From Ruminococcus flavefaciens AE3010 (GTDB lineage Bacteria; Bacillota; Clostridia; Oscillospirales; Ruminococcaceae), in contig NZ_JAGT01000001.1 of NCBI RefSeq assembly GCF_000526795.1, positions 3,206,501-3,270,500 on the forward strand: DNA of 64,000 nucleotides, given 5' to 3'. The number at the start of each line of letters is the position of its first letter. The stretch's first letter is position 1. The notes beneath the pieces were generated by a model. It was not told the origin of the DNA and did not search any database. It worked only from the letters and a program-made list of their open reading frames with translations. Below are positions 1-64,000 of the stretch, piece by piece. The translations under genes were made by a program, and so were the position numbers.

Positions 1-1
1 C

Positions 2-772
2 AAGAATATGACTCGTGGCGCCGATTCTTATGCCTCAGGTATTAACGCGCTCAGAGAATTCTCAAAGAAGACCAACGAGGATTTCGTTATATCGCCGATA
101 AACGCTATCCAAAACAAGCTCTATTCAAAATATAAAGAGAATATAGAAAGCCCTATTAGGAACAGATTTCTATATCGTCCCATTATCAGTGGCGGAGATG
201 AGATAACGCTCGTTTGCAACGCAAGAGCTGTTCCACTCATTCTTGAAACATATTTTGATACGCTGAAACAGAGCGGCGAAAATACCGCCTGTGCGGGAGT
301 AGCTATTTTCCATAGCCACGCTCCTTTTTCTGATGTTTATGAGATAGCAGAGCAATGCTGTGAAAGCGGAAAGAGAAAAGCCCATAAGGAACAATCGCAA
401 AACAAGAACTTTATTGATTTTCACTATTGCCATTCTGGAATTATCAATTCTCTCGATGCTATTCGTGAACGTCAGGAAGCCGCTTATACAAATCGTCCAT
501 ATGAGTACTCGACTTCGTGGAAAGAGTTCCAACAGCTTGGAATTCGTATTGCAGAAGAAGAAATGAAGCTTGATCGTTCCAATCTTAAGGAGCTTAGTCG
601 TGCAATGACAGAAGGTAATTCATACTATCAGGAAGAACTCAAACGTATCGCTTCTCGTCAGAAATCAGAGGAGTTCAAAAAGACTATTATCAACGGCGGA
701 AGTGAAATTATGAAAATGCTTTATGATATTTCTATTGTATACGATCTTTGGTTTATGAAGGAAGGTGAATGA
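2..772 (+). CDS. cas10: Cas10 (type III-D), C-terminal part, cut by window start
   Basis: The reading frame is open from base 2, so the true start lies upstream and only the C-terminal ~256 residues are visible. A palm-type motif SGGDEITLVC is followed by an AVPLI helix, as in the second (cyclase) palm domain of Cas10; the canonical GGDD reads GGDE here. The remaining C-terminal ~170 residues are helical and rich in Glu/Lys, as in the Cas10 D4 region. The stop codon overlaps the start of csx10 by 8 bases, so it heads the effector operon. The large subunit of type III complexes makes cyclic oligoadenylate when GGDD is intact; whether GGDE remains active cannot be read here. The HD nuclease domain would be outside the window. 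Confidence 0.85.
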   Translation, partial: KNMTRGADSYASGINALREFSKKTNEDFVISPINAIQNKLYSKYKENIESPIRNRFLYRPIISGGDEITLVCNARAVPLILETYFDTLKQSGENTACAGVAIFHSHAPFSDVYEIAEQCCESGKRKAHKEQSQNKNFIDFHYCHSGIINSLDAIRERQEAAYTNRPYEYSTSWKEFQQLGIRIAEEEMKLDRSNLKELSRAMTEGNSYYQEELKRIASRQKSEEFKKTIINGGSEIMKMLYDISIVYDLWFMKEGE

Positions 773-2687
773 ATTGGGCAAAATCTTTATCACCTTGAAA
801 TCAGATCTTTGTTCAGCAAGCGGCGACGGTTTTTCTTCAATTATAGATACAGATGTATGCTATGATAAGTATGGTTTCCCATATATAGGAGGCAGAAGGC
901 TGAAGGGCTGCCTGCGAGCTGCTGCCGAACTTATTGGTTCTCCTTATATAGATGAGATATTCGGTAAAAGTGGCTCCTCTAACCGCGGTTCTTTGTTTAT
1001 ATCAGATGCAAGATTGCCTGACATTGAGGAACTACATGCTGAAGCAAAGTGCCTTGATTCAGAAAATGTTCTTGGGCTTTTCACTTATATACGCGCATCA
1101 ACAGCGATTGAAAATGATACCGCAAAATACAATTCTCTTCGTTTTACAAGAGTTATCAAGCATTATTCTCCTTTCGACGGCAACGAACTTGTATTCTGTG
1201 CTAATGTAGAGATTAACAAGGATTATGAGCCAGAGTTTTCTGATATTTGCAAGGCACTAAGAAATATCGGATATAAACGTAACCGAGGATATGGTGCGGT
1301 TAAATGCGAATATGTTCATGGAACTGGGAAAGCTGCAACAGCTTTTGAAAGCGTATCCAAAGATGAATTGGAGATAAGATATACGCTTCGTCTCGATTCA
1401 AATCTGATGATCCCTGGACAGACCTCTGATGAGACCTCAGATCATATTCTGGGAACAGCAATGCTTGGTTTCCTCGCCGGAGAGTATCTGAAATTGTATC
1501 CGGCTGACAGTGAATTTGAGGAGATATTCCTTAAAAATAATGTTCGTTTTTCTAATCTCATTATCTCAGACCGCGCTGGTACTGAATACTTTCCTGTTCC
1601 GACTATTGTCGGCAAAATTAAAGGTGAGAGCGGTTATTTCAATATTCTCGAATCAGGGAATGAAGAGGAACGAATCATAAAACCTCTCAAAAAAGGATAT
1701 TGCAGCACTGATCTGAGCGTTGTTTCTCCGCTTACAGAAACGATTTATCATCACAGTACAGGCAAAGAAGGTACGCTTTATACGCAGACATGCCTTTGTT
1801 CAGATCAATATTTCCGAGGTTCGATAAGCGGAAAAGCTGAATTCATTCATAAACTATATCCTTTGCTGGTTTCCGGCAGTATTCATATCGGAAGAAGCAA
1901 GTCCGCTCAGTATTCATCATGCTCGCTCCATGATATAAGCCTGAATGAGGCAAAGCGCAATGAGTTTGTGATCAATCCCGACAAAACGTTTATTGTTATC
2001 GCAGCTTCTGATATTCTTCTACCTGATGGAGAAGGCGGATACAATATCTCTGTTGATGCTTTCAAAAAGTCTCTAGGTTTAGAGAGCTTAAAGCTTGATA
2101 AAGACTGCAAAAGAAAGTGTTCGGCTCTACGATACAGAACTATCGCCGGATACAATACTATGTGGAATCTGAAAAAGCCCAACGCAAGAGCGATAGCTGC
2201 TGGATCAACTTTAGTATTCAAGGCTGAAAAAGAGATGTCTCTTTCGGAAGTAATGTATATCGGAGCAAAGCAAAACGAAGGCTTCGGAAAGGTGATGATA
2301 ATTGCCGCTGACAGATTCAGAAAGCGCTCATGCAGCAGTATTTCCTCTGAGCTTTCAGAAAGCAGCAATTCAGGAAGCCTGACAGAGCTGATAGAAAAAA
2401 ATAAGAAGTCAGAATCCATAAGAATGAAAGCGATAAGATTTGTTGAGAATAACATCGGCCTTTATTCAAAGAAGGAGGTTACTCCTTCACAGGTCGGCAG
2501 GTGGATGATGATCGTTAAACAGTCAGACAGTTACGAGGAACTGCTAAAAGTAGTCAACTCAGGTAAAATTGATAACTTCAAAGAAATAGTTGTCAAAGCC
2601 GGAGCTGAGGAATACAGCGGAGACAGTTGGCCAGAGTATCTTCTGCTCATACTCAGACTTATAAAATATGCAAAGAGAGGAGAATGA
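765..2687 (+). CDS. csx10: Csx10-family RAMP protein (type III-D Cas5-like subunit)
   Basis: 640 residues with two RAMP-like halves. The N-terminal segment DLCSASGDGFSSIIDTDV followed by PYIGGRRLKGCLR is the Csx10 signature layout, and a glycine-rich loop (YKRNRGYGAV, about residue 170) closes the first ferredoxin-like fold. A second glycine-rich loop (GAKQNEGFGKV, about residue 505) closes the other. The tail (about 520-640) is helical. Csx10 marks subtype III-D and is expected to cap the crRNA 5' tag end of the complex. The ATG overlaps the cas10 stop by 8 bases and the stop overlaps the next SD region, so it is translationally coupled. Confidence 0.88.
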   Translation: MNELGKIFITLKSDLCSASGDGFSSIIDTDVCYDKYGFPYIGGRRLKGCLRAAAELIGSPYIDEIFGKSGSSNRGSLFISDARLPDIEELHAEAKCLDSENVLGLFTYIRASTAIENDTAKYNSLRFTRVIKHYSPFDGNELVFCANVEINKDYEPEFSDICKALRNIGYKRNRGYGAVKCEYVHGTGKAATAFESVSKDELEIRYTLRLDSNLMIPGQTSDETSDHILGTAMLGFLAGEYLKLYPADSEFEEIFLKNNVRFSNLIISDRAGTEYFPVPTIVGKIKGESGYFNILESGNEEERIIKPLKKGYCSTDLSVVSPLTETIYHHSTGKEGTLYTQTCLCSDQYFRGSISGKAEFIHKLYPLLVSGSIHIGRSKSAQYSSCSLHDISLNEAKRNEFVINPDKTFIVIAASDILLPDGEGGYNISVDAFKKSLGLESLKLDKDCKRKCSALRYRTIAGYNTMWNLKKPNARAIAAGSTLVFKAEKEMSLSEVMYIGAKQNEGFGKVMIIAADRFRKRSCSSISSELSESSNSGSLTELIEKNKKSESIRMKAIRFVENNIGLYSKKEVTPSQVGRWMMIVKQSDSYEELLKVVNSGKIDNFKEIVVKAGAEEYSGDSWPEYLLLILRLIKYAKRGE

Positions 2688-2689
2688 TA

Positions 2690-3985
2690 ATGGGAAATGC
2701 AATAACATACCTCAAACTTAAATTCAGCCTTGCATCTCCTCTTGCTATCGGATCGGGCAATGATTCAGTAACCGACAGTGACGTTATACTTGACAGCGCT
2801 GATGATCCGGTTATCCCTGCTACTGCTTTAGCCGGTGCCATACGCCATTTTCTTGCTGCATACGGTAATCTTGATGACAGTTTCTGGGGAACTATCGGAA
2901 ATAGCTCTGACGGCAAAGCAATTTCAAGCAGAATACGTTTCTATGATGCGGTTTTAGGATCAGATCATTTCATTACATTCAGAGACGGAGTAGCTCTGAG
3001 TAGCAAACTGCCTTCTGAGCTCCTGGAAAATGAAATGCCATATAACAAGATAGCAGTAGATGGTGCGAAATTCGATATGGAAGCTGTAGAGACAAATGCA
3101 GAATTTTCCGCTCTTATTGAGCTCCTTAACGCTTCCGAAAAGGAAAAATCAGACATAATAAAAACGCTTGCGGCTTTTGATTGCGGCGTACTCAGGATAG
3201 GATCAAAGACATCAAGAGGATACGGTCAGATCAGCATCTCATGGCTCGGAATATCAGAATTCACGCTTCCTCAGGACCGAAAAAGATGGCTTGACTTCGA
3301 TCAGTTTAATCAGGGAAATGAAGAATGCTATTCTGAAATAACCCCGAAACTGAAGGAATTCTCCGTAACAGATTTTGCAGATACCATATCATTGAAACTA
3401 AAGCAGAAGGGTGCGATATCCATCCGTTCATATACGGTCAAAGATATATCCTCTGCGGACTATACTCAGCTTTCCACAAATGACGGCGTTCCTGTTATTC
3501 CCGGCACAAGCTGGGCTGGTGCGTTCCGAAGCCGTTTCAAGGAGCTTTCAGCTGATCCTGTTCTTACGGACAAGCTGTTTGGCTTCGTAGATACCGAAAA
3601 TAACGAACAGCAGAAATCAAGAATATATTTTTCAGAGAGCAGATTAAAAAACGGAATATCCAAAATGATAACACGAAACGCTATCGACCGTTTTTCTGCC
3701 GGCGTTAAGGACGGTGCGCTGTACAGCGAAATAACCTGTTATGACAGTTGCTGTGATCTTGATATTACACTTCTGAAAGACGTAGAAGAAACCGAAAAAT
3801 GCAGGATAATAATTGCCGCTGTATTATGCGATCTTAGCAACGGATATCTTTCAATAGGCGGACTGGCATCTGTCGGACGGGGTATATTTGAAATAACCGA
3901 AATGAAACTCAATGGAAGAGATGTTACAGAAGCACTTGAAAAGTGTGATTTATCCGGAATGATGGGAGATGAAGTCAGTGAGTAA
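2690..3985 (+). CDS. csm3: Double-RAMP Cas7 (Csm3-like, Cas7-2x)
   Basis: 431 residues. The start at 2690 is chosen because GAGAGGAG at 2675-2682 gives a 7-base spacing; an ATG at 2684 would be too close. Two Cas7-type RAMP units are visible. The first has LASPLAIGSGNDSVTDSDV, PVIPATALAGAIR and the glycine-rich SKTSRGYGQISI (about residue 190). The second has PVIPGTSWAGAFRSR and the glycine-rich GGLASVGRGIFEI (about residue 400). Cas7 subunits form the crRNA-binding backbone and in type III cut target RNA through an Asp in the thumb loop; TDSDV and DISSADY regions carry candidate acids. Fused Cas7 pairs are known in subtype III-D. Confidence 0.8.
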   Translation: MGNAITYLKLKFSLASPLAIGSGNDSVTDSDVILDSADDPVIPATALAGAIRHFLAAYGNLDDSFWGTIGNSSDGKAISSRIRFYDAVLGSDHFITFRDGVALSSKLPSELLENEMPYNKIAVDGAKFDMEAVETNAEFSALIELLNASEKEKSDIIKTLAAFDCGVLRIGSKTSRGYGQISISWLGISEFTLPQDRKRWLDFDQFNQGNEECYSEITPKLKEFSVTDFADTISLKLKQKGAISIRSYTVKDISSADYTQLSTNDGVPVIPGTSWAGAFRSRFKELSADPVLTDKLFGFVDTENNEQQKSRIYFSESRLKNGISKMITRNAIDRFSAGVKDGALYSEITCYDSCCDLDITLLKDVEETEKCRIIIAAVLCDLSNGYLSIGGLASVGRGIFEITEMKLNGRDVTEALEKCDLSGMMGDEVSE

Positions 3986-4457
3986 CAGTTTTAAAACCTA
4001 TGTTAAAGAGTGTGGTGCTGTATCAGATATAAACAGTCTGGTTGGAAGGTTGATCACTGGCGGAAGCATGATACTTTTGTATACCGACAGGTTCATCTGC
4101 TGTGAACAGCGTGATATTGAAGACACCGAGCATCTGCTTGAAGCACGTATATTCAATTTACAGTCTGAGCTCAAGATAATGAGACCAACCATTGCAGATG
4201 CATTCAGCTTCAGATATATTGAAGATTCAGGACTCGTCGAAAAAAAGGACTATTTTCCTCAAGAACACTATCTTGATATTAACCCCGGCTTATCATACGG
4301 GACAAGTTATATTTCTACAGGCGGCGGAAAATACCAGCTTCCTGTCGAAAATGCAGAAAGAATACAGATACGCAACTATGTTTCATATGATGAGCAGAAT
4401 ATAGCTCAGATAACTGATTTTAGGTGCGTGCGTTATCTTGAAAAGGGGGACGAATAA
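3978..4457 (+). CDS. csx19: Csx19 family protein (type III-D accessory subunit)
   Basis: 159 residues from a GTG start at 3978, which sits 9 bases after GGGAG (3964-3968); an in-frame ATG at 3969 abuts that SD and is less likely. No enzymatic motif is visible. Size, position next to csx10 and RAMP genes, and the pattern (aromatic-rich centre with LSYGTSYISTGGGKYQLP, then IQIRNYVSYDEQ.IAQITDFRCVRY) fit the Csx19 family that accompanies Csx10 in subtype III-D. Its role is unknown; it is presumably structural. The stop TAA overlaps the following ATG (TAATG), indicating tight coupling. Confidence 0.75.
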   Translation: MSNSFKTYVKECGAVSDINSLVGRLITGGSMILLYTDRFICCEQRDIEDTEHLLEARIFNLQSELKIMRPTIADAFSFRYIEDSGLVEKKDYFPQEHYLDINPGLSYGTSYISTGGGKYQLPVENAERIQIRNYVSYDEQNIAQITDFRCVRYLEKGDE

Positions 4458-6214
4458 TGGGCGGCTTTATTAATCCATATACTTTTATCCCAGTCAACGA
4501 CGGCAATAAGAAGAGTCTCCGCGAGTACTATAACAGCAGCGCCGATCTTATCAGCGGAAAGATTGAATGCACGCTGTTTACTCGTTCACAGATAGCATTA
4601 TGCGACGAGGTGTCTGAAGGATTATTTGATTTTTTCAACGTCAACGGCAAACCAGTTATACCCGGAAGCAGCCTGAGAGGAACTATCAGAAGCTTGTACG
4701 AAGCTCTTACGGATTCCTGTTTTTCGTCGACTAATGATACTGATGAAGATTATTTCAGTTCAAGGCTCAACAAGAATAAGTGCGGACTGCTTTGCATGGA
4801 GAATGGCAAGTATGTACTCTATGAAGCCAAAAGATATAAGGATGAGTCAAATAAATGGGTCAGGAATATCCCTGAGGGAACGCTGGTCACATTCAATTCT
4901 TATACCTCCGAAAAGAAAAAAAATGATGAAGCACAGGACAATAATAAAAAAGTACATGAAGAGATATTTTATTTCAGAGATGTGAATTCCCCCGATTCTG
5001 AGAAAAAAGGCTATGTCCACAAGGTCAATCGTATTCTGTCGCAAGGGAGGCAAAACCTTGACAGTGTATTTGAAAAGGTTAGCGACACAGGAATAAACAT
5101 ACGCCCTTATTACATAAATAGATTTGAAGTAAACATCAAAAAAAGCTTAAAAGCATTAGAAAAGGATAAGGATAAGCTTCAAAAACTGGTAGCATATAAC
5201 AACCAATTTGAGGAAATACAAAGAAATGAAAAAGCGATGCTACCCGTATGGTATTGCTATTTAGACGGGCATTACTATTTTGCACCGTCGCAGATGTCAA
5301 GAGCGGTTTTTTATAACAAGCCGATAGACTTGCTCAGAAATAAACGCCTTGAAAAATGCGCCGATATTAATAATATTTGCGACGCCTGCGCTCTTTTCGG
5401 AACAGTAAACGATGACGGCTTTGCGCTGTCGTCAAGGGTGAGGTTCGGCGATGCGGTTTGCGTTACTCCCGACTGCCTTGATGAAAGCTATATCCTTGAC
5501 ATTCTTGGCGCACCGAGACTTTCTTCGTTTGAGTTCTATCTCAAGTATAAAGGTAAAGATAAAAGTTATACAGCCGATACTCCGGGAGTTGAAATAGCCG
5601 GAAGAAAATACTACTGGCACAATCGGTATATTGCATCGCACCCGATATGTAAAGACGCCGTAGTTAAGGAGAATTTAAAACGTAAAGTCCAGCTTGTCAA
5701 GAAAGGTAGCGAATTTCGTTTCACGGTCTATTTTGACAAAATTACCGGGGAGCAACTCAGAAAGCTGGCGTTTACCCTTACTCTCGGCGATAACAGGAGC
5801 GATTCAAAGCAGTGCCACAAGATAGGTCACGGAAAGCCGCTTGGTCTTGGCTCAGCAAAGATAGTTTGTGACAGGATAACTGTCAGGAAGTTTGAATATC
5901 CCGAATACATCGAAAAGGACATGACCGATATTATCAATCCCGACCTGCAAAACGTATTTGAAAATCAGACAAATGTGGATAATGTATTGAAAGTCACGAA
6001 TATCAATACTGTAAACGGCAAATACATAAGCTATCCATATAGTACTGATGGCAATGGAGTATTCAAGTGGTTTGCTAATAATCGGCCAACGCTGAAAAAA
6101 ATCGGAGAACCTCTCAAATATATTGATAAGCTGCCGAAACTTACAGATGAAGATCAAACGCTGATCTGCAACAGCTACCAAGGCAATAAAAAACGCTCAT
6201 CACAAAAAAAGTGA
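4457..6214 (+). CDS. TIGR03986-type CRISPR RAMP protein
   Basis: 585 residues. The N-terminus MGGFINPYTFIPV is the hallmark of the TIGR03986 family of type III RAMP proteins. RAMP features include PVIPGSSLRGTIRSLYEAL (about residue 75), a Cys-containing insertion CADINNICDACALFGTVNDDGFALSSRVRFGDA (about 300-330; possibly metal-binding), and a glycine-rich loop IGHGKPLGLGSAKI near 465. In type III complexes such proteins act as end-capping Cas7-like subunits. It is the last gene of the operon, converging with cas6; a shared inverted repeat at 6225-6256 separates them. Confidence 0.82.
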   Translation: MGGFINPYTFIPVNDGNKKSLREYYNSSADLISGKIECTLFTRSQIALCDEVSEGLFDFFNVNGKPVIPGSSLRGTIRSLYEALTDSCFSSTNDTDEDYFSSRLNKNKCGLLCMENGKYVLYEAKRYKDESNKWVRNIPEGTLVTFNSYTSEKKKNDEAQDNNKKVHEEIFYFRDVNSPDSEKKGYVHKVNRILSQGRQNLDSVFEKVSDTGINIRPYYINRFEVNIKKSLKALEKDKDKLQKLVAYNNQFEEIQRNEKAMLPVWYCYLDGHYYFAPSQMSRAVFYNKPIDLLRNKRLEKCADINNICDACALFGTVNDDGFALSSRVRFGDAVCVTPDCLDESYILDILGAPRLSSFEFYLKYKGKDKSYTADTPGVEIAGRKYYWHNRYIASHPICKDAVVKENLKRKVQLVKKGSEFRFTVYFDKITGEQLRKLAFTLTLGDNRSDSKQCHKIGHGKPLGLGSAKIVCDRITVRKFEYPEYIEKDMTDIINPDLQNVFENQTNVDNVLKVTNINTVNGKYISYPYSTDGNGVFKWFANNRPTLKKIGEPLKYIDKLPKLTDEDQTLICNSYQGNKKRSSQKK

Positions 6215-6224
6215 TAATAAAAAA

Positions 6225-6256
6225 CAGACCTGAAAGGCGAATGCCGATCAGGTCTG
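6225..6256. terminator. Bidirectional terminator between RAMP operon and cas6
   Basis: CAGACCTG (6225-6232) and CAGGTCTG (6249-6256) form an 8-bp stem with A-rich sequence on the left side, between convergent stop codons. Confidence 0.6.
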
Positions 6257-6261
6257 ACTCT

Positions 6262-7002
6262 TTATATGCTATGATAACGAACGCTTCCCATTCCTATCGC
6301 AGTTTTGATACCTATGCCCGAGAATTCAGAAAAGCGGCAAAGCATACGGATATAGCTCCTGAACTCAGTCGGAGCTTTTACACGCATGGTAATACTGCCC
6401 TTGAAGGAGGGAATCTTCACGCCCTCAAGTGAGAATGAAGCACTTGACAGCTCATAATCAGTAACTTTAATGTATTTGTCTATATCATTGAAAAGGTCAT
6501 CATAGTTATTATCATCAATGCCGAAAAAGGCGTCAAAGCGTTTTGCGAGGCTCTGAAATATCAGTCTGAGGGTGGGAAGTATGATATAGCTGCCGTTGCT
6601 TTTAAAGGCGGTGGGAGTGGTAAACTCCAGTGTCAGTATATCGCTTGCGTCTGAGGAGACGGCGTTTTCAGACAGCAACTGCTGATATGACAATATCTCA
6701 GTATCAGCACAGCCAAACGTGATAATATCGTCTTTATGCTTTACGCAAGCGCTTTTGAGTGAAAGAAGAGGAGTAATGATATTATCGTAAGCTTCGCGGC
6801 TGAGAGTTGAAACAGTCCATACGTTTTGTCCGTTCAGACAGCATGAATACTGACTGTAAGGGCGGAGCGAAAGGCTGTGCATTTTTTTGGCATAAAACGC
6901 AGGGATAGTCTCCATCATTATCCCCTGCATAAGTGATGAAGCATAAAAGTTATAACGTAGGCCCTTCTGACTTTCAAATGGCAGTATTATTTTACAAAGC
7001 AA
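6262..7002 (-). CDS. cas6: Cas6 CRISPR repeat endonuclease
   Basis: 246 residues with a TTG start at 7002 preceded by GAGGG at suitable spacing. The C-terminal glycine-rich signature FSGIGIKTAIGMGSVRY is the classical Cas6 loop that contacts the repeat RNA. Near the N-terminus His and Tyr residues (RPYSQYS, MHSLSL) are available for metal-independent cleavage. Cas6 cuts the repeat to leave an 8-nt 5' tag, here predicted to be ACGGAAAC from the 3' end of each repeat. It is divergent from array 1, so the region 7003-7295 holds its promoter as well as the array leader. Confidence 0.9.
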   Translation of the reverse strand: MLCKIILPFESQKGLRYNFYASSLMQGIMMETIPAFYAKKMHSLSLRPYSQYSCCLNGQNVWTVSTLSREAYDNIITPLLSLKSACVKHKDDIITFGCADTEILSYQQLLSENAVSSDASDILTLEFTTPTAFKSNGSYIILPTLRLIFQSLAKRFDAFFGIDDNNYDDLFNDIDKYIKVTDYELSSASFSLEGVKIPSFKGSITMRVKAPTEFRSYIRMLCRFSEFSGIGIKTAIGMGSVRYHSI

Positions 7003-7090
7003 ATCTATCCCTCACTTTTTTAAGTATATTATGATTTTAGCATATCCTTTGCTAAAAATCAAGTTAAGTGTACACATTTCACAAAATCAC

Positions 7091-7119
7091 TTGACATTTT
7101 ATCAAAAACATGATATTAT
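7091..7119 (+). promoter_or_regulatory. Promoter of CRISPR array 1
   Basis: TTGACA (7091-7096), 17-base spacer, TATTAT (7114-7119). The same arrangement, including CTTGACATTT, precedes all three arrays. The predicted start lies at about 7124-7128. Confidence 0.8.
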
Positions 7120-7123
7120 AATA

Positions 7124-7180
7124 GTGCGAACCTATGAAAAGTGAGTTGCAAAACAACCTCAAAAAAAGGAGGTTCGCACC
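7124..7180 (+). promoter_or_regulatory. Inverted repeat at the 5' end of the array 1 precursor RNA
   Basis: GTGCGAACCT (7124-7133) and AGGTTCGCAC (7171-7180) are perfect 10-bp arms. The loop contains GAGTTGCAAAACAACCTC and AAAGGAGG. The left arm sequence recurs right after the promoters of arrays 2 and 3 but without a nearby partner, so only array 1 has the closed hairpin. Bases 7181-7295 have no gene and no further structure that I can see. Confidence 0.6.
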
Positions 7181-7295
7181 TCAAAAACGGCTGTTTATGA
7201 ATAAGCTATGAACAAAAATGCGATTTTTGAGCTTGAATTATTAATGCAACAGTAAGATAATGAACTGTTTTGTACAAAAGCAGTAATTTCTTGGT

Positions 7296-7600
7296 GTTGC
7301 AACTTACACCCCTCACGGGGACGGAAACGTTCGTACCGATGTTTTCTACGTAAAAGGAATGAAGTTGCAACTCACACCCCTCACGGGGACGGAAACTCAG
7401 TCCATAACGGCATTGGTTCGATCTTTTTGAAGTTGCAACTCATACCCCTCACGGGGACGGAAACTCACTATAGAGTATGTTTCTCAGATAAAAATATAAA
7501 GTTGCAACTCATACCCCTCACGGGGACGGAAACGATTGGCACATAGCATATCCCTCCAAAAATATAAGTTGCAACTCATACCCCTCACGGGGACGGAAAC
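7296..7600 (+). CRISPR. CRISPR array 1 (5 repeats, 4 spacers)
   Basis: Five 33-nt repeats begin at 7296, 7364, 7432, 7501 and 7568; the last ends at 7600. Repeats start GTTGCAACTCACACCCC and end TCACGGGGACGGAAAC. CCCC-TCAC-GGGG gives the small hairpin and ACGGAAAC is the expected type III 5' tag. Spacers are 35, 35, 36 and 34 nt. Repeats vary at two positions (CTTACACC, CTCACACC, CTCATACC). Transcription is from the promoter at 7091. It lies next to cas6 and the III-D operon. Confidence 0.97.
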
Positions 7601-7665
7601 AAAAAAAGACTAAGCTTCGGCTTAGTCTTTTTTCTTTATCCCGAAATTTTTTTTGGGAATTTTTT
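7601..7665 (+). terminator. Double terminator trailer of array 1
   Basis: Directly abutting the last repeat: GACTAAGC-TTCG-GCTTAGTC (7608-7627) flanked by A- and T-runs, a strong bidirectional terminator. A second hairpin, TCCCGAAA...TTTTGGGA (7639-7658), is followed by five Ts. The same pair follows arrays 2 and 3. Confidence 0.88.
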
Positions 7666-7670
7666 ATTTA

Positions 7671-7702
7671 TCACTTAATTCTTTATTTCTCCGATCTATT
7701 AT
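7671..7702 (+). promoter_or_regulatory. Bipartite promoter-like box P1
   Basis: TCACTTAAT (7671-7679), 17 bases, TATTAT (7697-7702, extended to TATTATATA). It is one of five copies with invariant spacing. Downstream to P2 there is only a short GGGCAT...ATGCTCC remnant, so P1 may belong to a decayed unit or be a second start for the same genes. Confidence 0.7.
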
Positions 7703-7758
7703 ATAACAGAAGGGCATGAAACACATGAAAAATGCTCCGAAAAAATTTTTTCGCTTAT

Positions 7759-7790
7759 CACTTAATCCAATGCAATTACAGTCTATTATA
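7759..7790 (+). promoter_or_regulatory. Bipartite promoter-like box P2
   Basis: TCACTTAAT (7759-7767), 17 bases, TATTAT (7785-7790), then ATAACAGAAAGGCA as at P1 and P4. It is positioned to transcribe the hairpin leader, peptides 1-2 and the GTPases. Confidence 0.75.
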
Positions 7791-7804
7791 TAACAGAAAG
7801 GCAC

Positions 7805-7835
7805 GGAGCTCACAGAAAGGAGGTCAAAGAGCTCC
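7805..7835 (+). promoter_or_regulatory. SD-bearing GAGCTC leader hairpin H1
   Basis: GGAGCTC (7805-7811) pairs with GAGCTCC (7829-7835). The 17-nt loop carries AAAGGAGG, an SD-like sequence that is not at a start codon; an outer GGCA/TGCC extension is possible. Related hairpins precede peptides 3, 4 and 5. Confidence 0.65.
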
Positions 7836-7882
7836 CATGCCGCACACATATATCAACCTGCGACCTTTAAGGAGGAATTTAC

Positions 7883-7987
7883 ATGAACAAGAACATACTG
7901 GTTAAGATCCTTTCAGCAACAGTTAAGATCATCGAGACAGCAATAGACATAATCAACACATCCGACGACAACAACAAGCCCGCATGA
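7883..7987 (+). CDS. 34 aa amphipathic peptide 1
   Basis: Preceded by TTTAAGGAGGAATTTACATG, a very strong ribosome site. The peptide begins MNKNILVKILSATVKII and continues as an Ile/Val-rich helix with Lys at 3, 8 and 15 and acids at 18 and 22, ending in a polar SDDNNKPA tail. The heptad-like spacing gives one hydrophobic face. Its first 25 residues are identical to those of peptide 4, with near-identical DNA, so the two are a recent duplication. No cysteine or export signal is seen. The pattern resembles membrane-active peptides such as type I toxins or phenol-soluble modulins, but homology is not claimed. It is in one likely operon with peptide 2 and the GTPases. Confidence 0.75.
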   Translation: MNKNILVKILSATVKIIETAIDIINTSDDNNKPA

Positions 7988-8004
7988 AAAAGGAGGATAT
8001 AAAA

Positions 8005-8106
8005 ATGAATAAAAAAGTTATCATCGGCATTATCTCAGCGGCAATAACCCTTATCGAGGCAGCAATAACCATTATCCAGGCATCAGACGAGAATAACAAC
8101 AAGTGA
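8005..8106 (+). CDS. 33 aa hydrophobic peptide 2
   Basis: AAAAAGGAGGATATAAAAATG supplies the ribosome site 17 bases after peptide 1. The peptide starts MNKKVIIGIISAAITLIEA, has a central Ile/Ala helix of about 22 residues with one Glu, and ends with a polar SDENNNK tail like peptide 1. It is more hydrophobic and less basic than peptide 1, so the pair could be two subunits of one assembly; this is inference. The next gene (GTPase 1) starts 20 bases later with its own strong SD. Confidence 0.75.
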   Translation: MNKKVIIGIISAAITLIEAAITIIQASDENNNK

Positions 8107-8126
8107 AAAACAGGAGGTAAAAAAGA

Positions 8127-9116
8127 ATGGAAAAGAATATTTACAGTGAGATCGAGGAGATCATCAACAGCGAAGCCCTTAACGAAGAAACCAAGGCAAA
8201 ACTTATGCTGGCACTTACCAAACTCAGAAACGAAAAACTCAATATACTCATTACAGGCGGTACGGGCAGCGGCAAAAGTTCAACAATAAACGCAATGTTC
8301 GGAGAGGAGGTGGCTAAAGTTGGAATAGGCGTAGACCCCGAAACCATGGAAATCGAAAAATATTCTTTAGGCAATATGATACTGTGGGACAGCCCGGGAC
8401 TCGGAGACGGCAAGGAAGCAGACAACAAACACGCAAAAAACATCATAAAAAAGCTTACCGAAAAAGACGAAAACGGAAACGCACTCATTGACCTTGTACT
8501 TGTAATACTCGACGGCAGCAGCAGAGACCTCGGAACTTCATATGAACTTATCAATAATGTTATAATCCCGAACCTTGGCCAAAACAGAGAAGGCAGAATA
8601 CTTGTGGCAATCAATCAGGCAGACATGGCGATGAAGGGCAGAAACTGGGAAACGGAAAGCAACAGACCAAACGCAGAACTCACCGCATTCCTTGACGCCA
8701 AAGCAGAATCCATCAAAAACCGTATATACGCAGCAACAGGAGTCAAAGTCGAACCTATATATTACAGTGCAGGATACACAGACGGAACGTCAAAGCAGAA
8801 CCCCTATAACCTTTCCAAGCTTTACAGTTACATACTCAAAATGACTCCAAAGGAAAAAAGACTTGCTTACTGCGACAATATCAACAAGGATCCGAATGTA
8901 TGGAAGGATAACGACGAGCTCAGGGACTATTCAAAGGAAATCAAAAACAGCTACATGGAAACAATATCGGAATTTGCAGAGACAGGCGGTAATATAGGCG
9001 AGGATATAGGCAGTAATTTCGGAACAGTAGGCAGAGTAGCAGGCAGAGTAGTAGGAACAGTTGTTGGCGGTGCAGTAGGAGTTGTTGTAAGTATTTTCAG
9101 AGGTCTGTTTTCTTAA
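8127..9116 (+). CDS. P-loop GTPase 1 with hydrophobic C-terminal tail
   Basis: 329 residues. The TRAFAC-type G domain (about 35-215) shows G1 GGTGSGKSS (44-52), G3 DSPG (88-91) and G4 NQAD (163-166), resembling the 50S-binding/YfjP-like GTPase group. An N-terminal ~35-residue helix precedes it. The last ~40 residues are Gly/Val-rich without charged clusters except spaced Arg (GRVAGRVVGTVVGGAVGVVV), a glycine-zipper-like segment that could insert in or bind membrane. It is clearly related to GTPase 2 (shared KVG.G.DPETMEI, NQADMAMKGR, EATGV-type segments), so it arose by duplication. It follows two small hydrophobic peptides in the same operon. A defence role is inferred from location between CRISPR arrays. 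Confidence 0.85.
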   Translation: MEKNIYSEIEEIINSEALNEETKAKLMLALTKLRNEKLNILITGGTGSGKSSTINAMFGEEVAKVGIGVDPETMEIEKYSLGNMILWDSPGLGDGKEADNKHAKNIIKKLTEKDENGNALIDLVLVILDGSSRDLGTSYELINNVIIPNLGQNREGRILVAINQADMAMKGRNWETESNRPNAELTAFLDAKAESIKNRIYAATGVKVEPIYYSAGYTDGTSKQNPYNLSKLYSYILKMTPKEKRLAYCDNINKDPNVWKDNDELRDYSKEIKNSYMETISEFAETGGNIGEDIGSNFGTVGRVAGRVVGTVVGGAVGVVVSIFRGLFS

Positions 9117-9134
9117 TATTGACAAATAATAAAT

Positions 9135-9162
9135 GTGCTCCGTTCTTTCGGGGGCGGAGCAC
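9135..9162 (+). promoter_or_regulatory. GC-rich hairpin upstream of GTPase 2
   Basis: GTGCTCCG (9135-9142) and CGGAGCAC (9155-9162) form an 8-bp stem immediately before the AGAAAGGAG ribosome site. It lacks a T-run, so it is more likely a leader structure than a terminator. Confidence 0.5.
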
Positions 9163-9180
9163 AGAAAGGAGTGAAGTAAT

Positions 9181-9873
9181 ATGACAAACCTTAAGAATTA
9201 CAGAAAAGACGACATCGAGACAAGACTAAACATTGCAGGCTTCAGACCACTTGATATACTGGTGGTAGGTGCAACAGGCGCAGGCAAATCTACTACATTG
9301 AACGCTATCCTCAACGGCAGCTCGGCTAAAGTCGGAACAGGAACTGACCCCGAAACAATGGAGATAGACGATTATTCTCTGAACGATCATGTAAGATTAT
9401 GGGATACTCCTGGGCTGGGCGACGGAGTGAAAAGAGACGAAGAACACTCAAGAAAACTTGTTGATATGCTCTATAAAACCTACAGTCTGAACGGTCACAA
9501 ATACGGATTTATTGATATAGTTCTTATACTGATAGACGGTACGGTCAGGGATATGGGAACAGTGTTTAAGCTTATCAATAATATCATTATCCCTAATTTC
9601 CAGAAGGAGCGCATTATAGTTGCAATAAATCAGGCAGATATGGCAATGAAGGGCAGACACTGGAACGAATACAGCAATACTCCCGATGAAGAACTCAGGC
9701 AATTCCTTGAAGCAAAGGCAGATTCGATCAGAGAAAGGATTCACGAAGCAACAGGAGTGTGGATAAACAAGCCCGTATATTATTCGGCAGAGCATAAATA
9801 CAACATCAAGGCGCTGTATGACAGACTTATCGACAGCATTCCAGCTCGCCGTCGTCCTCTGGTGACTGATTGA
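9181..9873 (+). CDS. P-loop GTPase 2 (short paralogue)
   Basis: 230 residues. G1 GATGAGKST (30-38), G3 DTPG (75-78) and G4 NQAD (150-153) are intact. It aligns with GTPase 1 over the whole G domain but lacks both the long N-terminal helix and the hydrophobic C-terminal tail, stopping after ARRRPLVTD. That suggests a soluble partner for the tailed paralogue, as seen for paired or heteromeric GTPases; inference only. The AAAGGAG ribosome site is 7-8 bases upstream and 64 bases separate it from GTPase 1, without a clear terminator. Array 2's promoter begins 45 bases after its stop. Confidence 0.85.
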   Translation: MTNLKNYRKDDIETRLNIAGFRPLDILVVGATGAGKSTTLNAILNGSSAKVGTGTDPETMEIDDYSLNDHVRLWDTPGLGDGVKRDEEHSRKLVDMLYKTYSLNGHKYGFIDIVLILIDGTVRDMGTVFKLINNIIIPNFQKERIIVAINQADMAMKGRHWNEYSNTPDEELRQFLEAKADSIRERIHEATGVWINKPVYYSAEHKYNIKALYDRLIDSIPARRRPLVTD

Positions 9874-9918
9874 AAAAGCTGGTTTGGGGACAAATGAAAC
9901 GGTTTTTTGGATAAAAGC

Positions 9919-9947
9919 TTGACATTTATGTTTGAATGTGCTATCAT
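9919..9947 (+). promoter_or_regulatory. Promoter of CRISPR array 2
   Basis: TTGACA (9919-9924), 17-base spacer, TATCAT (9942-9947), then AAAGGTGCAAACCT. The first repeat begins only 16 bases after the -10 box, so there is practically no leader. Confidence 0.8.
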
Positions 9948-9963
9948 AAAGGTGCAAACCTAT

Positions 9964-10066
9964 GGTGCAACTCACACCCCTCACGGGGACGGAAACGCAC
10001 CGATTGAACAACCTATAACTGCGATACTACCAAGTTGCAACTCACACCCCTCACGGGGACGGAACA
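9964..10066 (+). CRISPR. CRISPR array 2 (2 repeats, 1 spacer)
   Basis: Repeat copies at 9964-9996 and 10034-10066 flank one 37-nt spacer (9997-10033). The first copy has a changed 5' end (GGTGCAAC for GTTGCAAC). The last copy has a changed 3' end (ACGGAACA for ACGGAAAC). It is oriented as the other arrays, with the shared promoter and trailer. Confidence 0.92.
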
Positions 10067-10070
10067 AAAC

Positions 10071-10135
10071 AAAAAGACTAAGCTTCGGCTTAGTCTTTTT
10101 TCTTTATCCCGAAAAATTTTTTTCGGGATTTTTTT
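10071..10135 (+). terminator. Double terminator trailer of array 2
   Basis: GACTAAGC-TTCG-GCTTAGTC (10076-10095) with A/T runs, then TCCCGAAAAA...TTTCGGGA (10107-10127) and a T-run. Near identical to the array 1 trailer. Confidence 0.88.
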
Positions 10136-10140
10136 ATTTA

Positions 10141-10172
10141 TCACTTAATTTCACTTCTGACCGGTCTATTAT
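10141..10172 (+). promoter_or_regulatory. Bipartite promoter-like box P3
   Basis: TCACTTAAT (10141-10149), 17 bases, TATTAT (10167-10172). It is the only such box upstream of the viperin-like gene; the leader here is short and lacks a GAGCTC hairpin. Confidence 0.72.
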
Positions 10173-10216
10173 ATAGTGAACGTACAAACACCCGACACCT
10201 GCAAGGAGGTAGTATT

Positions 10217-11095
10217 ATGAAAAAGCTTAAAGTTAATCTTCACCTTATCGAAGCCTGCAATTACAGATGCCGCCATTGTTTCGCACACTTTGACAAACAT
10301 AATGTACTCACACCTGAAACATGGATAAACATAATAGATAACGCAGTAGCATCAGGCATGGTAACTTCTTTTAATTTCGCAGGCGGCGAACCGCTCCTTT
10401 ACCCTCATCTGACTTCTCTCGCAGAATACGCAAACAGCCTCGGCTGTAAATGCAGCGTCATAACAAACGGCTCATGTATAGACGAAGAATGGATAAAGAA
10501 TAACGTATCACTTTTTACTACTATCGGTTTCTCATTAGACAGCTTCTTCCCGGATACGCTTAGAAAAATCGGACGTTGTGACACAAATGGCAGAGTTCTC
10601 GATCTTGACAGGATAAAGGAAATATTCACACTTATAAAGAAATACAATCCCAGCATAAAAATCAAGGTAAACACTGTTGTATCAGCTATCAATAAAGACG
10701 AAACCCCGGGCGAACTTATCAGAAAGCACGATCTCCCCGTTGACCGCTGGAAAATACTCAGAATGTCCCCGTTTGAAAACGACCGCTTCAGCAACAAGGA
10801 TATAACAGTTACAGACGAAGAATACACAGAATACATAACAAGAAATCTCTCAGCTTTCGGAATCAACACTATCTCAGAAAAGGTACTCTACAACACAGAC
10901 GCAGGTATGGAGATCGTATGCGAAAGCAACCTCAATGGCACATACATCATGATAGACGCAGGCGGATACCTTGTAGACGATACTAAAAATTCAAACTATG
11001 TTCGTGTTATAAACTGCGCAGACACTCCATTCTCAGACGGAATCAGCAAACTTACATTCGACTCGGAAATATACGAAGCACGTTATAAGAAATAA
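10217..11095 (+). CDS. Prokaryotic viperin-like radical SAM enzyme (pVip)
   Basis: 292 residues; SD AAGGAGG 7-8 bases before the ATG. The radical SAM [4Fe-4S] motif is C14-x3-C18-x2-C21 (ACNYRCRHCF). It is followed by viperin-family landmarks: FNFAGGEPLLYP, SVITNGS, IGFSLDSF, an IGR turn, IKVNTVVSAINKDE, VDRWKILRM and MIDAGGYLVDD near the C-terminus. Viperins convert CTP, GTP or UTP to chain-terminating 3'-deoxy-3',4'-didehydro nucleotides and restrict phages. The product nucleotide cannot be predicted here. No membrane anchor is present, as in other bacterial viperins, and no nucleotide kinase gene is adjacent. It stands alone between array 2 and the peptide 3 unit. Another radical SAM family is possible but fits less well. 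Confidence 0.87.
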   Translation: MKKLKVNLHLIEACNYRCRHCFAHFDKHNVLTPETWINIIDNAVASGMVTSFNFAGGEPLLYPHLTSLAEYANSLGCKCSVITNGSCIDEEWIKNNVSLFTTIGFSLDSFFPDTLRKIGRCDTNGRVLDLDRIKEIFTLIKKYNPSIKIKVNTVVSAINKDETPGELIRKHDLPVDRWKILRMSPFENDRFSNKDITVTDEEYTEYITRNLSAFGINTISEKVLYNTDAGMEIVCESNLNGTYIMIDAGGYLVDDTKNSNYVRVINCADTPFSDGISKLTFDSEIYEARYKK

Positions 11096-11105
11096 TTTTG
11101 AGATA

Positions 11106-11137
11106 TCACTTAATTCGTTGTTTACCAAATCTATTAT
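11106..11137 (+). promoter_or_regulatory. Bipartite promoter-like box P4
   Basis: TCACTTAAT (11106-11114), 17 bases, TATTAT (11132-11137), then ATAACAGAAGGGCA. It begins 11 bases after the viperin stop and serves the peptide 3-5 unit. Confidence 0.75.
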
Positions 11138-11151
11138 ATAACAGAAGGGCA

Positions 11152-11185
11152 GGGAGCTCGTCCGAAAGGAGGTCAAAGAGCTCCC
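11152..11185 (+). promoter_or_regulatory. SD-bearing GAGCTC leader hairpin H2
   Basis: GGGAGCTC (11152-11159) pairs with GAGCTCCC (11178-11185); an outer GCAG/CTGC extension is possible. The loop holds GAAAGGAGG. It is followed by CATACGCAAGTCGGTAAACA, which recurs after H4. Confidence 0.68.
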
Positions 11186-11238
11186 GTCCTGCATACGCAA
11201 GTCGGTAAACACACTCTCATTTCTAAGGAGGAATTCAC

Positions 11239-11328
11239 ATGAATGTTAAAGCAATAATCACGGTCATCACAACAGTCGGAACCATCGCAGAAGCTACAGT
11301 CAAACTCATTAAGGCCGTGAAAAAGTAA
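11239..11328 (+). CDS. 29 aa amphipathic peptide 3
   Basis: The ribosome site TCTAAGGAGGAATTCACATG is nearly identical to those of peptides 1, 4 and 5. The peptide begins MNVKAIITVITTVGTIAEA and ends TVKLIKAVKK, so it is a hydrophobic helix with a basic C-terminus, unlike the acidic/Asn tails of peptides 1, 2 and 4. Charge +3 or so with Thr/Val/Ile face suggests membrane interaction. No homologue is recognised. It is first in the P4 unit, 110 bases before peptide 4. Confidence 0.72.
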   Translation: MNVKAIITVITTVGTIAEATVKLIKAVKK

Positions 11329-11362
11329 GAAACACCACCTGATACGACACCACCAAGATTCA

Positions 11363-11411
11363 GCAGTGTAGGAGCTCACAGTAAAAGAGGGGGACAAAGC
11401 TCCTGCACTGC
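11363..11411 (+). promoter_or_regulatory. GAGCTC-type hairpin H3
   Basis: GCAGTGTAGGAGCT (from 11363) pairs with AGCTCCTGCACTGC (to 11411), a 14-position stem with one T-G pair. The loop contains AAAAGAGGGGG, a weaker SD-like run. Confidence 0.65.
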
Positions 11412-11449
11412 TCACTAATCCCCTCTGTCACCTTTAAGGAGGAATTCAC

Positions 11450-11545
11450 ATGAATAAGAACATACTGGTTAAGATCCTTTCAGCAACAGTTAAGATCATC
11501 GAGACAGCAATAGACATAATCAATTCATCCAACGACAACAAGTAA
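11450..11545 (+). CDS. 31 aa amphipathic peptide 4 (duplicate of peptide 1)
   Basis: Ribosome site CCTTTAAGGAGGAATTCACATG. Residues 1-25 are identical to peptide 1 and the DNA differs at very few positions, while the tail reads SSNDNK instead of TSDDNNKPA. Conservation of the helix with drift confined to the polar tail suggests the helix is the functional part, or simply a recent duplication. It lies between hairpins H3 and H4 in the P4 unit without a GTPase partner beside it. Confidence 0.75.
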   Translation: MNKNILVKILSATVKIIETAIDIINSSNDNK

Positions 11546-11572
11546 GGAAAACAAGTACAAGACAAACTTTTA

Positions 11573-11608
11573 CAGGAGCTCGTCAGGAAGGAGGTTTGCG
11601 GGCTCCTG
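11573..11608 (+). promoter_or_regulatory. SD-bearing hairpin H4
   Basis: CAGGAGC (11573-11579) pairs with GCTCCTG (11602-11608); the loop carries GGAAGGAGG. The downstream CATACGCAAGTTGGTAACACA matches the sequence after H2. Confidence 0.65.
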
Positions 11609-11659
11609 CCAAACATACGCAAGTTGGTAACACACTCATTTTTTCAAGGAGGAATTCTT

Positions 11660-11869
11660 ATGGCAAATAGAATTATATATCCTAATCCTTATCCTTACCC
11701 AACAACATCAACTTCTCTTATCCTTGTAACTATAGCACTCGAGGTCGTATTCTTTATACTTAATCTTATCCTTTTAGGCAAAACAGAATCAGAAGCATTC
11801 AGGAAAGCATCAGCAAAGTACAATATCCCCGTTGACACAGTAAAGGACATCTGGAAAAAGCACAAGTGA
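11660..11869 (+). CDS. 69 aa single-TM peptide 5
   Basis: Start at 11660 follows CAAGGAGGAATTCTTATG. The N-terminus is Pro/Tyr-rich (YPNPYPYP), followed by a transmembrane segment at about residues 19-41 and a charged C-terminal ~28 residues (KTESEAFRKASAKYNIPVD, then VKDIWKKHK) that looks like a small helix-turn-helix-like or coiled segment. This tail resembles the short DNA- or protein-binding tails of small phage-type membrane proteins, but I cannot assign it. It ends the P4 unit; hairpin H5 and the promoter of array 3 follow. Confidence 0.8.
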   Translation: MANRIIYPNPYPYPTTSTSLILVTIALEVVFFILNLILLGKTESEAFRKASAKYNIPVDTVKDIWKKHK

Positions 11870-11886
11870 TCCGACACATTCCGCAT

Positions 11887-11938
11887 GGTCAGGAGCTCAA
11901 AACGCAGGCAGGAGCTCCTGACCGCAACAACTGCCTGC
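11887..11938 (+). promoter_or_regulatory. Hairpin H5 with possible H-type pseudoknot
   Basis: GGTCAGGAGCTC (11887-11898) and GAGCTCCTGACC (11912-11923) form a perfect 12-bp stem. The loop plus one base, GCAGGCAG (11904-11911), is exactly complementary to CTGCCTGC (11931-11938). No SD and no T-run. It lies 33 bases upstream of the -35 box of array 3. Confidence 0.55.
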
Positions 11939-11971
11939 AAAGACGTATCAAACAAATTATTTGCAAATCGC

Positions 11972-12000
11972 TTGACATTTTTATTTAAATGTGCTATCAT
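11972..12000 (+). promoter_or_regulatory. Promoter of CRISPR array 3
   Basis: TTGACA (11972-11977), 17 bases, TATCAT (11995-12000), then AAAGGTGCGAACCT. Same layout as for array 2. Confidence 0.8.
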
Positions 12001-12016
12001 AAAGGTGCGAACCTGT

Positions 12017-12318
12017 AGCGCAACTCACACCCCTCACGGGGACGGAAACTCTCTTTTAGTTTCGAGATGAATTGTCTTGCCGTGTTGCAACTCACCCCCC
12101 TCACGGGGACGGAAACCCTTCTACCTCATATACGATGAGGATTTGTTATGGTTGCAACTCATACCCCTCACGGGGACGGAAACTCACGGCAGTACGTCCC
12201 CCTATGGCGCAGTATGGCGTTGCAACTCACACCCCTCACGGGGACGGAAACATATGCACTTCTTTTATTCTTACCTTCTTTTTCAGTTGCAACTCACACC
12301 CCTCACGGGGACGGAAAC
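12017..12318 (+). CRISPR. CRISPR array 3 (5 repeats, 4 spacers)
   Basis: Repeats begin at 12017, 12084, 12151, 12219 and 12286, ending at 12318; spacers are 34, 34, 35 and 34 nt. The first copy is altered at its 5' end (AGCGCAAC for GTTGCAAC); the second reads CACCCCCC for CACACCCC. The 3' part TCACGGGGACGGAAAC is unchanged in all. Confidence 0.97.
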
Positions 12319-12350
12319 AAAAAAAGACTAAGCTTCGGCTTAGTCTTTTT
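12319..12350 (+). terminator. Terminator trailer of array 3
   Basis: GACTAAGC-TTCG-GCTTAGTC between A- and T-runs, abutting the last repeat. The second hairpin (12357-12378) is degenerate compared with the other two arrays. Confidence 0.85.
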
Positions 12351-12386
12351 GCTTTATCCCGAAATATTTTCGGTTTTTTATATTTA

Positions 12387-12470
12387 TCACTTAATCTGAT
12401 TCTATTCTGGACTATAATAAAAAAGCAGTGGGCGGAGTAAAAAAGTATGGCGGAGCTGAGCTTCTGCCAA
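12387..12470 (+). promoter_or_regulatory. Box P5 and a decayed leader hairpin
   Basis: TCACTTAAT (12387-12395), 17 bases, TATAAT (12413-12418). Downstream GGCGGAGCTGAGCTTCTGCC (12450-12469) looks like a degraded GAGCTC hairpin and is followed by no peptide gene. The unit seems to have lost its cargo at the island border. Confidence 0.6.
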
Positions 12471-12543
12471 ACACGTATGCTAACAAATGACTTTTAATGA
12501 GAATAGTATGTGAACTAGTTATACATCTATTACCCATATTATT

Positions 12544-12850
12544 TTATTCCAATTCATATATCTTTTTCTGATTTTGTCGAATATCTTTATTAAGGAATAT
12601 TTCTATATTACGCCTCATATTCTTAAGTTCTTCAAGTTGTGGGGCCTCATTACGAATCTCATTTTTTAGTTTCTCAACTTCAGCCTTGAGCCTTTTTTGT
12701 TCAGCTCTGAGTTCCTTTATAAGTGGAAGCTTGCCTCCGCTGAACTGCTTTTTAATATTTCTTTCCGAGGCATCATAAAGAATAAATTCCGCCTCATGTT
12801 CATTCCTGTATGACGAATCTAACAGTTGTTTTTTATGATTTATTCTTTTG
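12544..12850 (-). pseudogene. C-terminal fragment of a conjugative relaxase
   Basis: Read on the minus strand this stretch encodes EFILYDASERNIKKQF, then GKLPLIKELRAEQKRLKAE, followed by a Lys/Glu/Asn-rich coiled coil ending KIYELE and a stop. The pattern matches the C-terminal tail of Firmicutes mobilisation relaxases of ICEs (tail of the form ..LLYEA..YL...GKKLP..K.L..E...L..EK). There is no N-terminal relaxase domain; the frame is cut near 12850 by the neighbouring gene. It marks mobile-element debris at the right edge of the CRISPR island. Confidence 0.5.
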
Positions 12851-12875
12851 CAAATAATCAGTATGGAAAATGATT

Positions 12876-13547
12876 TTATTCTGGTAATTCATCCTTCCAA
12901 CATAATGACCATTTATTAATCAACTTTAAGAAGTTTAATAATTCATCGTAAGATCTCGGAATACATACTTTTTTTTCTTCCAACTTAGTGACAATATTTA
13001 AATTACAACTTTCTATGGTTTCATCAATTTCTTTCTTTATATATTCGAGGGTTTCATGTAATGACATGGAAATGGGAAGTTCGATTTCAATGTAAGACTC
13101 ATCGCATTCCACAAAAGCAAAAAAGACAACAATAATAGGAGAATTATTATTACCGAATTCATGCGTATTAAAATATTCAATGCTATAAAAGTGGATGTGT
13201 TCTGAATCATTACCGAACTTTTCATGAGAAGCTTTTACTGTTGGAATCTGAAAATTATAAATCAGGTTTGTAAACAATTCGTTTTTGGTAAAGCATCCAA
13301 TATTCATTTCTTCTAAGACATTTTTAAATCCATTTGATGCAGCTATCTCTGCTATCAAATCATCAATGGTTTTTATGGAGTTTTCATTAATTTCCGTATC
13401 AGCAAAAGTATCGTTCCATCTACTACAACATGGAGAGTAAAAATCCAATCCATACTTATCACATGATACGATAATTCCAAGAGCATTATATACTTTTTCT
13501 TGCCAATTCGGATCACATGCTCTCAATTTTTCTTCAAAAACTGTCAT
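12876..13547 (-). CDS. Hypothetical cytosolic protein, 223 aa
   Basis: Strong ribosome site AGGAGGTATATGTT before the ATG. It is acidic and has no signal peptide or membrane segment. Features are an N-terminal CDKYGLDFYSPCCSRW cluster (about 29-44), an IYNFQIPTVKASHEKF segment, a beta-rich centre (SPIIVVFFAFVECDESYIEIELPIS) and a C-terminal DELLNFLKLINKW. No family recognised. Its position between a relaxase tail and other truncated genes suggests accessory cargo, for instance an immunity-type protein, but nothing in the sequence proves this. Confidence 0.7.
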   Translation of the reverse strand: MTVFEEKLRACDPNWQEKVYNALGIIVSCDKYGLDFYSPCCSRWNDTFADTEINENSIKTIDDLIAEIAASNGFKNVLEEMNIGCFTKNELFTNLIYNFQIPTVKASHEKFGNDSEHIHFYSIEYFNTHEFGNNNSPIIVVFFAFVECDESYIEIELPISMSLHETLEYIKKEIDETIESCNLNIVTKLEEKKVCIPRSYDELLNFLKLINKWSLCWKDELPE

Positions 13548-13785
13548 AACATATACCTCCTCACAATATTTCTTGTTTATAATTCTTTTTTAGAAACATA
13601 TTTAGGCAGTATTGACTAATTTGAAGCAATACTAATTAGTCAAACCTACAATAAAATTTGGTTGTATTACTTTTCAAAGTCTTAGAGCAGAAATGTCTTT
13701 TTCCAAATTTAATTATACTTATAAAAATCAATATTCTTGGTATTCCAAAATTGATAAAAAGACAAAATGAACTGTCCAGTCTTCT

Positions 13786-14046
13786 TTAAATATCGATATG
13801 ATAGATGTATGCTTCAGCACTTTCACCTGTCATGGATAAGAATGCGTTTTTATAAGCATTAAGTTGGTCAGAATACTTGTAATCAAGTCCTCCAGCTTCA
13901 GCATTGGTCTTATAATCTACTATTCGCCATTTACCGTCTTTCTTATAGAGCAGATCAATAACACCGTTCCAGATAGTATATGTACCATTATTTTCGACCT
14001 TATGGCAGAACGGCACTTCACAGTATACTTCATCACTTGCATTTTT
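13786..14046 (-). pseudogene. Truncated AddA/RecB-type nuclease domain
   Basis: The stretch carries EVYCEVPF, NGVIDLLYKKDGKWRIVDYKT and a following QLNAYKNAF. E, ID(L/V), DYKT and Q..Y are the catalytic and support motifs of the PD-(D/E)XK nuclease at the C-terminus of AddA/UvrD-type helicases. The helicase portion is missing: only ~85 residues remain and the frame is interrupted near 14040, where a rhomboid fragment on the other strand begins. It is presumably a non-functional remnant, although the nuclease core motifs are intact. Confidence 0.65.
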
Positions 14047-14469
14047 TACCATTATAACTTTTCTCATATTTTCTTCAATTCTGTCGCTCTGATATGTGTA
14101 GGTTCGTTACTGAGTCCGTTTATAGGAAAAATAAAAACGCTTATTATTTTTGTTTTAGGCGGAGCTCTTGCTGAAATTCCATTCTCACTGATAGTTCATT
14201 CCGGAGCTCCAGATTACGGCGGTGGTTCATCGGGTGGAATATTTGCTCTGATAGCTGCATTCTTTGTATGTTGTTTGAGGTTCCCTGATATATTCAGATT
14301 AAAGTGGTTCAGACCGGATCTATGGGGAGTTTTGATTTTTTTCATTCTTGCAAACGATAACCAGAGTTCGTTTCTGACACATACATTTGGATTCGTCGCA
14401 GGGTTTTTATTAACTTCAATTATGGTTTTTTCAAAAATCATAAGAATTCCTGAAAAAGCAAAAGACTAA
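14041..14469 (+). pseudogene. Truncated rhomboid-family intramembrane protease
   Basis: The frame shows HYNFSHIFFN, fitting the HxxxxHxxxN motif of rhomboid TM2, then SVALICVG, a GGSSGGIFALI segment carrying the G-x-S-x-G-type catalytic serine region of TM4, and HTFGFVAGF with the TM6 histidine. Catalytic Ser and His are both present, but the first TM and N-terminus are absent and the frame upstream runs into antisense sequence of the AddA fragment. The 5' ends of both broken genes meet at about 14040. About 140 residues remain; expression as an active protease is doubtful. Confidence 0.6.
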
Positions 14470-14517
14470 TTCCTTAATGTCAGATTTATACTTAGATTTA
14501 CTGGAGGAAACCTCATT

Positions 14518-15264
14518 ATGTTGAAAAATGTATTCGACTCTGATGAACTAATTGTGTGCCGTCCAAATTCAGAGCTTTTTGAACAAATCACAAGACATAA
14601 TCAGAAGATCGAAAAGATAGAAAAAAATACAAAGTGGATCGCTATTGCCTTTGTCGTCTTCATGGCAATTCTTTGGATCGGTGGCGATCTTGCAGGTTGG
14701 AATTCAGGCTTAATCCTGTTATTCGGATTGCTTACAATATTCGGATTTCCGCTTATCTGGGCAATATGCGCGATATGGATCAGTAGGCCGTCTGTAAAGC
14801 GACGTTCAGAAGAAATGTGTACAAAGGCTGTATCCGAAATGAATATTCCCGATGACAGTGACGAAATAGAACTGTTATTTCCAAAGCCATTACAGGATGA
14901 TTTCTACCGGAAAAAGGATCATCCGTTTACGAATGGTATGTACCTCACTTACACTGACAATGAGGCTTTATATTTTGTTGATGTTACCGGAACAGTAAGG
15001 ATACCATACTCACTTATGAGCCCATGGACAGAGTCGGATAACAAGGCTAAAATTCGCCATTGGATACGTAGCGTACCTCCGTCATCGTATTCCAAAGCCG
15101 GAGTTAAGAAGAAAAGCAGCCTTTTTTCTCTGATACCTTTTATAGGTAGTTTTATATTGGATCACTACTTGATACCATATTCATATTCTGTCATACGCAC
15201 TGTAAATTCGGAGTATGTGTTATGTATTCCGTCATACGAATTAGATAATCTTCCGAAACTTTAA
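14518..15264 (+). CDS. Membrane protein of unknown function, 248 aa
   Basis: SD CTGGAGGA before the ATG. A short N-terminal cytosolic helix (residues 1-38, with a QKIEKIEKN coiled stretch) leads into two transmembrane segments at about 41-60 and 66-90. A soluble ~150-residue domain follows, containing LYFVDVTGTVRIPYSLMSPW. This resembles small YcxB-like or PH-like sensor domains, but I cannot name a family. It is 49 bases downstream of the rhomboid fragment, so it may have been its operon partner. Confidence 0.7.
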   Translation: MLKNVFDSDELIVCRPNSELFEQITRHNQKIEKIEKNTKWIAIAFVVFMAILWIGGDLAGWNSGLILLFGLLTIFGFPLIWAICAIWISRPSVKRRSEEMCTKAVSEMNIPDDSDEIELLFPKPLQDDFYRKKDHPFTNGMYLTYTDNEALYFVDVTGTVRIPYSLMSPWTESDNKAKIRHWIRSVPPSSYSKAGVKKKSSLFSLIPFIGSFILDHYLIPYSYSVIRTVNSEYVLCIPSYELDNLPKL

Positions 15265-15382
15265 TTTATCACCAATACTGTCAAATCACTTCGGGGAGTT
15301 TCAAGTAAACATAGTACACATCCAATCTCATAGCGTCAAATAAGTAATACATAGAGCTGAAAGCATAATTTCTATTTTTCTA

Positions 15383-15556
15383 TTGACAAATTAATCGAAA
15401 TATGTTACAATAATGAAGTAATAGACAGGTTTTATACGCATTTAGGAGAAGTGATATTTACACAAATTGCGAGAAATAGCGATTTATCGTATATCAATAT
15501 TTCCGTCAATGATGCACAAAGAATTGGCACTATATTGCAAAATATAGTGCCTTTTA
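15383..15556 (+). ncRNA. Candidate small RNA with own promoter and terminator
   Basis: TTGACA (15383-15388), 17 bases, TACAAT (15406-15411) form a good promoter. A strong hairpin GGCACTATATT-GCAA-AATATAGTGCC (15526-15551) with a T-run ends the unit about 140 nt after the predicted start. A GTG at 15452 would open a 38-codon frame through the terminator, but its SD spacing is poor, so a non-coding transcript is favoured. The rest of 15265-15382 shows nothing recognisable. Confidence 0.4.
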
Positions 15557-15592
15557 ATTTTACCTAAATATAGGCTTAGATTGAGAATAAAG

Positions 15593-15642
15593 AACTGCTC
15601 GCAAGACTGATTTTGTATCATCTTGCGAGCAGTTATATTTTT
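15593..15642. terminator. Strong hairpin terminator
   Basis: AACTGCTCGCAAGA (15593-15606) pairs perfectly with TCTTGCGAGCAGTT (15621-15634), followed by ATATTTTTT. It may terminate the secreted-protein gene at 15853-18195 or leftover transcription from the left. Bases 15643-15852 hold nothing that I can identify. Confidence 0.65.
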
Positions 15643-15852
15643 TGATTATATGTCTAAAATTCGAAATGTACACCAAATGTACCTTAATAAAAAAATAAAA
15701 CAAATCCTTTTGAATGCCTTTTAAAAGGTGATGTTAACTTAGCGCAACAAGTAATGGTATATAGCAATATAGTGCGAATTATAGAGATTATTGATTTTAT
15801 CTTTTGGGATAACTGTATAGTCAACCTTTTCTTCATTAAAGAAGTCGGACAG

Positions 15853-18195
15853 CTATTGCTTTATTTTTTCAATCTGTGTCAACGAGGGCTGTACTGAAAA
15901 TTTCTCGCCGTCATTTACTTTGAGATAGTAAAAATTATCCGATCCGTCTGCAATGTAGACAAGGTCGTTGCCATTTATTTTCAGATGATTGACTTTTTTG
16001 GAAATATTTTCTGTCATTACAACAGTATCATCTTTTATTTCCCATCTTCCTGCACCTATGTAGCTGCTTAAAACACCCTCATAGTATTCGTAGGCTCCGC
16101 CTGCATAAAAATTGATAATGAAGTCACTTCCAAAGCCCTCTTTTTCATATACAAAGGTCTTTCCGCCTATGGGATATTCATCAATACCACTCAGATGCAG
16201 CAGCTTTCTCTGTATTGCCAGTGCGTCCGCAACGGTAAGACCATTGCCGTCTATGTCGGCATTTGCCAAGCCCTGCTCAGTGAGGTGCTTCTCGTCTGTA
16301 CCGTTTAAGCCGTACTTATTTGGATTTGCCAGAGCCTGCATAACAAGCACAGCATCGGACATATCCACATGTCGGTCGAAGTTCGCGTCGCCCTTTACGA
16401 AAATATATGTTTCCGTAATATAATCTATAAATCCCGGAACATTTTCTTTTCTAACATCACAGTTCTGGAAGCTGTAATACCCTAAAAGGATAAAATCCGG
16501 CTTTTCATCAGGCTGACCACCAACATCAAGTATGTAGCCGTTTCCTAGTTCGTATTGCCAGTTGCGGATACAGGTACTTGCGTCAAGAGCCTTATATGGC
16601 TCGAAGTCCGACCACGTCAGATCATCGCCCTTTTTTGAAAGTTCAATGACATCATCAAGCGTCATCGTTTTACCTTCCTCAAGATCCTTAATTGATGAAT
16701 CATCAACGACCTTAACATCAAAGCTTACGTCATCCGCGCCAACTACCTCTACTTTATAAGTTCCCGCCTTATCACTGCGGAAATCATCAGAAAAGAGAAG
16801 AACTGTTGCAGGTTTTGGAGTAGTGGAATCATGCGCAAAAGCAATATCAGGATATGTATAGACCACAGGCTCTTCATTAGCTTTTGTAACTTCTATTTCC
16901 AGACCAGTAAGATCTATCGTTTCGCCAAGCTTGTATTCCACCTTGTCGGGAAGCTTGACTATCTTGTATTCAGGCTCTTTATTGATATCGCTTTCAACGT
17001 CTTTTTTTGCAAGCGGAACTACTATATTTCCGTCAATCGCAGCAAAGGTATAAATATCTCCTTCCTTGCCGCCGGTAGGGTTAACGCCCAGGGAGGAACC
17101 ATATGTGCTTAGACCGTAATAGTATTTTTCTCCGTTCTCATCCGTATAATCAATGCTCCAGTGCGCCGAGCCGTCATAAGTTACTCTTTCGACAGTAAGG
17201 TCTTTTTTCTCCATAAGCTGAGCGCAACTGCCAACCTTTGTAAGCTTGGCTGAGTCGTCGAGTTTGTAGTAATAAGCCATAGCGTAGACAGGATCGGACG
17301 CTGGTCTGACCTGCTCCATAATGACCTTTCCCTCAGCCGTTAGAACATCGCCGTAACTGAGTCCCTGTGGAGCAGCTTCCCATACTATCTTTTCAGCCGC
17401 ATATGAACCGTCAGATCTGCGTTTGAGAGACCTGAGCTGTGTTGATCCTTTGTAAGTACCTACTACTACAAAGAACTCGTCTTCGTCAAATTTGGCGTCA
17501 GATGCGGATGAATCAACAGCTGTTTCAGTCTCGGGAGCCATTGTTCTAGGAATAGTTACTGTTGCGTCTGGCAGTATAGAATCATCAACGACATTAACAT
17601 CAAACCTTACGTTATCCATGTCTATGGCCTTAACTGTATAAGTACCGGTCTTATCACTGCGAAAATCAGTGGAGAGAAGGAGTGTCGCAGGTTTAGGTAT
17701 GTTGGACTGATAATCAAAAGCCACATCCGGATATGTATAAACAACAGCTTTTTCATTCCCCTTTGCTGCTTCTATTCTTATGCCAGTCAAGTCTATTTGT
17801 TCACCAATCTTGTATTCTAGCTTGTCAGGTAGTGATACAATTTTACCTGATAATTTCGAAACTGAATAATCATCATGGCTCTGTGAATAAAGAACTATGT
17901 TTTCATCAATGCCTAAGTCGGTGATATAAGCTTTTATTTTTTCTAAGTCACTGACATAAGTAATAAGCAGTTTTTCAGTGGCATCAAAATCCTGAATATA
18001 CGCATAGCCTAAAACGCTGTTTGAACGTAGGTATTCATTTATGGTGTCTGCATAATCTTTAAGCGGACTTTCAGTTTCTACTGACTGTTCTACAGTAGCT
18101 TTCTCAGCTATACTTGTAAGCGGAATACTTGAAACAGGGAATGTTCCTACACAGCTCACAGCAGCAATAAAAGCTACTAAAACTTTCTTTTTCAT
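15853..18195 (-). CDS. Secreted protein with two Ig-like domains and a dockerin
   Basis: 780 residues with a signal peptide (KKKVLVAFIAAVSCVG, cleavage before about 35). Two Ig-like repeats of the Big type share the core LPDKLEYKIGE.IDLTG.....YTYPD.AF....PKPAT.LL..DFRSDK.GTY.VK (about 135-215 and 415-500). A unique ~180-residue region separates them. A type I dockerin (GDANFDRHVDMSDAVLVMQ with partner NADIDGNGLTVADALAIQ, about 605-675) means it docks on a scaffoldin. A C-terminal ~90-residue beta-rich domain (TFVYEKEGF..., EGVLSSYIGAGRWEIKDD) follows. There is no catalytic module, so binding or structural work in the cellulosome is likely. Confidence 0.85.
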   Translation of the reverse strand: MKKKVLVAFIAAVSCVGTFPVSSIPLTSIAEKATVEQSVETESPLKDYADTINEYLRSNSVLGYAYIQDFDATEKLLITYVSDLEKIKAYITDLGIDENIVLYSQSHDDYSVSKLSGKIVSLPDKLEYKIGEQIDLTGIRIEAAKGNEKAVVYTYPDVAFDYQSNIPKPATLLLSTDFRSDKTGTYTVKAIDMDNVRFDVNVVDDSILPDATVTIPRTMAPETETAVDSSASDAKFDEDEFFVVVGTYKGSTQLRSLKRRSDGSYAAEKIVWEAAPQGLSYGDVLTAEGKVIMEQVRPASDPVYAMAYYYKLDDSAKLTKVGSCAQLMEKKDLTVERVTYDGSAHWSIDYTDENGEKYYYGLSTYGSSLGVNPTGGKEGDIYTFAAIDGNIVVPLAKKDVESDINKEPEYKIVKLPDKVEYKLGETIDLTGLEIEVTKANEEPVVYTYPDIAFAHDSTTPKPATVLLFSDDFRSDKAGTYKVEVVGADDVSFDVKVVDDSSIKDLEEGKTMTLDDVIELSKKGDDLTWSDFEPYKALDASTCIRNWQYELGNGYILDVGGQPDEKPDFILLGYYSFQNCDVRKENVPGFIDYITETYIFVKGDANFDRHVDMSDAVLVMQALANPNKYGLNGTDEKHLTEQGLANADIDGNGLTVADALAIQRKLLHLSGIDEYPIGGKTFVYEKEGFGSDFIINFYAGGAYEYYEGVLSSYIGAGRWEIKDDTVVMTENISKKVNHLKINGNDLVYIADGSDNFYYLKVNDGEKFSVQPSLTQIEKIKQ

Positions 18196-18492
18196 AATAT
18201 CAACTCCTCGTTTTTATGGAATGAAAGGTGTTGTTGGTCTCTTAAGTATTTGAAGGCATTAATATTCTTGCTTCTCACCTTTTTCGTAATTATTTGCACG
18301 TACACTTTGTCACCTTAATAATACTATACATTTACCGAAAAATCAATACGTTTTCATTAAAATTCTAATTTACGAATGCCATGATTAATATTTAACGATA
18401 AAACTTGTGTGTTGTATTTCTATGTAGATTTGTCCGCAATAAACAGGCAATTCTAAGCTTCAATGTATGATATTTCCATGATAAAACCCAAA
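18196..18492. other. Intergenic region upstream of dockerin protein
   Basis: AT-rich, with the SD (GAGGAG) and 5' region of the minus-strand gene; no gene, RNA or repeat recognised before the hairpin element at 18493. Confidence 0.5.
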
Positions 18493-18527
18493 CTAATGAA
18501 AAATGATACAGAGAGTCCCCGTGAGGG
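18493..18527 (+). repeat. Left half of a dispersed hairpin element split by IS4
   Basis: Reads ATGAAAAATGATACAGAG then AGTCCCCGTGAGGG. Together with GGACTTCTTCG right of the IS (20150 on) it rebuilds AGTCCCC-GTGA-GGGGACT, a 7-bp hairpin. A second copy of the flank lies at 34855-34905 (reverse strand). Confidence 0.6.
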
Positions 18528-20141
18528 TAATGTCATTAAGCTAATCAAATACGAAAAAGAACAGGAGTATGTTTGGAATATGACCAGACATACTCCTGCT
18601 GTTACATTCGCAAAAAATGCATGACGAAAAGACAGATCCGAGATCTGCCTGAAAAAAGATTGACATAATCGAAGAATTATGATAGTCTGTAGTTGAAGGG
18701 AATAGCAGAATGATATCGAGTTTTCCTATCAGCAATACGATCAGGTCTGACAGGGCACTTGTTTCTTGCTATCAGCTCTTCCAAAAGAAAAGGATTTGCG
18801 TGTGCAGAGCGAAAGAATTTGATGCAGATATGTATAGCAAAAGCATAATTGATTTTATAGCGGTAATCATTATGCTTATCGTCATCTATGGTGATATTTT
18901 CGGTAATCAGCATAGATAAGTTATACATGATAAGACTTGCAAAGATTTCCTGTATCACGCAGTCCTTTTTCTTTGAATGGAAAGCAATAAGACCAACCTG
19001 GTACTTCAGTTCTCTGAATGAAGTCTCGATCCCCCAGCGCATTTTGTATATCATCTTTATATCTTCGGCAGAGAACTCATCATCACAGAGATTGGTAACA
19101 ATGGTTTCATAGTTATCTTCAGATATCTTGAGCCTTATTATCCTGAATTTAAGAGGATATGTATCTTTCGATTCTTTCGGAAGGAAGTCGAAATTTGAAG
19201 AGTGCGGAAGATAACGATAAAGTTCAGGATTAGCCTTAACTTCATTAGTTTGTCTTCTTGTAATAATAATATTTGCAGCAAAATCAGCTTCCTCATTATG
19301 GGGAATGTTGAATTTATGAGCAATTCCACCGCTTGTCTTGATGCGCATCACATATTTCAAGCCGTTATTTTCAAGATGAGCGATCGTGTTGTAGGATTCA
19401 TATCCTCTATCCGCAACGATAATGGACTCATGTCCGATATTTTCAAGCATACTTATGAGAGCAGAATGCTCATTTTCATTGCGACTGTCCTGTAATACAG
19501 CATCGATATATCTACGGTTCATAATGTCATACAAAGCATTCAGATGCATGAGGTTATAGCCTTTTACATCATTATTTGCACGATAAAAAGTATCCTTATC
19601 ATCAGGATCAGTAGGAATATGTATATCAGAACCGTCCACAGCATAAAGCCTGTAGCCGTGAAAGAAATTGGTTTGAGAAAATGTTTCATTGAATTTATGG
19701 AACAGATACTGAAAAGCAGCAGGAAGTATTTTAGCTCTTCTCTGAACGATAGCAGACACAGATACCATTTTTGAATCATAATCATAGAATTCTACAAGCT
19801 CCTTGCCAAGTGTCTGGCTGCCCATTCCGAGAATGAATCTCAATGTTTTTGAGAAAGATAGCTCACTTTTACGAACAAAATCTCTCTTAGGATCAACTAC
19901 GAAATCAGAGTTATTTTTCTCCATGTTGCTGATAAGAGTATTAAGCTTGTTTTTGACGATATTACAGTATTTTTGCACGGTAAAACCTCCAATCAGATGT
20001 GTATATCTGATTAGCTGCGCCGCACATTTTTGGCTTTTTGTCAATACCTTTTTGCAAAAATTTACATTATATACATAAAAAATAATCACAGGATCTTTGA
20101 TTCCTGTGATTATTTTACTTTTCCTTAGCTTAATGACATTA
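18528..20141. mobile_element. IS4-family insertion sequence with 10-bp target duplication
   Basis: Perfect 17-bp terminal inverted repeats TAATGTCATTAAGCTAA (18528-18544) and its complement (20125-20141) enclose 1614 bp with one transposase gene. CCCGTGAGGG at 18518-18527 and 20142-20151 is a 10-bp direct duplication of the target, typical of IS4-type elements. The target was the loop and stem of a hairpin repeat. The intact ends and transposase imply recent insertion. Confidence 0.85.
18677..19978 (-). CDS. IS4-family DDE transposase
   Basis: 433 residues from a GTG start at 19978, chosen because CATTGGAGGTTTTACC... places GGAGG 7 bases upstream; longer frames run outside the gene. DDE motifs are AVDGSDIHIP (first Asp), ESIIVADRGYES (second Asp) and the YREK signature Y-x2-R-x3-E-x6-K in YKMRWGIETSFRELKYQVGL. 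The N-terminal ~100 residues form the DNA-binding part. No frameshift or internal stop is present, so the element should be able to move. Confidence 0.9.
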   Translation of the reverse strand: MQKYCNIVKNKLNTLISNMEKNNSDFVVDPKRDFVRKSELSFSKTLRFILGMGSQTLGKELVEFYDYDSKMVSVSAIVQRRAKILPAAFQYLFHKFNETFSQTNFFHGYRLYAVDGSDIHIPTDPDDKDTFYRANNDVKGYNLMHLNALYDIMNRRYIDAVLQDSRNENEHSALISMLENIGHESIIVADRGYESYNTIAHLENNGLKYVMRIKTSGGIAHKFNIPHNEEADFAANIIITRRQTNEVKANPELYRYLPHSSNFDFLPKESKDTYPLKFRIIRLKISEDNYETIVTNLCDDEFSAEDIKMIYKMRWGIETSFRELKYQVGLIAFHSKKKDCVIQEIFASLIMYNLSMLITENITIDDDKHNDYRYKINYAFAIHICIKFFRSAHANPFLLEELIARNKCPVRPDRIADRKTRYHSAIPFNYRLS

Positions 20142-20175
20142 CCCGTGAGGGGACTTCTTCGTTCAATATGTATTC

Positions 20176-20205
20176 TTGACTTTGGGAGACAGTGCAGTGT
20201 ATAAT
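20176..20205 (+). promoter_or_regulatory. Promoter of the zinc-ribbon-like gene
   Basis: TTGACT (20176-20181), 18 bases, TATAAT (20200-20205). Confidence 0.55.
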
Positions 20206-20259
20206 ATGAATAGTACATAAGTTACTATTATAAATTGGAATTTGCAGAGGAGGATCCAT

Positions 20260-20502
20260 ATGAAATGCCCATATTGTAAAAAAGAAATGGAATTGGGATT
20301 TATTCAAAGCCCGCAGGAGATCTCATGGAAGAAAGGCGACAAAAGACCGCTCTTGGGTCGGGCACAGTTTCATGAAGGTTCTGTGATTCTTTCAGAACTA
20401 TCCTTTCTGAAGGGGGCTGCTGTTACAGCTTTCCTCTGTAGAGAATGCAAGAAAGTAATTATAGAATATTCGGACGAAAATTCTGATTTCAACCAGCGGT
20501 AA
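20260..20502 (+). CDS. Small Cys4 zinc-ribbon-like protein
   Basis: 80 residues; start fixed by GCAGAGGAGGATCCATATG. Two CxxC pairs, MKCPYCKKEM at the N-terminus and LCRECKKVI near residue 65, should bind one zinc. Between them lies GFIQSPQEISWKKG and GRAQFHEGSVILSELSF. The family is a small conserved Firmicutes domain of unknown function (DUF6487/PF20097 type, as far as I recall). A close paralogue is encoded at 34935-35177. Both copies sit next to the same dispersed hairpin element, pointing to segmental duplication. Confidence 0.8.
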   Translation: MKCPYCKKEMELGFIQSPQEISWKKGDKRPLLGRAQFHEGSVILSELSFLKGAAVTAFLCRECKKVIIEYSDENSDFNQR

Positions 20503-20653
20503 ATTTTGATTTATCTTAGCAACATAAAAAACACAATGCCCCTGAGCGTTTTGTAACACTCAGGAGCAAAACTTCTATATGGGTATCTGTCTTTGTGGAG
20601 AAGGAGCTTCTTGTTACTTTGCCTCTTCCTTATTATCGTCCATCTATCACACA

Positions 20654-20791
20654 TATGCAGATAAAGATAGCATTTCAAAAGAAATCAGAGAAATACAAAA
20701 TGCTCTTGCAAACGGTATTCCTGCTTATGAATTGAAATATAGTGCTAAAGTGAAAAGGCACTGGTTGAGTATTAAAATAGTAAATGATTAA
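20654..20791 (+). pseudogene. Remnant of an XRE-type regulator (C-terminal 45 codons)
   Basis: Codons from 20654 encode YADKDSISKEIREIQNAL and on to HWLSIKIVND, nearly the same as the last 46 residues of the complete gene at 62721-63260, and even the bases after the stop (ACGGCTGAT) agree. The helix-turn-helix part is missing. It is therefore a duplicated and truncated copy. Confidence 0.75.
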
Positions 20792-20933
20792 CGGCTGATT
20801 GCGTTCAATCCGAAAATACTCGCCCGTGAAGGGCGAGCGTTACAGGAGACACCTGACAAAGAGAGCAGAAAAAGTCGGGACAAAAGCTGCTTGATATGAT
20901 ATACTGAAATTGCAACGGAAGGAAGTGATTGTA

Positions 20934-21767
20934 ATGGAAGGCTGGATCGAAGGATTTCAAGAGTCCATTGATTACATTGAGCAAAATCTGCCAGAGGAAC
21001 TGAATATCGAAGAAATCGCAAAGAAGGCGAGCTTATCTTCATTCTACTATCAGCGTATATTTGGTGCTCTGTGCGGTATGACAGTCGGAGAATACATCCG
21101 TGCCCGCCGTATGACGACGGCAGCACAGGAATTATCTTGCTCTGAACATAAGGTGATTGATATTGCTGCAAAGTACGGCTATGATTCACCTGACAGTTTT
21201 GCGAAAGCATTTCAGCGCTTTCACGGTATTACTCCGACACAGGCAAGAGAGTCGGGAGCACAGTTACGTTCATTTGCTCCGCTGCATATTAAAATATCAT
21301 TGGAGGGCGGAAATATGTTGGATTACAAAATCGTGGAAAAGGCATCGTTTACTATCGTGGGAATTAAAAGAAGGTTCAATGCCGACACGAGCTATCAGGA
21401 GGTACCGAAGTTCTGGAACGAGTGGGCTAATGACATGAAGGGACTGAAAGGTATGTTCGGATTCTGCCTTGATGTCTGCGGAAAGGATTTCGACTACTGG
21501 ATAGCCGATCTTTATGAGCCGTGGAAAGACATTCCGGAGGAGTGTGAGACTTACACGATACCGGCAAGCCTGTGGGCGGAGTTCGTCTGCAAGGGTACGC
21601 TTCCGGAGGCTTTGCAGAAAGTGAACACGCAGATATGGTCGGAATGGCTCCCGTCGCTGAAAGGCTACGAGCTTGCCGGGAATTACTCTGCCGAGGTGTA
21701 TATGCCGCCGGCAAAGAATCCTGCCGATACAGTCAGCTATATCTGTATTCCCTTGAAAAAGCAGTGA
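20934..21767 (+). CDS. AraC-family regulator with GyrI-like effector domain
   Basis: 277 residues; ATG at 20934 follows GGAAGGAAGTG. The N-terminal ~105 residues contain two helix-turn-helix motifs (IEEIAKKASLSSFYYQRIF and VIDIAAKYGYDSPDSFAKAF). The C-terminal ~155 residues, after LDYKIVEKASFTIVGIKR, form a GyrI-like small-molecule binding domain (SOUL/BmrR type fold) ending VSYICIPLKKQ. Such proteins respond to amphipathic compounds and often control transporters. No target gene is adjacent on this strand; the unit ends in a terminator at 21818-21850. Confidence 0.88.
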   Translation: MEGWIEGFQESIDYIEQNLPEELNIEEIAKKASLSSFYYQRIFGALCGMTVGEYIRARRMTTAAQELSCSEHKVIDIAAKYGYDSPDSFAKAFQRFHGITPTQARESGAQLRSFAPLHIKISLEGGNMLDYKIVEKASFTIVGIKRRFNADTSYQEVPKFWNEWANDMKGLKGMFGFCLDVCGKDFDYWIADLYEPWKDIPEECETYTIPASLWAEFVCKGTLPEALQKVNTQIWSEWLPSLKGYELAGNYSAEVYMPPAKNPADTVSYICIPLKKQ

Positions 21768-21817
21768 ATCGTTTCTAAATGTATAATGACAAAAAGGATG
21801 TCTAACAGAATACTCAT

Positions 21818-21850
21818 AAAGCACTTGTCCAAACAGACAGGTGCTTTTTG
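21818..21850 (+). terminator. Terminator after AraC regulator
   Basis: AAAGCACTTGTC / GACAGGTGCTTTTTG hairpin with T-run. Confidence 0.8.
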
Positions 21851-21944
21851 TGCCTTATGAATGGTTATATTTCTTAGTGTGTCCAATTGTCCGTTTTTTT
21901 CTTAAAAAAGATAATTCAAACAAGAAGTGTGAGAATTACGAATA

Positions 21945-22073
21945 CTATATTTAGACACTGAATTTACCATAGCCTGCTCCGAACTTGTTTTTGATAAAGA
22001 GGGCTTTGAACGATTTACAGAGTATCTCAGTTCAATATTCCCTGACCATATACTTAAACTGTACAGAAAATGA
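21945..22073 (+). pseudogene. Possible C-terminal gene remnant
   Basis: A short frame reads DTEFTIACSELVFDKEGF and RFTEYLSSIFPDHILKLYRK before a stop, with stops close upstream and no start or SD. Its regular codon pattern suggests the tail of a lost gene. No family recognised. Confidence 0.3.
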
Positions 22074-22078
22074 ATTGA

Positions 22079-22100
22079 AAGCCCCACATTTGTGGGGCTT
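22079..22100. terminator. Bidirectional hairpin terminator
   Basis: AAGCCCCACA / TGTGGGGCTT stem, between the remnant and the convergent lipoprotein gene. Confidence 0.65.
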
Positions 22101-22110
22101 GGTGTTTATA

Positions 22111-24220
22111 TCAGAAATTGAGTTCGTCTGTTATATCTATCGTGTTTATATCTGCGGCAATTATTTTTTGTGTAGAGAGCATATAGATATAATCGCCGAT
22201 ATATAAGGCAAAGTCATATCTGGAATTATTCCTTAAGTCCATCGTTTTTTCATCGGGTGACTTCATTTCGCCTTTCAGTACTAATTTGCCGTTTTCAACT
22301 CCATAAAATACATATTCATTCACTTCGGATTTAAAAGAGACACAGTTTTTAGTGGAAAGATAGTATTTATGATTAAGAGGTATGCATATGATGTTCTTTT
22401 CGGGAGCTATAATAAGAGGAGAGAAGAAAGAAGATGAGTAGATCTCCTCCGGGTTTTCTTTATTCGGATCCCAGGTCGAAGCGTCAACTCTCTTGTCATC
22501 CCATTTGCATATATCTGCAACTTTTAGTTCATTTGGATCAGAGCTGTCGAACAATGTAATCCTTACACCTATAACGTAATTGTCTTCGTTTATACTTTCA
22601 CCGAGACAAATTATTGAGTTTTCGTCCCATGACTGCATATATGAGCTGTAGCCTTTGATTCTATAATTGTCAAGCACAGAAGGTTTTTCCGGAGAACTAA
22701 GGTCAATTGCATAGATCTTATCCTGCCTGTATGAAGGATAGACTAAAGCTATATCATCAAAGAAATCTACGTTATATACGCTTTCCTCATTTTCAATATT
22801 GTCAATGCTTCCGACTATGTTCATATCCATGTCGAGAATATGGAATCTGGCGGATTCATTTTTTGCTTTATAGGTGTAGTAACCATTGTCGCCGCTTCCT
22901 ACTACCCTGTCGTATGAATATTCGTTTATCTCTTCATTGTCGCTGTATTTGTGGAAGGTCTCTTCGAACTCCTTATAGTTTGCTGCAATACATAAATATC
23001 CGTTTTTTTTCGTAAAAGAAGTCTGAGTTATTTATTGAGCCGTCTATGGTGCAGCCAGCTGAAGGTGAAATAATGCCGTTTTTGAAGGATATGCGCGTCA
23101 GATCTGTTTTACCGCCTTTATCCCAGCTGTATGATTTGGCATAGATGTTTTCTTCGGAAATGTAATCACACCATGAACAGCCTGCAAGAGCTTTAATATC
23201 ACATATTTTCGGTGCGCCTGCCGTGTTTAGGTCAATGCTGCCAATGATCCAATACTCTAATTCGTCGCTTGCGGTTATCTCTTCCGGAAGAAGTATATCC
23301 TCCGGGTGGACAGGGGAGTAATCATCATTAAGACCATAGCACGGGATATAGTTCACGATGTCCTTACTACTTTTAATGTCAGTGAATTTCTTGCTTGAAT
23401 ATTGTGTCGGAATGATCATATGTCCATCGGTAGTTATTCTTGGATAGCCGCTATATCCGGCCTGTTTGTATACATCTATCAGCTTGGGAGTATCATCGGT
23501 GGTATAAAAAGCAACAAAAGAGAAGTGTTCATCATTAATGTAAGAATTTCCAATAGAGACTGAACCAATTACAGCTATCATATTATTGTATATGAACATT
23601 TGCCAAGCATCGATATTTTTATTGTCATCATCATAGCAGATATCCTTTTTTAAGTCTACTTCTCTATATCCGAGAAATTTTCCGTCTTCAACGTCGATCA
23701 CGCGCAGAAAGGGATGATTTTTATTCTTTTCATCATAGTAATTATTCAGATAGTAGATGTGTTTACCGTTTGTTTTGATTCTATCGTAACTGTAAACATC
23801 ATTTTCCTGATAGTTGTTACCCGGATCTGTCTTTTTAGCGGGATTCAATGGAAGTATGCCGTCAGTGAAAGGGACACCCCTTGGTGAATCGTAGCTGGCG
23901 CCAGATATATAACTGTATTCTTCATATCCTTCATCTTCCTCATATGATAAATCTGAGTATTCGGCTTCGTATACAATGTCTATATCATCATCGTCATCAT
24001 CTGTTGTAGTTCTTATACGTTCGAACTCCTGCTTTTTAGCAGATTCTTTTAATATTTTATATAACTCTTTGTAATCCTTGGCATGGCTCATGTAGTGCGG
24101 CTGGCTTTTGAGCTTGATATTTCTTCCGTTATTATCTGCACAGGATGCTGATACTGCAATTAAAACAAAGGCTGTCACAGCAGCGGCAATACGTGATATA
24201 ACATTAGAAAAGTAATTCAT
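22111..24220 (-). pseudogene. Beta-propeller lipoprotein gene, frameshifted
   Basis: ATG at 24220 with AGGAGG upstream; the N-terminus ends in a lipobox-like LIAVSASC, so a surface lipoprotein. An acidic linker (TTDDDDDDIDI) leads to a C-terminal secreted beta-propeller-like domain resembling PF09826 proteins (repeated YDRIKTNGKHIYYLN, YYLSTKNCVSFKS, GDYIYMLSTQKIIAADIN). The frame stops near 22973 after an 8-base T run on the plus strand (23003-23010). Removing one base restores a continuous ~700-residue frame through the second segment starting NGYLCIAANYKEF. It is either a real or reversible frameshift, or a sequencing error. Confidence 0.75.
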
Positions 24221-24354
24221 GAGAAATCCTCCTTGGGATCTAATTAAAAAACAATGACTTGTCATGTAGCTAATGTTTCAATTATAACATTTTTCAGATG
24301 AGTTGTAAATGCCTTTTAGGTATGATATAATAAAGAAAAAAGCAGGAGCAGGTT

Positions 24355-25119
24355 ATGATAGTAGAGAACGGTGAATGGATAATACACGGACTTGCGTGGG
24401 ACGATCCATACAGGATACGTAGTCCGAAAGAGCTTGTGAATTGGATAAATGAGGTTGGGTTTCTGCCGCTTTTCGGAAATGGAGTCAAAGGTTTCTCTGT
24501 AGAAGAGCACGTTTCACCTGACTACTGGTGGACTGGTAACAGGGAGCAGGATCCGTGGGAATGGCGTGAAATAATAGCGGCAGGACATGTAGTCGCATAT
24601 GGTAAGTTCTTCGATAAGAAGGCTGGTTTCATAAGTATGGAATGGCTGCCGTATTTTGCAAATTACAGGCGTGATGGCTACGACTTTGACTCCGCATGGG
24701 AGGATAGTAAGGTCAATCGCCGTGAGAAGCTTATAATGGACGTTCTTACAGAGACAGACAGCGACGGCGATATTATCTGGACAGATAAGCAGATACTGTC
24801 AACTGAGCTTAAACAGCTGGCAGGCTTCGGAAAAGGTGGCGAGAAGAACTTTCAAGGTATCACGACAGACCTTATGATGAAAACATATCTCGTTACAGCA
24901 GACTTCCACAGGCGCAGAAACAAGAAAGGCTCAGAGTACGGAATGGCTGTATCGGTTTTGCTGCCGCCCGAAGCTGTATGGGGATATGATGCGGTTACTT
25001 CAGCATACAATGAATCACCTCATGAGTCCTGGAAACGTATAGTGGAGCGAGTACAGAAGCTATATCCTGATGCAGATAAAGCTGAGATAATAAAGCTTAT
25101 CGGAAAAGAACATAAGTGA
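24355..25119 (+). CDS. AlkZ-related winged-helix protein
   Basis: 254 residues; GCAGGAGCAGGTT precedes the ATG. The protein shows the tryptophan-rich pattern DDPYRIRSPKELVNWINEVGFLPLFGNG and later ADFHRRRNKKGSEYG, as in proteins related to the AlkZ/YcaQ (HTH_42) DNA glycosylases. The Q-x-Q/D catalytic motif of true AlkZ enzymes is not evident, so glycosylase activity is uncertain. Next gene starts 16 bases downstream, so the two are probably co-transcribed. Confidence 0.6.
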   Translation: MIVENGEWIIHGLAWDDPYRIRSPKELVNWINEVGFLPLFGNGVKGFSVEEHVSPDYWWTGNREQDPWEWREIIAAGHVVAYGKFFDKKAGFISMEWLPYFANYRRDGYDFDSAWEDSKVNRREKLIMDVLTETDSDGDIIWTDKQILSTELKQLAGFGKGGEKNFQGITTDLMMKTYLVTADFHRRRNKKGSEYGMAVSVLLPPEAVWGYDAVTSAYNESPHESWKRIVERVQKLYPDADKAEIIKLIGKEHK

Positions 25120-25134
25120 AGAAAGAGTAAAATT

Positions 25135-26289
25135 ATGAGACTACTTATAGTACCAATGGCAGCTATGGCAGAAACATCAGGACCGTTCTCGCGATGCAGG
25201 CTGCTTGCTGAAAGTGCAGCTGCGGCAGGTATAGATGCTGCGACCTGTATAGCAAAAGATGTAAATTATTCAGAAATCAACGGAATAAAGAATTATTTCC
25301 TTGACGTTCCTTCTCCGTTTGGAATGCCAGAAATTATTGCTTCAAAGGTGTTCCCTGTAGCGCAGAAATTCGGGATAACTTCAAGAAAAACAGTAAAGAG
25401 TTTTGATGAAGTTCTCTGGTTTACGGGAAATTCAGTTTACAGTTATCTTGTGAAAAGCATTGCAAGTGTTCGCGGAGCCATAAGGAATTTCAAACCTGAT
25501 ATAGTTTATTCTGAATTCAGTATACCTGCTATAATAGCAGCTAAGCTTGAAAAGAAGAAGCTGTTTACAACGGTCAGCTATCCTACTCAGCCTGAATATG
25601 CCAATGCTCCGAAGCTTGCAAGGGGCGTGAACAGGTATTTGCAGGAGAAAGGTCTGCCGCAGGTCAATTCTGTACTGGAGCTCTTTGACTGGGCTGATGA
25701 GGGCTTTTGTCCGAGTATACATGAGCTTGAACCGATAAAAAAAGAAAACGTTGCTTTCTGTGGGGCGCTGAAAAAGGTAAGTACATCTGAACATCTCAGG
25801 AACAAGATAGTCGTATATATGGGGAACGGAACAGTTTCCGCATCAATGACTGAGAAAGAGATAAGTAAGGCTTTCATCGATTCTGAGTATGAAGTATATA
25901 TAGCTTCAAAGTATCTGAAAGCGAAGAATAAAGGCAATATTCATATAGCTCCACGCTGGGACTTCAATGAGCTTCTTGACGAAGCAGTTTTGTATATAAA
26001 CCACGGCGGTCAGAACAGTGTAGTCGATGGTATGCTTCACGGAGTTTCGCAGATGATAGTTCCAGGTAAGGTCTTTGAACGAAGATACAATGCGGTTTCG
26101 ATTGCGAAAAACAAAGCAGGTATCATTATTTCGCACAGGCAGTTCAAAGCTGATATCATTCGCAGTAAGGCTGATAAAGTTATAGCTTCTGAGATGCTGC
26201 GAAGAAAAGCGACTGAACTCGGCAAGAAGTTGAGTTCTCAAGGCGGTGTTGATATTATAATAAAACATATCATCAAGTATGATAGATAA
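25135..26289 (+). CDS. GT-B glycosyltransferase, UGT/MGT-like
   Basis: 384 residues. N-terminal Rossmann half with RLLIVPMAAMAETSGPFSR and PDIVYSEFSIPAIIAA. The C-terminal nucleotide-sugar half carries IVVYMGNGTVSAS and the donor-binding signature INHGGQNSVVDGMLHGVSQMIVP (family GT1 type), followed by RRYNAVSIAKNKAGI. Cytosolic, no signal peptide. Acceptor unknown (natural product, lipid or polysaccharide). Its stop overlaps the 3' end of the truncated chromate transporter gene on the other strand. Confidence 0.8.
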   Translation: MRLLIVPMAAMAETSGPFSRCRLLAESAAAAGIDAATCIAKDVNYSEINGIKNYFLDVPSPFGMPEIIASKVFPVAQKFGITSRKTVKSFDEVLWFTGNSVYSYLVKSIASVRGAIRNFKPDIVYSEFSIPAIIAAKLEKKKLFTTVSYPTQPEYANAPKLARGVNRYLQEKGLPQVNSVLELFDWADEGFCPSIHELEPIKKENVAFCGALKKVSTSEHLRNKIVVYMGNGTVSASMTEKEISKAFIDSEYEVYIASKYLKAKNKGNIHIAPRWDFNELLDEAVLYINHGGQNSVVDGMLHGVSQMIVPGKVFERRYNAVSIAKNKAGIIISHRQFKADIIRSKADKVIASEMLRRKATELGKKLSSQGGVDIIIKHIIKYDR

Positions 26290-26668
26290 AAGAAAAAGCA
26301 GTTGCTATCATTCCGATGACAGCAGGCTTCAATCCGCTCATTGCTCCGTTGACAGCCTTGCTGCTTTTGAACTTTTCATAGCATTTGGCAACAATAAGTA
26401 TTATTATAAATGACGGCAGAACAACACCGAGAGTTGCACATATCCCTCCGAGGACTCCGCTTGTTCTGCTGCCGACAAATGTTGCCATATTCACAGCCAG
26501 CGGTCCCGGAGTACTCTCATTCATTGCTACAAAGTCAACTAACTCTTCCTTTGTGAGCCACCCCTGATGCTCTGCTTCGGCTTGTATCATGGCTATCATT
26601 GCATAGCCTCCGCCGAAAGTAAAAGCGCCTATTTTAAAGAACGATAGAAAAAGTTTAAGGAGTATCAT
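26273..26668 (-). CDS. Chromate transporter half-subunit, C-terminally short
   Basis: 131 residues from ATG 26668 (AAAGGAG upstream). Conserved ChrA motifs FFKIGAFTFGGGYAMI, STPGPLAVNMATFVG and GVVLPSFIIILIV are present. Typical short ChrA proteins have about 180 residues; this one ends after VIGMIATAFSFIYHT, where the gene runs into the glycosyltransferase, so roughly 50 residues are missing. It pairs with the full-length neighbour, since short ChrA proteins act as a two-gene heterodimer. Function may be impaired. Confidence 0.8.
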   Translation of the reverse strand: MILLKLFLSFFKIGAFTFGGGYAMIAMIQAEAEHQGWLTKEELVDFVAMNESTPGPLAVNMATFVGSRTSGVLGGICATLGVVLPSFIIILIVAKCYEKFKSSKAVNGAMSGLKPAVIGMIATAFSFIYHT

Positions 26669-27212
26669 GCGCTTGCTCCTTTCTGCGTATAGCCGACCAT
26701 ATAATGCCGAAAACTGCACAGCCTATAAGAACGAATACTGCATCTATCTTTGCAAAGGCGGTCAGAAAAAATGTCGCAGCCATAATGAAATACGCAAATG
26801 CGCCCTTTTTAGCGGTTTTGAACATCGACCACAGCGCTTTCAGTATCAATGCAAGAACAGCGGCTCTAATGCCCATGAATGCGTATTTCACAGCTCTGAA
26901 TTCCTGAAAATGATGAAGCACCAGTGATATCAGAGAGATTATCAGGAAAGACGGCAGGACTACTCCGAGAGTTGCAAGGCAGGCTCCGATAAAGCCTGCT
27001 GTACGGTAGCCGACAAAAGTTGCAGCGTTTATTGCGATAGGTCCCGGAGTGGACTCCGCAATGGCAACTATCTCAAGTATATCCTTTTCTTCCATCCACT
27101 TTTTGTTTGTACAGACCTCACGCTGTATAAGCGGTATCATTGCGTAACCGCCGCCGAATGTAAATGCTCCTATTTTCATAAACGTTAGGAACAGATCAAG
27201 TTTTTTATTCAA
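26655..27212 (-). CDS. Chromate transporter half-subunit
   Basis: 185 residues, full length for a short-chain CHR family protein. Motifs: FMKIGAFTFGGGYAMIPLIQRE, STPGPIAINAATFVG, LGVVLPSFLIISLIS. About six membrane spans. The stop overlaps the start of the partner gene by 14 bases, which indicates coupling. The family exports chromate or related oxyanions; the true substrate in a gut anaerobe is unknown. Confidence 0.88.
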   Translation of the reverse strand: MNKKLDLFLTFMKIGAFTFGGGYAMIPLIQREVCTNKKWMEEKDILEIVAIAESTPGPIAINAATFVGYRTAGFIGACLATLGVVLPSFLIISLISLVLHHFQEFRAVKYAFMGIRAAVLALILKALWSMFKTAKKGAFAYFIMAATFFLTAFAKIDAVFVLIGCAVFGIIWSAIRRKEQAHDTP

Positions 27213-27685
27213 ATATAATCACCCGAAATCAAGTATATCACATCAAGATGAGTGTGTCAATTGTATACCTAAAGCAACATATACTTTCGTATGCCAGTGT
27301 CGGAGATATGACGACAGTTCTGTGAATACAGTACAAGCATTGGTTATAAAGAGCTTATCAAGGATTTCCTTAAAACGGTAAAGCTTTATGATTGATCTCG
27401 CCTGATTAACAAAATAACACTCAGACTGCTATCACAAGGAGTTGTCTGTATTCGCGGGACGTTCCCAATGCTAAAATTAAGATAATGTAAAACTGAGAGC
27501 AAAAGACAATAAATATGCCTGTAGCATAACCATGATACCCATATAGAAGTTTTATGCTTAATATTGAGAGAACCCCTTTTGAAAAAGGGACCCTCTGACG
27601 GAGGACGTCCCCTCTGTCACTGCGTGACATCTCCCCGCACTGCGGGGAGTCACTCTCAAACTCTCTCCCTAAAACTTTCAGTTTT

Positions 27686-27762
27686 ATTTTTTCTCATATA
27701 GGGCTCGCTCTGGTTTATTACAGGCTTTTTTTATTTTGGGCGAGCCCTATATGAGAAAAAAT
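27686..27762. repeat. 77-bp palindromic MITE-like element
   Basis: Perfect 23-bp inverted arms at 27686-27708 and 27740-27762 (CTCATATAGGGCTCGC / GCGAGCCCTATATGAG with A/T ends) around a 31-bp AT-rich centre without coding capacity. Confidence 0.6.
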
Positions 27763-27787
27763 CAGCTAAAAAAGTCTTTGGAAAGGG

Positions 27788-27828
27788 GTATGGGGGAAAG
27801 CCTTTCTCCAGAAAGGTTTCCCCCATAA
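27788..27828. terminator. Long hairpin after the xylanase gene
   Basis: TATGGGGGAAAGCCTTTCT pairs with AGAAAGGTTTCCCCCATA around two bases. It lies 54 bp past the xylanase stop on the minus strand and may act as its terminator; a clear T-run is lacking. Confidence 0.45.
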
Positions 27829-27881
27829 TTAGCTATAAGTTTCTATATGAGTATCGCGGTTAATGCCGCAGGCGCGATTTT

Positions 27882-30800
27882 TTATTTGTTGAGCTTCCAG
27901 CTGTCAATTGAAGCTGAATTGTTGAATACGAAACAGAGGTCCTGTTCGCCGCTGAGTCCCTGAACAGGAACAGTTATTTCCTGCATAGAGTTTCCTGCGG
28001 GTATCTCTGCATATGCAACAGCAGTACCGGAAGCGCTGCCCTTGCATACCTTTACGATACAGCCGTTCTTGGAAGAAACCTTTATCGTCAGGCTTGCAGC
28101 ACCGTTTCCGCAGTCTGCCTTAGATACACGATACCAACTGCCTTTTTCTGCATTTACAGTGGAATTACCGCTGCCGCTTATAGTGATACCGCCCTGATGA
28201 GAAAATGTAGCAGCACGTGAAGTTGTATACGGATCAAATGACTTGATCTGTGAAACGCCTGTCTTTGTACCCTTGACCTGCTGCATAGTTCCGTCGGAAT
28301 TCATGGTGATCTTGTCGATGTGGGTGCTTCTGTAGCCCATATCCTTCAGATTCATAACGTCCTGGAGATACTGTGCATGGTAGAAGAGGTACCACTGTCC
28401 CTTGAACTCCATGATAGTGTGGTGGTTGTTTCCTGTTGTACCGAAGAAGTTGCCGATGTTCTTGAACACCTCGCCTTTATGGGTGAATGGTCCGAGAGGA
28501 CTGTCGCTGACCATGTAGTCGATAGCGGCAGTCGTAAGACCGTACTGGTTGCCGCCTGTGCTCCAGTTGGTGCAGTAGCTGTAGTAATATTTGCCGTTGT
28601 ACTTGTGGATACCGCTGTCCTCAAACATATAAGGTGCGTCAATGACAGCTGGTGTACCGACGATGGAGGTCATATTATCGCTGAGAGCGACGCAGCGGGC
28701 AGATTTCGGATGATCCTTCGGCAGATTGTCTGTACCGCCGCCGAAGTAGAGATAGCCCTTGCCGTCATCGTCAACGAGTACCGCAGGATCGAATACCCAC
28801 GGAACATTTGTGACGCCGTTGGTCTTGCGGTCTATCATTGCACGGCCGTTAGGATCGGACCAGGGACCGATAGGACTGTCGGAAGTCAGCACGCCGATGC
28901 CGTTTGCGTTGTTTGCAAAGTAGAGGAAGAACTTCTCCTTGCCGTTGATCTTCTTGTGGCAGGCTGTAGGAGCCCATGAGTTGCCTGCCCATTTTGCAAT
29001 ACCGTTCTGACCTGCAACATTGATAAGACCGTGGTCTGTCCAGTTTACGAGGTCATCTGAGGAGATGCAGCGCAGGCAATTGATAGTGCTGTAGGTCTCC
29101 TTTGTTACCTGACCGTTGTTATAGAGCAGGTGGTCATCTGTCATGTAGATATATACTCTGCCGTTGTATTCCATAACACCGGGGTCAGCGCCGAAATACT
29201 GAGATATCAGCGGATTGTGCTCGTTGTCGTTCTTATATGATTTTGCAGGGTTCACGCTGCCGAATTTCTGCGCCATTGCAGAAAAATCGATCTGCTGGAC
29301 AGGTTTTGCAGTTGTAGTTGTGGTAGTAGTTGTTGTTGCCTGAGTTGTTGGCTGTGTAACAGTTACGACAGGGAGATTGTCCGACCAGCTTTCGGGAAGC
29401 TTTGAGATAGTGTTCAACAGGTACTTCTGGATCGAAAGTGCGTCGTTTGAAGTGATACCGCTGCCTGCTTCATAAACGTCTGCATTGTAAAGACCGGGTT
29501 CCTTGAGAACGAACTTGTTGGGGTTAGCAAGTGACTGCATGATAAGAACAACGTCGCTCATATCGACCTCGCTGTCGTTGTTGGCGTCACCCCACTTGGA
29601 GACCTTTGCCTCGAATGAAGCCTTGGGGTCAAGTGTTACAGGAGGTGCAGTTGTAACAGGCGCTGTTGTTGTCGTCGTTGTTGTTACAGCGGCAGGTCCG
29701 TCGACCTTTACGCCTGCCTTAGCGACTACGACCTCGTCGATGCTGAAATCGCTTGTGCCTTCTTCTGTCTCAACGTAGAGGATATAGCCCGAGCCCTCGG
29801 GAAGCTTGTAGTTTGTGTTTGCAAGCTGTACATACTCGCCGTTGGAAACTCCGTCAGCGATATGTGCGTAAGCTGTCTCGCCTGATGAATCCTTGTACTC
29901 AAGTGACAGCATCATGTTGCCTGAGCCCTTTGCCACTACGCTGAAGCTGTACTCGTTTCCACCCTTGAATGTGAGCGAATCAAGTGTCTTTGCTGCACCG
30001 TGCCATGCACTGCCTCTGTCAGCTACTGTCAGCGCCTTGCTGCCCTTGTATGCTGTTCCGCCGGTATTTACAGAAGCTCCGCCTCTGCCTTCCCAGCTGC
30101 CATTGTCATTTTCGAATGTATCGTGGTAGTAGTAACCGTTTGAATCGGGCTCTATCGGCTCCGGTGGTACGGGATCCTTGCCGCCCTCAAAGCCCTTGCC
30201 GTCGCTTACGAGACTTACAACGAATGTGGAAACGCTGTTTGCAGGAAGCTGTGCGCTGAATGATGAGCCGCTGAAATCAGGGCTTGAAGTCTTTGTAATA
30301 TTCTCATTAGCAGATGTTCTGTAACGTGTTACGTCTGTAATTGTCCTTCCGCTGAAGTTGAACTGCTGTACAGGAGCATTGCTGCCCTTATTGATAGCAA
30401 CTACTGTTGCCTGTGTGTCGCTGTGCTTGTATGCAGAAATCAGGATATTGCTGTCAGGCTGCTCTGTAGCGTCGATACGGACATCTCCCGGACGTACCCA
30501 CTTGGAGAACTGTGCCATAGCGTAACCACGCTTGGATATCTTACCAGTATCCCACATCGGGCTGTACTGACGGCGGATATACCACCAAACGTAAGCGTTC
30601 ATATTACCAACAACGAGAGCATTGTGGATATTCTCAGCTACCTTTACGCCCTCAGGCCAGCGGTCTGCGGAGTTGTTATCGCTGTTTGGAACGTAAACCT
30701 CGGTCATCCATATTTCCTTGCCGCAGTTTTCAAGGGCAGGGAAGTCCATAGCGTTGCGCTGTGTTCCGTAGAAATGAGTGCCGAACATATCGCAGTTTGC

Positions 30801-31526
30801 CATAGCCTTTGAGTTGTTCAGGATAGCGTTGTAGAAGCTCTTATTGTAGCTGAAGCTCTCAGGGGACATGAGCTTTGTTGTTGTGCCTGCTGTAACGGAC
30901 TTGCCGTAGTTAGCAATGAAGTTTGCCGCACGGTCTGCACTCCATGCAGTCCACTCGCCTGACCAGTCAGGCTCGTTCTGAACAGAGATAGAATTGAGCT
31001 GAACGCCTTGATTGTTGCAGTACTTGATGAAGTCATTGAGGTGCTGAGCGTACTGAGCTTCTGCACCCTGTTTGAGGACGTACTGACCGCCTGTAGGACC
31101 GCCTGTGCCGTTTGTTCTCATTGAAGCTGGCGGATTCCAAGGTGTAGCAAATACTGTAGCGCCGAGCTTCTGAGCTCTCTGAGCTGTTGGAATAGCGTTC
31201 TTCCATGCATTCTTGTCATCGCTGACAAAAATACGAAGAATTGTAAGACCAAGCTCATTATCGCCGTTTCCGAAGGCTGTCTGGACCTGAGCTTCCGTCA
31301 TATCTCCGGGGGCTCCGTTCTGAGCGTTGTAGCTCTGCCACTCAGGGTGGTTCATGCCGCCGAAGCCGCGGATAGTCTGATATTCTTTGTTGGTGTTGAT
31401 GTTGCACGCGCTGGCAGCGTCAGCTACCATAGGTGCAGGCGACGGGAAAGAGGACGCTGTGCCTATCAGCATTGCTCCCGCCATAACTGCCGAAACAGCA
31501 GTTTTGAGTTTGCTTTGAATACTCAT
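27882..31526 (-). CDS. Cellulosomal xylanase GH30-CBM22-dockerin-GH43-CBM6
   Basis: 1214 residues from ATG 31526 (GGAGG upstream), with signal peptide ending ADAAS. GH30 (about 40-430) has acid/base Glu in SVQNEPDW and nucleophile Glu in WMTEVYVP, the subfamily 8 glucuronoxylanase pattern. A CBM22-like module (YYYHDTFENDNGSWEGRG, about 455-600) follows. After a Thr linker comes a dockerin (GDANNDSEVDMSDVVLIMQ). After a second Thr linker comes GH43 (base Asp in YFGADPGVMEYNG, Asp in WVFDPAVLVDDDG, acid Glu in MFEDSGIHKYNGKYY). The C-terminal ~120 residues are CBM6-like. It should cut glucuronoxylan backbone and remove arabinose or xylose from the same substrate. Confidence 0.92.
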   Translation of the reverse strand: MSIQSKLKTAVSAVMAGAMLIGTASSFPSPAPMVADAASACNINTNKEYQTIRGFGGMNHPEWQSYNAQNGAPGDMTEAQVQTAFGNGDNELGLTILRIFVSDDKNAWKNAIPTAQRAQKLGATVFATPWNPPASMRTNGTGGPTGGQYVLKQGAEAQYAQHLNDFIKYCNNQGVQLNSISVQNEPDWSGEWTAWSADRAANFIANYGKSVTAGTTTKLMSPESFSYNKSFYNAILNNSKAMANCDMFGTHFYGTQRNAMDFPALENCGKEIWMTEVYVPNSDNNSADRWPEGVKVAENIHNALVVGNMNAYVWWYIRRQYSPMWDTGKISKRGYAMAQFSKWVRPGDVRIDATEQPDSNILISAYKHSDTQATVVAINKGSNAPVQQFNFSGRTITDVTRYRTSANENITKTSSPDFSGSSFSAQLPANSVSTFVVSLVSDGKGFEGGKDPVPPEPIEPDSNGYYYHDTFENDNGSWEGRGGASVNTGGTAYKGSKALTVADRGSAWHGAAKTLDSLTFKGGNEYSFSVVAKGSGNMMLSLEYKDSSGETAYAHIADGVSNGEYVQLANTNYKLPEGSGYILYVETEEGTSDFSIDEVVVAKAGVKVDGPAAVTTTTTTTAPVTTAPPVTLDPKASFEAKVSKWGDANNDSEVDMSDVVLIMQSLANPNKFVLKEPGLYNADVYEAGSGITSNDALSIQKYLLNTISKLPESWSDNLPVVTVTQPTTQATTTTTTTTTAKPVQQIDFSAMAQKFGSVNPAKSYKNDNEHNPLISQYFGADPGVMEYNGRVYIYMTDDHLLYNNGQVTKETYSTINCLRCISSDDLVNWTDHGLINVAGQNGIAKWAGNSWAPTACHKKINGKEKFFLYFANNANGIGVLTSDSPIGPWSDPNGRAMIDRKTNGVTNVPWVFDPAVLVDDDGKGYLYFGGGTDNLPKDHPKSARCVALSDNMTSIVGTPAVIDAPYMFEDSGIHKYNGKYYYSYCTNWSTGGNQYGLTTAAIDYMVSDSPLGPFTHKGEVFKNIGNFFGTTGNNHHTIMEFKGQWYLFYHAQYLQDVMNLKDMGYRSTHIDKITMNSDGTMQQVKGTKTGVSQIKSFDPYTTSRAATFSHQGGITISGSGNSTVNAEKGSWYRVSKADCGNGAASLTIKVSSKNGCIVKVCKGSASGTAVAYAEIPAGNSMQEITVPVQGLSGEQDLCFVFNNSASIDSWKLNK

Positions 31527-31595
31527 TAAGTAATTCCTCCAAATCTGTTTATTCATTCCATAAATAATATCCCCGTAATTTATGGAACTGTAAAT

Positions 31596-31625
31596 ATTGT
31601 AATATTTTTTCAACCGTAATGTCAA
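31596..31625 (-). promoter_or_regulatory. Promoter of the xylanase gene
   Basis: On the minus strand TTGACA (31620-31625), 18 bases, TACAAT (31596-31601), 70 bases before the ATG. Confidence 0.6.
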
Positions 31626-31629
31626 CTTA

Positions 31630-32218
31630 AAAAAGTGATACACAGGTGGATAAAACGATATATTTAATTTAATCAATGGCCAATCAAGGAGAGTATAGAC
31701 AAATCGGAATGATCCCTGTAGTTGTGTGAATGATCAAATGTACAGGAACAGTCCGTGGGAAAGTGTAGATACTTCGTAGGGAACACAAAGAAGGTTTGAT
31801 GAAGTATATGCAGTGATGATGCAGGTTTAGTGACGTCGAATGGTACAGAGTGGAGTGAACAATCCAACCCAACCTAGACCAGACCAATCCATACACAACA
31901 CAACATTGTTACATACATGAATACCTAATATCTCCTCAAGTGAGTCCATGAGTATACAGGTCGCTATCGCTCTATATTATCATATTGTAATATGTTTTAC
32001 AAAAAATATCGTAAAGCTATGCCGCCCGTAAGGGCGGTTCATTAGTTACCTTATTGTATATTGACATATTACAGCCCAGTTCATATCTGATTACAATACA
32101 GAAACAATCCTTGCATTTGGTACAAAAGTATGGTACTATAAGAAATACCTATAACGCATTATCGTATGCGCAAATGAACGTTCAACACCACTACCAATAT
32201 CCTGAAAGGGGGCACACA
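31630..32218. other. Intergenic region between xylanase and GH3
   Basis: 31690-31880 has unusual G-rich then CCAACC/ACAC-rich composition without codon structure on either strand. A hairpin GCCGCCC-GTAA-GGGCGGT is at 32021-32038. No gene recognised. A run of open frame before 32219 is outside the GH3 gene, whose signal peptide sets the start. Confidence 0.4.
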
Positions 32219-34681
32219 ATGAAAAAATCGATTGCATTAATCATTTCCCTGGCTATGCTGGCATCTGTGACAGCCTGCTCTGAAAAGCCCGAAAACAGCA
32301 AACCTGCATTAGAATCAGCAACTGATGAGAATGGAGAGGTATACAAATATCAACAGTACTCTTCCATGTCTCCGGAGGAAATAGTCGCTGAGATGACACT
32401 TGAGCAGAAGACTGCTCAGATGGTACAGCCTGCCGTTTACAATGTATCAGTAAAAGATATGAAGAAAAACGACTATGGCAGTATCCTTTCGACCATGGGC
32501 AGTATCGGTGCTGCTGAATGGCGGGAGACTGTTGACGGATTCCAGAAGGCAGCTATCGAATCAGAATCCGGTATACCTTACATCTATGGACAGGACGACG
32601 TTCACGGCGTTAATTATTGCAGAGATGCAGTATACTTCCCACATAATATCGGACAGGGCGCAGCTAACGACGAGGCTCTTGCCTATCAGGTGGGACTTAT
32701 AACAGCTGACGAAGCAAAGCTATGCCATATGCTTTGGAACTTCTCACCCTGTGTTGCACAGTCTGTTGATCCGCGTTGGGGACGTACATACGAATCTTAC
32801 GGTTCTGATCTTGAAACCATTACAAAGCTCAGTACAGCCTACACAAAGGGACTGATTGACGGTGGCCTAGTTGCATGCTCCAAGCACTTCTTTGCTGATG
32901 GCAACGTTGTATACGGAACCGGTGAGCATGGCGATATAGATATGCTTATTGACCGCGGCGACGCTCAGCTTTCTGATGATGAGATAGAGGAGCTTCTGAA
33001 GGTATACCAAGCGCAGATAGATGCCGGAGTGCAGACGATCATGATAAGTCATTCCTCCCTTAACGGCGTTAAGATGCACGAAAACAAAGAGTATATCATG
33101 AAACTCAAAGACGAGATGGGATTTGAGGGCTTCATAGTAAGCGACTGGGGTTCTGTTGGAAATATCTCAGGTTCATCCTACGAGGAGCAGGTGATAAAAA
33201 GCGTTAACGCTGGTATTGATATGCTCATGGAGACTGACCGCTTTGAGGAGGCACAGGATATCATCATCGATGCAGTTGAAAGCGGGGATATAAGTCAGGA
33301 GCGTGTTGATGACGCTGTTACACGTATAATCAAGGTTAAGAAGGATGCAGGACTGTTTGACGATCCGCTGCTTGAAAACATTAAGACAGAACAGCAGGAA
33401 ACAGGCTCACTTAAATACAGAGCCGTTGCTGAGCAACTGGTAGAAAAAAGCCTTGTCCTTCTTAAAAACGATAAAGAGGTACTCCCATTCAAGGAAGGAA
33501 CAAAGATATACATCACAGGCCCTGCTTCAGACAACGGACAGGTACAATGTGGTGGTTGGACTCTGGACTGGAACGGTGCAAGCACAAAGGAAGTTCCCGG
33601 TGTAACTACGATACTTGAAGCCTTTGAGAGATATGCAGAGGATTATGGAATAGAAGTCATAACCGATGACAATAAGGCTGCTGATGCAGATGTAGTTCTC
33701 CTCTGCGTAGGTGAGCAGGCTTACGCCGAGTGGAACGGCGATACCGAGGATTTAGAGCTTTGTGGCTCATTGGGACTTAAAGGAAATGCTGACGCTATAA
33801 AAGAAGCTAAGAAGCTTGGTAAACCCACAGTTACCTGCATAATTGCAGGTAGAAACGTTATCCTTGACGAAAAGGACTACGAAGGTTGGGACAGCGTTGT
33901 TATGTGTTATCTCCTAGGTTCAGAGGGCAAGGGTGTCTCAGATGTGCTCTGCGGTTGCGTTGATTTTACAGGAAAGCTTCCATCCGACTGGTATGGTTCG
34001 CTTGATCAGATAGGAACAGATAAATGCTTCCTCAAGCGTGGATATGGTGAAAGCTATGGTGAAAACTTCAAGCCACGCAAGGGACCAGAGTCACTTGCTG
34101 ACGAGGCTAGAGTTATTGATAAGGACGCAATCATGGACGGAACGAACTACACGAGAGGTCTCTATAAGGATAGTATTTACACAAACGAATATGCCAATCT
34201 TAAGATAAGCATTCCTGATGGTCTCACAAAAGAGTCTGCAGAGGATTACACAATGTCAACACCTGATTATATGACTGATGAAGATCAGAAGCGTATTGAG
34301 GCAACATTGTGGGATGCAGATTTTATGAAAGAATTCGGTAAACAGGGAGATACAGATTATATCAGTATCGGATTCGTGAATACGGAACTTGGTATGCCTG
34401 ATCACCATGACTGCACCGCCGATGAATATCTGGATGCTGATGATGATCTTACAATACGCTCTATGGAAGATATGCCGGATGCCAGTGTTACCTTTGATGA
34501 CAGAAAAATAGTCAAGCTGGGCGGAGAAGAGTATGTACGTTCTACACAAAGGTTTCATGATGATGAAGGGGAATCCCAAGTCATGTACAACTACGCAAGA
34601 AGACTCGATGACAAGCTGATTTGTATTATCTGTATCAGCGGCATCAAGCCAGTAGATGAATATGAGGCTATGTTCAAGTGA
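32219..34681 (+). CDS. GH3 family beta-glycosidase lipoprotein with extra C-terminal domain
   Basis: 820 residues from ATG 32219 (GAAAGGGGG upstream). The lipobox ASVTAC is at about residues 15-20. The GH3 N-terminal TIM barrel includes GIPYIYGQDDVHGVNY, CSKHFFADG, and the nucleophile Asp in GFIVSDWGS; the alpha/beta sandwich includes KSLVLLKND and GSEGKGVSDVLCG. After residue ~640 a ~170-residue domain not part of GH3 begins (EYANLKISIPDGL), related to the C-terminal half of the lipoprotein at 54320-55129. It would release glucose, xylose or similar from oligosaccharides at the cell surface. No dockerin, so it is membrane-anchored, not cellulosomal. Confidence 0.88.
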   Translation: MKKSIALIISLAMLASVTACSEKPENSKPALESATDENGEVYKYQQYSSMSPEEIVAEMTLEQKTAQMVQPAVYNVSVKDMKKNDYGSILSTMGSIGAAEWRETVDGFQKAAIESESGIPYIYGQDDVHGVNYCRDAVYFPHNIGQGAANDEALAYQVGLITADEAKLCHMLWNFSPCVAQSVDPRWGRTYESYGSDLETITKLSTAYTKGLIDGGLVACSKHFFADGNVVYGTGEHGDIDMLIDRGDAQLSDDEIEELLKVYQAQIDAGVQTIMISHSSLNGVKMHENKEYIMKLKDEMGFEGFIVSDWGSVGNISGSSYEEQVIKSVNAGIDMLMETDRFEEAQDIIIDAVESGDISQERVDDAVTRIIKVKKDAGLFDDPLLENIKTEQQETGSLKYRAVAEQLVEKSLVLLKNDKEVLPFKEGTKIYITGPASDNGQVQCGGWTLDWNGASTKEVPGVTTILEAFERYAEDYGIEVITDDNKAADADVVLLCVGEQAYAEWNGDTEDLELCGSLGLKGNADAIKEAKKLGKPTVTCIIAGRNVILDEKDYEGWDSVVMCYLLGSEGKGVSDVLCGCVDFTGKLPSDWYGSLDQIGTDKCFLKRGYGESYGENFKPRKGPESLADEARVIDKDAIMDGTNYTRGLYKDSIYTNEYANLKISIPDGLTKESAEDYTMSTPDYMTDEDQKRIEATLWDADFMKEFGKQGDTDYISIGFVNTELGMPDHHDCTADEYLDADDDLTIRSMEDMPDASVTFDDRKIVKLGGEEYVRSTQRFHDDEGESQVMYNYARRLDDKLICIICISGIKPVDEYEAMFK

Positions 34682-34699
34682 AATAATGATTTATGAAAG

Positions 34700-34727
34700 G
34701 AGCGCCGGTTGTCCGGCGCCCTTTTTC
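34700..34727 (+). terminator. Terminator after GH3
   Basis: GCGCCGG-TTGT-CCGGCGC with T5. Followed by a (TATTC)n microsatellite, 34727-34748. Confidence 0.85.
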
Positions 34728-34852
34728 TATTCTATTCTATTCTATTCCTTAAGTCACCGTGTGAAGATTATTATAAGCAACCTTCATTGCATACGACTAT
34801 TGATGTGACTTGTTTTCAATGAGCCATTGTCTCACAATATGAAATTACCAAA

Positions 34853-34905
34853 ACGAAGTCCCCACGCTTGCAGGGGGGCTCTGTATCATTTTTCATAAGC
34901 TTTGA
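34853..34905 (-). repeat. Second copy of the dispersed hairpin element
   Basis: On the minus strand ATGAAAAATGATACAGAG, a CCCCCC...GGGG hairpin, and GGGGACTTCGTT match the element split by the IS4 at 18493/20161. Here the loop sequence differs. Confidence 0.6.
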
Positions 34906-34934
34906 TCTATCACGGAACTAAGCTAAATCAGAAT

Positions 34935-35177
34935 TTATCGTTGATTTAAGTCGGCTTTCTCATCGGAATAATCAATAATCACTTTTTTACATTCCCGGCA
35001 TAGGTATGCCACTACAGCAGAGCCTTTCATAAATGATAGTTTGGAAAGGACAACCGATCCTTCGTGAAATTCCGCCCTCCCCAGTACTGGTCTTTTGGTT
35101 CCTCTTTTCCAGGACAACTCATGAGGACTCTGGATGATTCCCTGTTCCATCTCATTATTGCAATATGGACACGTCAT
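34935..35177 (-). CDS. Small Cys4 zinc-ribbon-like protein, paralogue
   Basis: 80 residues, ATG 35177 with GGGGGTAGA upstream. TCPYCNNEM and LCRECKKVIIDYSD supply the two CxxC pairs. It matches the protein at 20260-20502 over its whole length, down to the ...NQR C-terminus. The role is unknown; two retained copies suggest selection or very recent duplication. Confidence 0.8.
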   Translation of the reverse strand: MTCPYCNNEMEQGIIQSPHELSWKRGTKRPVLGRAEFHEGSVVLSKLSFMKGSAVVAYLCRECKKVIIDYSDEKADLNQR

Positions 35178-35367
35178 TGCTAATCTACCCCCATAAACTT
35201 TGATTATCGTAGCAACCTGCTTACCATCCATATTATACACTGCACAGTAGCCCAAAGTCAAGGTTACATATATAGAATACCGCTAATTGAGCATTTCTGT
35301 TTTACATATTTACATTGCATCGGTGATATGGTATAATATGTTACAAGAAACGAAAAAGGAGCTATAT

Positions 35368-35598
35368 ATGGGACAGAAAGAGATCATCGACGGGGACACT
35401 TACCGAAAAATCAAGAAAATGAACCGAGAGGAGTTTACGAAGTTCATTCTCCATTACGGAGATGAGCTGCTCGGTGAACAGGGCAAAACAATAGATCTTC
35501 CGGCTCTTGAGACAGAACTGAGAAAAATCAAAGGTATCGGTGGTAAGCGTCTTGAAGAGATTATGGTCGTTATAGAGAAATTCTTGGATGTTGAATAG
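35368..35598 (+). CDS. Small helix-hairpin-helix protein
   Basis: 76 residues from ATG 35368 (AAAAAGGAG upstream). The C-terminal half LRKIKGIGGKRLEEIMVVI is a helix-hairpin-helix motif (K-G-I-G-x-K) that binds DNA backbone non-specifically. The N-terminal half is charged and helical. It is 10 bases upstream of the LRR-dockerin gene, so possibly co-transcribed, though a functional link is not evident. Confidence 0.65.
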   Translation: MGQKEIIDGDTYRKIKKMNREEFTKFILHYGDELLGEQGKTIDLPALETELRKIKGIGGKRLEEIMVVIEKFLDVE

Positions 35599-35608
35599 GG
35601 GGTATATC

Positions 35609-36823
35609 ATGCAATGTAAAAGAATAATAGCAACTCTGCTATGTGCTGTGATTCCATTTGGAATAGCCATTAGTCCGGTTGGTGCGCCTGCTGTCTTATC
35701 AGCAGAGGCAGCATCAGTAGTTGACAGCGGAACTTGCGGAAAGAATTTAACATGGAAGCTTGACAGCAGCGGTACTCTGACCGTAAGCGGTACAGGAGAT
35801 ATGAATGAAGATTTAGATTCAAATCCGTGTCCATGGAAGGAATACAGTGACGAGATAAAGAATGTTATTATCGGCAATGGAGTTACAAGTATAGGTATGG
35901 GTATGTTTGATAACTGCAATAACTTTACCTCATTATCGCTTCCGGATACGCTGAAGACTATTAGCGCATATTCGTTTTCGAGCTGCAAATCTCTTGAATC
36001 AGTAGTCATTCCGAACGGAGTAACCAATATTGGTACGAGTGCTTTTTCGAGCTGTAAAAAGCTTAGCAATGTTACTATACCCGCATCCGTGACGAATATA
36101 AGTGCACTAGCGTTTTCTGGGACGCCATGGTTTGAAGCTCAGAGAAGCATTGATACTCCGTTCGTAATAATAAACGGTTTGCTCATTAATGTGTTCTATA
36201 AGCTTTCGGGAGACGTTGTTATCCCATCGACCGTGAATAAAATATGCGATCAGGCAGCATGGGGCTGTTCAGAGATAACCTCGCTGACCATTCCCGAAAC
36301 CGTGACCGAGATAGGTCATAATGCATTCAATGGGTGTGAGCAATTGAAATCTGTAACTATACCAAGCTCAGTGGAGAGTATCGGTATGCAGGCTTTTATC
36401 AAGTGTACTGCTCTTTCTGAGGTGTTTATCCTGAATCCTGACGCAAAAATATATGACAGAGCCAATACCTTTACCAATGAAAACGATAAGTTCAGTGGAG
36501 TAATTAAGGGATATAAAGGTTCTACGGCTGAGAAATATGCTCAGAAGTATAACTATACATTCAAAACATTAGCTCAGCTTGGAGATGTGAACAATGATAA
36601 ACAGATCAATGCTGTTGATGCTTCATCAGTTCTTGCATATTATGCTATGATCTCAACAAATCAGGATGGCGGATATGATGAGGAGCAGAAGCTTGCAGCA
36701 GATGTTAATCATGATGGATTAATTAATGCCGTAGACGCTTCCAATATTCTTTCGTACTACGCATATGTATCGACTACAAAAGAAACTCCTATGTCAATGG
36801 AAGAATTCATTAAAAAGAATTAA
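35609..36823 (+). CDS. Secreted BspA-type leucine-rich repeat protein with dockerin
   Basis: 404 residues; ATG 35609 after GGGGG. Signal peptide to about residue 33 (SAEAAS). The central region (about 45-290) has five or six BspA-like LRR units (SIGMGMFDNCNNFTSLSLPD, VVIPNGVTNIGTSAFSSCK, SLTIPETVTEIGHNAFNGC). The C-terminal dockerin has two Ca-binding repeats (GDVNNDKQINAVDASSVLAYYA and ADVNHDGLINAVDASNILSYYA) and the tail SMEEFIKKN, matching the dockerin of the cohesin adaptor at 49358. It probably mediates binding in the cellulosome or on the cell surface. Confidence 0.88.
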   Translation: MQCKRIIATLLCAVIPFGIAISPVGAPAVLSAEAASVVDSGTCGKNLTWKLDSSGTLTVSGTGDMNEDLDSNPCPWKEYSDEIKNVIIGNGVTSIGMGMFDNCNNFTSLSLPDTLKTISAYSFSSCKSLESVVIPNGVTNIGTSAFSSCKKLSNVTIPASVTNISALAFSGTPWFEAQRSIDTPFVIINGLLINVFYKLSGDVVIPSTVNKICDQAAWGCSEITSLTIPETVTEIGHNAFNGCEQLKSVTIPSSVESIGMQAFIKCTALSEVFILNPDAKIYDRANTFTNENDKFSGVIKGYKGSTAEKYAQKYNYTFKTLAQLGDVNNDKQINAVDASSVLAYYAMISTNQDGGYDEEQKLAADVNHDGLINAVDASNILSYYAYVSTTKETPMSMEEFIKKN

Positions 36824-36864
36824 GAAATTTCCTAATATGATTACCGCCCTTCATGGGCAAGCTG

Positions 36865-36892
36865 AAAGGAGGACCGAAGTCCTCCTTTTTCA
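36865..36892 (+). terminator. Terminator after LRR-dockerin gene
   Basis: AAAGGAGGAC-CGAA-GTCCTCCTTTTT. Confidence 0.85.
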
Positions 36893-36904
36893 TTATTATA
36901 CAGA

Positions 36905-39900
36905 TCAAAGTGCTCCCTTTTCAAGCGTAGCAGTAAAACCAAGTCCTGCTGTCTCATAAATGTATATTTTTCCAAGCTGAACAGACTTGTCACCATCTGC
37001 TCCCTCAACCAATATCTCGATATAACAGTCGTTCTGATAACACTCATCATTGGGCGACCATAATACATAGCCGCCGTTTTTTACATCGCAGGTATTTCCG
37101 GAAAAAATAACAGCTTCACTGTCACTGTTGAGATAACAGTCTGCAAAGTAACCGGCATTAGCTGTCAGTGTAACAGGATATCCGGGAGAAGCAATTTCAA
37201 GCAGTATGCCAAGTCCCGACCAGTCGCTCATTACAGGATTATATTTGGTCTTAATTGATACGATATCGCTCAATTCAGTCTTAGCTTCACTTTTTTCTTC
37301 CTTGATGCCAAGCAGTCTATACTGTATCGCCAGTGCGTCGCCTACTGTCAGTCCGTCACCGTTCATATCACCGTTGAGTTTGCCCTGTTCGGTAATGTGA
37401 TTCCCGGCTGTACCGTTTAATCCGTATTTATTGGGATTTGCAAGAGCCTGCATGATAAGTACTGCGTCTGCCATATCGACCTGTCCATCGCAGTTCGTAT
37501 CGCCCGCCATTATCACATTGGACTCAGAAGTTGTTGTAGTTGTAATCGTGGTTGTTGTTGAAGCTGCGGTGGTCGTAGTTGGAACTTCGTCATCATTGCC
37601 CATATTATTCTCAAAGAACGAAAGCATCCACGCAAGCGCTGCCTGCCACTGAGGTGTGACTGAATTGCATGTCCACGCTTCGGCTGAATCTGCATATAGC
37701 TGCTGATCGGGCACCTCGCCTATCTTCAAACCAATACCCTTGACGAAGCTGTCACTTATACCATCAGGACTTCCTGCTAATCCGGTAGGCCCGCCTACCA
37801 TTATACCATTCGGAGCTGTGGGAAATCTGCTGTCTACCTCATTCAGCCAGAAACTGCTGCTCGGCTTATTGGTATGATATGTGCCGTAACCTGTTACATA
37901 TGATATACCGAGACCATTCCTGCCGAAAATATAATCAAGCGCATAACCTGCGTATTCCTTGTACTTCACATCGCCTGTCGCCTCATAGGCATATGCCATA
38001 ATTACAGCATTATTGACAATTGAGGAGTTCGAGCCGAATTCATAAGTATCCCATCTGTCCGCAGGGTAAGTGTACTCATCCAATCCGAAACCACATGATA
38101 CCTTTCTGTATGGTGTATCCATAGCATTGGCGTATATGTTATCCTTTACATCATTTGCAGCGGCAGCCACGAAATTATCGGCTGCTTTACCGATATTTAC
38201 GTTTATCAGCTTTCTGTCCTGTTCTGATATCTTATCGCTCAGATACAGTGATAATGTCCCGAAATCGTATGTATTGGTCTCGCAGAACGCCTTGAAGCTG
38301 TCTTCAGGATATGGCATGAATATAACATCACAGGAATCGGGGATGCATTCTGTAAGGCTCAGGTCGGAGTTGAAAGAAGTAAGATAATCATAATACTCCT
38401 TATCGCCTGTAGTCGCAAAAAGCTCGCAGGCAGCCCAGTATGCCTCATCACTTAAATTGAAATCACCAAGGTCATGATCATAAAAATCAAAGCAATCAAT
38501 GCCCAGATGCGAAGCAAAGTTTTTATCTCTTATGGACCTATTTGTCCACTCTTTTTCATGTCTCTTTACTGCGTTCCATGATGCTTCCGCCTGTTTCAGA
38601 CACTCAGCAGCAAAATCGGGATCTTTTTTCTCCCAGAGACGCGCAGCCTGTGCCGCACACGCTATCATATCAAATGTTGCAGCATAAGTCGGAGGATTAA
38701 CTACCCTTTTCAACTTTTCTTTATCAGTAATGAGTCCCAGATCAACGGGATTATAGCTATTCGTATATCTAACTCCGTGATATACCATGTCGGCAAAATC
38801 CTCGCCCCATATGCTGTCCTTTTCGGGATCAACCACCATATTAAGCATAAATTCGAGCTCGTATCTTGCTTCATCAAGAATATCTGCCAAATTCCCGTTT
38901 GCTGCTTTATATCCGTTCTTATAGGAAAGCTCATACATATTCTGCAAAAGCCATACTGCATTTGCTCCTGCAATAACATTTTTACTGCAATTATCGTCGG
39001 TATACCAACCGCCGGCAGCGTCCTTAAAGATCTTTTTTTCTGTGATCACGTTCCAGTCTGAACTGACATATGCCTCGTCCTTTGCATGAAAAGCTTCATG
39101 TGCCAGCTTAGCTCTGTTCTCTTCAGAAGGCTCGGAAACGATCTTTTTCTCGTCTAGATCAATATCAGAATGCTGCAAATAGAAGAAATTCATCGCATCT
39201 CTGAATATGTCACTGTAAATCTTATCTCCGACCGTAAATTCATGACTTATATACTGCTTATAAACCTCGCCGGTATACGGATCGGTATAAACATTTCCCT
39301 CATCATCGATGACAATTGTGTATCTACCCGGCTTTTTAACAGCCGAAAAATCAAGCTTATGGAAGTAACCCAAGCCGGCTTCATCGTCCATGCCTACAGG
39401 CTTTGTCCCGCCTTTATAGACCTCTTCGCCCTTTTCGTTGAGCACTCTGAAATCCATAGCTCCCTTGTCGGAATCCGTTTCATAAGTTGCAACCTTAACC
39501 GAATCGGGATAATAGCCCACCTGATTAAGGCGTACATCACTTCTTGGAATCACATAACCCAGACCTTCCGGGCAGCTCCATTCACAGACAGGGTCATCAG
39601 ACTCCTCACAGGTAAGACATTCCACTACTATATCATCAAACCATATCTCGTCTCCGCTGCTCGCATTGCCCTGATAATGGGTACCTTGTGCGTAATCAAA
39701 TGCCCATTCGACACCTTCGAGATCCTCTGTAGGCTTGAATATTCCTTCAAATGTCTGCCATTCATTCGAGAGCTTTACGGCAGCCCCAGACCATTCCCCG
39801 CCCATATGAGGTCCCATGTGCATATCTTTTGTCTGACCGTCAAGCGTGAAATATACATTGCCGTTCCGGCTGTCGCCGATCTGTGAGCAAAGTTCAAGAC

Positions 39901-40234
39901 CATTCCTGTTGCTCTTAGCTTTAAAGCTTACCCTATACTCATGACCTGCTTTGAAATTCAGATTTTTATGTTTGAACTGAAGATCCCACTTTTCATGGTC
40001 AGCGCCCTGAGGCATATATATAGTAATGTGAAAAGCTCCGTCATCAAGATCAAAGGCCTGCTTTGCAGGGTATGCCGCACAGGTACGCCAAGGCAGAGAC
40101 TTTTTCTCAAATGTGCTCTCACCGATAACGGAGACAGCTCTTTCGTTCATCGGCTCAGCTGCTGAAACTGTTGATGACGCTACCATAGCCAGCGACATGA
40201 TCACTACGGCAAGCTTACTTGCTTTTTTATGCAT
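36905..40234 (-). CDS. CBM4-GH9-dockerin protein with substituted GH9 catalytic motifs
   Basis: 1109 residues; signal peptide ending VSAAE. Order: CBM4-like module (about 35-205), GH9-associated Ig-like domain (VIPRSDVRLNQVGYYPDSV, about 225-330), GH9 (alpha/alpha)6 barrel (about 335-880), Thr linker, dockerin (GDTNCDGQVDMADAVLIMQ, about 905-975) and a C-terminal ~110-residue beta domain. In GH9 enzymes the base lies in GGWxDAGD and the acid in NE(V/I)A; here the segments read GGWYTDDN (about residue 411) and CNSVTPQW (about 856). Both catalytic residues seem replaced, and the HHR-type motif is also missing. Folding landmarks such as GRNGLGISYVTGYG persist. It may be a cellulose-binding pseudo-enzyme or have altered chemistry. 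Confidence 0.85.
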   Translation of the reverse strand: MHKKASKLAVVIMSLAMVASSTVSAAEPMNERAVSVIGESTFEKKSLPWRTCAAYPAKQAFDLDDGAFHITIYMPQGADHEKWDLQFKHKNLNFKAGHEYRVSFKAKSNRNGLELCSQIGDSRNGNVYFTLDGQTKDMHMGPHMGGEWSGAAVKLSNEWQTFEGIFKPTEDLEGVEWAFDYAQGTHYQGNASSGDEIWFDDIVVECLTCEESDDPVCEWSCPEGLGYVIPRSDVRLNQVGYYPDSVKVATYETDSDKGAMDFRVLNEKGEEVYKGGTKPVGMDDEAGLGYFHKLDFSAVKKPGRYTIVIDDEGNVYTDPYTGEVYKQYISHEFTVGDKIYSDIFRDAMNFFYLQHSDIDLDEKKIVSEPSEENRAKLAHEAFHAKDEAYVSSDWNVITEKKIFKDAAGGWYTDDNCSKNVIAGANAVWLLQNMYELSYKNGYKAANGNLADILDEARYELEFMLNMVVDPEKDSIWGEDFADMVYHGVRYTNSYNPVDLGLITDKEKLKRVVNPPTYAATFDMIACAAQAARLWEKKDPDFAAECLKQAEASWNAVKRHEKEWTNRSIRDKNFASHLGIDCFDFYDHDLGDFNLSDEAYWAACELFATTGDKEYYDYLTSFNSDLSLTECIPDSCDVIFMPYPEDSFKAFCETNTYDFGTLSLYLSDKISEQDRKLINVNIGKAADNFVAAAANDVKDNIYANAMDTPYRKVSCGFGLDEYTYPADRWDTYEFGSNSSIVNNAVIMAYAYEATGDVKYKEYAGYALDYIFGRNGLGISYVTGYGTYHTNKPSSSFWLNEVDSRFPTAPNGIMVGGPTGLAGSPDGISDSFVKGIGLKIGEVPDQQLYADSAEAWTCNSVTPQWQAALAWMLSFFENNMGNDDEVPTTTTAASTTTTITTTTTSESNVIMAGDTNCDGQVDMADAVLIMQALANPNKYGLNGTAGNHITEQGKLNGDMNGDGLTVGDALAIQYRLLGIKEEKSEAKTELSDIVSIKTKYNPVMSDWSGLGILLEIASPGYPVTLTANAGYFADCYLNSDSEAVIFSGNTCDVKNGGYVLWSPNDECYQNDCYIEILVEGADGDKSVQLGKIYIYETAGLGFTATLEKGAL

Positions 40235-40351
40235 ATGAAACCCTCCCTGTTACTTAAATTTATAAGTTATGAAAGATAAAAGGCTAACATAATTATTATT
40301 CAACTAAATTACTAGTTACACATGAAAAAACGTCTCTTTTCCTTTATCAGA

Positions 40352-40380
40352 ATTATAACATACAAAAAAACAACAGTCAA
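40352..40380 (-). promoter_or_regulatory. Promoter of the GH9 gene
   Basis: Minus strand TTGACT (40375-40380), 17 bases, TATAAT (40352-40357). The rest of 40235-40592 shows no gene. Confidence 0.65.
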
Positions 40381-40616
40381 CATCTGTTCCTGCAAATGTG
40401 AAAGGAAACAACCATTGTGATAATTGACGCAGGCATGGCGCACCAACTTAAACTTAGTTCGCCTTTATTCTTGAAATGACGTAATATAGGCAGTTACATT
40501 TTCTCGCTAAACACCAATATCAAAGCTCATTTTCTTACCTGTTTCCTGGCACTTATGCTTGAATAGTATATAGTGATTTCCTATAATCTGTAATGGATTT
40601 TTCGCATTGGACAACT

Positions 40617-42453
<1,837 letters not shown>

Positions 42454-42534
42454 TCAGATCTAACAGTGAGCCTGTCTGATTTCAGGCGGGCTCCTTTTCT
42501 GTTGGGCATTGTCCGTGGGCAGTCAACGGCAGAG

Positions 42535-42590
42535 TGCGGTTTTGTAACCGTTAAAGTGCGGTTCTAAGTCCGTGCAGCTGCGGTTTTGGT
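42535..42590 (+). repeat. Terminal repeats of IS21 right end
   Basis: Three copies of GTGCGGTT(T/C) or GCTGCGGTTTT spaced about 22-25 bp (near 42535, 42557 and 42579). Multiple terminal repeats of this kind are transposase sites at IS21 ends; the element stops at about 42590. Confidence 0.6.
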
Positions 42591-42794
42591 GTCGGCATAT
42601 ACAGTCCTGATATTGAGCAGTTAGTTAGTTCACTTGCTGACCTCTACGATGAGCTGACTATGCCTATTGAATTACGCAAAGCTCACAAGGCTAATGATAA
42701 GGCAGTAATGGAAGCTTACGGCTTCGATAAAGATATGCCCGAAAATGAGATTGTCGCTGCATTAATGAAGATGTATCAGAAGCTTACGAAATAA
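42591..42794 (+). pseudogene. C-terminal fragment of an MmeI-like DNA methyltransferase
   Basis: The frame reads LVSSLADLYDELTMPIELRK and AHKANDKAVMEAYGF, then EIVAALMKMYQKLTK and stop. This is the conserved tail of MmeI/type IIG-like methyltransferases (LADLYDPLTMPP.L.KAH..LD.AV...Y). The upstream part is replaced by the IS21 element, so a restriction-modification gene was destroyed here. Terminator at 42798-42830 (AGAGCTTACC...GGTAGGCTCT, T5). Confidence 0.7.
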
Positions 42795-42996
42795 TATTAT
42801 AGAGCTTACCTTTGTGGTAGGCTCTTTTTATAATGTTCACTTCGTTGTAGCATAGAAAAATAGTTGTAATTTGTTGCTTCAATTAGTAAAAAGTAAAACT
42901 GAATTGCACAATTATATTGACAATCAGCATGATGGATGATATAAAAAATATTATATATTCAGTAGGATATTATTATGAGAATAATCACAAAACATC

Positions 42997-43261
42997 TTAT
43001 TGCAGCAACATTAGCAAGGATTCTACACGTTCACGCTGCTGTGATAACCATTTCCGGTAAGGCGTTCCCTTATAACTATCATTTTCTCTGTCTTTAACCT
43101 TTGCTTTACGTTCATATTCGAGCTTTTTCATAGCTCCGTCCATACTGACCTTTACAGTCAGACTGCGGCTACTCTTAGTCACAGTAAGAAAGTCGAGATG
43201 AATATTAGGGGTACCGTTTTTAATTTCGCCCATGTGTATGGTAGCAGAAAATACTTTAAGT
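42997..43261 (-). pseudogene. Remnant of a MobV/Pre-type relaxase
   Basis: A stretch reading IHMGEIKNGTPNIHLDFLTV, then SLTVKVSMDGAMKKL and YKGTPYRKWLSQQR resembles the HxDE.TPH.H motif region of plasmid recombination/MobV relaxases. The first His-Asp pair is degenerate and both ends of the protein are lacking. Confidence 0.5.
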
Positions 43262-43322
43262 GACGGATTAGGCGGAAGGAATAAAGCAAATAATGCAAAT
43301 GTTAGGCGAATAATGCAAATAA

Positions 43323-43351
43323 TTGACATAGCAATTTTTGAATGGTATAAT
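43323..43351 (+). promoter_or_regulatory. Promoter of the bacteriocin-locus region
   Basis: TTGACA (43323-43328), 17 bases, TATAAT (43346-43351), 41 bases before the next ATG. Confidence 0.75.
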
Positions 43352-43391
43352 ATAAACATAACAATTAATGAGCAGTTGCTTGGAGAATACG

Positions 43392-43973
43392 ATGAATAAG
43401 AAAAAAATATTTATTATACTACTTTCGATTATAACTGCGTTTTTTTTGCTGTTTTCAAGCGTATGGCTTTTCTGCTATCATATTGTATGGAAGCCACATA
43501 TTCCCACAGATGTTGTAGGATTGAAGATTGATAAAGACAGTAAATCAAGGCATACATATTATAGCACTCCTGATGATGAAAAATACAGACAATTTACTTT
43601 CTCTGTTCCATGGTATGGTAATTTTCATTGTGTTTGTTCATATACTTCGGGAATAAATTTTGATGAGAATAATTTTGTTATAAACGATGATGGTGAGAAA
43701 GAAATAATTCCCACTCCAATCTCAGGATCAAAATTTATTTTTTCAATCATTATGCCTATTTCTATGTCTGGAAAAGCCCAAAAAATAATATGTGATATAC
43801 AACCTATGCCAAACGATGAAAAATATGCTGAAAGCGCATATTTTGAATTGGATATTAATGGCAAATTACAAAACATGGACAATTATAGCAAGAAAGAAAT
43901 AGCTTTATATAATGATTCCCTTCCTGAAGTATTAGAGATAATCGATCTTATGAAAGAACAATTTGATTTTTAA
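43392..43973 (+). CDS. Hypothetical membrane-anchored protein, 193 aa
   Basis: ATG 43392 follows TTGGAGAATACG. An N-terminal transmembrane anchor (FIILLSIITAFFLLFSSVWL) precedes a ~155-residue extracytoplasmic domain rich in Tyr/Asp. It contains a repeated aromatic pattern (FTFSVPWYGNFHCVC) but no motif I know. It is 110 bases upstream of the bacteriocin-like gene and shares its low GC, unlike flanking genes, so it may belong to the same acquired locus, for example as an immunity component. Confidence 0.65.
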   Translation: MNKKKIFIILLSIITAFFLLFSSVWLFCYHIVWKPHIPTDVVGLKIDKDSKSRHTYYSTPDDEKYRQFTFSVPWYGNFHCVCSYTSGINFDENNFVINDDGEKEIIPTPISGSKFIFSIIMPISMSGKAQKIICDIQPMPNDEKYAESAYFELDINGKLQNMDNYSKKEIALYNDSLPEVLEIIDLMKEQFDF

Positions 43974-44083
43974 TAATATTAGTAATATTCTGCATTATTC
44001 ATACTACTGAATTTGTAATGTAATTAAACATTTTGTGCACAGGTGTTTTATTAGATATTCAAAAAAATTTACAAGGAGATTTA

Positions 44084-44548
44084 ATGATGAACAAAAAAAT
44101 TATTTCTTTAATTTCTGCAACTATACTTACTATATGTGGTAGTTCTGTAGCATCAACTTCTGCATATTATGATTATAATGATAACTATCATAATAATCGT
44201 AATTACGCAAATAAAACTTTTTCAAACGCTCATAATTATTTTTATAACAATGGCGGTTGGGGCGAAAGTTACGCTAAGTACCCACTTTACAAAAATGGTA
44301 CACAGGTTGCACAGCTTATTTGTTGCTATAATCCGGAAATGTGGGGCGATGAAAGTGCACAAGAGTGGACTGGTACTTATAACGGATATACCGGTTTTTA
44401 TATGGATGGCTTTGTAAATGATACATATGGATCGACATATTATAGTGAAACAAGATATGCGACAAACTGGGTAAGAAATGCACGTACAGATTATATGGAA
44501 ATAGGTAATGGTTGCCCTGTTAAATTCTGGGGAAATATTTATTGGTAA
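44084..44548 (+). CDS. Secreted lactococcin-972-like bacteriocin candidate
   Basis: 154 residues; ACAAGGAGATTTA precedes tandem ATGs at 44084 and 44087. Signal peptide MNKKIISLISATILTICG to a predicted cut after ASTSA. The mature part is Tyr/Asn/Gly/Trp-rich, with a CC pair and a third Cys, and ends CPVKFWGNIYW, recalling the aromatic C-terminus of lactococcin 972. The call rests mostly on context: the following genes are the integral membrane protein and ABC ATPase that accompany lactococcin-972-type genes. It is longer than typical members, and the family assignment remains tentative. Confidence 0.6.
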   Translation: MMNKKIISLISATILTICGSSVASTSAYYDYNDNYHNNRNYANKTFSNAHNYFYNNGGWGESYAKYPLYKNGTQVAQLICCYNPEMWGDESAQEWTGTYNGYTGFYMDGFVNDTYGSTYYSETRYATNWVRNARTDYMEIGNGCPVKFWGNIYW

Positions 44549-44552
44549 TAAT

Positions 44553-44586
44553 AAAAGGGGGTATCATATGATACCCCCTTTTTTGG
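44553..44586 (+). terminator. Terminator or attenuator after the bacteriocin gene
   Basis: GGGGGTATCAT-ATGATACCCCC followed by T6. It should limit read-through into the transporter genes. Confidence 0.85.
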
Positions 44587-44596
44587 AGATTGTAAA

Positions 44597-46593
44597 ATGA
44601 AAGTATCAAAATATATAACGGCATTTATTCTTTTTGGCATATCTACTATTTTTCTTGTTATAATAAGCATTGGTAATTTTCCAAACAGACTTCATGGCCA
44701 AAATAGGTTCATGTTGGAAAATTCAGAAAAACGTTAATTTTACAAAATTAGGTAAGCTTGCAGATGAACATAATGTATTGATTTATTTTATGGACATGGA
44801 TTCTCTTTCTGTAAATAAAACAAAGTATACTTTTTATATGAATGTTGATAATAAAGAAAAAATATTGAAAGAACATCTTGGACTCAATAAGGGGATACTT
44901 CGCGATATACTTGGCAATAAAATATATTTAAAAAGCAGTGTATTAAAAACGATTGATCTTAATTCAAAATTGAAATTGCGTGTGCATGAAGGATTTGTTA
45001 TAGGAAAGGATGAGAACTGCAGAAGTTTTATAAAAGATGCTCAAGATGAATATGATATCTCTATTATATATATGCCTGATTCTGTTGGTATAGAGGATAT
45101 TATTATTTACATAATATTTTTAGTCGCTTGCATTATTATGTTAATATATTGTTATATAGATGCCTCATTTGAAAAAAAAGAAATTGCAATCAGGGTTTTG
45201 AATGGTGATTCATCGATATATCATTATGTGATTTGTTCGTTAAAAGATACGGCCATTTTTTCTTTTATTATATTTATGTGTATATTTTTTCAGACAAAAT
45301 TCACTCAGATTCCTAAAGGGAACAGGAAAGTATATTATATTTTTGTGTTTTTTATTATAGCTATATGGATTATAAATATTCATATATTGCATATTGAACC
45401 AAAAGAAATGTTATATGGACATCAGTTATCTTCTTTTATCTTGAAGATAATGTTTGTATTTGGTAATGCAACGGCATTTGTATGTTTTTTGACAGTTTTT
45501 TATTCTGTCTTAACAGCATCAAATATAAGTCAATATTATCCGACGATAGAATTTTTCCGTGATCACAAAAATTATTGTTTTATTAATTTTGTAGTTGATC
45601 CATATTATGAGAATAAAATATTTGCTGGCAACGATAAAGCTAATAAGTATATTTTGGATTCATATAAAAATTTTTTTTAAAGAATATGAAAATTCGCTCA
45701 GTACAATATGCATAAATGATCTTGAAGCACAAATAGTCGACTACAAAGGAAAACTTAATGCAATATATTGTAATAATCGTGCTATTGATTATTTAAAAAG
45801 TAATATTCCAGAAGCTAAAAATATAGATGTGGATAAAAATGATGTTTCAATTATGTTTCCAGATTCTTATGATACAAAGGAGTTAGAAAGCATTTCTGAA
45901 TTATTGCTTGGTTATTTCAATTCATATGAAGGATATTTGCCTGATGATTCAAATTTACAGATTATAAAATATAAAAGTGGAAAAGCTATAATGAGCTTTT
46001 CTTCGGACAATAAGAAAATAAAGTTTTACGACAATGCAATTATTTTGGTTGCATCTGATACCTTCAAAAAGAAAAATGTTGATAAGCTTAATATTAATCA
46101 TGTTTTTTTACAAACTGGCATGATATTTGATATTAAAGACAAGGATGTTATAGCCAAAATAACAGATGAGTATCCTTTTGAACTGAAAATTACAAATGCA
46201 TTTGATAAGTTTAAAAACGATTTTTATGTTCAAGTATATTTTTTTGTAACATCAATTGCTATGACTATACTTGTTTTTATATTATATATATCTGTTTTGA
46301 AAACTGCTCTCGAACTTGATTATAAGGTGAATTCAGTAGAACTTGCTATTAAAAAAACGCTTGGATATACAATAATACAAAAAAATAAAAAGCATTTTAT
46401 AGGTGCATCTATTGTGTTTGCAATTGAACTGATAATTGCTATTATTATAAATAATGTCATTTTAAATATGAAGTATGTTATTTTTCTTTGTCCATTTATT
46501 ACTTTTTTTATTAATTGCATTATTATTTATTGGTTTATATTTAAGATCGAAAGAAAAAAAATCTCAAATATCTTGAAGGGTGGTGCATTATGA
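44597..46593 (+). pseudogene. Bacteriocin-associated integral membrane protein, two frameshifts
   Basis: Starting MKVSKYITAFILFGI at 44597, the frame breaks at an A5 run (44727-44731) and again at a T8 run (45671-45678). Dropping one base at each restores a ~665-residue protein with an N-terminal anchor, a first extracytoplasmic part, central TM helices (IEDIIIYIIFLVACIIMLIY and others), a second extracytoplasmic part and C-terminal TM helices. That matches the size and FtsX/MacB-like layout of the lactococcin-972 locus membrane protein (DUF1430 type). It overlaps the ATPase gene by 4 bases. As assembled the gene is broken; sequencing error or reversible slippage are alternatives. Confidence 0.75.
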
Positions 46594-47198
46594 TAAAAAT
46601 AGAAAATATTTATAAATCTATTGAAGGGCATATAATTTTTGAGGATTTTTCTCTTGAGGTAAAGGATAATGAATTCGTAGTTATTACAGGAGCGTCTGGC
46701 TGTGGAAAAACTACTTTGTTAAATATGATAGGTGGAATAGAGCCTGTTGACAAAGGGAAGATTGTTGTTTCAAATTTTTGCGTTACAAATCAAAAAAAAA
46801 TGAAGGATTACTTTTTAAAAACAGTAGGGTTTCTTTTCCAAAATTTTGCTCTTGTAGAAAGGAAGAGTATTGAAAAGAATCTTAATATGGTTCGTAATAA
46901 TGCCAGAAGTGATATTTCAATGGAAGAAGCATTGAAAAAAGTGGGGATGGCAGGAAAAGAAAAACAAAAAGTTTATTCTTTGTCAGGCGGAGAGCAACAA
47001 AGAGTTGCACTTGCTCGTTTAATGATGAAAAAGTGTGATGTTATTCTTGCTGATGAACCAACAGGTTCTCTTGACCGTGAGAATGCAATACATGTGATAG
47101 AAATATTGAAATCTTTCGTAAAAAACGGAAAAACTGTTATAATGGTGACACATGATCCTTTATTGATTGATGAAACGATGACCAAAATTGAATTGTAA
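46590..47198 (+). CDS. ABC transporter ATPase of the lactococcin-972-type locus
   Basis: 202 residues. Walker A GASGCGKTT (about 35-43), Q-loop LFQNFALVERKS, signature SLSGGEQQRVALARL, Walker B CDVILADEPTGSLD and H-loop VTHDP are all intact. MacB/LolD-like length. It is coupled by a 4-base overlap to the membrane protein, and together they probably export the bacteriocin or give immunity to it. Confidence 0.9.
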   Translation: MIKIENIYKSIEGHIIFEDFSLEVKDNEFVVITGASGCGKTTLLNMIGGIEPVDKGKIVVSNFCVTNQKKMKDYFLKTVGFLFQNFALVERKSIEKNLNMVRNNARSDISMEEALKKVGMAGKEKQKVYSLSGGEQQRVALARLMMKKCDVILADEPTGSLDRENAIHVIEILKSFVKNGKTVIMVTHDPLLIDETMTKIEL

Positions 47199-47219
47199 CT
47201 TGATTTTGGGTAAAGCCTG

Positions 47220-48668
47220 GAGTCAATCCCAAATTCTGTGTAAACGCAAAATAGTGCAATAGAATGGTGTATGATGAGACCGATTGTGAAAGCATTCGGT
47301 CTTATCTGCATATTAGCACATGATTATTTGATTGTCAAGATAAAAGTGTTATTCCGGGATCCTGTCGCCGTAATAGATCACAAGCTGAGCATAGATCTGG
47401 CTCCAGTCCTGACGGCGGCCTGTCCATTTTTTTGTGATGTCCTTCATAGCCAGATACAGCATCTTGAAAAGGCTGTCATCTGTCGGAAATACGGACTTGG
47501 CCTTAGTCACTTTCTTCAGCTGACGGTTGAACCCTTCTATGGTGTTGGTCGTATAGATCAGCTTTCTGAGTTCCTGAGGGAACTTGAAATATGTACTGAG
47601 ATTAGGCCAGTTTTCATACCAGGACTTTGAGATCTTTGGATATTTGCTGTCCCAGGCAGCTGCAAAGGAATCAAGAGCATCCAGAGCAGCTTCCTCGTCA
47701 ACTGCAGTATAGACCTTTTTCAGATCTGCCATAAGAGCCTTGATATCCTTGTAAGAGACATATTTGCTCGAATTTCTGAGCTGATGAATTATGCAGTTCT
47801 GGATATCAGTTTTCGGAAATACAGCCTCTATGGCCTGAGAGAAGCCTGTCAGGTTATCGGTGCAGGCGATAAGAATATCATCAACGCCTCTGTTACGCAG
47901 GCTATTAAGTACGCCTGCCCAGAACTTGGCGCTCTCATTTTCACCTACCCACATACCGAGAACGTCCTTCCTGCCGTCCATATTAACACCTATGGCTATG
48001 TATACAGCCTTCTTGATGATCTGTCCCTCGCTGCGGACATGATAGTGTATAGCGTCGAGAAATACAACTGCGTATACGTTTTCAAGCGGTCTCTGCTGCC
48101 ATTCTTTGGCTACAGGGAGCACTTTATCTGTGATACGGCTGACGGTAGTATCGGATATTTCCAGACCGTAAATATCACGGATATGATCTTCGATATCGGA
48201 CGTGGACATACCCTTGGCGTACATGGAAATTATCTTGTTCTCCATATCCTGAGATATGCTTGTCTGATTCTTAGGCAGTATCTTTGGTTCAAATTCGCCG
48301 TTTCTGTCACGAGGCACTTCGATATCCACCTTGCCCACACTGGTGCGAAGAGTCTTCTTGCTGTGACCGTTACGGCTATTATCAGTTTCCTTGTTCTTAA
48401 CGTCATACGGCTCGTAACCGAGCTCAGAATCAAGCTCTGATTCAAGGCTCCCTTCCATAAATCCAGCAAGTGCTTCCTTGAACAGTTCCTGAATATCATC
48501 CATGCTCTGGATATTCGCTGCCGACAGAAAATCGCTTATCAGCTCTCTTCTTGCACGCTGCTCTTCTGTTTCATTTCTTCGTCTTCTGCTCATAATTAAA
48601 ACCTCCGAAGTAGTGTCTCTTCTATTATACACTACTTCAGAGGTTTACACAAATTTTAGGATAGACTC
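47220..48668. mobile_element. IS256-family insertion sequence with 8-bp target duplication
   Basis: Imperfect terminal repeats GAGTCAATCCCAAATTCTGT (from 47220) and its counterpart ACAAATTTTAGGATAGACTC (to 48668). AAAGCCTG flanks both sides (47212-47219 and 48669-48676), the 8-bp duplication expected for IS256. A hairpin GACCGA...TCGGTC lies near the left end. The right flank is a conjugative-element helicase fragment. Confidence 0.87.
47349..48593 (-). CDS. IS256-family transposase
   Basis: 414 residues; ATG 48593 after GGAGGTTTTAATT. Contains the mutator-type DDE domain: VFLDAIHYHVRSEG (first Asp), ILIACTDNLTGFSQAI (second Asp) and TTNTIEGFNRQLKKVTK (Glu), plus C-H-x2-H-like IIHQLRNSSKY. 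Zinc/HTH N-terminus with GHSKKTLRTSVGKVDIEVPRDR. The frame is intact, so the element is potentially active. Confidence 0.93.
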   Translation of the reverse strand: MSRRRRNETEEQRARRELISDFLSAANIQSMDDIQELFKEALAGFMEGSLESELDSELGYEPYDVKNKETDNSRNGHSKKTLRTSVGKVDIEVPRDRNGEFEPKILPKNQTSISQDMENKIISMYAKGMSTSDIEDHIRDIYGLEISDTTVSRITDKVLPVAKEWQQRPLENVYAVVFLDAIHYHVRSEGQIIKKAVYIAIGVNMDGRKDVLGMWVGENESAKFWAGVLNSLRNRGVDDILIACTDNLTGFSQAIEAVFPKTDIQNCIIHQLRNSSKYVSYKDIKALMADLKKVYTAVDEEAALDALDSFAAAWDSKYPKISKSWYENWPNLSTYFKFPQELRKLIYTTNTIEGFNRQLKKVTKAKSVFPTDDSLFKMLYLAMKDITKKWTGRRQDWSQIYAQLVIYYGDRIPE

Positions 48669-48833
48669 AAAGCCTGCAAAACAAGTCTTTAATTTGAGTT
48701 CTCCTGTTGCTGTTTTCTTGTTTTGTGTCTTTATCATTCCGAATGTAGCAGCCCAATCATCGAAGCGAGCACAGCCACAATCTTCAAGTAAGTCTGGACG
48801 GAGATAACGTGTCATGACATAAAGCTCCGTCAT
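48669..48833 (-). pseudogene. Fragment of an ICE-type SNF2-like helicase/methylase
   Basis: Encodes MTELYVMTRYLRPDLLEDCG and RFDDWAATFG, then a GELKLKTCFAGF segment. This is the conserved YLQPD.L...G...FD.WA.TFG region of the giant DEAD/SNF2 helicase-methylase carried by Firmicutes conjugative elements. It is cut by the IS256 at its downstream end and has no continuation on the other side of the IS. Confidence 0.65.
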
Positions 48834-48853
48834 TGAATTTGATAATGCAACCT

Positions 48854-48887
48854 AAAAAAGCCTCCATTACTTTGAAGTAATGGAGGC
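48854..48887 (-). terminator. Terminator after recombinase fragment
   Basis: GCCTCCATTACTT / AAGTAATGGAGGC stem; T6 on the minus strand. Confidence 0.8.
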
Positions 48888-48907
48888 CTGCAATGAAAAC
48901 TAATATT

Positions 48908-49211
48908 TTATTTAACTTCAATGTCTGTTCCGTCTAAAAAGCGGAACATCATTTTTTTATCCTGATATATTGTAACTTTTTCAATCATGTTTCGCCAAAG
49001 GTCATCATTGAATTCAGTCAATGGGGTATCTGATTTACTAAGTTCGTTTACGAATTGTTTGAGTTCCTTTATTTTGTTGAGGCGTGAATTCTTTTGAGCA
49101 AGGAGTTTATCATATTCTGATTTCTTTTCCATATATTGCTTGTTAAGTTCAGAGCAGTGTTTTTCAAATTCTGCAGTATTCTGAGCCGTGATTGAGTTGT
49201 TTTTTATATTA
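48908..49211 (-). pseudogene. C-terminal fragment of a large serine recombinase
   Basis: About 100 codons: a coiled coil (ELNKQYMEKKSEYDKLLAQK, KELKQFVNEL), then LTEFNDDLWRNMIEKVTIY and FRFLDGTDIEV. This is the DUF4368-type tail of TnpX-like serine recombinases of conjugative transposons. The catalytic resolvase domain is absent; the 5' side is replaced by an IS256 end. Confidence 0.7.
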
Positions 49212-49324
49212 AAATAATCATGTGCTAATATGCAGATAAGACCGACTGTGTCAACAATCGGTCTCATCATATACTCTTTTATTGCACTATTTGCCGTTTA
49301 CACAGAATTTGGGATTGACTCCAG
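49212..49324. mobile_element. Solo left end of a second IS256 copy
   Basis: The complement of 49212-49324 matches the left 113 bp of the intact IS256 (47217-47329), including CTGGAGTCAATCCC, the GACCGA...TCGGTC hairpin and AGCACATGATTATTT, with some substitutions. It faces the other way and has no transposase. Confidence 0.8.
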
Positions 49325-49357
49325 TGTGTGAGCGTCTTCTCAATATTACATCTGTTC

Positions 49358-50443
49358 CTATGGAGAATTATGAGCCTGTTTTTCCATAAATTCTTCCATA
49401 GATATTATTCCTTCCTTTTCAGTTGAGGTATAGGCATAATAGGACAGAATATTTGAAGCGTCCACAGCATTGATACTGCCGTTGCGGTCAACGTCTGCGG
49501 CAAGCTTCTGATTCGCATCGAGGTCGCCGTTCTTATTGGTGGAGGTCATGGCGTAGTATGTCAGGACCTCAGAAGCGTCAACAGCATTTACCATACCGTC
49601 ATCGTTTACGTCGCCAAGCTTATACTCAGTAGTTTCATCAGGGTTAGCCTTTGTTGTGACAGTAGTTGTAGTGGTTGTCGTTGTTGTCGTAGTTTTTTTC
49701 TCGCCGAGTATTCTGATGTAGCCGTTGTATATACCCTTAGTGAATACATAGGTCATCTGAAGTTTTCCTGCCTCGTCCTTATGACTGTTTATAAAGGTAT
49801 CAGCTACTATGCCGTCGTCTGTATACGCCAAGCCTATGGGATAGACTTCACCCTGCTCAGCATTTTCGGGAACTATAAAATCAATGGTGAATAAACAGCT
49901 GTGATTCAGCAGAGTATCCTCGGCATATGCATAGAATGCCAGCTGTCCGTCTTCGATCTTTGCCGAGCCTGTAGTGAAGCCGTTTAATCCTTTGCCTGGT
50001 GTTATGAACTTACCTGCTGAGTTTTCTTTGACAGTCAGACGAGTGTCATAAAAAACGTGGAACTTGATGTAGCTGACCGGTTCCGTTGCGCCTGTAATAC
50101 TGAAATAAACTCGCTGGACCTTGCCCTTTGCATATTCGGGGTCGAGTCCTATCTTATCGAAATAGAGCATAATGCCGCCATCATAATCCCTGGGATTTAT
50201 CTTCGGAGTATTCCAATCCTTCGGCTGTACCCAGCGAGTTCTGTCGTAGGGGACTTCCATGTCGTCCTGTTTGTCAAAGGGATTATCTGATATCGTATCA
50301 GACGTATCAGCGACACTTTCTGCTTCGGTGAGATCTGTTGAATTTGCTTTTATGATGCTGTCGGGAAAGCAATAATAAAGCGATAAGACCAGTGCAAGAC
50401 TTGTTATTAATGATATAATGCGAGTCAAAAGTCTATTTTTCAT
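49358..50443 (-). CDS. Cohesin-dockerin adaptor scaffoldin
   Basis: 361 residues from ATG 50443 (ACAGGAGGTCAATT upstream). Signal peptide in the first ~33 residues. Cohesin-like domain about 85-265: GKVQRVYFSITGA, FHVFYDTRLTV, FYAYAEDTLLNHSCLFTIDF, PIGLAYTDDGIVADTF. A Thr12-type linker precedes a C-terminal dockerin (GDVNDDGMVNAVDASEVLTYYA, ADVDRNGSINAVDASNILSYYA) with tail SMEEFMEK. One cohesin plus one dockerin is the layout of adaptor scaffoldins such as ScaC of R. flavefaciens, which change the binding specificity of the main scaffoldin. Its dockerin is the same class as the LRR protein's. Confidence 0.82.
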   Translation of the reverse strand: MKNRLLTRIISLITSLALVLSLYYCFPDSIIKANSTDLTEAESVADTSDTISDNPFDKQDDMEVPYDRTRWVQPKDWNTPKINPRDYDGGIMLYFDKIGLDPEYAKGKVQRVYFSITGATEPVSYIKFHVFYDTRLTVKENSAGKFITPGKGLNGFTTGSAKIEDGQLAFYAYAEDTLLNHSCLFTIDFIVPENAEQGEVYPIGLAYTDDGIVADTFINSHKDEAGKLQMTYVFTKGIYNGYIRILGEKKTTTTTTTTTTTVTTKANPDETTEYKLGDVNDDGMVNAVDASEVLTYYAMTSTNKNGDLDANQKLAADVDRNGSINAVDASNILSYYAYTSTEKEGIISMEEFMEKQAHNSP

Positions 50444-50713
50444 AATTGACCTCCTGTTACACAGCAATTCAGTAATAACAGATTATCATAATTTCTGCAA
50501 TGTGTCAATACCTTTCTTGGAAGAATATATGCATAGAATAAGGCAATCCAACGGACTGCCTTGTTGTAATGCTAAAATACGTTTTTTCTGTTCTGATTTG
50601 TCCCTTACAATTTATTTTAGAAATTATATCAATCTGTGCAGTGCTATGTGCAGATGCACTGCACAGATCAACATCGGAAAAGAATTATAACATCAGCTAT
50701 TGATGTGTATGGA

Positions 50714-53023
50714 TCAGTAAAGCCACTTTGAAGCAAATGTATCTGCAAATGAGTCTTTATTCTTTGGAAGAGCAAATACAGAGGTCTGAAGCTCTTCAAG
50801 GTTCATTTTCGGCTGTATTCCGTATACATGATAGTCGAAATACTGTACCATTTTCTCGACGTCTTCTGCTATGACTGCGTGACCTGATTTATGGATATTT
50901 ATAGCAAGATGATCGCTGAGCCCAACATAATCCCACACGTGCTTCATACCGAGGTAAGCCATCCATACTGACGGAGCATTTACCCAGTCCTCGCTTTCGC
51001 ATGAGCCGATTATAAACAGATACCTGTCAGGATCACAGCAGAGAGAGCCCAGCATATGCTGATCCATCGGGAACTGCTCGGCGTTTTTGAACTCCATGAA
51101 TCTTCCGTTGAACCAACCCTGCTCGCCCGAAGCCTGTAGGCTTCCGAGAGGCTCGTTTTCCTTATATGTATAAGATGAAGAACCGCCCTTGCTGGAGAAG
51201 TCATAGGTCTTTCCCACTGAGCTGTAGCGATACAGTGCCAGACCGCCTGCACCCGAGCATGAGGGAGCACACATCTTGATACGTGTATCGAATGCTCCGC
51301 ATACAGAAGCTGCCTTGCCGTATCTTGAAACTCCTGTAACGATAGAGCTGTCAGGATTGATGTTCAGCTCCTTTGCTGCTCCATTGTAAAGAGCGTCGAG
51401 TATTCTGCTGATTCCCCATGACCATGCCATAAGATCGCCTGTCTGCTGATCCCAGCTGTTACCGTAAGGATAGAGATCATAGAAAGCACCCTTGTGCTGG
51501 TTGTTATCCTGTGCAGTTCCCGGAGCGCTGAACATTCCGTCACTGTCGTAGGTTATAACAGCATAGCCGTTTGAAGTAGCGGTGCTTTCAGAAATACCCT
51601 TGTGCATACCAAGGATAACAGGAGCTCCGCCCTCATGGCGGACATTCTTAGGAAGATTTATAACTGCCTTGAATGAAGCTGTCTTGCCTGTGCTCTTGCG
51701 CTTTACATTGACAGTCATGCTGTTGCCGCTAATGCTGTAGGTAGTTTCATCATCGGAGCCGTCTATCCATTTGCCGTACATATAATACTCATACATACAG
51801 CTGATCTCGCTCTGACGCTTCCACCAGTCGTCGGTGGATTCTACCTTTGAACCGTCCATAAATATGAAAGGATCGGGAATATCCTTTGAGCTCTTCAGCT
51901 GATTTACAGCAGGGAAGTTGTAGCTCTTTTCAAAAACAGGCTTTTCTGTGACAGTTTTTTCGGCCACGGTGAACTCTTTTATCTTACCGATTATAAAGCT
52001 CCGGAGCTGAACAAGGTCTGCTACCTCTGCCTTGCCATTCTGATCTATGTCAGCGGCTTTCTTTATGTTATTATCCTGGAAGCCGTTTATGAGTCCCTTT
52101 CGCATGATAACTTCATCAAAGGAAGATATCATCTTATCGCCGTCGAGGTCTCCGTAAATAAACTCTGGACTGCTGTTACCCTGTGTTGCAGGCTGAGTTG
52201 GCTGTGTCTGCTGCTGATCATCAGAGGCTTTTAAATAGCCCTCGATCTGTTCGAGCCAGTATTTTCCCATCTTCTCATAGCCGCCTGCGTTGGGGTGAAC
52301 TCCGTCCGCAAGGTCCTTTGAAGCATCTATTACGCTGTGGATATCGGCGTAAATAACGTTTTTGCTGCTGTAGTCATTTGCAACCTTTTTTATGAGCTCA
52401 TTGTATTTTGCAATATCGCCGTTTGAATTGCCGCCCCAGCCTGAATTGCCCAGGTCTGGGATAGTAGTAAGGAAAACCTTTCCGTTTGATGGCATATTTT
52501 CTCTCAGATAGTCAAGAAGCTTGTGCAGACGTTCCTCTGAGCCGTCAAGATGACCGTTTGAAACATCGTTTGTACCTATCTGAAGAAGTATTATATCGGG
52601 AGAGTACTTTTTTATATAATCTCCGCCCTGCATTGTCTCAAGGATACCGTTGAGCTGACCGAACCAGCCGCCCGGCAGGTTGGTTATGGTATAGCCGCTG
52701 TATCCTGCGTGATTGTCGTCGTACTTGACACTCTGACCGTTGTAATTGAAGGAAGCGCTGTCCTTTCCCTCAGGTCCTACGAGATCAACATTTGTGTAGC
52801 CCTTTTGCTGCAGAAAGTAGCTGAGATACTTTCTGTAGCCGCCCTCGTCAGCCATACCGTATGTGATAGAATCGCCCAGAGGCATGATCTTGATGGTGTC
52901 GGCTGCTGAACTCTGCCTCGGTGCAGAGGGAAGCAGGCTTAGTGTAGAAATCGAAAGTGCAAGAGATGTGCCGATTCTGAGAAAACGTTTTATTGTTTCC
53001 CCGACAATAAAGTGCTTTTTCAT
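50714..53023 (-). CDS. Cellulosomal esterase CE3-dockerin-CE15
   Basis: 769 residues with signal peptide to about 41. The SGNH/CE3 acetylxylan esterase domain (about 43-265) has MPLGDSITYG (Ser), LQIGTNDV and LADGVHPN (Asp-His). An atypical dockerin (GDLDGDKMISSFDEVIMRKG and ADIDQNGKAEVADLVQLRSF, about 290-355) follows. The CE15 glucuronoyl methylesterase domain (about 375-769) carries the nucleophile motif VTGVSRYGKAA and a late His in INIHKSGHAV. It removes acetyl groups from xylan and splits lignin-glucuronic acid esters, complementing the GH30/GH43 xylanase. The architecture matches the esterase CesA type of R. flavefaciens. Confidence 0.9.
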   Translation of the reverse strand: MKKHFIVGETIKRFLRIGTSLALSISTLSLLPSAPRQSSAADTIKIMPLGDSITYGMADEGGYRKYLSYFLQQKGYTNVDLVGPEGKDSASFNYNGQSVKYDDNHAGYSGYTITNLPGGWFGQLNGILETMQGGDYIKKYSPDIILLQIGTNDVSNGHLDGSEERLHKLLDYLRENMPSNGKVFLTTIPDLGNSGWGGNSNGDIAKYNELIKKVANDYSSKNVIYADIHSVIDASKDLADGVHPNAGGYEKMGKYWLEQIEGYLKASDDQQQTQPTQPATQGNSSPEFIYGDLDGDKMISSFDEVIMRKGLINGFQDNNIKKAADIDQNGKAEVADLVQLRSFIIGKIKEFTVAEKTVTEKPVFEKSYNFPAVNQLKSSKDIPDPFIFMDGSKVESTDDWWKRQSEISCMYEYYMYGKWIDGSDDETTYSISGNSMTVNVKRKSTGKTASFKAVINLPKNVRHEGGAPVILGMHKGISESTATSNGYAVITYDSDGMFSAPGTAQDNNQHKGAFYDLYPYGNSWDQQTGDLMAWSWGISRILDALYNGAAKELNINPDSSIVTGVSRYGKAASVCGAFDTRIKMCAPSCSGAGGLALYRYSSVGKTYDFSSKGGSSSYTYKENEPLGSLQASGEQGWFNGRFMEFKNAEQFPMDQHMLGSLCCDPDRYLFIIGSCESEDWVNAPSVWMAYLGMKHVWDYVGLSDHLAINIHKSGHAVIAEDVEKMVQYFDYHVYGIQPKMNLEELQTSVFALPKNKDSFADTFASKWLY

Positions 53024-53632
53024 AAGTACCTCCCAAATAAAATTAATTAAATGAATGTGTGCTTTTTGTTTCCCCGCCTTTTGTTTCTATCAAGGCAGAA
53101 TGCATAATTTTATTATACAAAATATAACATAATTGTGAATCGCCTTTGACAACAATATACACTAATCAACCGCGAATTGTAAAGAGTTTGTGAACAAAAG
53201 AGCAAATTTTGGTCAACAAACAGCAATAATTGGTGATAAAAAGGTAATATATTGATGTTATATGCAAAAATATATCAAAATTGTTACTGCACGAGCTGGA
53301 TTCGTAACAAAAAATCCATATTCAAATCGTGCTAACAATATCATTTTCGGGTCAGATTGGGTATAGTTATATTTATTTCTTAACTGCTCGTAGCTTCTGA
53401 AAAAAGACTGGCTATCAGTGCACTTAATTTAATTAATACACATTGGGTGGATAATATCAATTAAGAAGATAATGTATTTGATCAACATAATCTGACAGGC
53501 TGAATTAAAAAACATATTGGCAAATAGGAATATGTGTGCTATAATATATTTGTTCTAATCGCCTTATGGCGGCCATTGCTCAGAACTTCGTTCGCTGGAG
53601 CGCAAATTCTTTATCCACACGTGGAGGTAAAC
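53024..53632. other. Intergenic region upstream of the HAD gene
   Basis: AT-rich 5' region of the esterase gene (possible minus-strand TATAAT at 53114-53119). The last 90 bases (TTATGGCGGCCATTGCTCAG...CGTTCGCTGGAGCGC) look like a structured dispersed repeat. No gene recognised. Confidence 0.4.
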
Positions 53633-54205
53633 TTGAAGGTATTTGATTTTGATAACACACTATATCACGGAGAGAGTGCGGTAGACCTTGCTTTGTTTAT
53701 GATAAAAAATAACAGGAGGATCATATTGTATCTGCCTAAGATATTCATAAATCTCATAAAGTACAAGCTTTGCATTGTCAGGAAAGAGAAAATGGTCCGC
53801 GCTATCAATGACTTTATGAGAAATGTCCTTCGTGATAAAAATGAGATATATGATGCAGTAGAGGGATTCTGGGAGAAAAACAGTCATAAGCTGGACAGAA
53901 AAATGCTTGCAAAAATCAGTCATGATGATGTTATTATTACTGCCGGACCTGATTTTCTGATAAACGGGATACGCGGTATTATCAACACTGACCATATTAT
54001 CAGCAGCAGGATAGACTCTGAAAAAATGAAGGTCAGATATCTCAATTTCGGTGAAAACAAGGTCAAAGGGTATAAGGCATTATATGGGGATAACCGAATA
54101 GAATGCTTCTACACCGATTCCTATAATGACAAGGCACTTATGGAAATTTCCGACAGGGTATTTATAGTAAAAAAAAGGCAGGCTCACCAGAATAAAATAA
54201 TTTAG
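53633..54205 (+). CDS. HAD-superfamily phosphatase-like hydrolase
   Basis: 190 residues from a TTG start at 53633, preceded by GGAGG with 6-base spacing; longer frames have no SD. HAD motif I is FDFDNTLYHG at the N-terminus, motif II is IITAGPDF, and motif III/IV FYTDSYNDKALMEIS near the end. The helical cap between (KIFINLIKYKLCIVRKEKM) is typical of SerB/YdjI-like lipid- or sugar-phosphate phosphatases. A strong terminator follows (54217-54240). Confidence 0.8.
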   Translation: MKVFDFDNTLYHGESAVDLALFMIKNNRRIILYLPKIFINLIKYKLCIVRKEKMVRAINDFMRNVLRDKNEIYDAVEGFWEKNSHKLDRKMLAKISHDDVIITAGPDFLINGIRGIINTDHIISSRIDSEKMKVRYLNFGENKVKGYKALYGDNRIECFYTDSYNDKALMEISDRVFIVKKRQAHQNKII

Positions 54206-54216
54206 TGAAATAGAAT

Positions 54217-54240
54217 GAAGGCGGCTTTAGAGCCGCCTTC
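54217..54240 (+). terminator. Terminator after HAD gene
   Basis: GAAGGCGGCT / AGCCGCCTTC hairpin. Confidence 0.75.
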
Positions 54241-54319
54241 ATATTTTATGTGAGCTTGTTTTATTTGCTTTTACAGTATTTATTGCAGTTATTTGGAGTG
54301 TTGTAAAAAACTGAAGTTA

Positions 54320-55129
54320 TCAGTTTGCAGCTTCAAGTCTGCTTTCAAAATCTTCAGGGGTAAAGCCTGATACTCTGATCGACATTATGTAATCATCATT
54401 AATTCTTCTGACATAGTTTATGTGATTCTGATCAAAAACGGTGTAGCTTGCTTTGATGTAGCTCTTGCCGCAGAGTTCAACAGTTTCGGGAGCACTTATA
54501 TCAGTTGCCTCAATATCAGGCGAGAAGCTCAGCTCATTGCGCTGCATGAATTCTGCTGCGGTAATATCGGGGGCATCTGGGTATCTGAGTTTTGTGTTAA
54601 AGAACCATACATCGACATACTTTACATTTTCCATATCCTCGCCATAGCAGGCAGAAGCGTCCAGTGTGCCTGTGAAGTAGGTCTCTTTTTCTGCTTCGCT
54701 CATGAATCTTGTGGGCATGATATAGTGAGTATTAAGATCGTCACTGTTCAGGAAATGAACATTTTCGGGTATAGTAATCTTTATGCCTGCAAATTCTGAG
54801 GTATAGACGTTTCCGTTGGATATTCCTGCGGAAAATGCATTATTCTCAGCAGTTTCGTTTTCAAGCTGAGCAGTATTTGTGTCTGTTACCTGAGCTTCTT
54901 TGTTATTTGTCTCAGCAGAGACAATAGTGGTATCATTTGTTACACTTGTGACAGTAGTTTCTGACGGTTTAGCAGAGGTGAGTTCTGTTGTTATTTCTGC
55001 AGAAATAGCTACTGCGTTTGGTTTATCGGCTGGTGAAGTAGCAGCTTCGGGGAAAGAGACATTGTCCTTTCCGCATGATGTGAGTGCGCAAAGTGTGACT
55101 GCAAGTGTGATAATAATTGACTTTTTCAT
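54320..55129 (-). CDS. Lipoprotein sharing a domain with the GH3 protein
   Basis: 269 residues from ATG 55129 (GGAGTAACAATT upstream). Lipobox LCALTSC. A Thr/Ser/Ala-rich linker (about 25-105) leads to a C-terminal ~160-residue domain: SEFAGIKITIPENVHFL, MPTRFMSEAEKETYFTGTL, VDVWFFNTKLRYPDAPDITA, GKSYIKASYTVFDQNHI and a final ISGFTPEDFE-like segment. The same order of motifs closes the GH3 lipoprotein at 32219-34681. The fold and role are unknown to me; both are surface-anchored. Confidence 0.75.
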   Translation of the reverse strand: MKKSIIITLAVTLCALTSCGKDNVSFPEAATSPADKPNAVAISAEITTELTSAKPSETTVTSVTNDTTIVSAETNNKEAQVTDTNTAQLENETAENNAFSAGISNGNVYTSEFAGIKITIPENVHFLNSDDLNTHYIMPTRFMSEAEKETYFTGTLDASACYGEDMENVKYVDVWFFNTKLRYPDAPDITAAEFMQRNELSFSPDIEATDISAPETVELCGKSYIKASYTVFDQNHINYVRRINDDYIMSIRVSGFTPEDFESRLEAAN

Positions 55130-55425
55130 AATTGTTACTCCTTTATATGTATAGGTTTCAAAACTAAATTGAACGTTCATAAATACTAATCGGAGCGAAA
55201 AAATGAAATGTGACATAAATTTCTGAATTTAAAAAAATAATTTCTGAAAATCTCATGATCCGCCGTTTACGACGGCTTAGTGTGCAAAAAAGTCAGAGCA
55301 GAGCAGACAACAGCGCAGCTGCGATATTATGTCCATGAACCTTTTTCATATCAATGCAATACTATGAAACAGGTGGTTGTTTTACAGCCGGTTTTACTGC
55401 AATTGGTGGGAAAGGAAACATATAC

Positions 55426-55956
55426 ATGATAAGAAATGCAGTTATAGGGATACTTGTCCCGTTTATTGGTACAGCATTAGGTGCTGCCTGTGTGTTTTTT
55501 ACGAAGCATGAGCTGGGAAGGGGAGTACAGCGAGCCCTTCTTGGCTTTGCAGGCGGTGTAATGGTGGCGGCATCAGTATGGAGCCTCATTATTCCGGCCA
55601 TAGAACAATCAGAGCAAATGGGGAGATTGTCGTTCATTCCTGTTGTGGCAGGATTCTGGGGCGGAATATTGTTCCTTATGCTGCTTGACCATATCATTCC
55701 GCGATTAAACAACAATGCTGCCAAAGCCGACATAAGCTCAGGCAAGCTTTCAAAAACAGCGATGCTTGTACTTGCAGTAACGCTTCACAATATTCCTGAG
55801 GGAATGGCTGTGGGAGCTATATATGCAGGCTATCTTTCGGGCTCGGCAGACATAACCGCAGGAACTGCCTTTGCACTTGCAATGGGTATAGCAATACAGA
55901 ATTTTCCTGAGCATAAAGCTTTTGAGCTATCTCAGGCAGCAGAGGTATCGTCCTGA
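55426..55956 (+). pseudogene. ZIP-family metal transporter, 3' end lost
   Basis: From ATG 55426 (GGAAAGGAAACATATAC upstream) the protein shows typical ZIP helices and the metal-binding TLHNIPEGMAVGAIYAG motif. The second motif begins QNFPE but is cut at about 55911, where sequence of an integrase (minus strand) starts; the last 14 codons are foreign. About 160 of ~260 residues are left, lacking the last helices, so transport is unlikely. Confidence 0.8.
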
Positions 55957-56110
55957 CAGAATAGCTTGTCTTGGGAGTGCTGAATATAAGGAGCGTTTTT
56001 TGAGGACTACTTTTATCAGGGTTTCTGATACGTGAGATAGTCTGATCAATTTTGATGTAGCTTGTTCCGTTGAAATCGAAGTGGACATTTTTCCACGGAA
56101 GTCCAAGCAA
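55907..56110 (-). pseudogene. Tyrosine recombinase (integrase) fragment
   Basis: About 68 codons: LGLPWKNVHFDFNGTSYIKI, RIRNPDKSS, then TPKTSYSVRTIPLLPEIAQKL. This is the central part of the phage-type integrase catalytic domain (..GLRWSDID...I.....K...S.R.IPL...). Catalytic H-x-x-R and Tyr are missing. It lies between the broken ZIP and metallophosphatase genes. Confidence 0.7.
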
Positions 56111-56112
56111 CT

Positions 56113-56733
56113 CTCCTCGGAGATGTTAAAGATCGCGGAGATTATGGCATTGAACTGCTGCAGCAGATACGTGCAATGGAAAATTGTACATTGCTGCTGG
56201 GAAATCATGAGTATATGATGGTGAATGCCCTGCGGTATCCCGAAAACATGCACTATAAATATGTGTAGAGGAATAACAGAAGCCTAATAACTTTTGATAA
56301 GTTTTTCAAACTTACAGAAAAGGAGCAGGAAGAGCTGCTTTGCTATCTGGAGACACTTCCTTTACAATTGGAGATAACTGTTAATAGGCGAAAATTCATA
56401 TTGGTACATGCTGCGCCACAGGAGCTTTATGAAACCGAAAATATGAGGCTCTATCACCTGAAAGAGTTTATGGTATGGCACCGTTTGACGCCATTTTCCC
56501 AGATGCCTGCGAGAAAAAACGTCATATTCGGTCATACTCCGACACTGCAGTTTCATAAAACGATGCATATATTTCACGGTAAGAGGATGCTTGATATAGA
56601 CTGCGGCTGCGGTTTCCCTAATTCCGGCGGTCAGCTAGGCTGCATACGACTTGAGGATATGACTGAATATTATTCGAATGACGGCGTTTTCTCAAAAGAG
56701 GAAGCTGCTGAATGGCGGAAAACGCATCGTTAG
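56113..56733 (+). pseudogene. Ser/Thr-type metallophosphatase, 5' truncated with internal stop
   Basis: The frame opens at the integrase junction with LGDVKDRGDYGIELL (GDxxDRG motif) and LLLGNHEYMMVNAL (GNHE). It hits TAG after HYKYV (56264-56266), then continues RNNRSLITFDKFF, RKFILVHAAP, NVIFGHTPT and the DIDCGCGFPNSGGQLGCIRLED end of PPP-family phosphatases. The N-terminal GDxH motif is lost. TAG probably replaces a Trp codon. Confidence 0.78.
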
Positions 56734-56840
56734 ACCTTGTATTGGAATATGTCCTCAGATAATACTTGACATTTTAGCGTGAATGATATATAATATACTC
56801 GTAAGTTACTAACTCATAATTCACTTAATTGGAGGCTCTT

Positions 56841-58235
56841 ATGTTTTATTGTCGTGAAAATGAACTTGGTAAACTGAATAACCGCTATGATGACAACAAG
56901 TTTGAATGCGTTGTTATCTACGGTAGAAGACGAGTTGGAAAGACCGCATTGATAAAAGAATTCTGCAAAAACAAGCCGGTTATATTCTTTTCAGCCCTTA
57001 ATGCTACTTCTCAGGAAAACCTTGAAAATCTGTCAAGAGCTATATATGAATATAAGAATCCTGATCTTGCCGGCGGTGACGCTCCGATATATCCCAGCTA
57101 TGACGCAGCTTTTCAGGAGATAACCGAACTTTCAAAACAAAACCGTCTCATATTCGTAATAGACGAATATCCATATCTTGCCAAAGCTGAGAAGTCCATA
57201 TCTTCACGACTTCAGCATATCATCGACCATGTTTGGCAGAACAGTCAGCTATTCCTTATCCTCTGCGGCTCTTCCATGAGCTTCATGGAGTATCAGGTGC
57301 TTGGATATGAAAGCCCGCTATATGGCAGAAGAACAGCTCAGTTCAAAATAGAAGCACTTAAATACCGTGAGATCGCAGCTTTTCTTCCAAAGCTTAAACC
57401 TGAACAGCTTTCACTCGTATACGGTATAACAGGTGGTATCCCTCACTATATCAACAAACTTGCGGTCAAGAATGATATTGATACTGCTTTAATTGAGAAC
57501 TTATTCGACACTTCTGCATATCTGTTTGAAGAGCCTGAGAACCTGCTGAAACAGGAACTCCGTGAGCCTGCCTTGTATAATTCAATTATTACCGCAATAG
57601 CAGGCGGAGCTTCACGTTCAAACGATATATCTACAAAAGTAGGTATCGAAAGCAGTAAATGCGCTAAGTATATTCAGGTATTACTTGATCTTGGCATACT
57701 TCAGAAAGGAACACCTCTTACTGAAAAGCCAGGAAGAAAAACGATTTATGCGATCAAAGACCAATTTTTCAGATTCTGGTATCGTTTTATACCTCGGAAT
57801 ATGACTGCTATCACATCAGGCAGAATTATAAAGGTATATGATAAAGCGGTAAAGGAACATTTGCATGAGCATATGGGACTTACCTTTGAGGAGATATGCA
57901 AGGAATACTTGCTTTATTATGCCGATGACCTGCCGATAACATTATCAGATATTGGTCAGTGGTGGGGCTCGGATAAAACTGCTCGTAAAGAAGTGCAGAT
58001 AGATATAGTCGGCAAATCAGCTGATAATAATGAATATATCATTGGTTCCTGCAAATATCGCAATGAAAAGATCGGCGTTGACGAGCTGGAACTCATTAAG
58101 CACTATGCCTCTGTATTCGGTAAAGGCAGCAAATACCATTACTATATTTTCTCACTCGGCGGTTTCACTAAGGAGCTTCTGGAGTGCGAAAAGCGTGGAG
58201 AAGTTCGACTTCTCACTTTGGACGAGCTGTATTAA
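56841..58235 (+). CDS. AAA+ ATPase of the archaeal-type STAND/DUF234 group
   Basis: 464 residues; ATG 56841 after TTGGAGGCTCTT. The N-terminal signature MFYCRENELGKLN and Walker A VIYGRRRVGKTALIKEF, Walker B RLIFVIDEYPYLAK and a later LILCGSSMSFME (sensor) define the ATPase_2 domain. A winged helix (SRSNDISTKVGIESSKCAKYI) follows, then a DUF234-type PD-(D/E)XK-like C-terminal domain (EVQIDIVGKSADNNEYIIGSCKYR, with E..D...K spacing of a nuclease core). Many such proteins occur singly in gut Firmicutes; function is unknown, with defence or toxin-like roles possible. Confidence 0.88.
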   Translation: MFYCRENELGKLNNRYDDNKFECVVIYGRRRVGKTALIKEFCKNKPVIFFSALNATSQENLENLSRAIYEYKNPDLAGGDAPIYPSYDAAFQEITELSKQNRLIFVIDEYPYLAKAEKSISSRLQHIIDHVWQNSQLFLILCGSSMSFMEYQVLGYESPLYGRRTAQFKIEALKYREIAAFLPKLKPEQLSLVYGITGGIPHYINKLAVKNDIDTALIENLFDTSAYLFEEPENLLKQELREPALYNSIITAIAGGASRSNDISTKVGIESSKCAKYIQVLLDLGILQKGTPLTEKPGRKTIYAIKDQFFRFWYRFIPRNMTAITSGRIIKVYDKAVKEHLHEHMGLTFEEICKEYLLYYADDLPITLSDIGQWWGSDKTARKEVQIDIVGKSADNNEYIIGSCKYRNEKIGVDELELIKHYASVFGKGSKYHYYIFSLGGFTKELLECEKRGEVRLLTLDELY

Positions 58236-58323
58236 CGCTAATGAGGTACCGACGAAGTACCTGTGAAGTATATTTGTGACAGGGTTTATACCAAATAATA
58301 GTTTACGTTTAGGGGGAGAAAAT

Positions 58324-58632
58324 ATGAAAAACAAAAAACAAGGCAATAACTGGACAGCTTACTATGATAATGATACGAAGCGATACTTTGCGGAAATAAT
58401 GTACACCAGCCGTGAGGGGCGTGAGCAGTATGATTATGAGATCACTCAGGATATTTATGCCCGTCTCGGTACATTCAGTGATGATGTCGACAACGAGAGA
58501 CTTATCAAAACAGGCAATAGTATATACTCTTTTGAGAACACGATGTATGGCACACTCGGTCCCGAGAGAACGGTCTGGGATGAAGAAGCTAATGAAACCA
58601 TGAATAAGTGCGTGAAGAAAAATAATGACTGA
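58324..58632 (+). CDS. Hypothetical protein, 102 aa
   Basis: ATG 58324 with GGGGGAGAAAAT upstream. Acidic, soluble, no signal. Contains NWTAYYDNDTKRYFAEIMY, YEITQDIYARLGTFSDD and a C-terminal LIKTGNSIYSFENTMYGTLG. No family recognised. Its stop overlaps the next start by 8 bases, so the two are coupled. Confidence 0.7.
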   Translation: MKNKKQGNNWTAYYDNDTKRYFAEIMYTSREGREQYDYEITQDIYARLGTFSDDVDNERLIKTGNSIYSFENTMYGTLGPERTVWDEEANETMNKCVKKNND

Positions 58633-59524
58633 TAAAGCTTATTTTCATCTTCCGGGGCTGTTTGAGTTCTATGACCTGTATAGTGTGTTTCTGCCGCTGT
58701 ACCAAGAGCATAGGGAATATTTCTACGACTGGTGCGAAATAGCATCTGTCTATGGTGCTCCTGCCGACTGTATCTGGAGCGGCGGGCGTGTCGGATTCGG
58801 CGAATGTGAAGCTGAAGATGTACTCGCACTTATGAATGAATACGGTCTTTCTTCAAGGCTTACTTTCAGCAATTCGCTTTTAAAACCCGAACATCTCACC
58901 GACAGGAAATGCAATGCCCTATGTGAGATTTTCGCAGAAAGCAACGGTGTACAGAACGGTGTGATAATCTACTCGGATCTTCTGCTTGAACATATAAAAA
59001 ATAATTATCCCAGTCTTTATTTTGTTTCCTCGACTACAAAGGTCCAGACTGAATTTGATCAGTTTTTAAAGGAAACAGAACGAAGTGATTTTAAATATGT
59101 TGTTCCTGATTTCAGGCTGAATAAGATGTTCAGTAAACTTGATACTCTCTCGCAGATCCAGAAAGATAAAGTCGAATTTCTGTGCAATGAATGCTGCTCG
59201 TTTTACTGTAAAGACAGAAAAGCGTGCTATGAAAATGTCAGCCTGAAAAATCTCGGAGAGAACTGTCCCGAGCATATCTGTACCGCACCTGATGGCAAAG
59301 ACGGATACCGTTTTTCAAAGGCAATGAAAAATCCCGGATTTATCAGTACAGACGACATAATAAGCACCTATCTGCCCCTCGGTTTTTCTAATTTCAAAAT
59401 AGAAGGCAGAGGGCTGGGAAGTGCTGTCAATCTCGAATTTCTGCTTTATTATCTCACAAAGCCGGAATATCAGCTTAATGTCCGTGAAGAGATCTATCTC
59501 GACAGCATGCTGGATCTGTTCTGA
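58625..59524 (+). CDS. Conserved Cys-cluster protein, U32-like TIM-barrel candidate
   Basis: 299 residues, starting within the preceding gene. Early segment YFHLPGLFEFYDLYSVFLPL, a central barrel-like alternation (RLTFSNSLLKPEHLTD, GVIIYSDLLLEHI, KYVVPDFRLNK) and a Cys cluster FLCNECCSFYCKDRKACYE near residues 188-206, plus a later ENCPEHIC. The Cys pattern resembles the iron-sulfur or metal site of U32-peptidase-like proteins. I cannot state a substrate. Confidence 0.6.
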   Translation: MTDKAYFHLPGLFEFYDLYSVFLPLYQEHREYFYDWCEIASVYGAPADCIWSGGRVGFGECEAEDVLALMNEYGLSSRLTFSNSLLKPEHLTDRKCNALCEIFAESNGVQNGVIIYSDLLLEHIKNNYPSLYFVSSTTKVQTEFDQFLKETERSDFKYVVPDFRLNKMFSKLDTLSQIQKDKVEFLCNECCSFYCKDRKACYENVSLKNLGENCPEHICTAPDGKDGYRFSKAMKNPGFISTDDIISTYLPLGFSNFKIEGRGLGSAVNLEFLLYYLTKPEYQLNVREEIYLDSMLDLF

Positions 59525-59552
59525 ATATTACATATTCTAAGGAGTGATATAA

Positions 59553-59807
59553 GTGACAAAAAAAGGATTTTTGTTTTCATTTATTATTACTGTGGCTTTA
59601 TCTTTTGTTTCATGCAGCGCAAAAAGGGATTATTCAGTTGTAAGGACACCATATATTCTTAAAGAATCAAATAATGTCTGCTTTTTCGGCGATGAACTGT
59701 TCTATTCAACGTCAAAAGACGTTATGTCAATGAATAACGACAGCTCTTTTGGAAAAGAAATTGAAATTGTTGCTGCGTCAAAAGCTGCAAATATTACTAA
59801 CGGATAG
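59553..59807 (+). CDS. Small lipoprotein, possibly truncated
   Basis: 84 residues from a GTG at 59553 (CTAAGGAGTGATATAA upstream). Lipobox LSFVSC at about 16-21. The remaining ~60 residues (YSVVRTPYILKESNNVCFFG...) begin like a beta-propeller-type lipoprotein and stop abruptly, so the gene may be a truncated copy of a longer one such as that at 22111-24220. Confidence 0.6.
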   Translation: MTKKGFLFSFIITVALSFVSCSAKRDYSVVRTPYILKESNNVCFFGDELFYSTSKDVMSMNNDSSFGKEIEIVAASKAANITNG

Positions 59808-60154
59808 AAAAGGACGGCTTTTATATGCTGCCCTTTTTTATTTGAGTGCGTGACATGTGTACAATCTTACAGAGAACTTCTTTATATATAAATGATTTTG
59901 AGGCATGAATTAGCTAACACTTATCTTACTCCTCCAAGTTTTCTTCTTTTACGAAAAATCTTATGTATGTGTAGGTCAGCATAGTATCCGTGATTCTGAC
60001 GTGAAGTTCTCGCTGATAAAAAATATTTAAAACCGTGTCACAATATCAGTACTTGAATTGTATGTATTAAGTGAAAGCAGATCTGTTTGGAGAATGCCGG
60101 TATGAAAAACTATCATGCTGAACAGTCTCAAATTAATATGAAAGGAGTTAAGGA
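59808..60154. other. Intergenic region upstream of the sigma factor
   Basis: A weak hairpin with T6 ends the lipoprotein transcript (59812-59842). On the minus strand 59936-60035 reads LNIFYQRELHVRITDTM, YTYIRFFVKEENLEE and stop, looking like the tail of a lost gene. AAAGGAG at 60141 serves the sigma gene. Confidence 0.4.
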
Positions 60155-60706
60155 ATGAGCGAAAGCGAAGTAAATGACAAGCTTAAGCATTCGCCTGATG
60201 ATGGCCATCGTGCTTTATTTGATCATTACTACAACTATGTATATGCGATCACATTGCGTATTCTTCGCGGAAATGTATCCATGAGTGATATAGAAGAATG
60301 TGTCATCGACACATTTGCAGATATTATGCTGAACTATGATCCTGACAAAAGCGGCTCACTAAAAGCTTATATAGGAACGGTTGCCAAAAGAAATTCCATA
60401 AATATGCTAAGAAAATCAAACAGGAAATCCAACAATACCATTTCCATTGACAGCGATGATTTCGGTGAGCTCGTTTCCGGCACGGATGTAGAGCAGACTG
60501 CTGAAAATAATAATGTTTCCGAAGCTTTAATTAACGCAATAAAGGCACTCGGCGAACCTGACTCCATAATCATAATACAAAAATACTTCTACGACAGAAA
60601 GTCGTCAGAGATAGCAAAGATAGTGGGGCTTTCGTCAACTGCGGTACGTGCCAGAATAAGCCGTGCAATGAAAAAACTAAAAAAGGTCCTCGCAGACTTT
60701 TGTTGA
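60155..60706 (+). CDS. ECF-type RNA polymerase sigma factor
   Basis: 183 residues, SD AAAGGAGTTAAGG. Sigma region 2 (RALFDHYYNYVYAITLRIL, SDIEECVIDTFADIML) and region 4 (EIAKIVGLSSTAVRARISRAMKKLKKVL) are clear, joined by a 30-residue linker. The next gene, 15 bases downstream, encodes a single-pass membrane protein likely to be its anti-sigma factor. Target promoters are unknown. Confidence 0.9.
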   Translation: MSESEVNDKLKHSPDDGHRALFDHYYNYVYAITLRILRGNVSMSDIEECVIDTFADIMLNYDPDKSGSLKAYIGTVAKRNSINMLRKSNRKSNNTISIDSDDFGELVSGTDVEQTAENNNVSEALINAIKALGEPDSIIIIQKYFYDRKSSEIAKIVGLSSTAVRARISRAMKKLKKVLADFC

Positions 60707-60721
60707 TAGGAGTGAATAAGT

Positions 60722-61915
60722 ATGAAAGACAAAAGGAGAATAATAAATATGCTAAGGAATCCTGATGAAAAGACTCTGGAAAGACTGTCTTCAGAATATC
60801 CTCAGGCAGAACAAAGCCAGAAGGATAAAATGTACGAAAAAGTCAAAGAACGAATGAACAGTAATGACAATGTATTCACCGATGAAGTAAGCGGCGTTGA
60901 AAGATACACACGCCGTCATCTGTGGAAGAAAATCCCTGCGGCTGTGATGAGTATAGCTCTTGTAGGCGGAGCTATCAGTGGCAGCGCAATTATGCTTAAA
61001 AATAACAAAAGTACAATGCCGTCATCTGAAGTATCTGAAGAAACATCTACTGAAATAACCGAAGAAACAACTACCATAAATGACAATGAAATTACGGCGA
61101 ATAGTGTAATCGATGAAACCAATGCTGAACAGAGTATTGATCAGTCTGATGTAACCAAGGAGCTGATATTCTCAATATGTGAAAACGGCAATACAAAAAA
61201 TTTCGATAAAATATCATATTCTTATGAATATCGATCTTATTATGAAACCGGTTATCATATGGAGGAAAACAACGAAGTTTACGTCGATAATACTCAGGAT
61301 ACAGCAATACGAAAAGTAAATGGCGGATATTATCGTGGCGATGGCAGTGTAGTGTACAATAGTAATTATATCGAATATTTCCATTATAATGATGCGGCTG
61401 GGATTAGCGAGCCTGATACCAATGAATTAGGCAACAAAAAAGAATTCTATACCTTCCAAAATGAAGAACTGAACTTTAAAATCTGTGATTTTAAAGTTGA
61501 TGGAAAGAATCTCCTTGAAAATCTTGATAACTGGGATATTACAGGTTTTGAAGAGTATCTTGGAAGAAAATGTGCAGTTATAAACGGAACATCAGATATT
61601 AAGATCCCATATGAAAGTATTTCTGAGGAAGAAGAAAATTTTGATATATGCACGTGTGAATTTACAATTATGATTGATTATGAAACAGGTATATGGATGA
61701 AGAGTGACATTAAAGAAAAAAATTATGGTTCCGCGCATTATACATTCATAATTACCGATATAGCTTTAGAAGATGATGCAAAACAACTACCTATGTCAAA
61801 GGAAGAATTCAAACAAGCTGCACTTAATGACTGTGTTAAACGTGTATGTGTCGAAAACGAAGAGGACTATATTATCGAACCAGTCGATGAATCTGATCTT
61901 GCTTTTCTTAATTAA
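60722..61915 (+). CDS. Membrane-anchored putative anti-sigma/sensor protein
   Basis: 397 residues. Cytosolic N-terminus of ~70 residues (KTLERLSSEYPQAEQSQKDK), one transmembrane helix about 76-95 (IPAAVMSIALVGGAISGSAI), a Thr/Glu-rich stalk (about 105-150) and a ~245-residue extracytoplasmic domain rich in Tyr and acids. Topology and linkage to the ECF sigma gene suggest an anti-sigma sensor. No zinc-binding H-x3-C-x2-C anti-sigma motif is seen, so the mode of sigma binding is unclear. Confidence 0.75.
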   Translation: MKDKRRIINMLRNPDEKTLERLSSEYPQAEQSQKDKMYEKVKERMNSNDNVFTDEVSGVERYTRRHLWKKIPAAVMSIALVGGAISGSAIMLKNNKSTMPSSEVSEETSTEITEETTTINDNEITANSVIDETNAEQSIDQSDVTKELIFSICENGNTKNFDKISYSYEYRSYYETGYHMEENNEVYVDNTQDTAIRKVNGGYYRGDGSVVYNSNYIEYFHYNDAAGISEPDTNELGNKKEFYTFQNEELNFKICDFKVDGKNLLENLDNWDITGFEEYLGRKCAVINGTSDIKIPYESISEEEENFDICTCEFTIMIDYETGIWMKSDIKEKNYGSAHYTFIITDIALEDDAKQLPMSKEEFKQAALNDCVKRVCVENEEDYIIEPVDESDLAFLN

Positions 61916-62720
61916 ATCATAGTTAAGCACTCAATTATTTGTACATTGAAAAGCACAGACCTACGTTTCGTTTGGAAGCGGCGTTGAAGTAGTATCTGAT
62001 CATAATGAATTAATTTCAGTGTTAAAGAATTAAAGGACTATGATTGCCATATTAAATATATTGATTAATTTGCTTCGTGTGAATTAATATTATATATAAA
62101 TGAAAGAGCTCCCTGTGTAATAAACACAGGGAGCAGTTTTGTAACCAGAGAATGTAACTTTTGAATTTAATATTAAATTATATTACTAATACATTGCGAT
62201 ACACAGATATATAAGTGTGAATCCTGATAGTTGTCTGTGATAATGCCCAGGCTGGCGACATATTTGCCGCCGCCTGTTTTAAGATCATCCTTAAGGTAGA
62301 CTAAAAGACTTCTGGTGTCGATTATTGATCTACCGTTGACGTTATGATTCAAGAATTGTTACTGCACAGAGAAATGTTCTTTATATAATGATTATAAATA
62401 TAAGTTTCAATACATGGGTAAAGACAACATCAGCTGCTCTATTTTTAGGATTACATATTCATATTGGAAAAGCGTTGTTGCAATAAATCGGATAGTATGT
62501 TATAATTCATTACATAGGAGGCGGGATCATGGATACTTCAAAAAGACTTCGGATAAAAGATGATGAATCGCTGCCATCATTGTAACGGCATGGGATAAAT
62601 CCGCTTCAGATCGCCATTTTACAAAATGCTACTTCAAGTTGCGCAAATGCAAATCCAGGTTGGTAGATTTTTTAGGATGACCTGTGATAGAATAGAAAAA
62701 ACCGAAAGTGAGGTATGCAT
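61916..62720. other. Long intergenic region with terminator and decayed coding traces
   Basis: Terminator hairpin GCTCCCTGTG/CACAGGGAGC at 62108-62134. On the minus strand 62173-62345 encodes NGRSIIDTRSLLVYLKDDLK and YVASLGIITDNYQDSHLYIC before a stop, probably a gene tail. A mini-frame with good SD (GGAGGCGGGATC, ATG 62529 to TAA 62585, starting MDTSKRLRIKDDE) may be a broken 5' end. Otherwise nothing. Confidence 0.4.
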
Positions 62721-63260
62721 ATGAATTTTGCAGAACAATTAAAACAGATCAGAAAAGACAGAAAACTATCTCAGGAGGATCTGGCTGAATTGCTTGATGT
62801 GAGCAGACAGGCTGTATCAAAATGGGAGCAGGGAGCAGGCTATCCCGAGGTTGAAAAGCTGTTGTTATTATCCGACAAGCTGAATATATCTCTTGACAGC
62901 CTTATGGGAAACGAAAATTTACAGGAGAAACGATCGGAAAATGATAATGTGACAGGAAATATAATAATAACCTCTCCTAATGAAAATGTTATCGCTACCT
63001 GCTGTAAAGTATGTTCTTCACAAAAAATGAAAGGCGGTGCAGGCTCACCTAAATATTTTTTGATGGGAGTTAGCAGCGGAGGTAATCCTGCTTCGGGAGA
63101 GCCCACAACTCTTTTAGGCTGGTATGCAGATAATGAAAGCATTTCAAAAGAGATCAGAGAAATACAAAATGCGCTTGCAAAGGGTATTCCTGATTATGAA
63201 CTGAAATACAGCTCTAAAGTAAAAAGGCACTGGCTGAGTATAAAAATAGTAAATGATTAA
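62721..63260 (+). CDS. XRE-family transcriptional regulator
   Basis: 179 residues; ATG 62721 is chosen over 62715 for SD spacing from GTGAGGT. HTH_3 domain at 5-60 (LKQIRKDRKLSQEDLAELLD, VSRQAVSKWEQG). The C-terminal part holds a CCKVCSSQKM Cys cluster, then a Gly/Ser-rich stretch and the conserved YADNESISKEIREIQNALAK end. A truncated copy of the C-terminus is at 20654-20791. Probably a small local repressor; the neighbouring gene has its own leader after a terminator. Confidence 0.88.
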   Translation: MNFAEQLKQIRKDRKLSQEDLAELLDVSRQAVSKWEQGAGYPEVEKLLLLSDKLNISLDSLMGNENLQEKRSENDNVTGNIIITSPNENVIATCCKVCSSQKMKGGAGSPKYFLMGVSSGGNPASGEPTTLLGWYADNESISKEIREIQNALAKGIPDYELKYSSKVKRHWLSIKIVND

Positions 63261-63321
63261 CGGCTGATGCCCTCATTCAATATCATGATAAATAAAGGCT
63301 CATAAAAATGATCATGTATAT

Positions 63322-63352
63322 AGATATCCGCCCGCAGGCGGATATCTTTTTT
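63322..63352 (+). terminator. Terminator after XRE gene
   Basis: GATATCCGCC-CGCA-GGCGGATATC with T6. Confidence 0.88.
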
Positions 63353-63431
63353 GTGCTATGCCTGTCAGCAGTTGATTTTGAAGCGTGCAGGGTGTATAAT
63401 AAATACATATTATTTACATAAGGTGGGGACT

Positions 63432-64000
63432 ATGAAAAAGTTATTGGCAATGATAATCATGACAGTATTGACAATAGTAGTTTTAATACCATTTACAGCT
63501 TATGCTGCGGACGTGGATTCGGTCTTGAATGCTCCTGTGTGGAACGATTATGTTGAACAGTCCATGGAGCTCGACAAAACTCCTGGACTTGCAGTTGCGG
63601 CAGTAAAAGGTTCAGATGTGGGCTTTAAGAATTGGGGATATGCAGATATAAAAGAAGAAACGCCGATGACGGAAGATACTCCCGTACATATAGGTTCATG
63701 TTCAAAAGCTTTCACTGCGCTGTCCGTCCTGCTTTTACAGGAGGAAGGAAAGCTCTCCATAGAGGACAGTATTTCCGACTACATTCCATGGTGGCATGTT
63801 ACATACAACGGACGTGATGCGGATATAAAGATATGGCAGCTCCTGAATCATTGCTCAGGTATCCCTAATGCGGCAACCATGGCAAAGTATCCCTCAGAAG
63901 CAGACGCGGACGAAGAGAAAATCGCACGTATTGCCGAAGATCTTGAACTCGTATCTGCACCCGGTGAAAAATTTGAATACTGTAATCTTGGTTACTGTAT
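63432..64000 (+). CDS. Serine beta-lactamase-like protein, cut by window end
   Basis: At least 189 residues; SD AAGGTGGGG. Signal peptide to about 25 (PFTAYAAD). Class C/DD-peptidase-like motifs: SxxK in IGSCSKAFTALSVLL (catalytic Ser and Lys) and YxN in FEYCNLGY. LLNHCSGIPN is the usual LLTHTSGL-type segment. The KTG-type motif would lie beyond the window. Such secreted or anchored proteins act as D-Ala-D-Ala peptidases or esterases; true antibiotic hydrolysis is not implied. Confidence 0.88.
   Translation, partial: MKKLLAMIIMTVLTIVVLIPFTAYAADVDSVLNAPVWNDYVEQSMELDKTPGLAVAAVKGSDVGFKNWGYADIKEETPMTEDTPVHIGSCSKAFTALSVLLLQEEGKLSIEDSISDYIPWWHVTYNGRDADIKIWQLLNHCSGIPNAATMAKYPSEADADEEKIARIAEDLELVSAPGEKFEYCNLGYC

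Follow-up and report, generated by a model that had tools for sequence, protein, structure and literature searches.

A type III-D CRISPR island of Ruminococcus flavefaciens that seems to carry its own switch for antiviral-type genes

Why should a viperin, two GTPases and a series of very small peptides stand between the arrays of a type III-D CRISPR system? The question is raised by a stretch of 64,000 nucleotides from Ruminococcus flavefaciens AE3010 (NZ_JAGT01000001.1, positions 3,206,501 to 3,270,500), referred to here as the window. All window features given below lie on the forward strand with the exception of cas6. The locus seems to be a CRISPR island with its own switch for antiviral-type genes, in which a protein that senses a signal is paired with a sigma factor that reads their shared promoter. 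It comprises 5 CRISPR arrays, 8 copies of a promoter-like box and 6 box-driven operons in approximately 19 kb; 2 of the arrays, 3 of the boxes, the CARF gene and the sigma-like gene are located beyond the window edge.

The cas genes constitute a type III-D set (Cas10, Csx10/Cas5-IIId, Cas7-IIId and Csx19). The window contains the 3' part of cas10 (8..772; PF22335, 1.7e-10; PADLOC Cas10d, 2.5e-88), while the whole gene (L008:16792-18273) starts upstream of it. Next are csx10, the Cas5 of III-D (765..2687; PADLOC Cas5_IIId, 1.2e-105), a Cas7-type RAMP of III-D (2690..3985; PADLOC Cas7_IIId, 8e-86), the Cas11-like csx19 (3969..4457; PADLOC Csx19, 7.9e-10), a further Cas7-type RAMP of III-D (4457..6214; PADLOC Cas7_IIId, 1.4e-102), and, on the reverse strand, cas6 (6262..7002; PF10040, 2.3e-17; PADLOC Cas6_IIIa, 4.1e-64). 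The cyclase motif position of Cas10 reads GGDE, which PMC11229360 gives as a variant among likely active Cas10 cyclases, and the domain searches reported no HD domain in this protein. The operon is led by four genes encoding a Csx20-like protein, a CARF-HEPN protein, a stand-alone CARF protein and an orphan, the sigma-like protein. No match to Lon, CHAT or SAVED was found among these four. The Csx20-like gene is a weak match (PADLOC Csx20, E 0.001 only), but its homologue occupies the same place in G503, and strong Csx20 genes are present at related loci (1.8e-36 in G111 and 1.5e-26 in G479).

The three arrays of the window share a single repeat type and are short, with 4, 1 and 4 spacers. Each has a promoter of the sigmaA-like form TTGACA-N17-TAT(C/T)AT (7091..7119, with TATTAT; 9919..9947; 11972..12000) ahead of array 1 (7296..7600, 5 repeats), array 2 (9964..10066, 2 repeats) and array 3 (12017..12318, 5 repeats), respectively. 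The leaders of arrays 2 and 3 are truncated, and the truncation point is identical in both. Phage BLAST searches with the spacers of array 1 and both upstream arrays (two stretches) returned chance-level matches only, and exact searches of IMG/VR with 19-23 nt pieces of four spacers gave 0 matches each. In Rfam the island repeats resemble CRISPR-DR37 below the gathering score, and the remaining matches are chance-like. The same double terminator follows each window array (7603..7632, conserved and succeeded by a second T-rich terminator; 10071..10100 and 12321..12350, matches to the 30-nt core). With up to 2 mismatches, this core has five copies in the 3.7-Mb genome; all five lie behind island arrays and none was found outside the island.

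Behind the first terminator are micropeptides 1 (7883..7987, 34 aa) and 2 (8005..8106, 33 aa), followed by an IRG/AIG1-like GTPase (8127..9116; IIGP 34.6 bits against a cut-off of 24, AIG1 32 against 27) with a hydrophobic, Gly-rich C-terminus and an AIG1/MMR_HSR1-like GTPase (9181..9873; AIG1 33.2, IIGP 24.7), both above the Pfam IIGP/AIG1 cut-offs. Behind the second is a prokaryotic viperin, pVip (10217..11095; NCBIfam NF038283, 270.4 bits, cut-off 180; PADLOC pVip, 1.9e-69), in which the CxxxCxxC motif reads CNYRCRHC. Micropeptide 3 (11239..11328, 29 aa), micropeptide 4 (11450..11545, 31 aa), which is a near copy of micropeptide 1, and peptide 5 (11660..11869, 69 aa) then follow. Peptide 5 has one hydrophobic segment and a relative at L008:11952-12158. 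An antiviral action of this cargo is suggested by family membership. The micropeptides resemble the type I toxin type, which is about 30 aa long and hydrophobic or amphipathic, but differ in that a single promoter class serves several copies related to one another.

Hairpins accompany the cargo. Two lie in 5' leaders, at 7794..7850 (GGAGCTC/GAGCTCC stem, z -3.10, with paired positions changed on both sides among copies) and 11141..11196 (z -4.05); others precede micropeptide 4 (11363..11408, z -3.46) and peptide 5 (11566..11625, z -2.26) or lie behind the latter (11882..11945, z -3.76). The leader hairpins fold well and show good paired changes among copies. A loose stem pattern is nevertheless found 93 + 97 times genome-wide, so the hairpin is not claimed as an island-specific element.

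The box, TCACTTAAT-N17-TAT, has 5 copies in the window against 0.00 in shuffled sequence. Boxes 1 (7671..7703) and 2 (7758..7790) stand in tandem 5' of the peptides and GTPases, box 3 (10141..10173) is 5' of the viperin, and the 250 nt upstream of box 4 (11106..11138) contain no repeat. Box 5 (12387..12419) has no convincing ORF downstream; by the rule used, none was present in the following 640 nt. The whole genome holds 7 exact copies, on one strand and all within 18,093 bp, with no copy elsewhere; an eighth, with one change in the -10, is located at L008:10608. A box likewise stands in front of the cas operon, where it lies outside the window, and in front of the genes for the CARF and sigma-like proteins. 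The box has the form of an unusual long -35, TCACTTAAT, set 17 bp ahead of a TATTATA -10, and we infer that it is read by the sigma-like factor. The initial annotation had described this order of promoter, array, trailer, box and cargo, with a GTPase pair, peptides, a viperin and an empty last unit; all of it was recovered here, on a larger scale than reported. It had named box or trailer sequences equally common away from CRISPR loci as a result that would speak against its proposal; this was looked for and not observed.

The stand-alone CARF protein matches PADLOC PDLC01821 (2.3e-84) over residues 1-202 of 204 and carries no effector. The gene after it encodes an unannotated protein of 322 aa, which Pfam, NCBIfam and PADLOC leave without a name and which we identify as a putative diverged sigma-70-family factor. 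Its best-supported part is sigma-70 domain 2 (regions 1.2-2.4), which was recognized, with single-sequence Pfam matches under the cut-off. The score of a region 4 helix-turn-helix is not significant in its own group (15.6 against a shuffle maximum of 16.4) and exceeds the shuffles in the g77 group (25.2 against 17.8). A PDB sequence search with the family profile gave nothing up to E 1; no homologues were found in genome contigs, viral contigs or plasmids, and ten relatives are present in the protein database. Among 396 genomes of the family, the CARF and sigma-like pair occurs at 15 of 22 stand-alone-CARF loci. At the other seven, the partner position holds another gene (G002, G254b), a short ORF only (G056, G079), no match (G111b), a contig end (G254a) or a match at E 0.046 only (G393). 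A profile match in G423 was rejected as a family member because it is an ordinary ECF sigma factor; it counts toward sigma-factor homology and not toward membership. Other repeated dyads are present at some stand-alone-CARF loci. The box and the sigma-like gene are linked by co-occurrence, and binding to core RNA polymerase and promoter initiation are predictions.

Related boxes occur elsewhere. A variant, AAACTTAAT-N17-GTATA, clusters around the CARF-sigma pair in three genomes, which belong to two other genera, with at most one site in every other genome scanned, and in two genomes of the same genus the box and micropeptide units adjoin the pair. The variant was derived from contigs of G327, G077 and G111, and the genus-wide degenerate box partly from G497 and G503. 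The recovery of these genomes is thus circular, and the informative part is the lack of clusters in the others. The forms TCACTTAAT/TATTATA, CCCTTAAT/TATTACA, CACTTAAT/TCTTACC and AACTTAAT/GTATA all keep the 17-bp spacing. These comparisons bear on whether the box may be a sigmaA promoter with an activator or repressor site at its -35, the sigma-like protein being a CARF-modulated DNA-binding activator and not a true sigma. The TATTATA -10 is near the sigmaA consensus, and the weak region 4 score would fit such a protein. However, a constant spacing between half-sites that both vary among genomes suits a single protein touching both, and the best-supported domain is the one that in sigma factors binds the -10 and polymerase; we consider this explanation improbable.

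A somewhat poorer prospect is that the units are cassettes spread by leader and trailer recombination, with flanks shared through co-location and not co-regulation. Five near-identical trailers, duplicated leaders and the common cut point in two of them would be expected, and the order of array, terminator, box and cargo recurs once each in G077 and G111, in other genera and with other repeats, which supports modularity. But boxes elsewhere mostly lack a repeat within 250 nt upstream (7/8 in L118, 3/4 in L120 and 7/7 in L117), a crude search of L033 for arrays returned none, and cas and CARF-sigma genes have a box in front of them as well. The units do form one set with a CRISPR-island-specific box and trailer, as the modular defence idea of the initial annotation held; their coordination, given that boxes in other genomes mostly lack a nearby repeat, is better explained by a promoter of their own that is served by a sigma-like factor from the island. 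Arrays may also act as scaffolds for integration or recombination, which the duplicated leaders and trailers would fit. It is most improbable that the peptides are toxins under CreTA-type addiction, in which a toxin is kept silent by a crRNA-like RNA, since the closeness of tiny hydrophobic ORFs to mini-arrays of 1-4 spacers is set against peptide units in G503 that adjoin the CARF-sigma pair with no array on the contig examined, and against the targeting of RNA by type III complexes.

The preferred reading, to which we give a probability of about 0.72, is an inducible immune regulon of the type III-D system in which a CARF-gated sigma factor fires the box promoters. It builds on the computed specificity and recurrence of the box, the operon layout, the conservation of the CARF-sigma pair and the sigma-type domain 2. 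The arrays, and at a basal level the cas operon, would be transcribed from ordinary sigmaA-type promoters. On meeting phage RNA the Cas10 complex would produce a cyclic oligoadenylate, probably cA4, and its binding by the stand-alone CARF protein would release or activate the sigma-like factor encoded in the same operon. This factor would bring RNA polymerase to the boxes, driving the cas operon in a positive feedback and, as separate operons, the hydrophobic or amphipathic micropeptides, the two immunity-type GTPases and the viperin. The signal would be terminated by the putative Csx20-type ring nuclease of the same operon.

Several known systems are similar in part. The type III-E CASP-sigma (Csx29-Csx30) system has, as is predicted for the island, a CRISPR-encoded sigma factor under target-RNA recognition with sites within its own locus; in PMC10028731 these predicted sites, at cas1 and two unknown genes, were reporter-tested. 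There an anti-sigma is cut by a protease that the guide-RNA complex activates. Here, in contrast, the four leading genes show no protease match, a CARF protein takes the place of the partner, and a series of effector operons makes up the predicted regulon. CalpL-CalpT-CalpS (PMC11229360) likewise places a sigma factor under cOA control in a type III system, a control that is predicted here; there it involves a SAVED-Lon protease and the cleaved anti-sigma CalpT, and here a stand-alone CARF protein whose gene adjoins that of the sigma-like factor. A CARF domain is also tied to transcription in Csa3 and other CARF-HTH regulators (PMC4012209), but these join CARF and wHTH in one chain, whereas the island has separate chains and a sigma-type fold. 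The viperin shares family membership with known pVips, above the curated cut-off, and differs in lying behind a CRISPR-island promoter, an arrangement that none of the listed literature titles or abstract openings describes.

On balance we lean slightly toward a wider class of CRISPR-linked immune regulons, in which a protease-free, ligand-gated CARF-sigma pair, with CARF as a direct anti-sigma or co-sigma, would connect target-RNA recognition to exchangeable arsenals as a counterpart of interferon-stimulated genes. The arsenal would consist here of a viperin, IRG-like GTPases and micropeptides, and in another genus of Sel1 proteins and surface lipoproteins with transglutaminase or CAP domains. 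The effectors that type III CRISPR signalling is known to switch on are mostly present in the cell beforehand; if the preferred reading is true, the signalling would here induce transcription of a stored arsenal via a sensor-sigma pair. The box offers a handle by which effector genes may be found through their promoter and not by homology, including peptides below annotation size, and it makes function testable by a single reporter. Viperin and IRG-type GTPases, which are both interferon-induced in animals, are placed here behind one bacterial promoter class, and the regulon seems somewhat like the interferon-induced genes of animals.

Six genomes from three genera have a dedicated promoter class clustered at their CARF-sigma loci. 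The CARF-sigma pair consists of a stand-alone CARF gene and an adjoining partner with a sigma-type domain. In R. flavefaciens AE3010 (a 98.9%-complete genome of 3.7 Mb and three contigs; the window spans contig 1 from base 3206501 to 3270500) both lie in a type III-D island that is cut by the window edge. The upstream 18.5 kb (L008) carries the rest, including the head of the cas operon, additional arrays at L008:11151-11753 and from L008:12738, and additional boxes at L008:10608 (a -10 variant), 11827 and 12980. Within the window, a recheck bore out the initial annotation of three arrays with their promoters, trailers, box and cargo. A TTGACA-N17-TAT(C/T)AT promoter is present at 5/5 island arrays and a terminator and box lie behind every array, so arranged that array transcription would end at the trailers, the box coming next. 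In arrays 2 and 3 (window 9964 and 12017) an identical internal portion of the leader is missing, which brings the promoter and the first, altered repeat together.

Genome-wide searches show box and trailer to be specific to the CRISPR island. The pattern TCACTTAAT-N(15-19)-TATWATA matches seven sites genome-wide, confined to a single strand and to 18,093 bp (reversed control, 0 matches), and the 30-nt trailer core (up to 2 mismatches) has five copies, 5/5 behind an array. A survey of 396 family genomes found the exact box (spacing 16-18) in seven: AE3010 with 7 sites and six others with one each, a single-site level that the reversed control also reaches (10 hits, 9 genomes).

In order, the first box is followed by a 32-aa peptide (L008:10738), the second by a 68-aa peptide and a 96-aa protein (L008:11952 and 12249), and the third by the cas operon, which runs from L008:13098 into the window. 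There a tandem box pair precedes two peptides and two GTPases, the next box viperin, the next three peptides, and the last nothing. The viperin scores above the curated cut-off. Both GTPases clear the Pfam thresholds of IIGP and AIG1, and the C-terminal end of GTPase 1 is Gly-rich and hydrophobic. Four of the micropeptides begin with MN or MK and have a hydrophobic core, as do those of two same-genus genomes, G497 and G503, and hydrophobic moments suggest amphipathic or membrane-seeking helices. Hairpins before or after the peptide ORFs of the island occur in nine copies (z -2.2 to -5.0), with 7/13 consensus pairs changed on both sides; looser forms of this stem are frequent across the genome, so the hairpins are not taken as island-specific. 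Some kb ahead of the island, L008:2491-5187 encodes an 898-aa protein with a NACHT-type NTPase and pentapeptide repeats, possibly another defence gene. At window 27686-27762, next to a gene encoding GH43, GH30 and dockerin domains, the arms of a perfect 23-nt inverted repeat stand 31 nt apart.

The cas operon opens with a Csx20-like gene (PADLOC 0.001), a CARF-HEPN Csx1/Csm6 (2.7e-43), the stand-alone CARF (2.3e-84) and a 322-aa orphan, the sigma-like protein. These are followed by Cas10 and then by Csx10, a Cas7-type gene, Csx19 and a second Cas7-type gene; cas6 is on the opposite strand. Cas10 is 493 aa long, Pfam reports no HD domain in it, and its cyclase motif reads GGDE, one of the variants listed for likely active cyclases in PMC11229360. 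The same paper gives HD domains in just 3% of III-D systems and suggests that III-D acts mainly via cOA signalling (PMC11229360); Csx20 is described as degrading cA4 (PMC12409355). A genome search at E<=0.001 detected no Cas1 (search control positive in 9/14 genomes). Another, weak Cas10-palm-like match, at C1:2954244-2954537 (E 5.6e-5), lies within an open frame of 441 aa.

With the stand-alone CARF profile (E<=1e-15), 22 loci are recovered from 18/396 family genomes. At 14/22 loci the gene directly behind CARF matches the A4 profile of the sigma-like protein (four are profile members, five match at E<=1.6e-8 and five at 2e-4 to 8e-3); G284a, skipped by the ORF rule, matches on a separate run (0.0053), which brings the partner to 15/22. 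The two frames frequently touch or overlap. Type III-D genes lie inside the fetched stretch in G393, G327, G111, G323, G348, G479 and G497. A Cas10 palm domain is present in 15/21 examined genomes; it was not found in the 66%-complete G503 or in G031, G275, G284, G319 and G221. These last five form one divergent sigma subgroup, and these genomes (L122-L126, L128) carry CARF and the divergent sigma-like gene with neither detectable Cas10 nor box.

Across 125 same-genus genomes, the degenerate box CMCTTAAT-N17-TMTTAYM reaches at least three sites only in G000 (6), G497 (4) and G503 (4, of which 3 adjoin the pair). Elsewhere 15 genomes have one site and G485 has two on separate contigs; the reversed control gave 11 hits in 9 genomes. 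It has 0 sites in G019 and G479, where the sigma genes are divergent. G503 has three tandem units, each with TCCCTTAAT-N17-TATTACATA and a 10-aa ORF (a 37-aa peptide in 2/3), followed by Csx20, CARF-HEPN, CARF and the sigma-like gene before the contig ends. Under a matrix built from AE3010 boxes only, the G503 boxes score 22.5 bits vs 15.1 for the best of 60 shuffles, and the G497 boxes do not score above shuffles. These four boxes have an altered -10 (TCTTACC), and the locus encodes two 10-aa ORFs and a 29-aa peptide like the AE3010 micropeptides.

Outside the genus, a box-like dyad emerged at the G327 locus without a preset pattern. A search there for repeated 6+N(16-18)+6 dyads found CTTAAT-N17-GTATAT six times (0 dyads in three shuffles; the other frequent dyads there are array repeats). 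Among 396 genomes, AAACTTAAT-N17-GTATA has 32 sites in 11 genomes: 11 in G077, 9 in G327, 4 in G111 and one in each of eight (reversed control, 18 hits in 17 genomes, maximum 2). All three multi-site genomes (3/3) are CARF-sigma genomes (7.9e-5 vs the 18 CARF genomes, with a pattern drawn from their own contigs). The loci of G348, G479, G019, G323, G393 and the Cas10-less group showed no CTTAAT-type cluster. The box precedes the CARF-sigma genes in G327 and G111. In G111 one box precedes a strong Csx20 (1.8e-36), and others a 97-aa relative of the 96-aa AE3010 cargo and a 26-aa cationic peptide. Transglutaminase-domain lipoproteins follow boxes in both G327 and G077; CAP, Sel1-repeat and MORN-like proteins do so in one of the two. 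This set of transglutaminase/CAP surface lipoproteins, MORN-like and Sel1 proteins (L117, G327, 12288-16454; L118, G077, 3224-9741) is unusual cargo for a promoter linked to CRISPR.

The order of array, terminator hairpin and box recurs once each in G077 (L118:7110-7512) and G111 (L120:13250-13500), with the last repeat core 59 nt before the box at L118:7512 and 47 nt before that at L120:13496, and a hairpin and T-run between. The repeats are quite unlike those of AE3010. No repeat lies within 250 nt upstream of most other boxes (7/8 in L118, 3/4 in L120, 7/7 in L117), and the adjacency is thus a recurring, non-obligatory design. It may mark a site of cassette gain. A DDE transposase element has two copies, at window 18514-20155 and L008:5350-6963. 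Its terminal inverted repeat and the CRISPR repeat have 13 nt in common (CCCTCACGGGGAC), and within the window this 13-mer occurs only in 12 array repeats and the transposon end.

One alternative is that a separate activator acts with sigmaA at the box. The 17-bp spacing is constant and both half-sites vary between genomes, so a single two-domain reader suits the sequences better. The cas operon also has a sigmaA-type promoter (TTGACA-N17-TAAAAT at L008:13064, 51 nt past the box); a scan of six other intervals (up to 1 mismatch per hexamer) gave none. The sensing parts thus look constitutive as well as inducible, whereas the cargo looks solely inducible.

Two sigma circuits linked to type III systems are described in the papers covered, both protease-driven: CalpL/T/S (PMC11229360) and CASP-sigma with Csx29/Csx30 (PMC10028731). 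BrxL has a sigma-like HTH, not a CARF pair (PMC12839542). A search by title and abstract start, with subscription journals mostly outside coverage, returned no published description of a CARF-sigma pair or of viperin in a type III regulon. In the proposed CARF-sigma circuit, CARF and cOA would gate the sigma-like factor, which would read the box, feed back on the cas genes through the box of their operon, and switch on cargo that would be used against viruses.
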